This document shows, piece after piece, positions 1 through 34,253 of a stretch of DNA of 34,253 nt (the stretch's first letter is position 1; the number at the start of each line of letters is the position of its first letter). Made by a program: the position numbers and the translations under genes. Under the pieces are notes generated by a model, which was given only the letters and a program-made list of their open reading frames with translations, did no database searches and was not told where the DNA came from. Source of the stretch: an uncultured delta proteobacterium (GTDB lineage: Bacteria > Desulfobacterota > Syntrophia > Syntrophales > Smithellaceae); NCBI GenBank assembly GCA_903907985.1, contig CAIVQG010000064.1:1-34253 (forward strand). The letters run 5' to 3'.

Positions 1-1
1 G

Positions 2-223
2 GACAAGACCATGCCTCACATGACGGGTTTTGATGTGGTACGGGAAATCAGAGGAATTCGCGCGGACATACCTGTAGTGCTCTGTTCAGGCTTTCAGGAT
101 AAAGAGGACATGGAAAAGCTCAAAGCCCTGGGTATTAACCAATTAATTGCCAAGCCGACCAGGATGAGCGTATTGGCCAAAGCCATTCGGGATGTGCTGG
201 ATAAAGACAAACTTGAGTCATAG
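2..223 (+). CDS. Receiver domain, C-terminal part (5' end outside window)
   Basis: The reading frame is open from the left edge of the window, so this is the end of a longer gene. It encodes the second half of a CheY-like receiver domain. The D-K-T-M-P-H-M-T-G stretch follows the usual loop after the phosphoacceptor aspartate, and the A-K-P near the end carries the conserved lysine of receiver domains. The phosphoacceptor itself probably lies at or just before the edge. The domain ends the protein, as in hybrid histidine kinases, so this is more likely the tail of a hybrid kinase than a free response regulator, but that cannot be settled here. The ATG at position 11 is internal to the domain and is not a credible start. 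Confidence 0.8.
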   Translation, partial: DKTMPHMTGFDVVREIRGIRADIPVVLCSGFQDKEDMEKLKALGINQLIAKPTRMSVLAKAIRDVLDKDKLES

Positions 224-622
224 GAAACATGATCCGTTTGAGATAATTTTGGGTGCAACAATACAACAGTATAAATGGTTATCGTCTATTCTCAGAGATA
301 CAAGTCAGGTGTGACTTTAGTAGATGCAGTCAACATTTCGGCTGGTTAAGGGATTTTGAAAACATAGTGGTCGTTTTTTATTTGAAATTTCCTGAAATTC
401 GCCGACAGTTAACCTCAACGACAACACGGGATTTCCAACCATAATCATTAATATTGTTTTCCCGGTATTTATAATATATGTGAAGTCCCGAGGCCGGAGG
501 GCTGTGGCAGTTGCAATATTTTGCCACCGGTCGGCTTCCCGTCGGTAATCAGAGAAAAATAAAGTTAACCGGTTGAATGGAAAGAGACTTCAACTCGACT
601 CAAATAGGCAGGAGGTTCAGAT
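224..622. other. Intergenic region with a stem-loop and a possible -10 box
   Basis: About 400 bases without a credible gene. A short GTG-started frame (253-444) has no ribosome binding site and no recognisable composition. A TATAAT occurs at 470-475 but I find no convincing -35 box 16-18 bases upstream. A GC-rich imperfect hairpin lies at 490-538. A good Shine-Dalgarno (AGGAGG, 611-616) precedes the next gene. Confidence 0.5.
490..538 (+). other. Imperfect stem-loop in the leader of the caspase-like gene
   Basis: An outer stem of 7 pairs (490-496 with 532-538, one G-T pair) and an inner stem GTGGCA/TGCCAC (504-509 with 522-527) enclose a 12-base loop. It lies about 85 bases before the start of the PDZ-WD40-caspase gene, so it could be a structured 5' leader. 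It does not match a riboswitch class I can recall and has no U-tract, so a terminator is unlikely. Confidence 0.4.
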
Positions 623-3595
623 ATGCTGACTTTAAATAACAAAAGAACTGTTTGTAAAAAGGGATCTGAAAATCCGTTTTTCTCTCTAATTTCGATCTTG
701 AGCTTTTGTGCGCTGATAATCTGTTTTTTGTTTATACTCGCTGCTGTTCCCGGTAAGGCGTTGGCTTCGGAAAATGCGTGGCTCGGTGTGCAGGCGAAGT
801 CTGCAGGTATGAATCGATGGCTTCACCGATTTACGAACTTGGAAAGCGGTGTTATTGTTACCTCAGTAACAAAGGGGGGACCCGCGGAGCAAATGGGAAT
901 AAAACCCAATGATATCTTTGTGGGTTTCAATTATCGAAGAATTAACGACATCAGTGAATTTGAACATGCCATTTCCGGATCAAGTCCTGGCGATAGAATA
1001 GTTTTATCCGTATTTCGCATGTCTCCAACCATACTAACTATTGTAGGAAGGATGGGGCAATCGCCGGAAGCCGGCGGTCAGCAGCAGACTCAGGAGCACC
1101 TGTCGGAAATTGCCGCCCCGGCCCAGGCTGATACTGCTGCAAAAATTTATGCGCCACCGGGGCATCGTGAAATTGAATCCCTGGGGTATTCCCGCGACGG
1201 CAATCTGATTATTTCGGCAGGCGGGACATCGCTTAAGCTTTGGGATTCATCCACAGGCAGGGAAATCAGAACATTTGCCAGCGTTACAGATGTTATTTAT
1301 TCGGTCGTGTTTTCGCCGGACGACAGATTTATCCTCACCGGCTGCGCCAACCATAAAGCCATACTCTGGGATGTGGAAACAGGAAAAGCAATAAGGGAAT
1401 TCACAGTACAGACTAAGGATGACCTGCTGGAGTCAGTAGCATTTTCCCCCGATGGTCGCTTCGTGCTGACCGGCGGAAGTGATAAAATTATCAGGCTTTG
1501 GGATATGGCCTCCGGACAGGAAATACGTACATTTACCGGACACACGGCGTGGGTGAACTCTGTCGGTTTTTCACCGGACGGAAAATCTGTGGTTTCTGGA
1601 AGCTGGGATGGCGCCATCAAGCTTTGGGATGTTGCTACCGCCGCCGAAATCGGACCTTTTAAAGAAAATAAACCGGCTGCCGAATATAAAGCCGCCAGAG
1701 ATTATGTGCGAGCCGGTGGGAGAGGAAGAGGCGGTGCAGAGCCTGCTGCCGCTGCTGCGCCCGCCAAGGCTGATGTTCCCCCTGCCGTCATTGTGAGAAT
1801 TGGCGATAAAATGGCTTGGAATCTGGAAGCATTCAAGAATCGCGTAAGCACAGTTGTCTTTTCTCCTGACAGTAAATATCTGGTTTCCGGAAACTGGGGC
1901 GGCGTCATCAGTCTGTGGGATGCTTCCACCGGGCAAAAAATAAAAAATATTGCCGGACACTCCGGGAGAATTAACGCCCTGGCATTTTCACCCGACGGCC
2001 GGCGCATCCTTTCGGCAGGCCGCGACAATCTGGTGAAAATCTGGGATGCCGCTTCCGGGCGGGAACTGCGAACACTTGCCGGACACACCGGAGAAGTAAA
2101 AACAACCGCATTTTTCAGCAAACCGCACATTGTGATATCAGGAGGGGCGGACGGCACGATACGGCTATGGAACGCCAATACCGGCGAAGAGTTCATCAAG
2201 TTCGTTGATTTAAAAGATGGAGAGTGGATAATTGTCACTTCGGACGGCTATTACAATTCGTCGCCAAAAGGACACAAAGAGATGAACATTCTCGTCAATA
2301 CCAAGGTGTATGGGATTGACCAGTTTTACGATCTCTTTTACCGTCCCGATATTGTGACGGCAAAACTGCGTGGTGAGAATATTGCGGACCTGGTTACTCT
2401 TACGCTCAGCGAAGCGATCAAGAATCCTCCGCCCCGGGTCAGTTTTAGCTCTTTGCCCGGTGAAACCGGAACGCCTGCGGCCAAAGTTTGCTATCGAGTT
2501 AAAAGCGCCGGTGGCGGTATCGGTGAAATACGTATTTTCCAAAACGGCAAGCTCATCAAGTCCGACGGGTTTTATCGCGAAGTGGTTAAAAATGAAACTA
2601 CGGCGAAGATGCAGCTCGCCTCCCTGAATAGCAGGGCTGTCTATCATGATATGCGTTCCCTGACCGTGAAGGAAAAAACATCGTCCCTTGCTCCACTTAC
2701 TGCACCGAAAGGAAACCTCGTTGAGGAGTGTGTTGATGTGGAAGCCATGGCGGGAGAAAATGAAATCAGCCTGACCGCCTTTAATGCCTCCAATACTGTG
2801 CAGAGTTTTCTGGAAACAGCCAAGTTTGTCTCCACAGTAAAACAGGCCGATCCTCATCTTTACATCCTGTCTGTCGGCATCGACAAATATCGTGATGCCT
2901 CCATCAATCTCAAGTTTGCGGCCAAGGATGCAGCAGATTTTTCCGACCGGCTGTCGGCTGCGGCCCGGACCATCTACAAACCGGAAAACATCTATCTGAT
3001 TAAGCTTGTAAATGAACAGGCCAGTAAACAGAACATTCTGGCCACGATAGATAGCCTGTCCAAAAAGATCAAGCATGGCGACCGTTTCATATTTTTTGAT
3101 GCCTCCCATGGATTGCTGCTGCAAGGTCAGTACTACATAGTTACCAGCAGCTTCGACGGAAAGCTTTTTAGTACTAACAGCCTGATCAGTTCCAATGAAA
3201 TTGTCGAAATCTCGAAGAAGATAAAATCTCTGTCGCAACTGTTTATCTTCGATACCTGTCATGCCGGTGGTGTCGATAATATTGTGAGTGGTCTTTATGA
3301 TGCACGAATGTCCGTATTGGCCAAGAAAATGGGGCTGCACATTTTTGCGTCCGCCGGCAGCGTACAGACGGCGCTGGATGGTTTCCAGGGGAATGGCTTA
3401 TATACCCATACTTTGTTGCAGGGGATTGCCCGGGGCAGCGAGGTGGATGCAGAAAGAGATGGCACAGTAACGGTGACGAAGCTGGGGCGATATTCGAAGG
3501 ACAAGACAACGGAGATTTCCGCCAGACTGGGGCATCCCCAGACACCATTTATTATCAACTTCGGGAAAGACAGTCCTCTGTTCAAAGTGAACTGA
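623..3595 (+). CDS. Exported PDZ-WD40-caspase (peptidase C14) protein
   Basis: A 990-residue multidomain protein. A hydrophobic segment at about 22-45 ending in A-L-A-S looks like a signal peptide or anchor, so the rest is probably periplasmic or surface-exposed. A PDZ-like domain spans about 52-132. About seven WD40 blades follow (about 180-342 and 404-524), each with F-S-P-D-G and L-W-D motifs. They are interrupted at about 343-403 by an Ala/Gly/Pro-rich insert. The C-terminal domain (about 745-985) is caspase-like. His829 in F-D-A-S-H-G and Cys879 in F-D-T-C-H-A-G-G are the predicted catalytic dyad, and both are present. The start is supported by AGGAGG seven bases upstream. The family is the prokaryotic caspase-homologue group, often fused to WD40 repeats. 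Substrate and trigger are unknown. I see no partner gene beside it. Confidence 0.88.
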   Translation: MLTLNNKRTVCKKGSENPFFSLISILSFCALIICFLFILAAVPGKALASENAWLGVQAKSAGMNRWLHRFTNLESGVIVTSVTKGGPAEQMGIKPNDIFVGFNYRRINDISEFEHAISGSSPGDRIVLSVFRMSPTILTIVGRMGQSPEAGGQQQTQEHLSEIAAPAQADTAAKIYAPPGHREIESLGYSRDGNLIISAGGTSLKLWDSSTGREIRTFASVTDVIYSVVFSPDDRFILTGCANHKAILWDVETGKAIREFTVQTKDDLLESVAFSPDGRFVLTGGSDKIIRLWDMASGQEIRTFTGHTAWVNSVGFSPDGKSVVSGSWDGAIKLWDVATAAEIGPFKENKPAAEYKAARDYVRAGGRGRGGAEPAAAAAPAKADVPPAVIVRIGDKMAWNLEAFKNRVSTVVFSPDSKYLVSGNWGGVISLWDASTGQKIKNIAGHSGRINALAFSPDGRRILSAGRDNLVKIWDAASGRELRTLAGHTGEVKTTAFFSKPHIVISGGADGTIRLWNANTGEEFIKFVDLKDGEWIIVTSDGYYNSSPKGHKEMNILVNTKVYGIDQFYDLFYRPDIVTAKLRGENIADLVTLTLSEAIKNPPPRVSFSSLPGETGTPAAKVCYRVKSAGGGIGEIRIFQNGKLIKSDGFYREVVKNETTAKMQLASLNSRAVYHDMRSLTVKEKTSSLAPLTAPKGNLVEECVDVEAMAGENEISLTAFNASNTVQSFLETAKFVSTVKQADPHLYILSVGIDKYRDASINLKFAAKDAADFSDRLSAAARTIYKPENIYLIKLVNEQASKQNILATIDSLSKKIKHGDRFIFFDASHGLLLQGQYYIVTSSFDGKLFSTNSLISSNEIVEISKKIKSLSQLFIFDTCHAGGVDNIVSGLYDARMSVLAKKMGLHIFASAGSVQTALDGFQGNGLYTHTLLQGIARGSEVDAERDGTVTVTKLGRYSKDKTTEISARLGHPQTPFIINFGKDSPLFKVN

Positions 3596-3652
3596 CAGCC
3601 TTCAGTCTTCGGACTTTAGCCTTTCCCCTGATAACTGACAAAGGATTAATCC

Positions 3653-4531
3653 ATGAGATATGAAGGCAACATCTTCCGCCCGTTCAGCGAGGCCAACAGC
3701 TATCTTCTCCAATGTACAGTGGGCTGCTCGCATAACCAATGCACTTTCTGCGGGATGTACAAAGACAAGCATTACCGTATCCGCACCCTCGAAGAGATCA
3801 AAGATGATATAGCCCTGGCCAAGACCCACTACGGCGATTGCGAAAAGGTATTCTTGTGCGACGGCGATGCTATTGCGATTGATACGGAGATGCTTTTAGA
3901 AATTCTCCGGATGCTCCGGGAGACCTTTCCGTTATTGCGGCATGTGGGAAGCTATGTCGGCCCCCAGAGCACTCTTGCCAAATCGCTGGATGAATTGAAA
4001 GCCCTGCGTGCCGCAGGATTGGGCAAGGCTTACATCGGTGTGGAGACTGGAGACGACGAGCTTTTGCGAAAGGTCAAGAAGGGCGTAGGATACGAGGAGA
4101 TGCTCCGGGCAGGACAGAACCTGGTGGAGGCGGGGATCAACCTGTCTGTTATGGTTTTGCTGGGAATCGCGGGAAAAGGCGCGGCGTCCCGCAGGCATGC
4201 TCTGGCCACGGCGAATATCTGCAATGAGATGCAGCCCCAGTACCTGGCAGCCCTCACCTACACACCCGTACCGGGAACAGTGCTGCACCGGCAGGTGCAA
4301 TCCGGGGACTTCGAACTGCTGGATCCCTTTGAAACCCTGGAGGAGATGAAGGCGATGTTTGAGAATATCACGATGGACAATCTGAAGTTTGTCGGTGCCC
4401 ACGCCTCGAACTACCTACCCATCAGCGGCACTCTCCAGAAAGACCGGGCCAAAATGATCGCTGCTGTGGACCATGTCCTGAAAAGCCGCGACGAACGCTT
4501 GATCCGCTCCAACCACATGCGGGGACTGTGA
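3653..4531 (+). CDS. Radical SAM protein, CX4CX2C type
   Basis: A 292-residue radical SAM enzyme. The N-terminus carries C21, C25, C30 and C33. C25-x4-C30-x2-C33 is the likely 4Fe-4S ligand set, and F-C-G-M-Y after the last cysteine fits the superfamily. A TIM-barrel-like middle contains G-V-E-T-G-D at about 126-131, which resembles the SAM-contacting strand of Elp3/MiaB-type proteins. No cobalamin-binding or TRAM domain is visible. The protein is close to a stand-alone family common in anaerobes whose reaction I cannot name. The start follows an AAAGG at a usual distance. The last third of the gene, with the DNA behind it, is repeated at 7296-7726. Confidence 0.8.
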   Translation: MRYEGNIFRPFSEANSYLLQCTVGCSHNQCTFCGMYKDKHYRIRTLEEIKDDIALAKTHYGDCEKVFLCDGDAIAIDTEMLLEILRMLRETFPLLRHVGSYVGPQSTLAKSLDELKALRAAGLGKAYIGVETGDDELLRKVKKGVGYEEMLRAGQNLVEAGINLSVMVLLGIAGKGAASRRHALATANICNEMQPQYLAALTYTPVPGTVLHRQVQSGDFELLDPFETLEEMKAMFENITMDNLKFVGAHASNYLPISGTLQKDRAKMIAAVDHVLKSRDERLIRSNHMRGL

Positions 4532-4617
4532 TTAATTACCGCAAGATAGACTAGAATTGGAATTGGCAATAAGATTGCCTTGACATGCAAGACCGGACTT
4601 CCTATAGTTCAATCATG
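4171..4617 (+). repeat. Direct repeat, copy 1: radical SAM 3' end plus promoter
   Basis: This segment holds the last 120 codons of the radical SAM gene, the spacer behind it and the promoter of the first hybrid kinase. It recurs at 7296-7726 with about 13 mismatches and one 16-base deletion (counted by eye, about 97% identity). The similarity may extend a few bases on the left (GAATC, 4164-4168) and fades on the right by about 4634. Confidence 0.9.
4565..4608 (+). promoter_or_regulatory. Sigma70-like promoter with dyad abutting the -35 box
   Basis: TTGACA at 4580-4585, a 17-base spacer and TATAGT at 4603-4608 form a near-consensus promoter that points into the hybrid kinase gene. A perfect dyad GGCAAT-AAG-ATTGCC (4565-4579) touches the -35 box and could be an operator. 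The same arrangement is found at 7674-7717. Confidence 0.75.
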
Positions 4618-4649
4618 AACAAGCAATGGCTAATCGCAAGGATAAAAAG

Positions 4650-7166
4650 ATGCAGCCGCTTAAATTCATCAACACATTAACTGAAACTGAACCGGAATTG
4701 GCAAGGCGGGAATATATTACCCGGATTATATTATTTTTTGCATTTATTGTCGCCCTTCCTGCTACCTTGATATCCTTTATCGTTTATCTATCCGGGAAAA
4801 TACCGCTGGATACATTAATAATTTATACAATGGTAACAATTATGCTTATTGCGGCGATAATTCTTGCAAGCCGGGGGATGTGGCGCGTGGCAGGCATTAT
4901 ACTCCCATTGCTTTTATATTATCCTGCGGTACACGGAAATTATATCGGAGGCATTAACCAGCCGGGGAATTTTTTTTACGCTCTTATAATAATATCAGTG
5001 GCGATTATTTACGGCTATCGGAAAATGTGGATCGCTGTCGTGATATCTCTCGCAACATATCTGTTTCTCGCCTGGATGATAGCAAATGGTCATATAATAC
5101 CGTACAGATCAGCTGATGGCGTTTTTATGAACAGAGTTGTAAACACATCTGTTGCTCTCGTGGGGATAGCTTTCATGGTCTGGATTTTAAGCCGCAGTTA
5201 TAGAAGTGAGATAGATGTAAGGGTAAAGGCCGAGGAATCCCTGAGAGAGAGCGAAGAGAACTATCGTGCCATATTCGAGACAGCCAACAATGCTATTTTC
5301 TTGATGGATCAGGATATCATTATTGATTGCAACCCCAAGACATTGGATATCTTTGGGTGTACCAGGGATCAGATCATCGGTCAACCTCCTTACCGGTTCT
5401 CTCCGGAAGTTCAGCCTGATGGAAGAACCTCAATAGAGAAAGCGCGGGAGAAGATCGAGGCGGCACTCAAAGGTCAGCCGCAGTTATTTGAATGGAAGCA
5501 TACTCGTTACGATGGGACTTTGTTTGATGCAGAGGTCAGCTTAAACTTCTTCGGCAGCGGGCGTAAATATAACCTTCAGGCTGTTGTTCGCGACATAACT
5601 GACCGCAAACTTATGGAAGAAGCGCTGCGGGAGAGCGAGGAAAAATTCCGGTATATGACAGAGCATTCCAGCGATGTAATCTGGCATTTGGATCGCAACT
5701 ATTGCTTTGACTACATCAGCCCCGCCGACGAACGAATTCGCGGTTTTATGCAGCACGAAGTTATTGGCACTACTGTCTGGAGCATACTCAAACCGGAAGG
5801 AATCGAACACGTCACGCGCGTGAACGCACAACGTCTCGCCGACGAAAAGAACGGTATAAGGACCGGCACAATAAGTTACGAACTGGAGCTAATTTGCAAA
5901 GATGGCAGTTGGATTTGGACGGAACTCAACGTAACGCCCCACCATGATCAAAAAGGCGAGCTGATTGGTTTACACGGCGTCGCCCGCGACATCTCCGACC
6001 GCAAGCGGGCCGAAGAAGATAAGCGCATTATGGAAGAACGCCTGCAACAAGCAGACAAAATGGAAGCTATAGGCATCCTGGCCGGCGGTATCGCACATGA
6101 TTTCAATAATCTGCTCATGGGAATCCAGGGCTATGCTTCACTGACATTGCGAAACCTTAAGCAAGATGATCCTGCTTATGAGATGCTCTTACGGATTGAG
6201 GAACAGGTGCAAAGCGGGGCGGATTTAACCCGGCAACTATTGGGATTTGCCCGTGGGGGAAGATATGAAGTCAAGTCTACCGATATGGACGAAATTATTG
6301 AAAAGACCTCCTCCATGTTCGGCAGAACCAAAAAGGAAATATCCATTCACCGGCAATCCGGTAAAGACCTCTGGAGTGTGGAAGCTGACCGCGGACAAAT
6401 GGAACAGGTATTTATGAATCTGTATGTAAATGCCTGGCAAGCCATGCCTGGAGGCGGGAATATCTATCTGGCGACACAGAACGCTCTTTTGAATGATCAA
6501 AAGGTGCTTCCCTACTCCTTGCAGCCGGGGAAATATGTAAAAATAACGATCACCGATACCGGCATAGGAATGGATGAGAAGACTCGGGAGCGCATTTTCG
6601 AACCATTTTTCACAACGAATAAAATGGGAAGAGGTACCGGTTTGGGACTGGCGACAGTCTATGGGATCATTAAAGGGCACGGCGGCATGATTAATGTGTA
6701 CAGCGAATCGGGCCATGGAACGACATTTACCATCTATTTGCCCGCGTCGGAGAAAGAAGTTGTAACGGAAAGGCCGGCAACCGTGACAATCGTCATGGGC
6801 ACGGAAACAATCCTGATGGCAGATGATGAGAAGATGGTGATGGAAGTCAACAAGGAGCTTCTGGAGACACTGGGATACAAGGTCTATGCTGCCGGCAGCG
6901 GTCAGGAGGCTATTGCTGTTTACATGGAGAAGAAAGACAAAATAGATCTGGTCATTCTGGATATGATTATGCCTGGTATATCGGGCGCAGAGACTTTTGA
7001 TCGCATCCGGGAGATCAATCCGGATGTCAGGGTTCTTCTGTCGAGTGGTTACAGCCTCAACGGAGAAGCTCAGGCAATCATAAATCGCGGCTGCAAAGGT
7101 TTCATCCAAAAACCCTTTCGTCTGGAAGAATTATCCGGCAAGGTCCGGGAGGTTTTGAGCATATAA
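4650..7166 (+). CDS. Membrane hybrid histidine kinase (6 TM-PAS-PAS-HisKA-HATPase-REC)
   Basis: A sensor kinase of 838 residues from this start. About six hydrophobic segments (residues 22-182) form an integral membrane sensor without a large periplasmic loop. Two PAS domains follow (about 198-317 and 330-452), each introduced by an E-S-E-E helix and ended by R-D-I-(T/S)-D-R-K. The kinase core has His483 in A-H-D-F-N-N and the ATP-lid motif G-R-G-T-G-L-G-L at about 660-667. A C-terminal receiver (about 719-837) has Asp771 as phosphoacceptor and Lys821 in Q-K-P-F. The ATG at 4650 is chosen because AAGGA lies seven bases before it. An in-frame ATG at 4626 has no ribosome binding site and lies very close to the predicted transcription start. 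No separate response regulator or phosphotransfer gene lies nearby, so output is unknown. Confidence 0.88.
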   Translation: MQPLKFINTLTETEPELARREYITRIILFFAFIVALPATLISFIVYLSGKIPLDTLIIYTMVTIMLIAAIILASRGMWRVAGIILPLLLYYPAVHGNYIGGINQPGNFFYALIIISVAIIYGYRKMWIAVVISLATYLFLAWMIANGHIIPYRSADGVFMNRVVNTSVALVGIAFMVWILSRSYRSEIDVRVKAEESLRESEENYRAIFETANNAIFLMDQDIIIDCNPKTLDIFGCTRDQIIGQPPYRFSPEVQPDGRTSIEKAREKIEAALKGQPQLFEWKHTRYDGTLFDAEVSLNFFGSGRKYNLQAVVRDITDRKLMEEALRESEEKFRYMTEHSSDVIWHLDRNYCFDYISPADERIRGFMQHEVIGTTVWSILKPEGIEHVTRVNAQRLADEKNGIRTGTISYELELICKDGSWIWTELNVTPHHDQKGELIGLHGVARDISDRKRAEEDKRIMEERLQQADKMEAIGILAGGIAHDFNNLLMGIQGYASLTLRNLKQDDPAYEMLLRIEEQVQSGADLTRQLLGFARGGRYEVKSTDMDEIIEKTSSMFGRTKKEISIHRQSGKDLWSVEADRGQMEQVFMNLYVNAWQAMPGGGNIYLATQNALLNDQKVLPYSLQPGKYVKITITDTGIGMDEKTRERIFEPFFTTNKMGRGTGLGLATVYGIIKGHGGMINVYSESGHGTTFTIYLPASEKEVVTERPATVTIVMGTETILMADDEKMVMEVNKELLETLGYKVYAAGSGQEAIAVYMEKKDKIDLVILDMIMPGISGAETFDRIREINPDVRVLLSSGYSLNGEAQAIINRGCKGFIQKPFRLEELSGKVREVLSI

Positions 7167-7273
7167 GGAATAATACGCTAAAAAAGTCATTATCGCGGCA
7201 GCGGGGAATTCCCATAGAACCAATCTCTCTTAGATAGCCGGTATCTAAACCTGCCGATAAAATATTTTTGAAA

Positions 7274-7292
7274 GATTCTGACTTCCAGAATC
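7274..7292. other. Perfect hairpin at the left edge of the second repeat copy
   Basis: GATTCTG (7274-7280) pairs with CAGAATC (7286-7292) around a five-base loop. It sits between the kinase stop codon and the broken radical SAM fragment, exactly where similarity to the first copy begins. There is no T-tract on the plus strand. It could be a weak terminator or a relic of the rearrangement. Confidence 0.45.
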
Positions 7293-7295
7293 AGT

Positions 7296-7640
7296 GGGAA
7301 AAGGCGCGGCGTAACGCAGGCATGCTCTGGCCACGGCGAATATCTGCAATGAGATGCAGCCCTCACCTACACTCCGGTACAGGGAACAGTGCTGCACCGG
7401 CAGGTGCAATCCGGGGACTTCGAACTGCTGGATCCCTTTGAAACCCTGGAGGAGATGAAGGCGATGTTTGAGAATATCATGATGGACAAGCTGAAGTTTG
7501 TCGGCGCCCACGCCTCGAACTACCTACCCATCAGCGGCACTCTCCAGAAAGACCGGGCCAAAATGATCGCTGCTGTGGACCATGTCCTGAAAAGCCGCGA
7601 CGAACGCTTTATCCGCTCCAACCACATGCGGGGACTGTGA
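7296..7640 (+). pseudogene. Truncated, frameshifted copy of the radical SAM gene 3' end
   Basis: This matches 4171-4531, the last third of the intact radical SAM gene, and lacks the start, the cluster-binding cysteines and most of the barrel. A 16-base deletion next to 7366 shifts the frame. The deleted stretch in the parent gene lies between two GCAGCC hexamers 16 bases apart, which fits slippage between short direct repeats. A 83-codon frame (7389-7640) matches the parent's last residues but has no ribosome binding site of its own. It cannot make a working enzyme. Confidence 0.85.
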
Positions 7641-7673
7641 TTAATTACCGCAAGATAGACTAGAATTGGAATT

Positions 7674-7717
7674 GGCAATAAGATTGCCTTGACATGCAAG
7701 ACCGATCTTTCTATAAT
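7674..7717 (+). promoter_or_regulatory. Consensus sigma70 promoter with dyad, second copy
   Basis: TTGACA (7689-7694), a 17-base spacer and TATAAT (7712-7717) match the consensus perfectly. The dyad GGCAAT-AAG-ATTGCC (7674-7688) is unchanged from the first copy. It faces the second hybrid kinase gene, leaving a leader of about 105 bases. A further TATAAT at 7763-7768 has no clear -35 partner. Confidence 0.75.
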
Positions 7718-7830
7718 TCAATCATGCCCAAACAATGTCTTATTTAAAACAAGATAATCGGCTATAATGCCCCTGCAGTACACCCGTCGATCAACACTTT
7801 TGCTGACGCCTTGAACAAAAAGGAAAAAGT

Positions 7831-10569
7831 ATGAAGCACTTTTTCTCCAATCTTCTGGTTCGATACAAGCTGCTGCTCGGCACAGGCGTTACGTTGATCA
7901 TCGTCCTCGGATTGAGCAGTCTGATCATCTATCGTGTAACGCAACAAACGCTGGAATCCAACATCGAGACCCAGCTTACCTCCTCAACGGACATGCTGCG
8001 GAAAATGGTTAAAACCTCAGCGGATGTTTCCATCAAAAACTATTTACGATCATTGGCCGAGGCCAACAAGATGATCGTGGAGAACTTCTACAGGCAATAC
8101 AAACAGGGCCTGATCACCGAAGAGGAGGCAAAGCGCCGGTCGCGCAGTGTCCTGTTCAGCCAAACCATCGGTAAGACAGGCTATATCTACTGCGTGAATA
8201 AGGAGGGCAATGCCGTTGTTCATCCCGTTCGCGGTGTCGAGGGGCGAAGTTTTATCCAACACGCCTTCGTGCGCGAGCAGATGAAGCGCAAAGAGGGCTA
8301 TCTGACCTATGAGTGGAAGAACCCCGGAGAAACTGTCCTGAAACCGAAGGCTCTCTATATGACCCACTTCCAACCGTGGGACTGGATCATCTCCGTTTCG
8401 TCCTATCGGTCGGAGTTCATTCATCTGATCAGCGTCAGTGACATCCAGAGCAGTGTCCTTTCCCAGCGTTTCGGGAAAACAGGCTATTCCTATATCATCG
8501 ACTCCAAGGGTAACCTCATCGTTCATCCCTCTCTGACGGGCAATATGAAAGATTTTACTGATCCCGGCCAGCGCGAAGCAGCTCTGCGCATCGTCAAACA
8601 GAAGACAGGAAAGCTTGTTTACAACTGGCAGAATCCCGACGAAAAGAAACCACGCGAGAAAATCGTCATTATGAACTACATTCCGGAATTCGACTGGATA
8701 ATTGCCTCGTCTGGATATACGGACGAGTTTTATGAACCGCTCAATCAGTTGCGCAATATGATCATCTTCGTATCGCTGCTGGCTCTCATGGTCGTGTTTA
8801 TCCTGACGCTTTGGATCAGTTCCGCCATCACTAACCCCCTCAAGAAACTCATGGATTATTTTGCCGCGGGCGTTACGGATGATTTTTCGGTGCGTATGCA
8901 ATCGCCATCCCAGGACGAAATAGGAAGATTGGCGCAGTATTTCAATATATTCATGGAAAAGCTGCAGCGCTACAGCGACTCACTGCATGCGGAAATACTG
9001 GAACACACGCAGGCGGAAAAAGCTCTGAGGGAAAGTGAGGAGCGGTACCGGTCGCTTACGGACAACACCCCGGACATTATTTATGAAACTGATGCCGAAC
9101 TGAAGGTGACCTATTTAAATCAGGCGGGATACCAGCTAACGGGTAATTCCCGGGCAGACCTGGAAAAAGGTCTACTGATGAAGGAACTGATCGGTGCAAC
9201 CGGTGCCGATGAGATATCCAGATACATCGATCAAAAACAGGCAAAATTCCTCACCGTCCATAAGATTCCTCGCAAGGATGAATACCATATCTTTGGAGAA
9301 AATAACTGCATCGCCATTTACGAAAATGGACGTCTGTCCGGTTTGAGAGGCAGTATTCGCGACGTCACCGAGAAACAAATACTGGAGGAACAGCTTCTCC
9401 AGGCCCAGAAAATGGAAACAGTCGGCACTCTGGCCGGAGGGCTGGCCCACGATTTCAACAATGTCCTGGGAGGGATTGTCAGTACCCTGTCCATCCTGCA
9501 ATTCGAAGTCCAGAAGGGTCAGCAGATCGATCCGGAAAAGCTGAAAAAATGGCTGGATATCATGGACAAAGCAGGGCAGAGGGCCGTGGACATGGTCCAA
9601 CAGCTCCTGACCCTGTCCCGTAAACAGGAAACACGGTTTTCTCCCAGCGATCTGAATACGACCATCTTGAATGTCCAGAAGATCTGTAAAAACACCTTTG
9701 ACAAATCCATCGAGATCCAGATCCATGTTCCCGAGGAAAAGGCTATTGCCTATGCCGATGCCACCCATATGGAACAGGTTCTCCTGAACCTCTGTCTAAA
9801 TGCCAGTCACGCGATGACCATTATGCGACCTGTAGGAGAACTGAAAGGAGGCAGCTTGACTGTCAATCTGGAGATGGTCTATGCGGACGCCGATTTCTGT
9901 AAAATCCGCCCCGAGGCAAAACCGATCGACTACTGGCGGATCTCTGTCGAAGATACGGGCGTGGGCATGAATCCGCAGACCATTTCCAAGGTCTTCGTTC
10001 CGTTTTTCACAACCAAGGAAAAAGGGAAGGGAACGGGCCTCGGCCTCTCTATGGTTTACAACATTGTTCAGCAGCACGAAGGATTCATCAATATCTACTC
10101 CGAAATAGGCATGGGCACCACCTTTGATGTCTATATTCCCGTCCTTCATGGCGCAGAGTTGATAGAAGAAAAAGATAAGCGCTTTGTACTCCCGCAAGGC
10201 AAGGGGATAATCCTCGTCGTCGATGATGAAGAAATCATGAGGCGTGCGGCGGACAACATCGCAAGGAAATGCGGCTACGAGGTCATCACCGCCTCGGATG
10301 GATTACAGGCCATGCAGCTCTTCGGTGAGCGACATTCGGAAATCAAAGGCGTCCTGCTGGATCTGGTCATGCCCCAAAAATCGGGAGAACAGGTCTATCT
10401 GGAAATGAAAAAGATCGACAGCCGGGTCAAGGTCATCATGACATCAGGTTTCAAGCAGGATGAAAGAGTGACCTTTGCTCTGGAACAGGGCGTGAATGCC
10501 TTTATTCAAAAACCATATACCCTGGAGAAACTGGCCGAAGTGATGGACGAAGTGTTCAGTTCCTCGTAA
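7831..10569 (+). CDS. Membrane hybrid histidine kinase (tandem Cache-HAMP-PAS-HisKA-HATPase-REC)
   Basis: A 912-residue sensor kinase. Two transmembrane segments (about 13-34 and 309-330) bracket an extracytoplasmic sensor. This holds two similar Cache-type modules, each with G-K-T-G-Y, a V-H-P strand and a D-W-I-I strand (about 110-195 and 213-297). HAMP (about 330-380), PAS (about 402-513), HisKA with His540 in A-H-D-F-N-N, an ATPase domain with G-K-G-T-G-L-G-L near 732-739, and a receiver with Asp844 and Lys894 follow. Tandem Cache_2 sensors usually bind small organic acids or similar ligands; the ligand here is unknown. AAGGAA supports the start. The sensor half is unrelated to that of the kinase upstream, so the two kinases are not a simple gene duplication despite sharing promoter DNA. 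Confidence 0.9.
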
Positions 10570-10636
10570 ATTAGACTTTCCATCAGGGCGTACTCGAGTC
10601 AGTATTTATTTCAACTTATTGTCTGAGGGGGATAAT

Positions 10637-11476
10637 GTGTCGGCAATTAGAACTTATTTTAAAAAGATCGCAATTGCTTTCTACAAGGAAAGAGTTGAGT
10701 ACCAGCCAACCTTTCAGGGAGAATTAAATTATCAATGCAGCTCGATCCTTTCGTATGCGTCATTCCTGATGGCATTTAGTTGGCTTGCCTATATACCGGT
10801 GGATATGAAGCTTTATCCCCAGGAACCCGGGATAATTGCTTTAAGAATTGGGCTTTGTGTCATCGGTTTCACTATATTTGTCCTGCACAGGACAAAAAAA
10901 TATCCACAGTACAGTTTGCTGATGCTTACCGTAGGCGGCGCATATTTTAACATTGCCACAGGTCTGATAACTGCCTTGACTAAAGGTGACTCTGTCTATA
11001 TCGGCGGATATTTATTTGTAACTACCATGACCGCAGTTATTCCTATCAAGCGGTGGTTTTCTTTGTCTATGCTCCTTTGTTCGATATCAACATTTATGAC
11101 GGTAGGTTTTATGAAAGGAATGTCTTTTACTTCGATTCATGAAAGATACAGCCTTAACGATTTGATAGCAGCTTTTGTTGTGACATCAGTTTTTGTCATC
11201 CTGATGGATCGTGTGCGTTTTCAGAGCTGGCAAAATACACGTAAAATTGTTGAACAGAGAGAGGAACTGGAAAAAGCCATGGCGAACATCAAGCATTTAT
11301 CCGGGCTTCTTCCCATCTGTGCTCACTGTAAACAAATAAGGGATGACAGGGGATACTGGCAACAGTTGGACAAGTATGTCGGCGAACATTCGATGGTGGA
11401 GTTCAGCCACTCACTGTGCCCGCAGTGCGTCCAGAAACTGTATCCGGAAATAGCTGATGAACTACTTAATAATTGA
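10637..11476 (+). CDS. Membrane protein with C-terminal four-cysteine domain
   Basis: A 279-residue protein from the GTG at 10637, which is preceded by a GAGGGGG ribosome binding site; a TTG at 10619 is the longer alternative. About six hydrophobic segments (residues 35-190) are followed by a short coiled-coil-like helix (Q-R-E-E-L-E-K-A) and a compact domain with I-C228-A-H-C231 and L-C261-P-Q-C264. The two CxxC pairs suggest zinc or another metal. The same kind of tail (L-P-I-C-x-x-C-K-x-I-R-D-D-x-G-Y-W) is familiar to me at the C-terminus of PAS and receiver proteins in this bacterial group, but I know of no assigned function. No kinase, cyclase or DNA-binding domain is present. Its place between a hybrid kinase and a diguanylate cyclase suggests signalling. 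Confidence 0.7.
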   Translation: MSAIRTYFKKIAIAFYKERVEYQPTFQGELNYQCSSILSYASFLMAFSWLAYIPVDMKLYPQEPGIIALRIGLCVIGFTIFVLHRTKKYPQYSLLMLTVGGAYFNIATGLITALTKGDSVYIGGYLFVTTMTAVIPIKRWFSLSMLLCSISTFMTVGFMKGMSFTSIHERYSLNDLIAAFVVTSVFVILMDRVRFQSWQNTRKIVEQREELEKAMANIKHLSGLLPICAHCKQIRDDRGYWQQLDKYVGEHSMVEFSHSLCPQCVQKLYPEIADELLNN

Positions 11477-11542
11477 ATTATCAACGACTTTATTCCATTT
11501 GGTGGCAAATAATACAATAAAGAGACTTTAACCTGGAAGCGC

Positions 11543-13222
11543 ATGAAAAAAAACTTGTCTGAGGGAAAGCCCGAGACTGCCGATCGGAATGAAAACAATG
11601 CCAAGCTGCTGCGGAAGCTCGACATATTTCGGAATCTGGTTGAAGCAACGACTGATTCCATTTATATGGTTGATCGCCTGTGCCGTTATCTGTATCTTAA
11701 CCCCAGACATTGCGAGCGCCTGGGTGTGTCCCAGGATGCCCTGGTGGGTAGTTACTATAAAGATTTGCACTCACCTGAAGAAACCATCAAATTTACCGGT
11801 TATGTGGCCGAAGTATTTAATACAGGCTTATCCTTTCAGCGAGAACATCGCTCTGTAAAAGATGGGAGTGAATTTCTGCGCACATTCAGTCCTGTGCGGA
11901 CGGCGGTAAGCGGTGAAGAAGTCGCGGCGGTATCGGTCATCTCCAAGGATGTTACGGAATGGAAACGGGCCGAACATCTTCACCTCACGCTGGCTGAAAA
12001 ATCGCCTATTGGCCTTTTTATAATTCAGGACGATCGTTTTGTGTGGGTGAATCCCCGCTTTGAAGAGAGCGTTGGATATGCAGCTCAGGAAATTGTTGGT
12101 TTGCCCTCATTGTCTCTAGTGCATGAAGATGACCGGCAACTAGTAAGAATGCGCGCCATTGCCATGCTGCGCGGTGAGAATATCCTTGCTTATGAATACA
12201 GGATCATTACCAAAGAGAACGAAGTTTTATGGTATATGGAAACTGTTACTTCCATCAATTTCAATGGCCGGCGTGCCACTCTGGGCAGTCAAATGGATAT
12301 AACGCGCCAGAAAATTGCGGAGGATGCCCTAAGACAAAGCGAGGAACGCTCCCGGACAATTATTGATAACATTGCGGATGCCTATTACGAAACCGATCTG
12401 GCGGGGAATTTGCTGATGTTCAACGATGCTTTTCTGAAAATGGTTGGTTACACCCGCGAAGAAATGCAAGGGATGAATTACCGGCAGTATAGTGATAAAA
12501 AAAGTTCGTCTATCGCTTTTCACGTTTTTCATCAGGTCTTTAAAACGGGAAAGACGGTAAAAAGGATGGAATGGGAGATCCATACCAAGAAAGGGGAGAA
12601 GAAAAACGCAGAGCTCTCTGTATCTCTTGTTTACGACGGCCAGGGAAAACCCCGGGGATTTCGGGGAATTATCAGCGATATTACCGAGCGGCATAAGATG
12701 GATGAAGTGATCCGGCAGCAGGCTTTTTATGATTATTTGACCGGACTTCCCAACCGGAAGCTCTACTATGACCGTCTGCACATGGCGATTAAACGGGCGC
12801 GGCGGGATAAAAAAATGATTGCCGTAATCATCCTTGATCTGGATCGTTTCAAAGAAGTTAATGACCTCCGCGGCCACGCCACTGGAGATGCGCTCCTGAG
12901 GACAGTTGCCCAAAGGCTGCAAGCAATAGTCCGTGATGCCGATACTGTTGCCCGCTATGGAGGAGATGAATTTACTTTTATTCTGCCTTCTATCGATAAA
13001 AAGGAAGACGCCCTGCAGATTGCGCGCAAGATACTCAAGTCATTCAAAGAGCCTTTTGAGCTGGATAACTGCCATCTGGCGGTCACTTCCAGTTTGGGAA
13101 TGGCAATTTATCCCACTTTCGGCGATGATATTGATACCCTCATGAAAAACGCAGATATCGCTCTGTACCAGGCCAAGGCCCGCGGCCGCAACAGATTTTG
13201 CTGTTATAGCAATCGAGCATAA
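11543..13222 (+). CDS. Diguanylate cyclase with three PAS domains
   Basis: A 559-residue protein with no obvious transmembrane segment, so probably cytoplasmic. Three PAS domains occupy about 27-140, 145-255 and 268-383. The C-terminal GGDEF domain (about 393-555) has an intact G-G-D-E-F (473-477), so it should make cyclic di-GMP from two GTP. The R-D-A-D at 464-467, five residues before it, is a canonical RxxD product-inhibition site. There is no EAL or HD-GYP domain. The ribosome binding site (GGAAG) is modest. The gene is convergent with the short-chain dehydrogenase, with only 32 bases between the stop codons and no strong terminator. Confidence 0.9.
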   Translation: MKKNLSEGKPETADRNENNAKLLRKLDIFRNLVEATTDSIYMVDRLCRYLYLNPRHCERLGVSQDALVGSYYKDLHSPEETIKFTGYVAEVFNTGLSFQREHRSVKDGSEFLRTFSPVRTAVSGEEVAAVSVISKDVTEWKRAEHLHLTLAEKSPIGLFIIQDDRFVWVNPRFEESVGYAAQEIVGLPSLSLVHEDDRQLVRMRAIAMLRGENILAYEYRIITKENEVLWYMETVTSINFNGRRATLGSQMDITRQKIAEDALRQSEERSRTIIDNIADAYYETDLAGNLLMFNDAFLKMVGYTREEMQGMNYRQYSDKKSSSIAFHVFHQVFKTGKTVKRMEWEIHTKKGEKKNAELSVSLVYDGQGKPRGFRGIISDITERHKMDEVIRQQAFYDYLTGLPNRKLYYDRLHMAIKRARRDKKMIAVIILDLDRFKEVNDLRGHATGDALLRTVAQRLQAIVRDADTVARYGGDEFTFILPSIDKKEDALQIARKILKSFKEPFELDNCHLAVTSSLGMAIYPTFGDDIDTLMKNADIALYQAKARGRNRFCCYSNRA

Positions 13223-13254
13223 ATCGAATATTGGCATAAAATTAAGATGCGCGG

Positions 13255-14019
13255 CTATGCCAGCATACCGCCGTCAATATTAATGCAGGCTCCAGTTGTA
13301 TAAGATGCGGCGTCGGAAACAAGGTAAAGAACAGCGCCCGCCATTTCTTCAGGCCGGGCTATTCTGCCCATCGGTATTTGGGGCAGGACGAGCTGCATTA
13401 TCTCCGGACTCTGAGTCAGGGCGGCGGCAAACTTAGTGTCTGTGAGTCCCGGCAGGATTGCATTCACGCGGATATGGTAAGGTGCGAGCTCCTTGGCAAA
13501 AGACAATGTCAGCGCGACGATGCCGGCTTTTGTAATGGAGTAGATTCCCTGAAAAGGAGCCGGACGGACGGCGTTGATCGAGGCCACATTCACGATAGCG
13601 CCGCCGCCTGCAATCTTCATCATCTTTGCCGCCTGTTGGCTGACGAAAAAGTGTCCCTTCAGATTAACGGCAAACGTTTTGTCCCAAACCTGCTCATCGG
13701 CGGAGAGCACATCTCCAAAAAATGGGTTGATAGCGGCATTATTGATCAGGATATCCAGCCTGCCAAATTGCTTTTGGATGATTTCGAATAGTTGATTAAT
13801 CTGGGCCATCTCTCCGATATGGCAGGTCAGGGCGGTAGCATTGCCGCCGGTCTTCATTATGTCGTCAGCGATTTGTTTGAGGTTATCCAACTTGCGGCTG
13901 GTCAGGATGACATGTGCACCATGCGCCGCCAACTTTCGGGCAATGGCCTCGCCAATTCCTCGGCTGCCGCCGTTGATCAATGCTATTCTACCCTTTAAAT
14001 CGAATTCCAGTTCAGACAT
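13255..14019 (-). CDS. Short-chain dehydrogenase/reductase (SDR), FabG-like
   Basis: A 254-residue classical SDR that oxidises or reduces a hydroxy/keto group with NAD(P). The cofactor motif is G-G-S-R-G-I-G (17-23), the structural motif is N-N-A-A (93-96), and the catalytic set is Asn119, Ser147, Tyr160 and Lys164 (Y-S-I-T-K). The length is typical. The start is well supported by AGGAGG on the minus strand (about 14027-14032). The gene is divergent from the importer operon and may share its intergenic regulatory region. A role in oxidising a hydroxyacyl-CoA or alcohol intermediate of the neighbouring pathway is plausible but not shown; the substrate cannot be read from the sequence. Confidence 0.88.
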   Translation of the reverse strand: MSELEFDLKGRIALINGGSRGIGEAIARKLAAHGAHVILTSRKLDNLKQIADDIMKTGGNATALTCHIGEMAQINQLFEIIQKQFGRLDILINNAAINPFFGDVLSADEQVWDKTFAVNLKGHFFVSQQAAKMMKIAGGGAIVNVASINAVRPAPFQGIYSITKAGIVALTLSFAKELAPYHIRVNAILPGLTDTKFAAALTQSPEIMQLVLPQIPMGRIARPEEMAGAVLYLVSDAASYTTGACINIDGGMLA

Positions 14020-14347
14020 GATTATTCCTCCTCATTTTGATATGGAAATTTAGGTTAAAAAACTGTTGTTGCCGGGTCATTCAGGTCACGGTCAATAATG
14101 TCATGATTGATGCCAGCTTATTCAACTAATTTTAAATTGTCAATCACTCTTCCAGATGGTGCTTCCGCTCAATGTCCCCCGCCGGTGGAGGATAGGTGAT
14201 GGCCCCAGTGACGCTGTTATATGTGGCAATAAAATATAGTAGGGCTCTGAAATAAAATAAAACTTGACAGTCAAACTATATTACTTTATGAAAATTGCAG
14301 AGAGTGAAGTAAATGTTAGAACAAATATAGAAACCAGAGGAGGAAGC
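14020..14347. other. Divergent intergenic region between SDR and importer operon
   Basis: About 330 bases. The right half holds the importer promoter and three phased dyad sites (see separate entry). I found no clear -35/-10 pair for the minus-strand SDR gene. The TTG at 14264 opens a longer reading frame into the binding-protein gene, but it is part of the -35 box, so it is not the start. Confidence 0.6.
14205..14292 (+). promoter_or_regulatory. Importer operon promoter with three phased 13-bp dyads
   Basis: TTGACA (14264-14269), a 17-base spacer and TATGAA (14287-14292) form the promoter. Three 13-base sites fitting the pattern AYAGTNARACTAT lie at 14205-14217 (CCAGTGACGCTGT), 14236-14248 (ATAGTAGGGCTCT) and 14267-14279 (ACAGTCAAACTAT), exactly 31 bases apart. 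The last overlaps the -35 box. All three keep AGT at positions 3-5 and CTxT at 10-13. The same layout occurs before tetR at 24062-24149. The two upstream sites here are degenerate. Confidence 0.7.
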
Positions 14348-15610
14348 ATGATGAAAAAGATATGTCTGTATATCGGAATGATTTTTATTTTTCTGCTTAT
14401 GAACACGGGGGTCCGGGCGGCAAGCCCTGAAACAACTGGGCCTATCAAGATCGGCTTCATGGGAAACATGTCTTCTCCCTCTTCTTTGAGCTCCAAGGGC
14501 GCTGCCACCATGGCAGTTGATGAGATGAACAAGGCGGGCGGCATCCAGGGGAGACAAATTAAGCTGATCGTTGAGGATACCAAGGGCGAAATACCAAAAT
14601 GCGTGGAAAGTTACAAAAAGCTGGTCATGAACGACCGGGTGTTGGCGGTCATCATTGCGGAAAAGGTCGAAATGGGTGTTGCCGGGATGGAGATTGGAGC
14701 GGAACTGTTCTCTGAATATCCACACCTCTTTTTCAGCACCGTCGGTTCCGGAGATGACATCTGGCATCGTGTGCGCGACAACTATAAAAAATACCGCTTC
14801 GGTTTCCAGACTTATTATTACATCTCCACTAATTTTCTGAAGATATGGGCTCCCGAAAACACCGATGTGTTCAAAAAACAGGTCAAGACCAAAAATGTGG
14901 CAATTATTTATGAAGATATGGAATGGACTAAACCGCTGCGGAAAGGTTTGCCGAATGTATCTCCTTCTCTGGCCGGGGTTTATAAAGAGAAAGGAATAAA
15001 TGTTGTTTATGAAACAACAATTTCTCTCGATCAGAAGATGTTCAATCCCATCTTCGAAGAGATCGCCAAATCCAATGCCGGGGTTATCGACTGTGTCGTG
15101 GGCTACATTGACCAGTCCGCCTTTATCAAGCAGTGGGCTCAATCGAGTGCCCGGCACATTCCTGTGCTGATCTGGGGCGGTCTTGCCGGTATGCCCCCGG
15201 CCTGGAAAATGACCGAAGGTAAGGTAAACGGTGTTATGGTTGGTTCCTCCATGGTGAAGGTGGCCATTACTCCCAAAACTCTTCCCTTTATGGAGAATCT
15301 GGTAAAGGATTATAAGGTCGGCCCCATCTTTGGCTCCCATACAACATACGATACCATGTATGGTTTCAAGAAGGCTATTGAAAAAGCAGGCGGAACAGGC
15401 GATGTTGACAAACTCATCAAACAACTGGAGCAGGTGGAAGAAGTGGCTGTGCTGGGCACTATTGGTTGGAACGCCAAATACCACTATAATCTACCCCATC
15501 CGAAGTATCTGACGCCTGTAGTTCAGTGGCAAAAAGGGGAAATGAAAGTCATCTATCCCGCACAGTATAAAAATGCCGATTACATATCGCCAACTGATTT
15601 ACGTAAGTAA
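14348..15610 (+). CDS. ABC importer substrate-binding protein (Liv/Peripla_BP_6 type)
   Basis: A 420-residue periplasmic binding protein. Residues 1-24 form a signal peptide (M-M-K-K, a hydrophobic core, then V-R-A before A-S). The mature part opens with I-K-I-G-F-M-G and continues with G-A-A-T-M-A-V-D-E-M-N-K-A-G-G-I-Q-G, the standard N-terminal lobe of branched-chain amino acid-type binding proteins. This family also binds aromatic acids, urea and other amides or carboxylates, so the name does not fix the ligand. The ATG at 14348 is preceded by GAGGAGG. It is the first gene of the importer operon, and its mRNA is followed by a stable hairpin (15621-15648). Context with CoA-transferases suggests an organic acid ligand. 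Confidence 0.88.
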   Translation: MMKKICLYIGMIFIFLLMNTGVRAASPETTGPIKIGFMGNMSSPSSLSSKGAATMAVDEMNKAGGIQGRQIKLIVEDTKGEIPKCVESYKKLVMNDRVLAVIIAEKVEMGVAGMEIGAELFSEYPHLFFSTVGSGDDIWHRVRDNYKKYRFGFQTYYYISTNFLKIWAPENTDVFKKQVKTKNVAIIYEDMEWTKPLRKGLPNVSPSLAGVYKEKGINVVYETTISLDQKMFNPIFEEIAKSNAGVIDCVVGYIDQSAFIKQWAQSSARHIPVLIWGGLAGMPPAWKMTEGKVNGVMVGSSMVKVAITPKTLPFMENLVKDYKVGPIFGSHTTYDTMYGFKKAIEKAGGTGDVDKLIKQLEQVEEVAVLGTIGWNAKYHYNLPHPKYLTPVVQWQKGEMKVIYPAQYKNADYISPTDLRK

Positions 15611-15620
15611 TTTATGCCGG

Positions 15621-15648
15621 GGATCTGCGGCCTGACGGTCGCAGATCC
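15621..15648 (+). terminator. Stable hairpin between binding-protein and permease genes
   Basis: GGATCTGCG (15621-15629) pairs perfectly with CGCAGATCC (15640-15648) around a ten-base loop, with only a short T-containing tail. In ABC importer operons such a hairpin often stabilises the binding-protein mRNA or partly terminates transcription, giving more binding protein than permease. That role is inferred. Confidence 0.6.
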
Positions 15649-15751
15649 TCCTTTAGAATAGGGAATATTCACATAGGTAACATTTGTTTGCGGTAATAAT
15701 AACCTGACTTAAGCTTAGGTTCAGGGAAACGGGAGTAAACAAAGAGATCAT

Positions 15752-16627
15752 ATGAGTGATATCCTGCTACAAATTGTCATCTATACTGTTATTTGGGGTT
15801 CAATATATCTTTTGATATCCCTGGGGTTCTCACTTGTTTGCGGGGTTCTCCGAATATTTCATCTCGGATATGGGGTGACCTTTATTCTGGCCGCCTACGT
15901 CACCTGGGCCTTTATGGAGAACGCGGGCCTGGGACTTATGCCTAGCCTCCTGCTTATGCTTCTGGTCCAATGTGCCTTTGCCCTCATTGTTTTTTACAAG
16001 GGCGTCTTTCAACGCTACCTGGAAGAGGAGGAAGTCCTCCTTACTCTGTCGATTCTCATTTTTCTCGCTGTCGCCCATCTGGCTAACTATCTGTACCCGG
16101 TCACCGACGGTGTCAGCATTCCTTCGACGATTATCGACGGTATGCTTAATATAGGCGGTGTTACCATAGCCTATCAGATGATCGCCGCAGCTATTGTGGG
16201 AATAGTAGTAACGGCAATCTACGTTGTCTGGTTTATGAAAACCCGGATTGGTCTGATCATCCGGGCGATCAGCCAGAACCTGCCGGCGGCTCTGCTGATG
16301 GGGGTGAATGTCAACCGGATGTACTATCTGGCCATGATCCTCTCGGTAATTCCCCCGACAATATGCATGATAGTTATTGCGCCCTTCTGGGGGGTTGATC
16401 CGTTTATGGGTTCGTCACTCCTGATGACCGCCATGCTAATTTCCATTCTTGGTGGCTTAGGCAATCTCAAGGGCAGCATCGTTGCTTCTTACCTGATCGG
16501 ATTTATTCATGCCACGGTCAGCTTCGTTTTAGTTTCCCGCTTCATGGGGCTTGCGGCCCTTATTGTTACACTAGTCGTGATGATTTACCGGCGCGGGGGT
16601 ATTTTTGCAGGAGAGACCTTATGGTAA
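15752..16627 (+). CDS. ABC importer permease, LivH type
   Basis: A 291-residue integral membrane protein with about eight hydrophobic segments, the usual size for LivH. The cytoplasmic coupling loop near the C-terminus carries I-S-I-L-G-G-L-G-N-L-K-G-S, matching the EAA-like loop of the family (BPD_transp_2). It should pair with the following permease to form the channel. The ribosome binding site is weak (AAAGAG). Its last seven bases overlap the next gene, so translation of the two is probably coupled. Confidence 0.88.
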   Translation: MSDILLQIVIYTVIWGSIYLLISLGFSLVCGVLRIFHLGYGVTFILAAYVTWAFMENAGLGLMPSLLLMLLVQCAFALIVFYKGVFQRYLEEEEVLLTLSILIFLAVAHLANYLYPVTDGVSIPSTIIDGMLNIGGVTIAYQMIAAAIVGIVVTAIYVVWFMKTRIGLIIRAISQNLPAALLMGVNVNRMYYLAMILSVIPPTICMIVIAPFWGVDPFMGSSLLMTAMLISILGGLGNLKGSIVASYLIGFIHATVSFVLVSRFMGLAALIVTLVVMIYRRGGIFAGETLW

Positions 16628-17664
16628 ACTTTGAATTACGACGGGACCGCATTGTAGCTCGCTTTCGAGACAAGAAATCGGAATGGGTAATTGAACCTCG
16701 TTACTGGAGAAATCCGATAATCGGTATCAGTGTTTTGCTGATTCTACCTCTCTTTGTTTCTTCTTATCCTCACATCCTGGCCATGTTTACAACGGCCAAT
16801 CTCTATGCGGCCATTGCCATTCCGCTGTCCCTCCAGATGCTGGGAACGGGCCGGGTTAATTTTGGTCCACAGCTGTACCTGGGGATCGGCGGTTACACCG
16901 CTGCGCTCCTTAATCTCCACTTCGGCTGGAGTCCTGCACTGACGCTGGCGGCAACCATCACCGTCTGCGCTGTGATCTCGCTGCTTTTGAGTCCGACAAC
17001 ACTGATTGCCAAAGGACTTTATTTTTCTCTGATCACCCTGATTCTGCCGCTGACCTTTATGGATGTAACTTTTATCTGGGGAGACATCTTCCGGGGAGAA
17101 GTTGGTCTCGTAGGCATGAGCGCACTTTTGACGTTCGAGAAAGTTACTTGGAATTACATTGCTTATTACTATCTCTCCCTTTTTCTGATGCTGGCCTATC
17201 TCCTTTTTTCTGACCGGATTGTCCGTTCCCGTTTCGGGATTAATCTGGCCGCGATTAACGAAAATGAAAATGTGGCCCGGATGATGGGGGTGAACGTAGA
17301 CCATTACAAAGTGTTTTACTATGTGCTGCCGTCCATTTTAACCGGAATTGTCGGCTGGTTCATTGTCCACACCTTTCGCACCTTCGCCGGCGTAACATAT
17401 CTACCCCTCGAATTTATGACTAAAATTCTGATCATCGTTATTGTCGGGGGAAGGGCTTTTCTCTATGGGGCCATTCCCGGGGCTTATCTGATCTCAATTG
17501 TCGAAGATTCTCTGCGGGGGCTCGGTCCCGTGAACTACTTTATGTTCCCTCTGGTTCTGATCGCCCTGATCGTCTTTTTGCCGCGGGGAGAAGGTCTTTG
17601 GGGGCTTTATCACAAAAAGCGGCCCCGTGATTATTTCCCAAAATTGCATGTAAGGAGAGACTAG
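16621..17664 (+). CDS. ABC importer permease, LivM type
   Basis: A 347-residue membrane protein. A soluble N-terminal stretch of about 35 residues precedes about nine hydrophobic segments. G-G-R-A-F-L-Y-G-A-I-P-G-A near residues 275-287 is the equivalent of the LivM coupling loop. The start overlaps the end of the first permease and is preceded by AGGAGAG. It forms the second half of the transmembrane channel. Confidence 0.88.
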   Translation: MVNFELRRDRIVARFRDKKSEWVIEPRYWRNPIIGISVLLILPLFVSSYPHILAMFTTANLYAAIAIPLSLQMLGTGRVNFGPQLYLGIGGYTAALLNLHFGWSPALTLAATITVCAVISLLLSPTTLIAKGLYFSLITLILPLTFMDVTFIWGDIFRGEVGLVGMSALLTFEKVTWNYIAYYYLSLFLMLAYLLFSDRIVRSRFGINLAAINENENVARMMGVNVDHYKVFYYVLPSILTGIVGWFIVHTFRTFAGVTYLPLEFMTKILIIVIVGGRAFLYGAIPGAYLISIVEDSLRGLGPVNYFMFPLVLIALIVFLPRGEGLWGLYHKKRPRDYFPKLHVRRD

Positions 17665-17668
17665 GCCA

Positions 17669-18403
17669 GTGTTGGAGATAAAAACGGTATCCAAAAATTT
17701 CGGCGGCCTTGCCGCCGTGAGTGATGTCAGCTTTTCCGTTAAAGAAGGAGAAGTGGTTGGCTTGATCGGACCCAACGGGGCCGGAAAGACAACCATGTTA
17801 AACCTGATCTGTGGCATTTACAAATCGGACACCGGCTCGATCAGTTTTGACGGAACGGATATCACGAAAATGGACAGTGCTAAAATCTGTAAGCTGGGTA
17901 TATCGCGGACCTACCAGATCCCCCAGCCTTTTGAATCCATGACCGCCTTAGCAGGCGTTCTGGTAGGGGTGCTCAACGGTAAAAACCGTCCCAATATGAG
18001 CCTTCCCGATGCCGCCCTGGAGGCTTCCTACTATCTAGAATTTGTGGGGTTATTTGCCAAGCGTGATACTCTGGCGCGCGATCTGAATCTCTATGAATTG
18101 CGGATGCTGGAACTGGCCCGGGCCCTGGCCACTACGCCGAAGCTCCTGCTTCTCGACGAAGTCATGGCCGGACTGAATCCAACGGAGGCATCATGGGCGC
18201 TGGATATGATCTGGAGTGCCCAGGAGCAGTTCGCGATCAGCATTCTGTGGATCGAACATGTGATGAAGATTATCATGAACGCAACCCAAAGGGTTGTTGT
18301 ACTGCAGTACGGCAAAAAGATCGCCGAGGGTCCACCTAAGGAAGTAACCTCGGACCCCAAAATCATTGAGGCTTATCTAGGAGCTCGCTATGCTCAACAT
18401 TAA
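17669..18403 (+). CDS. ABC importer ATPase, LivG type
   Basis: A 244-residue ATPase. Walker A is G-P-N-G-A-G-K-T-T (34-42), Walker B is L-L-L-L-D-E (159-164) followed by V-M-A-G-L, and the switch histidine lies in W-I-E-H (about 194-197). The ABC signature is not L-S-G-G-Q: at that place the protein reads L-N-L-Y-E-L-R-M-L-E-L (139-149). I recall similar L-T-L-type signatures in a subset of LivG proteins, so this is a family variant and probably active, relying on the intact partner. The start is GTG four bases after the permease stop, with AGGAG eleven bases upstream; the next codon, TTG, is an alternative. Confidence 0.88.
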   Translation: MLEIKTVSKNFGGLAAVSDVSFSVKEGEVVGLIGPNGAGKTTMLNLICGIYKSDTGSISFDGTDITKMDSAKICKLGISRTYQIPQPFESMTALAGVLVGVLNGKNRPNMSLPDAALEASYYLEFVGLFAKRDTLARDLNLYELRMLELARALATTPKLLLLDEVMAGLNPTEASWALDMIWSAQEQFAISILWIEHVMKIIMNATQRVVVLQYGKKIAEGPPKEVTSDPKIIEAYLGARYAQH

Positions 18404-19094
18404 TGATCTGAGCGCCGCTTACGGCGTGATCCCTGTCCTCCACGGCGTGAGTCTCGAAGTTCGGGAGGGAGAAATTGTCGCCCTGCTGGGGGGGAACGGC
18501 GCCGGGAAAACAACGGTGCTTAACAATATCTCCGCGGTAATGCCCATCAAAACAGGAAGTATCTCCTTTATGGGTGCCGAAATACAAAACCTGTCTTCCG
18601 ACAAGATTGTCCAGCTCGGCATATCTCAGATTCCCGAAGGAAGAAAAATATTCACTTATCTGACCGTGAAAGAAAACCTGCTCATGGGAGCCTGTACGCC
18701 GCGAGCCTGGAAACAGCGGAAGAAAACAATGGATAAGGTATGCACTTTATTTCCCATCCTGAAGGAACGCTCCGGTCAGAGGGCCAGCCTGATGAGTGGA
18801 GGAGAACAGCAAATGCTGGTAATTGCCCGCGGATTGATGGCCCAGCCCAAACTCCTCATGATCGATGAGCCGTCGCTGGGTCTCAGCCCGCTCATTATGT
18901 CTCAGATTTATGACGTCATCAAAACATTTCCCGCCGATGGAATTACCGTGCTCCTGTCGGAGCAGAATGCGCTTTATGCCCTGGAAATCGCCGATCGGGG
19001 CTATGTTTTACAGGACGGGCACATTGTATTGGAAGGAACGAACGATTTTCTCTTAAACAATGAACTGGTAAAGAAAGCTTATATAGGAATGTAA
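18390..19094 (+). CDS. ABC importer ATPase, LivF type
   Basis: A 234-residue ATPase with Walker A G-G-N-G-A-G-K-T-T (34-42), an intact signature M-S-G-G-E-Q (135-140) and Walker B L-L-M-I-D-E (155-160) followed by P-S-L-G-L-S-P, which is typical of LivF. It overlaps the end of the LivG-type gene by 14 bases and has AGGAG upstream. With the previous gene it forms the ATPase pair of the importer. Only two bases separate its stop from the first CoA-transferase start. Confidence 0.9.
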   Translation: MLNINDLSAAYGVIPVLHGVSLEVREGEIVALLGGNGAGKTTVLNNISAVMPIKTGSISFMGAEIQNLSSDKIVQLGISQIPEGRKIFTYLTVKENLLMGACTPRAWKQRKKTMDKVCTLFPILKERSGQRASLMSGGEQQMLVIARGLMAQPKLLMIDEPSLGLSPLIMSQIYDVIKTFPADGITVLLSEQNALYALEIADRGYVLQDGHIVLEGTNDFLLNNELVKKAYIGM

Positions 19095-19096
19095 AG

Positions 19097-20455
19097 ATGA
19101 CTGAAGACTATTTTGGTTTTACCAACAAGCTTTTTGCCCCGCAGGACACCGATAAAAAAGCGGAAGCGCTCAAAGGCATCCGCGTGCTCGATCTATCCCA
19201 TATGATTTTCGGCCCGACGGCGGCGAAATTCCTGGCGCAGTATGGCGCCGAGGTCATTAAGGTGGAAGTTCCCAATCAGGGCGACTACTGGCGTGGCGGT
19301 ACTTACTGGGGCAAGTATTGGAAGCACTCCAATCCCCTGTGGCATTTCATCAATCAGAGCAAATATTTTGTTGCTATTGATGTTAAGAAACCCAAGGGCA
19401 AGGATCTGATCCTTAAGCTCGCGGAAAAAGCCGATATCGTCATCGAAAATTTCACCTCCGGGACTGTGGAGGCATGGGGTATCGGCTATTCCCAGATCAG
19501 TAAAATTAATCCTAAAGTCATTTATGCCAGTTTGAGCACTTATGGACAGTATGGACCGAAACGGTATAATCCAGGATGGGACTTACTGGCACAGGGTGCC
19601 AGCGGCGTCCTGTCGGTAACCGGTCATCCGGATACAGATAAATATTTTAAGGTTCCTGATTTTTTCGGTGATTTTTTTCCCGGATATTACGCGGCCATGC
19701 TTATTCTTATCGCCCTCAACTACCGGGAGCGTTCCGGAGAGGGGCAGTATCTCGACGGATGTCAGGCGGAAATCCTGATGCGAGCATTATCCCATTTTAC
19801 TTATCATGATGCCACCGGCAATGATCTCGGGCGCACCGGCAATTCGGACCCCACTATGTCCCCCTCGGGAATATTCAAGACGCTCGATGGAAAATTTCTC
19901 GCGCTGGCCATTGCCTCGGATAAGCAATTTCAATCTTTCTGCAAAGCCCTGGGCCGCGAAGACCTCGCCCGTGACGAAAAATATAATAAGGCTTTCCGCC
20001 GGCTCCAGCCGGAACATGCCCTAACGTTAAATAAAGTCGTTGAGGAATGGGTGAGAACGAAAGACGCAGCCGAATTAATCGAATTGGCCCGTAAACACCG
20101 CTTTGCCGCTACCGAGGTAATGGATGATGTGCAGATCTGCAATGATGAATGGCGGCAGGAAAGGGGAAGCGTTATTCCCTTTGAAGACGATATGTATAAA
20201 AAGCTGGTTATCGAAGGACCGATCGCCATGCTCAGCAAAACACCGGGACGGACGAAATGGCTTTCCCGGCCACTGGGTTATCATAATCGCTATGTCTTAA
20301 AGAAAATCATGGGACTGACGGAAGACCAGATTAAAGAATTGGAAAAAGAAAGAGTAGTGGGTAACTGGGATTATCGGGTCGGCCAGAGACCACCGATTTA
20401 TCATGACCTGGCCAAAGACAAGATATTTAATTACAAAGGGGGTGAGGACCATTAA
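19097..20455 (+). CDS. Family III (CaiB/BaiF) CoA-transferase, subunit with Asp
   Basis: A 452-residue CoA-transferase. The N-terminal fold is marked by G-I-R-V-L-D-L-S and by A-E-V-I-K-V-E (51-57). The motif W-D-L-L-A-Q-G-A-S-G (161-170) places Asp162 where, by my reading, the family's catalytic aspartate forms the acyl anhydride. Family III enzymes move CoA between carboxylates without ping-pong release of free acid. The gene starts two bases after the importer ATPase and its end overlaps the next CoA-transferase, so import and activation are encoded in one transcript. Tandem pairs of this kind make heteromeric enzymes, as in succinyl-CoA:benzylsuccinate CoA-transferase. The substrate here is not known. 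Confidence 0.85.
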   Translation: MTEDYFGFTNKLFAPQDTDKKAEALKGIRVLDLSHMIFGPTAAKFLAQYGAEVIKVEVPNQGDYWRGGTYWGKYWKHSNPLWHFINQSKYFVAIDVKKPKGKDLILKLAEKADIVIENFTSGTVEAWGIGYSQISKINPKVIYASLSTYGQYGPKRYNPGWDLLAQGASGVLSVTGHPDTDKYFKVPDFFGDFFPGYYAAMLILIALNYRERSGEGQYLDGCQAEILMRALSHFTYHDATGNDLGRTGNSDPTMSPSGIFKTLDGKFLALAIASDKQFQSFCKALGREDLARDEKYNKAFRRLQPEHALTLNKVVEEWVRTKDAAELIELARKHRFAATEVMDDVQICNDEWRQERGSVIPFEDDMYKKLVIEGPIAMLSKTPGRTKWLSRPLGYHNRYVLKKIMGLTEDQIKELEKERVVGNWDYRVGQRPPIYHDLAKDKIFNYKGGEDH

Positions 20456-21794
20456 AGAGCGCATTTATTCGAGATACTTGCAGAAGACAAGTTCATCCGG
20501 ACCATTGTCCGAATGGAGCCAGCTTCTATCGAAAATGATGACCTCCGAAGGAAAGCCCGAAGCCCTCGATGACATGATGGTCCTCGATTTAAGTTATGCC
20601 AATTTTTCCGGCAATATTACAGCGAGTTTTTTCGCCGAAGCCGGCGCCGAGGTTATTAAGATTGAACCACCCGAAGGAGATCCATCCCGAATCATCAGCC
20701 CTTACGGGGCCAATGTAAAGGGCGTGGGCATTCCCTATCTGATGGAGAGCCGGAACAAGCGCAATGTTGCGCTGGATTTGAGCAAACATGAAGACAGAGA
20801 AAACCTCAAACTCCTCGCTACCCGGGCCGACGTTCTGATTGAAACCTTTGCCCCCGGCGAAATGGATGACTGGGGAATCGGATACCGGCAATTGCGGGAA
20901 CTCAATCCCGGCCTGATTTATATTGCTATCACGCCTTATGGGCATTACACAGCCAAGGGCAAAGAGATGGCCGGTATGCCATGGACTGAACTGACCTCGC
21001 AGGCCGAGTCCGGTCTGGCCGCTCTGATCGGCGATCTTCCGAACACTCCGGAACCTTATAACTGGCCGACCCGCGCGGGGTTTTATGCTGCCGGATATAC
21101 ATCCGCTGTCGGAGCAGCCTGCGGAGGCCTTGTGGCTTCTTTCTTCAAACGCCGGACCGGTGAAGGTCAAATGGTTGATATCGCTTCAGCCGATGCTTAC
21201 GCTTCCTGTGTCGGGTTCCCGCCCACCATCGGCTACGTCTGGAAGAAACCAAGATTTCGTTACGGGACTCTCGATTATGGCCTTTGCCCTTACGGGTTTT
21301 TTAAATGCAAAGACAGCTATGTGGCCATTGCCTGCTTCCGGGATCAGGACTTTCGGGCAGCTATGAGAATCCTGGGAAAATGGAAGTTGGAGGGAGAATG
21401 GAAAACGCTCCTTGATCGCATCACGGATGATATTGATAAAGTTAAAGAGTTGAATAGTGAAGTCGAGGATGCTGTCGCCAAGTATACTTACGATGAGATT
21501 AATGAAAAATTTTCTTCCTTCAGCGTAAAATCAGCCCGTTCCAAGTGGCGAGGGGGAGGGCTTCCGGTCACTACAAAAATGTTAACACCCAAAGAGGTCC
21601 TTCAGGAAAAACACTGGCAGGTTCGTGGCTCTTTTGCTAAAGTAGAACATCCCTCTTATGGAATTGTAACCCTACCTGTAACCGGTAAGTTGTCGAAAAC
21701 GCCTTTAAGGGTCAAATGGCTTTCCGCCGATATTGGCGAAGATAATGAATATATTTTTAAAAAATACGGATTAGTAGAAAAAAAGTCCGGTTAA
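20442..21794 (+). CDS. Family III (CaiB/BaiF) CoA-transferase, subunit with Glu
   Basis: About 450 residues, homologous to the preceding protein. A-E-V-I-K-I-E and the glycine-rich W-T-E-L-T-S-Q-A-E-S-G loop are recognisable. Where the first subunit has Asp162 this one has Glu183 (numbered from the GTG), so it may be the non-catalytic or modified partner of a heteromer. Glutamate at this place is not rare in the family. The start is uncertain. No start codon has a good ribosome binding site: GTG at 20442 overlaps the upstream gene by 14 bases, ATG at 20403 lies deeper inside it, and conserved sequence begins only near residue 41. Translation is probably coupled to the upstream gene. Confidence 0.82.
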   Translation: MRTIKERIYSRYLQKTSSSGPLSEWSQLLSKMMTSEGKPEALDDMMVLDLSYANFSGNITASFFAEAGAEVIKIEPPEGDPSRIISPYGANVKGVGIPYLMESRNKRNVALDLSKHEDRENLKLLATRADVLIETFAPGEMDDWGIGYRQLRELNPGLIYIAITPYGHYTAKGKEMAGMPWTELTSQAESGLAALIGDLPNTPEPYNWPTRAGFYAAGYTSAVGAACGGLVASFFKRRTGEGQMVDIASADAYASCVGFPPTIGYVWKKPRFRYGTLDYGLCPYGFFKCKDSYVAIACFRDQDFRAAMRILGKWKLEGEWKTLLDRITDDIDKVKELNSEVEDAVAKYTYDEINEKFSSFSVKSARSKWRGGGLPVTTKMLTPKEVLQEKHWQVRGSFAKVEHPSYGIVTLPVTGKLSKTPLRVKWLSADIGEDNEYIFKKYGLVEKKSG

Positions 21795-22127
21795 ACCATA
21801 ATCATTCATTAACTCGGCGATGATGGACCGCTCATTCCTGCGGTTTTGGCGCAACATTTGGGCCGTGATACCGCGATGTCAATGACATGCCGGTTGTTCG
21901 TTGCGGCTGCCGAAAAGACCATTAAGCACAAAGCATCTCAAGAGCAATCCTGCGTTGCAGGCTGAATTTAAGAAATCTCCACATATCATAGGCTGTCGGT
22001 TGTTTGAATAATGAAGATCAGCTCTCCATGTGGTTGCTATTTCATGACCAAGCCTGTTCGGGAAGCATGATGGAATCATTATTTCAATAACAATAAGCAC
22101 CAATAAATAATTCTAAGGAGGAATCTG
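21795..22127. other. Intergenic region before the acyl-CoA synthetase gene
   Basis: About 330 bases with no convincing gene on either strand and no clear -35/-10 pair. It contains a small hairpin, CCTGC-GTT-GCAGG (21949-21961), and becomes AT-rich just before a strong AAGGAGG at about 22115-22121. A minus-strand frame of 74 codons (21879-22103) resembles nothing I know. The dyad sites seen before tetR and the importer are absent here. Confidence 0.5.
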
Positions 22128-23921
22128 ATGTATCAATTAACCAAGCCGGACAATGTGGTGGAAATGCTGGAGAAATCAGTTGTAAAATTTGCTCAGAGAC
22201 CTTTTCTGGGAACAAAAAACAAGAAGTTGAAACAATATGACTGGATAACATTTTCCGATTTCGGATCGCGCGTGGATAATGTCAGAAGCGGATTAAGTCA
22301 ACTGGGTATTGTGAAAGACGATGCCGTAGGCATTATATCAAATAACAGCACGGACTGGGCGGTCTGTTTTTACGCCACCAACGGTCTGGGCGCAAGGCTT
22401 GTACCCATGTATGAGGCTGAGCTGGTCTCGGTATGGAAATACATTATTAATGACGCTAAGGTGAAGGTACTTTTTGTCACCAAGAGAGAAATATACGAAA
22501 AAATCAAAGACATCATTTCTGCAGTATCAACACTGAAAAAAGTAATAATAATGGAAGGAGATGGGCTGGATACACTGGCGGATATAGAAAAAAAAGGTGC
22601 AACCAGGAAAGTGCCAAGCACCTATCCAGAACATTCGTCGATATGCATTCTGATCTATACATCGGGAACAACCGGCGAACCAAAAGGCGTGCTTCTTTCT
22701 CAGGGAAATATAACAAGCAATGCTCATGCTACGACGGTTAGCTTTCCGGATATGAATGAAAATGACAGGACTTTATCCATTCTACCCTGGGCGCACGTTT
22801 TCGGACTCGCGGAACTGGTTACATACTGTCATATAGGCGGGTCAATAGGTTTTGCGGAAAGCGCAGCGACAATTGGTGATGATTTGCTTCTGGTTAAGCC
22901 GACCTATCTTATCGCCGTGCCCAGGGTCTTCAACAGGGTGTATGACGGGTTATGGACAAAGATGAACGAAGAAGGCGGACTGGCCAGGAAATTATTCGTC
23001 ATGGGAGTGGAGAGTGCCAAGAAGAAGCGAGGACTGGCCGCACAGGGCAAATCCTGCTTTAAGACCAATCTGAAATTTAAAATAGCGGACGCTATTGTTT
23101 TTAAAAAAATTCGGGAGAAGCTCGGAGGAAGATTAACCGGATCCATGACCGGCAGTGCCGCGATGAATCCGGAAATTTCTCACTTTTTCTGGGATATGGG
23201 TATTCCTCTTTATGACGCTTACGGATTGACCGAGACTTCTCCGGGTGCAACTATGAACTGCCCGTCTAAATACAAGATCGGTAGTGTAGGTCCTGTCATG
23301 GACAAGTGCAAAATAGTCATTGATAAGTCAGTTGTCGGGCCGGAGGCTACGGATGGCGAAATAATCATTTACGGACCTAACGTCATGCAGGGATATTTTA
23401 ACAAGCCCGAAGCCACAGCGGCTGTTATGACTCCTGATGGCGGATTCCGGACCGGTGACCGCGGACGTCTGGACGAGGAAGGCTTCCTGTTTATTACCGG
23501 AAGGCTCAAAGAGCAGTTCAAGCTCGAAAACGGCAAATACGTATTCCCTGTGGCTATTGAAGAAGATATCAAGCTGAACCACTACGTTGAAAACGCGATG
23601 ATCTGCGGGGAAGGACGGGAGTTTAATGTTTGCCTGATCATTCCGGACTTTATCGCGCTGGATAAATGGGCCGAAAAAAATAATTTGCCCAAGGACCATG
23701 CCGAATTGTTGAAGAGGGAAGAAACAAAGAAATTCCTCGAGAATGAAATTGTCAACCAATTAAAGGATAACTTCGGAAGCTATGAAATTCCGAAAAAATT
23801 TATATTTATTGATCAACCTTTTTCACTGGAAAACGGCATGCTGACCCAGACCATGAAACTCAAGAGACGTGTTGTCTTTGAGAAATACAAGGATCAGATT
23901 GATGCCTTATACGCCAAATAG
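22128..23921 (+). CDS. AMP-forming acyl-CoA synthetase (long-chain, FadD15/FAA1 type)
   Basis: A 597-residue adenylate-forming enzyme that makes an acyl-CoA from a carboxylate, ATP and CoA. The P-loop-like motif Y-T-S-G-T-T-G-E-P-K-G-V is at 177-188, and Y-D-A-Y-G-L-T-E-T-S is the A5 motif that contacts the substrate and AMP. The later motifs are R-T-G-D-R-G-R-L-D-E-E-G, then I-T-G-R-L-K-E, and L-T-Q-T-M-K-L-K-R-R near the C-terminus with the likely adenylation lysine. The K-L-E-N-G-K-Y-V element is typical of the eukaryotic-like long-chain group. The length is normal for that group. A strong ribosome binding site supports the start. It gives a second, ATP-dependent route to a CoA thioester beside the CoA-transferases. 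It probably forms its own transcription unit. Confidence 0.9.
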   Translation: MYQLTKPDNVVEMLEKSVVKFAQRPFLGTKNKKLKQYDWITFSDFGSRVDNVRSGLSQLGIVKDDAVGIISNNSTDWAVCFYATNGLGARLVPMYEAELVSVWKYIINDAKVKVLFVTKREIYEKIKDIISAVSTLKKVIIMEGDGLDTLADIEKKGATRKVPSTYPEHSSICILIYTSGTTGEPKGVLLSQGNITSNAHATTVSFPDMNENDRTLSILPWAHVFGLAELVTYCHIGGSIGFAESAATIGDDLLLVKPTYLIAVPRVFNRVYDGLWTKMNEEGGLARKLFVMGVESAKKKRGLAAQGKSCFKTNLKFKIADAIVFKKIREKLGGRLTGSMTGSAAMNPEISHFFWDMGIPLYDAYGLTETSPGATMNCPSKYKIGSVGPVMDKCKIVIDKSVVGPEATDGEIIIYGPNVMQGYFNKPEATAAVMTPDGGFRTGDRGRLDEEGFLFITGRLKEQFKLENGKYVFPVAIEEDIKLNHYVENAMICGEGREFNVCLIIPDFIALDKWAEKNNLPKDHAELLKREETKKFLENEIVNQLKDNFGSYEIPKKFIFIDQPFSLENGMLTQTMKLKRRVVFEKYKDQIDALYAK

Positions 23922-24061
23922 ATTTTCATTCTATAGTGTCTTTGAGACGGCACTTGGAAAAGCTAAAGAGGTGGCCAGCGTCCACTTTTTTTGCCGGCGA
24001 GCGGCAGTGCTCATCTCTTCGTGCTGAAGAGAATTCTTCGGTCAGGCATGGTTGAATAAAT

Positions 24062-24149
24062 TTAGTAAGACTATTATATTAGATAATAAATAATAGTTAA
24101 ACTATGAAATAAAAAAATCCTTGACAGTCAGACTATGTTATTTTATAAT
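24062..24149 (+). promoter_or_regulatory. tetR promoter with three phased 13-bp dyads
   Basis: TTGACA (24121-24126), a 17-base spacer and TATAAT (24144-24149) match the consensus perfectly. Dyad sites lie at 24062-24074 (TTAGTAAGACTAT), 24093-24105 (ATAGTTAAACTAT, a perfect palindrome) and 24124-24136 (ACAGTCAGACTAT), each 31 bases after the last, or about three helical turns. The third overlaps the -35 box. The 45 bases at 24105-24149 match 37 of 45 positions at 14248-14292 before the importer operon. The simplest reading is autoregulation by the TetR protein. Confidence 0.78.
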
Positions 24150-24177
24150 ATAATCACATTGGCCAGAGGAGAGAGTG

Positions 24178-24930
24178 ATGACTGAAAAAAACAAGGTGAA
24201 AAGCAGGAAAGACAGGATCATGGAGGCCGCTCTGCGGATTTTTGCCGATAAGGGATTCCAGGATACCACTATTGCGGAGATCAGCAAAAAGGCCGGTGTT
24301 TCCGAAGCTACTGTGTATGAGAATTTTGGCACTAAAGAAGATCTTTTGTTTGCCATCCCCGAAAAGGTAACAGTTGAAACCATCGCCGAGTTTGAAAGAG
24401 TTCTTCCCTATATCAAAGGAACAGAGGCTCGGATCAGGGCTGTATTATGCAGTTATGTCCGCCTTTATCACGAGAATCCAGACTATTCGGCCCTGGTTCT
24501 GCTGCAGCTTATGCCCAATAAGCGGTTCCGCCAGACCAAGGCTCATGCGACGATCCGCCGGTCTGCTCATATCCTCCTGAATTGTATCCGGGACGGTATT
24601 GAAGACGGTACCTTTAAAAATAATGTAAATCCGTACCTGCTTCGCTCCATGTTCCTTGGAACTATTGAGCATATGTTCATCCAGTGGCACCTCAAAGGAT
24701 TATCAAAAAAGGAACCCGTAATGGATTTTCTGGATCCCTTAATTGACAACATTCTGGACGGTATCCGGGAAAAAGACCAGGAATCAGGTCTGGTCCTGAG
24801 GTTGAATATCGATGATGCCAGACTTCTGAATGAGATGATGCAGGCAAAAGAAAAAAAGGAAAAAAGAGAATACGGGGTTTCCCGAAAGAGCGCAAAACAG
24901 GATAAACATTTGAACAAGAAAAAGGAGTAA
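24178..24930 (+). CDS. TetR-family transcriptional regulator (fatty acyl/CoA type)
   Basis: A 250-residue regulator. The N-terminal helix-turn-helix (about 11-58) has the standard I-M-E-A-A-L-R-I-F-A-D-K-G-F, T-I-A-E-I-S-K-K-A-G-V-S and T-V-Y-E-N-F-G-T-K-E-D-L-L pattern. The ligand domain resembles those of TetR proteins that sense acyl-CoAs, but this is by impression. The C-terminus (about 213-250) is an unusual Lys/Arg/Glu-rich tail. ATG 24178 is chosen over GTG 24175 because AGAGGAG lies six bases before it. Four bases separate it from the dehydratase-type gene, so the two are co-transcribed. Three dyad sites in its promoter suggest that it represses itself and the importer operon. Confidence 0.88.
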   Translation: MTEKNKVKSRKDRIMEAALRIFADKGFQDTTIAEISKKAGVSEATVYENFGTKEDLLFAIPEKVTVETIAEFERVLPYIKGTEARIRAVLCSYVRLYHENPDYSALVLLQLMPNKRFRQTKAHATIRRSAHILLNCIRDGIEDGTFKNNVNPYLLRSMFLGTIEHMFIQWHLKGLSKKEPVMDFLDPLIDNILDGIREKDQESGLVLRLNIDDARLLNEMMQAKEKKEKREYGVSRKSAKQDKHLNKKKE

Positions 24931-24934
24931 TACC

Positions 24935-26398
24935 ATGAGAACAAAAGAACAATACATTGCAGGGCTCCGGAAAATGAGACGCAATCTCTATCATGACGGC
25001 GAAAAGATCGACCGCGATGACGAACTTCAGCAACCTGTCCTGAACGTGATGGGCATCACCTTCGACGCCGTCAACGATCCGGAATTGAGGGATCTGTGCA
25101 CAGCCACTTCCCATATAACAGGCGAAACCATCAACCGCTTCTGTCATGTGCATCAAAGTACGGACGATCTTCACAAGAAGCAGGACATGACCAGGGCATT
25201 GTGCCGTAAGGCGGGGATGTGCATCCAGCGTTGCATGGGCACCGATGCTCTTAACGCAGTCAACGCCGTTTCCTTCGAAGCGGACAAGGCGAACAGCGGG
25301 AATACCTCGTACTACAAGAACTTTCTCAAATGGCTCGAACGATTCCAGAAAGAAGACCTCGTAGGAAGCTGTGCCCAGACGGATGTCAAGGGCGAGCGCC
25401 TGAAGCGTCCAGTCCAGCAGACGGATCCAGACATGTATGTCCGCGTTGTGGAAAAGAAAAGCGATGGAATCGTCGTAAGGGGCTGCAAGCTGCACATTTC
25501 CGAGGCCTCCATATCCGACGAAATACTTGTTCTTCCTACCCGCGCCCTGGGCCCCGACGAGAAGGACTACGCAGTGGCCTTTGCCGTTCCCTCCGATTAC
25601 GAAGGAGTCAAGCAGGTCGTCTCCATCCACAGCCAGCACAAGCGCAAAAGTATCAAGCGCGGTATAGATATCGGCTACTCCGACTCCTACATCATCTTTG
25701 AGGATTGCTTTGTTCCCTGGGAACGTGTCTTCCTCTGCGGCGAAAACGATCACGGCGGCCTGAGTGCTCTGCTGTTTGCGCTGTTCCACCGCCACAGCTA
25801 CTCAGGATGCAAGCCCGCCATCGGGGACGTCTTCCTCGGCCTGGCAGCCCTGGCAGCGGAATACAACGGCATTGAAAAGACCCCCCATGTGAAGGAAATG
25901 CTGTCAGAGATCATCAAGATCTCGGAGCTGGGTTATGCCGCAGGTTTCACGGCCTCCAGCCTGGGTAAACCGGAAGTCATAATCCCGGGTATGGGCAGTT
26001 GCCCTTACGGTCCGGGCAGCTACATTCCCAACTCCATTTACTGCAATGTGGGACGCTGTCTGACGGGCGAAGCGGTTTTCCATGAGCAGGAACTCCTCTG
26101 CCGGATTGCCGGCGGTGTCCCGGCTACCTTCCCCTACGAAGGCGACCTGACTCATCCCGATCTGAAGGCGGTCCTGGAAAAGTACCTTAACCGCAATCCC
26201 AAGGTTCCAGTGGAAGACCAGATTAAGTTCTGGATGACTCTGGGCGACTACACCATCGGCACTATGGCCGGTGTTATGAACTACGGCAACTACCACGGCG
26301 GCGGATCACCCATCATGGAGCAAATCGCCATCACGTCCCAGTACGACATTAAGTCGAGGAAAAAACTGGTGAAGACCCTGGCGGGGATCAAGAGCTGA
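24935..26398 (+). CDS. 4-Hydroxybutyryl-CoA dehydratase-type 4Fe-4S flavoprotein
   Basis: A 487-residue member of the HpaB/AbfD superfamily. Against the Clostridium aminobutyricum AbfD sequence as I recall it, all four unusual cluster ligands are present: Cys96 and Cys100 in C-I-Q-R-C, and His285 and Cys292 in H-R-H-S-Y-S-G-C. Tyr289 matches the AbfD catalytic tyrosine (Tyr296). The H-Q-S-T-D-D-L and K-D-Y-A-V-(A/S)-F-A blocks also agree. Flavin monooxygenases of the superfamily lack the ligands, so a radical dehydratase or vinylacetyl-CoA isomerase-like activity is more likely than hydroxylation. The N-terminus, length and A-G-I-K end fit AbfD. The substrate may be another 4-hydroxyacyl- or 3-enoyl-CoA. 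AAGGAG supports the start. A strong hairpin follows the gene. Confidence 0.85.
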   Translation: MRTKEQYIAGLRKMRRNLYHDGEKIDRDDELQQPVLNVMGITFDAVNDPELRDLCTATSHITGETINRFCHVHQSTDDLHKKQDMTRALCRKAGMCIQRCMGTDALNAVNAVSFEADKANSGNTSYYKNFLKWLERFQKEDLVGSCAQTDVKGERLKRPVQQTDPDMYVRVVEKKSDGIVVRGCKLHISEASISDEILVLPTRALGPDEKDYAVAFAVPSDYEGVKQVVSIHSQHKRKSIKRGIDIGYSDSYIIFEDCFVPWERVFLCGENDHGGLSALLFALFHRHSYSGCKPAIGDVFLGLAALAAEYNGIEKTPHVKEMLSEIIKISELGYAAGFTASSLGKPEVIIPGMGSCPYGPGSYIPNSIYCNVGRCLTGEAVFHEQELLCRIAGGVPATFPYEGDLTHPDLKAVLEKYLNRNPKVPVEDQIKFWMTLGDYTIGTMAGVMNYGNYHGGGSPIMEQIAITSQYDIKSRKKLVKTLAGIKS

Positions 26399-26437
26399 TC
26401 AACTTCCATTAGTTGAATTCTAATCTTTCTGTGAACA

Positions 26438-26477
26438 CCCCGGCAGCCGCTGTAATACCCCGCGGCGGCCGGGGTTT
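26438..26477 (+). terminator. Strong GC hairpin after the dehydratase-type gene
   Basis: CCCCGGC (26438-26444) pairs with GCCGGGG (26468-26474), and inside it GCCGC (26446-26450) pairs with GCGGC (26462-26466), around an 11-base loop. Only three T follow, so termination may be partial or factor-assisted. It separates the tetR-dehydratase unit from the beta-oxidation genes. Confidence 0.65.
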
Positions 26478-26561
26478 GGCATGAATAGAGAAGAGATCGG
26501 CAGGGGTTCGAAATTATTGTAACGTTATTTCCCCTCCGAGGCAAGACAGCAGTCAGCAAGG

Positions 26562-26591
26562 GCGATTCACCCTGATTAAATCACGAATCGC
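26562..26591. promoter_or_regulatory. Dyad upstream of the crotonase gene
   Basis: GCGATTC (26562-26568) and GAATCGC (26585-26591) form a perfect inverted repeat with a 16-base spacer, about 55 bases before the crotonase start. It could be an operator or a leader hairpin. I found no clear -35/-10 pair in this gap. Confidence 0.35.
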
Positions 26592-26644
26592 TGTGACCCT
26601 GTTTTTTTGGATAGGGAACATCAAAAAATAAACAGGAGGCAGAC

Positions 26645-27430
26645 ATGGAGTACCAGTACATATTGTTCCAGGTGGATAAGGGAATAGCCACCATCACGCT
26701 GAATAGACCGAAAGAAATGAACTGCATCAATTTCGGGATGGTTGAGGAAATAGTCGCTGCCGTCGACCGCTGCGAAAAGGATGAGCAGATCCGGGCAGTA
26801 GTTGTAACAGGAGCAAGCCAGATGTTTTCCGCCGGAGATGACATCAAAATGATGGAACTGGCGAAGACTCTTTCGGCGCCGGAAGTAGCACAAACGATCG
26901 AAACAAAGGCATATCCCGTAGTGATGAAACGTTTGATGGCCTTACCCAAACCGGTCATTGCCTGTGTCAACGGCATTTGCTTCGGTGCGGGCGGAGAAAT
27001 CGCCCTGGCCTGCGATTATATTATTGCCTCCGATCAGGCGTCTTTCGGCCAGTTATACATCAACCTCGGACTCATCGGGAACACGTACCTTCTACCCAAG
27101 GCCGTCGGTGTGCGCAATGCCCTCGAACTCATCTGGACAGGCAAGATCATCAACGCCGAAGAAGCGCTCCGACTAGGCATGATCAATAAAGTGGTCCCGG
27201 CGGCGTCACTGGAAGAAGAAACGGCTAAGCTGGCGGGTCGTATGGCCAAAGGTCCGACGCTGGCCTACGGTTATGCCAAGAAGGTTCTCCTCGGAAGCCT
27301 GAACATGGAGGCGGACGAGGCCATCAAACTGATGACGGATGCACAGGGAAAACTTATGAAGACGACTGATCATCAGGAAGGCGTTCAAGCCTTCACCCAA
27401 CGGAGGAAACCCGCCTTCACCGGCGCATGA
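26645..27430 (+). CDS. Enoyl-CoA hydratase/isomerase (crotonase family)
   Basis: A 261-residue crotonase. The CoA-binding and oxyanion-hole stretches are S-A-G-D-D-I-K (62-68) and F-G-A-G-G-E-I-A (113-120). Glu118 matches the first catalytic glutamate of rat enoyl-CoA hydratase (Glu144). The second (Glu164), exactly 20 residues on, is replaced by Tyr138 in F-G-Q-L-Y-I. A plain two-glutamate hydratase mechanism is therefore unlikely. An isomerase, or a hydratase with altered chemistry, fits better. AGGAGG supports the start. It heads a run of CoA-linked genes and is 25 bases before the dehydrogenase. The fusion protein downstream has both glutamates and could supply ordinary hydratase activity. 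Confidence 0.85.
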   Translation: MEYQYILFQVDKGIATITLNRPKEMNCINFGMVEEIVAAVDRCEKDEQIRAVVVTGASQMFSAGDDIKMMELAKTLSAPEVAQTIETKAYPVVMKRLMALPKPVIACVNGICFGAGGEIALACDYIIASDQASFGQLYINLGLIGNTYLLPKAVGVRNALELIWTGKIINAEEALRLGMINKVVPAASLEEETAKLAGRMAKGPTLAYGYAKKVLLGSLNMEADEAIKLMTDAQGKLMKTTDHQEGVQAFTQRRKPAFTGA

Positions 27431-27455
27431 AAAAATTTGTGTAAGGAGACAGATT

Positions 27456-28367
27456 GTGAAATCGGAAGATATTCAACGCATCCTGATTATCGGCGGTGGC
27501 ACCATGGGACGGCAGATCGCCCTCCATTTTGCCATTTACGGCTGCAACGTCGTCATCTACGATATCCAGGAAGAATTCCTGACCAAAGCATTAGCGATTA
27601 TTCAAAAGATGGCCGGAACCTATGTTCACCTGAAGCGGATCACCCCGGAGGAGGCCCAGGCGGCGATCGGCCGGATTAAGACCACGACGCTTCCGGAAGA
27701 GGCGGCCACGGATATCGATCTGGTGAGTGAATCGGTTCCCGAAGACCCCGTCCTGAAAGGGAAGGTGTTTTCTCTTTTTCACAGTCTCTGTCCGCCCCGC
27801 ACCATCTTTACCACAAACACTTCCACCCTGCTGCCGTCGATGTTTGCCGAGGCAACGGGAAGGCCCGGTAAGTTTATCGCCCTCCACTTTCACGATCTAC
27901 GTACTAACACTGTTGTCGATATCATGCCCCATCCCGGAACCGATGAAGAAACGATTCATGCCGTTCAGGGTTTCGCGAAACGGATGGGACTTATCGATAT
28001 TATGCTCGGCAAGGAAAGCAGCGGCTATGTCTTCAATGCCATGCTCCGGGCTTTTCTCGAATCAGCGCAAACCCTCGCCGCCAACGGTATCTCATCCATT
28101 GAAGACATTGACAGGTCCTGGATGGGAGTTATGAATATGCCGATAGGTCCCTTCGGGCTGATGGACAGCATCGGCATCGATACATCGTGGAAGGTTACGT
28201 CTTACTGGGCAAAACAAACCGGCGACGCGCAATTAAAGAAAAATGCCGACTTTCTGAAACAGTTTGTGGATCGGGGTGAAGTCGGCCAGAAAACAGGAAA
28301 AGGATTTTATCGGTACCCCGGTCCGTTGTTCCGACAACCGGGATTCATTGCCGGTCACGCCATTTAA
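27456..28367 (+). CDS. 3-Hydroxyacyl-CoA dehydrogenase family protein, stand-alone
   Basis: A 303-residue NAD-dependent dehydrogenase. The Rossmann motif is G-G-G-T-M-G (13-18) with the acidic residue in V-V-I-Y-D (33-36 region). The N-T-S-T-L block is present. The catalytic histidine is His144, but the usual H-F-F-N-P and following Glu are replaced by H-F-H-D-L-R-T-N and Asp155, one residue closer than normal. I recall a similar H-F-H-N / V-V-D-I-M-P-H-P-G-T form in some Firmicute proteins of this family, so it is a subfamily and not decay. GTG start with AAGGAG eight bases upstream. The protein may act on a branched or otherwise unusual 3-hydroxyacyl-CoA. Confidence 0.84.
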   Translation: MKSEDIQRILIIGGGTMGRQIALHFAIYGCNVVIYDIQEEFLTKALAIIQKMAGTYVHLKRITPEEAQAAIGRIKTTTLPEEAATDIDLVSESVPEDPVLKGKVFSLFHSLCPPRTIFTTNTSTLLPSMFAEATGRPGKFIALHFHDLRTNTVVDIMPHPGTDEETIHAVQGFAKRMGLIDIMLGKESSGYVFNAMLRAFLESAQTLAANGISSIEDIDRSWMGVMNMPIGPFGLMDSIGIDTSWKVTSYWAKQTGDAQLKKNADFLKQFVDRGEVGQKTGKGFYRYPGPLFRQPGFIAGHAI

Positions 28368-28369
28368 TG

Positions 28370-28388
28370 GGGAAACAAATGGTTTCCC
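28370..28388 (+). other. Small perfect hairpin in the intergenic spacer
   Basis: GGGAAAC (28370-28376) pairs with GTTTCCC (28382-28388) around a five-base loop, between the dehydrogenase and the acyl-CoA dehydrogenase. It has no T-tract and is probably a transcript-processing or stability element, if functional. Confidence 0.4.
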
Positions 28389-28415
28389 GTAAAATAACGC
28401 AGGGAGGATAGAGAC

Positions 28416-30278
28416 ATGACTAATTTATTGGTGAATATGAGAGATCAGCAGTTCCTGCTTTTTGAGCAGTTGGGTATCGAGAAGCTATTTGCGAAGGAGA
28501 AGTATAAGGATTTCTCCAAGGATGACGTGTTGATGCTGCTGAACGAAGCGGAGAAAATGGCCGTCAATGTTATTTTGCCGACCAATGTTATCGGCGACCG
28601 GGAAGGCTGCACATTCAAGGACGGCAAAGTAACAGTACCGGCGGTATTCCACGATGCCTACCAGAAGTTTGTCGAAGCCGGCTGGCTTTGCCCCACCCGG
28701 TCTGTCGATGTGGGGGGACAGGGAATGCCACTTCTCATGAGCAATGCCTGTTCGGAACTTTTTGTGGCGGCCAACTATCCCTTTACTATGTACCCGGGAT
28801 TGACCAACGGAGCGGCGGCACTCATCGAAAATTTCGGTACTGAAGAGCAGAAGAACAAGTACATGGTCAAGATGTATGCCGGGCAATGGGGCGGAACCAT
28901 GTGCCTCACGGAACCGGGTGCGGGCAGCGATGTCGGGGCGCTGAAAACGACGGCGAAAAGACTGCCGGACGGAACTTTCAGCATCACGGGAACCAAGTGC
29001 TTTATCTCCAGCGGTGATCACGATCTCACGGAGAATATCATCCATCCCGTACTGGCCAGAATCGAAGGTGATGCTCCCGGAACTGCGGGCATCTCCATCT
29101 TTATCGTTCCCAAGTACCGGGTTAACGATGACGGTACTCTTGCCGGTAGTAACGACGTGCAAACGGGCAATATCGAGCACAAGATGGGCATTCACGGCAA
29201 TGCAACCTGCACGCTGAACTTCGGCGACAACGGGAGCTGCATCGGTGAACTCTTGGGCAAGGAGTGTGAAGGCCTGAAGGTCATGTTCCAGTTGATGAAT
29301 GAAGCCCGCATCGAAGTCGGCTATCAGGCCCTGGGCACAGCAAGCGCCTGCCTGGAGCGCTCCGTCCAGTATGCCAAGGAAAGAATTCAGAGCGCGCCCG
29401 TCTGGGAAATGAAGAATCCCGACGCTAAGGCCGTTTCCATTATTCAACATCCGGATGTCCGCAGAGATCTCCTCTGGATGAAATCCCGCGTGGAAGCCAT
29501 GCGGGCCATTCTTTACTACTCTTCCTATTGCCTCGACCTGGCGGAATCCACCGAGTCAAAGCCGGAGCACGAGAAGTGGAAGGGCATGGCCGAACTGCTG
29601 ATTCCCGTTTGCAAGGCCTGGGTTTCCGACAACGCCATGATCGTCTGTTCCAAGGCGATGGATGTGCACGGTGGTTACGGCTTCTGCGCCGAGTATCCCG
29701 TCGAGCAGTATCTGAGGGACTGCAAGATCACCACCATCTACGAGGGCACCAACGGCATCCAGAGTCTCGATCTGGTAGGCCGTAAGCTCGGTTCCAAAAA
29801 AGGCGCCAATGTCATGAATCTAGTCGGCGAAATCATGGCGACCATTGGTAAGGCCAAAGCCAGCGCCAGCATGAAGGCTTATGCGGCAGCGCTGGAAGAG
29901 GCGTGCAATGCCATCATCGATCTGACCATGACCTTCGGCCAGCTCGGCAAAAGCGGCGGCTTTCTCCTCCCGATACTGAATGCATCGCCGTTCATGGATG
30001 CGTTCGGCGATCTCGTGGCGGGAAATATCCTGATGCAGGCGGCGTTGATTGCCGAAGAGAAGCTCACAGGCATTTACGAGGCGAAGAGCGCCGATACAAT
30101 CGGCAAGCAGCGCGCTTTGGTTCATGATAATCCCGATGTGGCCTTCTATGCCGGGAAAGTTTCTTCAGCGAAATTCTTTGCCAATGAAGCCCTCACAACG
30201 GTGAAGGCCCGGTGTGAAGCGATCAAGTTTGGCGACAAATCTACTTTGGAGATCGCCGACGAATCTTTCGCTTCCTAA
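28416..30278 (+). CDS. Acyl-CoA dehydrogenase, long (about 620 aa) FadE5-like type
   Basis: A 620-residue FAD enzyme that introduces the trans-2 double bond of an acyl-CoA and passes electrons to ETF. The length, with extensions at both ends, places it in the FadE5-like group and not the 380-residue short type. M-C-L-T-E-P-G-A-G-S-D (162-172) is the flavin and substrate loop. T-I-Y-E-G-T-N-G-I-Q carries the probable catalytic base Glu443. The A-M-D-V-H-G-G-Y-G block precedes it. AGGGAGGA supports the start. There are no etf genes in the window, so the electron acceptor must be encoded elsewhere. Confidence 0.9.
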   Translation: MTNLLVNMRDQQFLLFEQLGIEKLFAKEKYKDFSKDDVLMLLNEAEKMAVNVILPTNVIGDREGCTFKDGKVTVPAVFHDAYQKFVEAGWLCPTRSVDVGGQGMPLLMSNACSELFVAANYPFTMYPGLTNGAAALIENFGTEEQKNKYMVKMYAGQWGGTMCLTEPGAGSDVGALKTTAKRLPDGTFSITGTKCFISSGDHDLTENIIHPVLARIEGDAPGTAGISIFIVPKYRVNDDGTLAGSNDVQTGNIEHKMGIHGNATCTLNFGDNGSCIGELLGKECEGLKVMFQLMNEARIEVGYQALGTASACLERSVQYAKERIQSAPVWEMKNPDAKAVSIIQHPDVRRDLLWMKSRVEAMRAILYYSSYCLDLAESTESKPEHEKWKGMAELLIPVCKAWVSDNAMIVCSKAMDVHGGYGFCAEYPVEQYLRDCKITTIYEGTNGIQSLDLVGRKLGSKKGANVMNLVGEIMATIGKAKASASMKAYAAALEEACNAIIDLTMTFGQLGKSGGFLLPILNASPFMDAFGDLVAGNILMQAALIAEEKLTGIYEAKSADTIGKQRALVHDNPDVAFYAGKVSSAKFFANEALTTVKARCEAIKFGDKSTLEIADESFAS

Positions 30279-30293
30279 TATTTTCATTACATC

Positions 30294-30345
30294 AACCCCG
30301 TCTTGCGGTCGTTTATAAGCAAACGATGGGAAACGATACGGGGTT
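30294..30345 (+). other. Nested stem-loop in the leader of the fusion gene
   Basis: AACCCCGT (30294-30301) pairs with ACGGGGTT (30338-30345). Inside, CGTTT (30310-30314) pairs with AAACG (30321-30325), and AAACGAT occurs twice. It ends 30 bases before the start codon and is followed by TTAAAAAAG. It may be a terminator of the upstream unit or a leader structure. Confidence 0.5.
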
Positions 30346-30375
30346 TAAAAAAGAACATCATCAAGGAGGATCATC

Positions 30376-32796
30376 ATGTCGTATGCAATCAAAAAAGCCG
30401 CCGTTCTGGGGTCAGGTGTCATGGGCGCCACCATAGCGGCTCATCTGACCAATGCGGGTATCGAGTGCTGTCTGCTGGATATCATACCGTTTGAGCTGAC
30501 GGAAGCGGACAAGAAGAAGGGTCTGACCGAGCAGAGCCCCGCCTGGCGCAACCGCTTCGCTGCTGCCGGCCTGGCCGGCGTGACCAAATCAAAGCCCGCC
30601 AGTTTTTTTGCCAAAAAGAACGCGTCCATGATCAGGATCGGCAACTTCGAGGACAATCTGGGTTGGCTGGCCGATGTGGACTGGGTTTGCGAAGTAGTTA
30701 TCGAAAACCTGAAAATCAAGCAGGAACTTTTTGCGAAAGTTGAAAAGATCGTAAAGCCCACCTGCATAGTTTCCACCAACACTTCGGGGATTCCCGTCAA
30801 GGACATCTCAACGAATTTCAGTGCCAGCCTGAAGGAGCGTTTCCTGGGCACCCACTTCTTCAATCCGCCCCGCTACATGAAGCTGCTGGAGATCATTCCG
30901 GGCAAGGAAACGAAGAAGGACATCGTCGACTTCATGGTCAGCTTTTCCGAAGAACGCCTGGGCAAAGGCGTTGTCATCTGCAAGGATGTTCCCAACTTCA
31001 TCGGAAACCGCATTGGGACTTACGACCTGACGAATGCCATCCGGATCATGGTAGAGAAGAAGATGAAAATCGACGAAGTTGATGCAGTGATCAGTAAGGC
31101 CGTCGGTCGTCCCGGCACGGCCATCTTCGGCACCCTCGATCTCGTTGGACTCGACACGGGATATCATGTCATGAAAAACCTCTATGAAGCCGTCAAGGAC
31201 GATGAGTCGCGGGATGTCTTCATTCCTGTCGATTTTCTCTCTAAAATGATGGAAAATAAATGGCTGGGCAATAAGACGAAGCAGGGTTTCTACAAGAAGA
31301 TCAAGGATGACAAAGGCAAGACTGTTAAAATGGTTTTGGACTACAACACCATGGAATACATTCCTGCGGGCAAGCCCACCTTCGATTCCCTGGCCGAAGC
31401 CAAGAAGAAGGGTGAGGAAGGAGTGGGCGCCATGGCCAGATCTCTGTTCAACGGAAGTGATGCCGCCGCCGATCTTATCCGGGAATACTTCTGCAATAAT
31501 TTTATTTATGCTGCCAACCGCGTACCTGAGATCTGCGACAATATCGTGGCCGTCGACAACGCCATGAAGTGGGGCTATAACCACCAGCTCGGTCCCTTCG
31601 AGTTGTGGGATGCCGTTGGCGTGAAAGACGTCGTCGCCGTAATGAAGAAGCTCAAGAAGAAGGTGCCCAAGAAGATCGAAGAAATGCTGAAAGCCGGCTG
31701 CGAATCTTTCTATGTTAAGAAGAAAGACGGCCTTTACTGCTATGACTTTGCGGCCAAAGGCTATGTGAAGGTCGATGATAATCCGAAAGTAATCCTCCTG
31801 CCCGCGCTGAAAGAACGGAAGAAGGTCATTAAGTCCAATGAAAGTGCATCCCTGGTCGATATCGGAGACGGTGTGGTCTGCCTGGAATTCCACACGAAAA
31901 TGAACGCCGTGGACGACGGTCTGGTGGAAATGATTTTTGCCGGTTGCGATATCGTGGAAAATGATTTTGCCGGTATGGTGGTGGGCAACCACGCCGCCAA
32001 TTTCTCTGCCGGCGCCAATATCTTCAAGATCCTCGGAGCCTGCCAGAGCGGCCAGTGGGATGTCCTTACGAAACTCAGTTCCGAATTCCAGAATGCCAAT
32101 ATGCGGATGAAGTATCTGTCCAAACCCGTGGTTACGGCCCCGGCCGGATTGACTCTTGGCGGTGGCTGTGAGATGGCGATGCACGGTGCGAGATGTCAGG
32201 CCTGCGGCGAGACCTACATGGGACTTGTCGAAGTCGGCGTAGGCGTCATTCCCGGGGGCGGCGGCTGTAAGGAAATAGCCCTGCGTCTCACCGAAGGGAT
32301 TCCGACCGGCGCCATCGAAGCGGGTCTGAATATCCAGCAGTTTTATACCAAGGCCTTCGAGAATATCGCCATGGCAAAGGTGTCCACAAGCGCTGTCGAA
32401 GCCATGGATCTGGGCTACATCCGGAAAACGGAGAACATCAGCATGAACCGGGATCAGCAACTCTGGGACGCCAAGCAGCTTGTTCTTGGTCTGTCCGGCG
32501 TATACAAAGCGCCCCGCCCAGCCCTGATTCCCGTCATGGGAGAAAACTTCAGAGGCATTATCGAGGCAGCACTCTATAATATGCGTGGCGGCAATTACGT
32601 CTCGGATTATGACGTCCATGTGGCCAGAAAAGTGGCCTATATACTGTCCGGTGGCGACTGTGCCGAAGGAACTTATGTCACGGAACAGGAACTTCTGGAT
32701 CTGGAAAGAGAAGCTTTCCTGAGCCTCTGCGGCGAGCAGAAAACCCAGGATCGCATTACGCACATGTTGACAACGGGCAAACCCCTGCGCAACTAA
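30376..32796 (+). CDS. 3-Hydroxyacyl-CoA dehydrogenase / enoyl-CoA hydratase fusion (FadN-like order)
   Basis: An 806-residue bifunctional enzyme for hydration and oxidation in beta-oxidation. The dehydrogenase comes first: G-S-G-V-M-G (12-17), then T-H160-F-F-N-P with Glu172 twelve residues on, the canonical His-Glu dyad. A second dehydrogenase-type C-terminal region (about 380-440) follows. The C-terminal crotonase half (about 490-690) has both catalytic glutamates, Glu599 in G-G-G-C-E and Glu619 in G-L-V-E-V-G-V-G-V-I-P-G-G-G-G. The dehydrogenase-before-hydratase order is that of Bacillus FadN and unlike E. coli FadB. AAGGAGG supports the start. With the thiolase it forms a standard beta-oxidation module. 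Confidence 0.9.
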   Translation: MSYAIKKAAVLGSGVMGATIAAHLTNAGIECCLLDIIPFELTEADKKKGLTEQSPAWRNRFAAAGLAGVTKSKPASFFAKKNASMIRIGNFEDNLGWLADVDWVCEVVIENLKIKQELFAKVEKIVKPTCIVSTNTSGIPVKDISTNFSASLKERFLGTHFFNPPRYMKLLEIIPGKETKKDIVDFMVSFSEERLGKGVVICKDVPNFIGNRIGTYDLTNAIRIMVEKKMKIDEVDAVISKAVGRPGTAIFGTLDLVGLDTGYHVMKNLYEAVKDDESRDVFIPVDFLSKMMENKWLGNKTKQGFYKKIKDDKGKTVKMVLDYNTMEYIPAGKPTFDSLAEAKKKGEEGVGAMARSLFNGSDAAADLIREYFCNNFIYAANRVPEICDNIVAVDNAMKWGYNHQLGPFELWDAVGVKDVVAVMKKLKKKVPKKIEEMLKAGCESFYVKKKDGLYCYDFAAKGYVKVDDNPKVILLPALKERKKVIKSNESASLVDIGDGVVCLEFHTKMNAVDDGLVEMIFAGCDIVENDFAGMVVGNHAANFSAGANIFKILGACQSGQWDVLTKLSSEFQNANMRMKYLSKPVVTAPAGLTLGGGCEMAMHGARCQACGETYMGLVEVGVGVIPGGGGCKEIALRLTEGIPTGAIEAGLNIQQFYTKAFENIAMAKVSTSAVEAMDLGYIRKTENISMNRDQQLWDAKQLVLGLSGVYKAPRPALIPVMGENFRGIIEAALYNMRGGNYVSDYDVHVARKVAYILSGGDCAEGTYVTEQELLDLEREAFLSLCGEQKTQDRITHMLTTGKPLRN

Positions 32797-32845
32797 GCCG
32801 TTGTTCAACAATAGCTATATCATTGTAACATCGTAAGCGGCATAA

Positions 32846-32959
32846 GGGGCCGTAAAGAAATGTTTATAAATGTAATAGTCTTGCCACACTTTAGCGGTGG
32901 TTATTTTGTAACGGCCCCCAACAACTAATAATTGACAGGCCGCCGGCTTTAAGAGCCGG
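32846..32959. other. Structured spacer before the thiolase gene
   Basis: The 190-base gap contains a long-range stem, GGGGCCGT (32846-32853) with ACGGCCCC (32911-32918), enclosing a small CCAC/GTGG hairpin (32884-32900). A second hairpin follows, CCGGCT-TTAAG-AGCCGG (32943-32959). A TTGACA at 32932-32937 has no matching -10 box. The structures end 27 bases before the thiolase start. Confidence 0.45.
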
Positions 32960-32986
32960 TGTCCGTTACATACAAGGAGGAACATC

Positions 32987-34183
32987 ATGAGAGAAGCTGT
33001 CATTGTCGAAGCCGTCAGAAGTGCCGGTGGACGTTCAAAAAGAGGCGGTCTTGCTGGAACCCGATCGGATGAAATCGGCATTCAAGTTATAAAAGGTTTG
33101 CTGGCCAGAGTACCCCAGCTGGATCCCGCAGATATTGACGATCTTATTTGTGGCTGTGCTTTCCCGGAAGGGGAACAGGGCATGCAGATGGGAAAGATTC
33201 TTGCTGTTGGCGCCGGTTTGCCTGAGTCTGCATCCGGCATGACCATCAACCGTTTCTGCTCTTCGGGCGTGCAGTCGATGGCCGATGCAACAGCCAAGAT
33301 TAACCAGGGCTGGTCCGATGTCATAATCGCCGGCGGCTGTGAATCCATGTCCCACATTCCTATGGGTGGTTCCATTATGCGCCCCAATGTGGACTGGCCC
33401 AGTGATGCACCCTGGGTATACATATCCATGGGTATGACGGCGGAAAACATCGCTGCCAACTACAAAATTTCCCGGGAAGACATGGACGCCATGGGCATGG
33501 AGAGCAATCGCCGAGCCTATGAAGCCATCAAGGCCGGGAAGTTCAAAGGGGAAATCATCCCCATCAATGCTTATAAATACAAGACCGCCAAGAACGGCAA
33601 GCGCATCCGCGAAACATTCGTTTTCGATACGGATGACGGAGTGAGATGGCCTGTTACGCTGGCGGATATGGCTAAACTGAAATCACCCTTCAAGGCCGGC
33701 GGGAACTGTACAGCAGCCAACTCGTCTCAGACGACAGACGGCGCCGGTTTTGCCCTGATCATGACGGCGGAGAAAGCGAAGGCCATCGGTGTGAAACCTC
33801 TGGCGAAACTGACCAATTATGCCGTAGCAGGCTGCAAGCCCGAGGAAATGGGTGTCGGTCCGAAATACGCTATACCCAAGGTTCTGAAGCAGGCGGGACT
33901 GACCACGAAAGATATCGATGTTTTCGAGATCAATGAAGCTTTCGCTGCCCAGGCCCTCTATTCGATCCGCGAGATCGGCATTGAAGACAGGCTCAAAGCC
34001 GGCGACATTAACCCCAATGGCGGCGCCATTGCTTTGGGTCATCCGCTGGGAGCATCGGGCGCCAAACTGACGGCTCAGTTGCTTGCTGAGCTGAAACGTC
34101 GCGGCGGCAAGGGCAAGCGCGGTATCGTTTCCATGTGTATCGGCGGTGGTATGGGTGCTGCAGCTATTTTTGAGATGCTGTAG
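32987..34183 (+). CDS. Acetyl-CoA acyltransferase (thiolase)
   Basis: A 398-residue thiolase that cleaves 3-ketoacyl-CoA with CoA to release acetyl-CoA. The nucleophile is Cys91 in N-R-F-C-S-S-G, the N-E-A-F-A-A-Q block is present, His352 lies in G-H-P-L-G-A-S-G, and the acid/base Cys384 lies in C-I-G-G-G-M-G. All key residues are intact and the length is normal. AAGGAGG supports the start. It is the last gene of the cluster and is followed by a hairpin at the window edge. The FadA/FadI type, together with the preceding fusion, suggests degradation and not synthesis. Confidence 0.93.
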
Positions 34184-34221
34184 AAAATGATATAGTAATT
34201 CAAAGCATGATTATTACAGAG

Positions 34222-34253
34222 TTGGCGGCGCTTTTTGAATAGAGCGCTGCCAA
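34222..34253 (+). terminator. Hairpin after the thiolase gene, at window edge
   Basis: An 11-pair stem (34222-34232 with 34243-34253, one G-T pair) encloses a ten-base loop. It begins 39 bases after the thiolase stop and is a likely terminator for the beta-oxidation genes, but any U-tract would lie outside the window. Confidence 0.6.

Follow-up and report, generated by a model that had tools for sequence, protein, structure and literature searches.

Which reaction is catalysed by an enzyme that looks like AbfD, the 4-hydroxybutyryl-CoA dehydratase, but is encoded next to a TetR regulator in a cluster of CoA-dependent degradation genes? AbfD is the textbook example of an enzyme in which a flavin and an iron-sulphur cluster generate a radical on the substrate with no need for B12, SAM or ATP. 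The gene lies in a contig of an uncultured delta proteobacterium (CAIVQG010000064.1), the whole 34,253 nucleotides of which are called the window here. The core observation of a preliminary description, a TetR gene followed by an AbfD-like ORF with the cluster ligands and then by CoA-catabolic genes, was confirmed (Table 1). ORF calling simply took the longest ORF, by which some genes were missed, e.g. tetR of locus L007.

Table 1. Features of the window around the AbfD-like gene
Feature	Coordinates	Strand	Remarks
SDR oxidoreductase, divergent from importer	13255..14019	-	PRK07035, 406 bits, over cut-off 373
Promoter/operator segment of importer operon	14264..14289	+	23/26 bases as at 24121-24146
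Substrate-binding protein, branched-chain-amino-acid-type ABC importer (Peripla_BP_6)	14348..15610	+	
Two importer permeases	15752..17664 (15752-16627, 16621-17664)	+	
Two importer ATPases	17669..19094 (17669-18403, 18390-19094)	+	
Class III CoA-transferase	19097..20455	+	GWD...Q motif aligning with Asp of PDB relatives
Class III CoA-transferase paralogue	20403..21794	+	Without that Asp; start uncertain
AMP-forming acyl-CoA ligase	22128..23921	+	
Operator-like palindrome ATAGTTAAACTAT upstream of tetR	24093..24105	.	Exact pattern match; same kind of site before tetR in relatives
Sigma-70 promoter-like TTGACA-17-TATAAT of tetR-enzyme pair	24121..24149	+	12/12 match
TetR-family regulator	24178..24930	+	ATG 24178, stop 24930; best NCBIfam model Bacillus FadR
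AbfD-like acyl-CoA enzyme, [4Fe-4S] ligands kept, E455-lacking clade	24935..26398	+	487 aa; ATG 24935, stop 26398
Strong hairpin 3' of enzyme gene, possible terminator/attenuator	26437..26476 (about)	+	z -4.55 for 26395-26500
Enoyl-CoA hydratase/isomerase (ECH, crotonase fold)	26645..27430	+	
3-Hydroxyacyl-CoA dehydrogenase, PRK08293 type	27456..28367	+	349.9 bits, over cut-off 312
Acyl-CoA dehydrogenase, Acyl-CoA_dh_C domain	28416..30278	+	620 aa
FadN-like 3-hydroxyacyl-CoA dehydrogenase/crotonase fusion	30376..32796	+	NF052272 616.4 bits, under cut-off 999
Acetyl-CoA acyltransferase (thiolase)	32987..34183	+	

The 487-residue protein matched PF11794 (289 bits) and PF03241 (176 bits). Its best solved relatives were 1U8V, the AbfD of C. 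aminobutyricum (328 bits), and 6VJR, by its title the 4HBD of Nitrosopumilus maritimus (271 bits), with HpaB monooxygenases at 104 bits or less. The structure model (pLDDT 86.4) had the AbfD fold: Foldseek ranked 1U8V first (TM 0.89, 36 % identity in the Foldseek alignment) and placed HpaB-type chains at ranks 5-41 (TM 0.76-0.83). The C-x3-C and H-x6-C ligand set and the active-site tyrosine, pointed out previously, are present: alignment to 1U8V put C99, C103, H292, C299 and Y296 of AbfD at C96, C100, H285, C292 and Y289 of the window protein. In a tree of 51 rows all 45 rows with cluster ligands formed one group (100/99), apart from the six others, and the protein thus fell outside the monooxygenase group in the phylogenetic check against AbfD and HpaB that had been proposed.

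Within that group the AbfD clade (16 rows, 96/91) and the clade of the window protein (19 rows, 100/99), which is spread over several phyla, were separate. In AbfD numbering, the four [4Fe-4S] ligands C99, C103, H292 and C299 were invariant, and Y296 and K300 kept, in all 81 clade rows including the window protein, among the matches listed; R293 and H458 are also shared with AbfD. E455 is lost. Its column, which holds E in both 1U8V and 6VJR and was aligned without gaps beside the HGxGSP motif, contained G in 80 and A in one of the 81 listed clade rows, and G in 86, A in five and S in one of the 92 clade rows of a wider set of listed matches. Conservative changes, again among the matches listed, were E257D (81/81 rows; 91/92 in the wider set) and T190S (77/81); M149 is Gln in the clade, and A460G, G147C and H196D also set it apart from AbfD. 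An 11-residue insert was present in 86 of 92 listed clade rows versus 0 of 36 AbfD-motif rows, and, in the numbering of the window protein, the clade has new acidic residues at E379 (87/87), E384 (87/87), E386 (85/87) and E462 (87/87) among the matches listed. The row of locus L003 was left out of the 81-row alignment, and this copy was read as L136. These counts are not a census, as they come from the best 80 of 108 confirmed stretches and from the best matches listed in a phylum search; the AbfD-motif rows were selected by a motif containing E455, so that their own E455 is no finding and the tree is the finding.

E455 of AbfD is, according to published mutants, the base needed for dehydration of 4-hydroxybutyryl-CoA, and the E455Q mutant has reportedly lost its hydratase activity. 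Y296 is taken here as the redox-active tyrosine, and E257 and T190 presumably form the relay to the flavin. Because E455 is lost, 4-hydroxybutyryl-CoA dehydratase activity should not be assumed and the AbfD mechanism is not simply transferable to the clade; no replacement base was located. A profile comparison with acyl-CoA dehydrogenases (E455 versus the MCAD base E376) aligned other parts of the proteins, to about column 420 at most.

By sequence, the enzyme is a member of a strongly supported sister clade to AbfD and not an AbfD orthologue; the latter assignment was rejected on the loss of E455 and the tree position outside the AbfD clade. The label "AbfD-type" of the preliminary description was therefore given up, also because the same genome holds a separate AbfD-type gene (C30) with all 12 scored site residues. 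The gene context in the window is another difference from AbfD. What stands of that interpretation is a ligand-bearing member of the AbfD/HpaB superfamily that is not a monooxygenase. Archaeoglobus fulgidus has three 4-hydroxybutyryl-CoA dehydratase homologues whose induction is not uniform, according to PMC3949148. No description of the clade was found in the accessible parts of the literature searched, including PMC8364193, PMC3949148, PMC13101534, PMC8473912 and PMC9326234; the clade is large and apparently unstudied.

The regulator scored 82.3 bits against the FadR model NF053878, under the 200-bit cut-off, and was not assigned to the FadR type. The gap between its ORF and that of the enzyme is 4 bp, while 246 bp containing the strong hairpin separate the enzyme stop from the ECH gene, so the co-transcription put forward earlier is plausible for TetR and the enzyme only and not for the genes from ECH onward. 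The hairpin has a weak T tail and was absent from the output of the terminator scan.

A second operator-like site (24124-24136) overlaps the promoter of the tetR-enzyme pair, which was the sole 12/12 site among the 26 promoter-like sites (21 expected) in a scan of 14000-33000. A further one (14267-14279) lies within the promoter segment of the importer operon. The pattern AYAGTnnnACTAT is present before both the tetR-enzyme pair and the importer/CoA-transferase operon; it recurs upstream of tetR in 8 of 15 loci, and in two close relatives a site precedes the importer, one exact and one with two changes. The 26-bp and 13-bp patterns were read off the scored sites, so that counts against shuffled sequence are not independent of them, and independent support comes from the sites in relatives. 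Genome-wide, the 13-bp pattern was not enriched (9 matches versus 27 for a control pattern) and its other exact matches (C15, C47, C50) did not clearly precede related genes. With up to two mismatches allowed, the 16-base promoter pattern gave 9 matches in the genome versus 3 for the control; seven of the 9 were not in the window (C5, C14, C26, C40, C51, C74, C80) and led nowhere. The regulator presumably binds the operator-like sites, and TetR, enzyme, importer and CoA-transferases are likely to be under a common control switch. The proposed co-regulation of importer and CoA-transferases is thus supported at the sequence level by a shared operator-like promoter, in the window and the two close relatives.

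The start of the binding protein was moved from TTG 14264 to ATG 14348, which is the likely one; TTG 14264 falls inside the promoter. The second CoA-transferase may be a non-catalytic partner of the first. The heteromeric benzylsuccinate CoA-transferase (9FN0) is likewise made of a pair of neighbouring class III subunits of which one lacks the aligned Asp, and both window proteins matched 9FN0 subunits, but at 80-141 bits only, being closer to chains of the succinate/HMG and formyl-CoA type.

Downstream of the enzyme, the crotonase, dehydrogenase, acyl-CoA dehydrogenase and thiolase genes listed previously were all recovered. The best solved relatives of the 620-residue acyl-CoA dehydrogenase were 6IJC and 8PNS, with FadE5 (6KSE) lower down. 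The cluster resembles the fadNAE/FadR fatty-acid oxidation genes of Bacillus in combining FadN-like, FadA-like, acyl-CoA dehydrogenase, ligase, crotonase and TetR genes. It differs in that the FadN-like protein, the TetR and the acyl-CoA dehydrogenase are under the FadB/FadN, FadR and FadE cut-offs, in the acyl-CoA dehydrogenase being nearer to 6IJC/8PNS, and in the additional AbfD-like gene and ABC importer. In agreement with the reported absence of a 4-hydroxybutyrate dehydrogenase or succinate semialdehyde gene, no Fe-ADH or aldehyde dehydrogenase domain was detected by Pfam in the 22 window proteins scanned (for the WD40 protein, among the best 25 of 52 families); four PF00465 (Fe-ADH) genes are present in the genome outside the window.

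Gene neighbourhoods were compared among the matches listed in 85 distinct loci, obtained from two overlapping collections (L017 = L129 and L024 = L148, for example) by removing duplicates by sequence. Of the 85 listed loci, 61 had genes of one or more of six beta-oxidation classes within four genes and 24 had none, some loci being cut by contig ends. Beta-oxidation genes made up 149 of 574 near genes versus 38 of 369 farther ones among the matches listed, in a Fisher test that ignores relatedness. ECH, ACAD and HADH/FadN occurred together in 13 of the 85, among them loci of Bacillota that differ in regulator and gene order, and SDR genes were recurrent neighbours (16/85). Cultured Desulfosporosinus species, e.g. 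D. lacus (L048) and D. hippei (L071), have the cluster as well. Branched-chain-type ABC genes were within four genes of the enzyme in 8 and class III CoA-transferases in 3 of the 85 listed loci, so an importer is no defining feature of the clade. The undescribed route suggested earlier fits the position of the clade genes among beta-oxidation genes in both Thermodesulfobacteriota and Bacillota.

The reading we prefer, with a probability of about one half, is that the gene encodes an FAD/[4Fe-4S] acyl-CoA dehydratase/isomerase of a separate sister clade, working in an AbfD-like manner with a rebuilt active site and likely acting at C4 of an acid larger than C4. From the sequence we infer the occupancy by cluster and FAD, the radical chemistry and the size and identity of the substrate. 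The CoA ester would be bound between flavin and cluster, and Y289 with a D250-S189 relay would start a flavin-semiquinone/ketyl-radical cycle as in AbfD, the proposed mechanism of which is summarised in PMC13101534. The C4 hydroxyl would be eliminated, or a double bond at C4 shifted, with the cluster as Lewis acid. The 2-enoyl-CoA formed would then be degraded by the enzymes encoded nearby, namely crotonase, 3-hydroxyacyl-CoA dehydrogenase, acyl-CoA dehydrogenase, FadN-like enzyme and thiolase. With the E455 side chain gone and A460 changed to G, a substituent on C4 would find room, which makes an acid larger than C4 a more likely substrate than 4-hydroxybutyrate. A 4-hydroxy or 4-oxo acid would be an example, an SDR dehydrogenase being a recurrent neighbour; the co-regulated ABC system would probably take up the acid, and the CoA-transferase pair would activate it. 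Against this reading stand the loss of E455, the listed loci that lack a beta-oxidation neighbour, the small number of genomes with the shared importer promoter, and the genes of fatty-acid type (FadN-like, FadE-like), which sit uneasily beside a periplasmic importer of a soluble acid. In the accessible parts of the levulinate/4-hydroxyvalerate literature, the 4-hydroxyvaleryl-CoA work found concerns a Pseudomonas. For the clade as a whole we put forward, tentatively and at rather less than even odds, a radical FAD/[4Fe-4S] branch that starts the radical without the AbfD glutamate, through the tyrosine and a base that has either moved or belongs to the substrate, and takes water or a different group off C4 of acids larger than C4.

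A delta3-delta2 enoyl-CoA isomerase, which would bring a beta,gamma double bond (from odd positions) into conjugation for beta-oxidation with a mainly structural cluster, is an unlikely alternative. Fatty-acid oxidation would suit the neighbouring genes (FadN-like, FadE-type, thiolase) and the TetR with FadR as its best model, E455 may matter less for isomerisation than for dehydration, and vinylacetyl-CoA isomerisation is, as the enzyme name of 6VJR also suggests, a side activity of AbfD itself. Conservation of the four cluster ligands in 81/81 rows listed suggests, however, that the cluster is still needed, and crotonase-fold isomerases already perform this isomerisation. The importer and CoA-transferases under common control point to a soluble acid and weaken long-chain fatty acids as the sole substrate. 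A true 4-hydroxybutyryl-CoA dehydratase in which another residue does the work of E455 is more doubtful still; the clade offers the invariant E379, E384 and E462, the nearly invariant E386 and a new loop. Fold and ligands as in AbfD, the new acidic residues and the insert would allow it, and relocation of the catalytic base occurs in acyl-CoA dehydrogenases, with the MCAD T255E/E376G mutant 1EGE among the Foldseek matches. The complete AbfD-type gene elsewhere in the genome and the lack of Fe-ADH and aldehyde dehydrogenase genes among the scanned window proteins argue against it, and an AbfD-type gene or fragment in the variant's own locus in 6 of the 85 listed loci speaks against mere redundancy.

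A different reaction with flavin and cluster but without the tyrosine/glutamate radical start of AbfD, either at C4 or on an acyl-CoA that is cyclic or branched, such as the elimination of another leaving group, appears improbable, by a little more than the dehydratase just considered. The nearly clade-wide changes E455G, E257D, M149Q, T190S and G147C are at catalytic positions or in the conserved stretches around these, and the paired CoA-transferases resemble the benzylsuccinate type, but retention of Y296, H292 and K300 in 81/81 listed rows shows that much of the AbfD machinery was kept. The probability that the enzyme is an HpaB-family flavin-dependent aromatic monooxygenase is close to negligible. 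Automatic libraries name the gene so, PF11794 and PF03241 carrying the HpaB name and the HpaB equivalog TIGR02309 being matched, and the protein libraries tried have no other name for such genes; the genome's AbfD-type copy receives the same name, and the TIGR02309 score of 125.4 bits is far under the cut-off of 480.2. The HpaB/HadA enzymes (2YYG, 9LFT, 6JHM) share fold and Pfam domains with the window enzyme, whereas 2YYG lacks the cluster ligands and the group is distant on the tree; ligands, tree, Foldseek ranking and sub-cut-off scores led to rejection of this class. Many of the named hosts are sulphate reducers or syntrophs, which also counts against a monooxygenase.

A natural clade that keeps the cluster ligands and the tyrosine of AbfD but not its glutamate is a test of which residues initiate the radical. 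It also marks an unassigned step in the way syntrophs and sulphate reducers degrade acids. If the reading of the clade as a branch that manages without the AbfD glutamate is true, 4-substituted acids would enter beta-oxidation anaerobically by this route in these organisms.

Both HpaB Pfam domains were found in the 487-residue enzyme (289 and 176 bits), and the solved structures nearest to it are two 4-hydroxybutyryl-CoA dehydratases, AbfD of C. aminobutyricum (1U8V, 328 bits) and its Nitrosopumilus maritimus counterpart (6VJR, 271 bits). A structure model, for which the window protein and 53 other sequences, all from the related-loci search, served as input, had a mean pLDDT of 86.4. Its first structural match was 1U8V (TM 0.89), followed by 6VJR (0.88-0.89), and HpaB-type chains occupied ranks 5-41 (TM 0.76-0.83). 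For five family members (the window protein, the three other copies in its genome and L118 from a genome of the same phylum) HpaB was the sole name offered by NCBIfam, with every score below the cut-off, so automatic names are misleading for this family. The host genome (3.4 Mb, 83 contigs) encodes four superfamily members of four kinds. Among the best 80 of 108 confirmed related stretches, the nearest named relatives of the locus are Deltaproteobacteria, Smithella and Syntrophaceae assemblies.

Features of the window and superfamily members elsewhere in its genome
Feature	Location	Remarks
Genes in a row	623-13222	990-aa WD40-repeat protein, radical SAM protein, two hybrid sensor kinases, 285-aa protein (no Pfam match), PAS-GGDEF protein
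Pre-importer segment	14264	
Palindromic core AYAGTnnnACTAT	14267, 24093, 24124	
Branched-chain-type ABC importer	14348-19094	
Class III CoA-transferases	19097-20455, 20403-21794	
TetR-enzyme promoter	24121	TTGACA-17-TATAAT
TetR regulator and 487-residue protein	24178-26398	4 bp between genes; window superfamily member
Strong hairpin after enzyme gene	26437-26476	z -4.55 for 26395-26500; without good T tail
Superfamily member, contig C30		AbfD motif
Superfamily member, contig C11 (L136)	about 7365-8813, minus	Y296C
Superfamily member, contig C33 (L137)	8997-10439, plus	without cluster cysteines, histidine kept

The family was sampled as 156 ORFs from 155 sequences, 145 of them near full length and distinct, which with three PDB chains gave 148 rows. 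The motif of the window protein (cluster ligands and Y296 kept, E455 lost; 1U8V numbering) was present in 82 rows and the 12-residue AbfD motif in 36, including 1U8V and 6VJR. Nine rows combined Y296H, E257C and E455S, three had Y296C, and the remainder were motif variants or lacked the cluster ligands. One row per 78%-identity group was retained (53 of 148), and removal of the long rows L116 and L143 left a 51-row tree, the groups of which were also recovered in a 53-row quick tree. The window clade (19 rows) was supported at 100/99, as it was with four basal rows carrying A or S at position 455 (23 rows). Support for the AbfD clade (16 rows) was 96/91, and 100/98 when two odd motifs were included (22 rows). 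All 45 cluster-ligand rows formed one group (100/99). The window protein is therefore a sister of AbfD, neither AbfD nor a monooxygenase. The comparison with AbfD and HpaB clades suggested in the preliminary description thus places the enzyme with the 45 cluster-ligand rows, apart from the monooxygenases, and a flavin monooxygenase identity is rejected by the tree, the cluster ligands and the scores, HpaB monooxygenase structures scoring at most 104 bits vs 328 for 1U8V. The name "AbfD-type" is not supported, as the enzyme lies in the sister clade and position 455 is G, A or S in 92/92 clade rows. Labels within the window clade, for the most part of metagenome assemblies, include Thermodesulfobacteriota, Bacillota, Chloroflexota, Actinomycetota, Myxococcota, Pseudomonadota and Spirochaetes.

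Residues were counted in the window protein and the best 80 of the 108 confirmed stretches, aligned to 1U8V (81 rows). C99, C103, H292, C299, Y296 and K300 were identical throughout, so the retention of the ligand set and active-site tyrosine described previously is borne out. E455 is replaced by G in 80 rows and A in one; E257 is D, M149 is Q and A460 is G in all 81. T190 is kept in four rows and is S in the other 77, and Q101 is kept in 77 and is G in the other four. In the wider clade set (92 rows) the counts were G 86, A 5 and S 1 at position 455, and D 91 and E 1 at 257. Misalignment at 455 is unlikely, since this column contains no gaps and the HGxGSP motif is three residues away. E455 of AbfD reportedly deprotonates Y296, which reduces FAD, with E257 helping via T190, and hydratase activity is said to be lost in E455Q, E257Q and Y296W (a 2015 AEM study); it is these mutants that make the loss of the glutamate meaningful. 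Between 87 clade and 36 AbfD-motif rows, further clade-specific changes were G147C, H196D, Q294H and Q466E, with new acids E379, E384 and E386. Most clade rows (86/92) carry an 11-residue insert at 347-360, which the other six lack wholly or for the most part and which is missing from 36/36 AbfD-motif rows. An excerpt of a published study (PMC13101534) bears out the flavin-semiquinone and allylic ketyl part of the AbfD mechanism, and that part only.

Other variants were seen in the superfamily. L118, L122, L130, L134, L139 and L142, from the same phylum, form a cluster-ligand clade with Y296H, E257C and E455S (100/100 for four rows in the 51-row tree), replacing three residues which we take to be catalytic in AbfD. 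L136, L115 and L132 form a clade that keeps the four cluster ligands with Y296C. The gene on C33 has ABC importer, ligase, SDR, acyl-CoA dehydrogenase and 3-hydroxyacyl-CoA dehydrogenase-like neighbours.

Neighbourhoods were classified by blastp (E 1e-12) in 85 distinct loci. One or more of six beta-oxidation gene classes lay within 4 genes in 61 loci and none in 24: HADH/FadN in 30, ligase in 27, ACAD in 27, ECH in 24, thiolase in eight and CoA-transferase in three. These classes made up 149/574 near genes vs 38/369 farther genes, uncorrected for relatedness. ECH, ACAD and HADH/FadN occurred jointly in 13 loci and a FadN-like gene in 12; such sets were found with TetR in Smithella-like bacteria and with a sigma-54 activator in Desulfosporosinus. 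Other neighbours were sigma-54 activators (25 loci), SDR (16), TetR (16) and branched-chain-type ABC genes (8). The 620-aa dehydrogenase of the window is closest to 6IJC (411 bits) and 8PNS (406), with FadE5 6KSE scoring lower (321). In Desulfosporosinus L048, L054, L070, L071 and similar loci, a MaoC-like pair and a DUF362 protein are also encoded in the gene run of the enzyme, together with two ferredoxin-like proteins and one of 197 aa that has no Pfam match.

An AbfD-type gene shares the locus in 6/85 cases, with the whole 12-residue motif in five and a 177-aa piece in L054. The gene row in L158, of the same family, comprises a pair of AbfD-motif genes, a crotonase-like gene, TetR, a pair of window-motif genes and SDR. 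Tandem window-clade genes occur in L158, L024 (= L148), L019 and L020, adjoined by AbfD-motif genes in L158 and L024, and suggest consecutive or heteromeric use.

The TetR-enzyme promoter and the pre-importer segment have 23 bases in common over a 26-base pattern derived from these same two sites. The palindromic core lies at three window positions and three further places genome-wide; it is not enriched across the genome (9 hits vs 27 for the commoner reversed control). Of 15 loci whose TetR is at least 45% identical, eight have the core upstream of tetR (window, L005, L008, L009, L010, L011, L083, L158), and it was missing there from L006, L012, L013, L016, L017, L022 and L129; L129 and L017 look like a single contig. 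L007 has it at the same place, where tetR was not called. In L006 tetR follows the CoA-transferases and an exact site precedes the importer instead; in the L005 genome the tetR site is exact and the importer site has two changes in 16 bases. Given the sites in the window, L005 and L006, the importer, the CoA-transferases and the enzyme are likely to be co-regulated in this lineage, as proposed, with TetR as the putative binding protein. Given the hairpin, the crotonase and later genes may or may not share the enzyme transcript.

CoA-transferase 19097 retains, as in its PDB relatives, the Asp of the GxD...Q motif, presumably the catalytic one, and no Asp was found at this position of 20403 in the alignments examined. 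The two resemble the active/inactive pair of benzylsuccinate CoA-transferase (9FN0), which both match at low similarity, and these paralogues could possibly form a heteromeric enzyme.

The safest claim is that the enzyme is a distinct and widespread sister of AbfD, with the cluster ligands conserved and a link to acyl-CoA degradation. The favoured reading is that it would perform an AbfD-like C4 elimination or isomerisation of an acid larger than C4; the substrate would take up the space of the lost glutamate, the job of which would be done in some other way.
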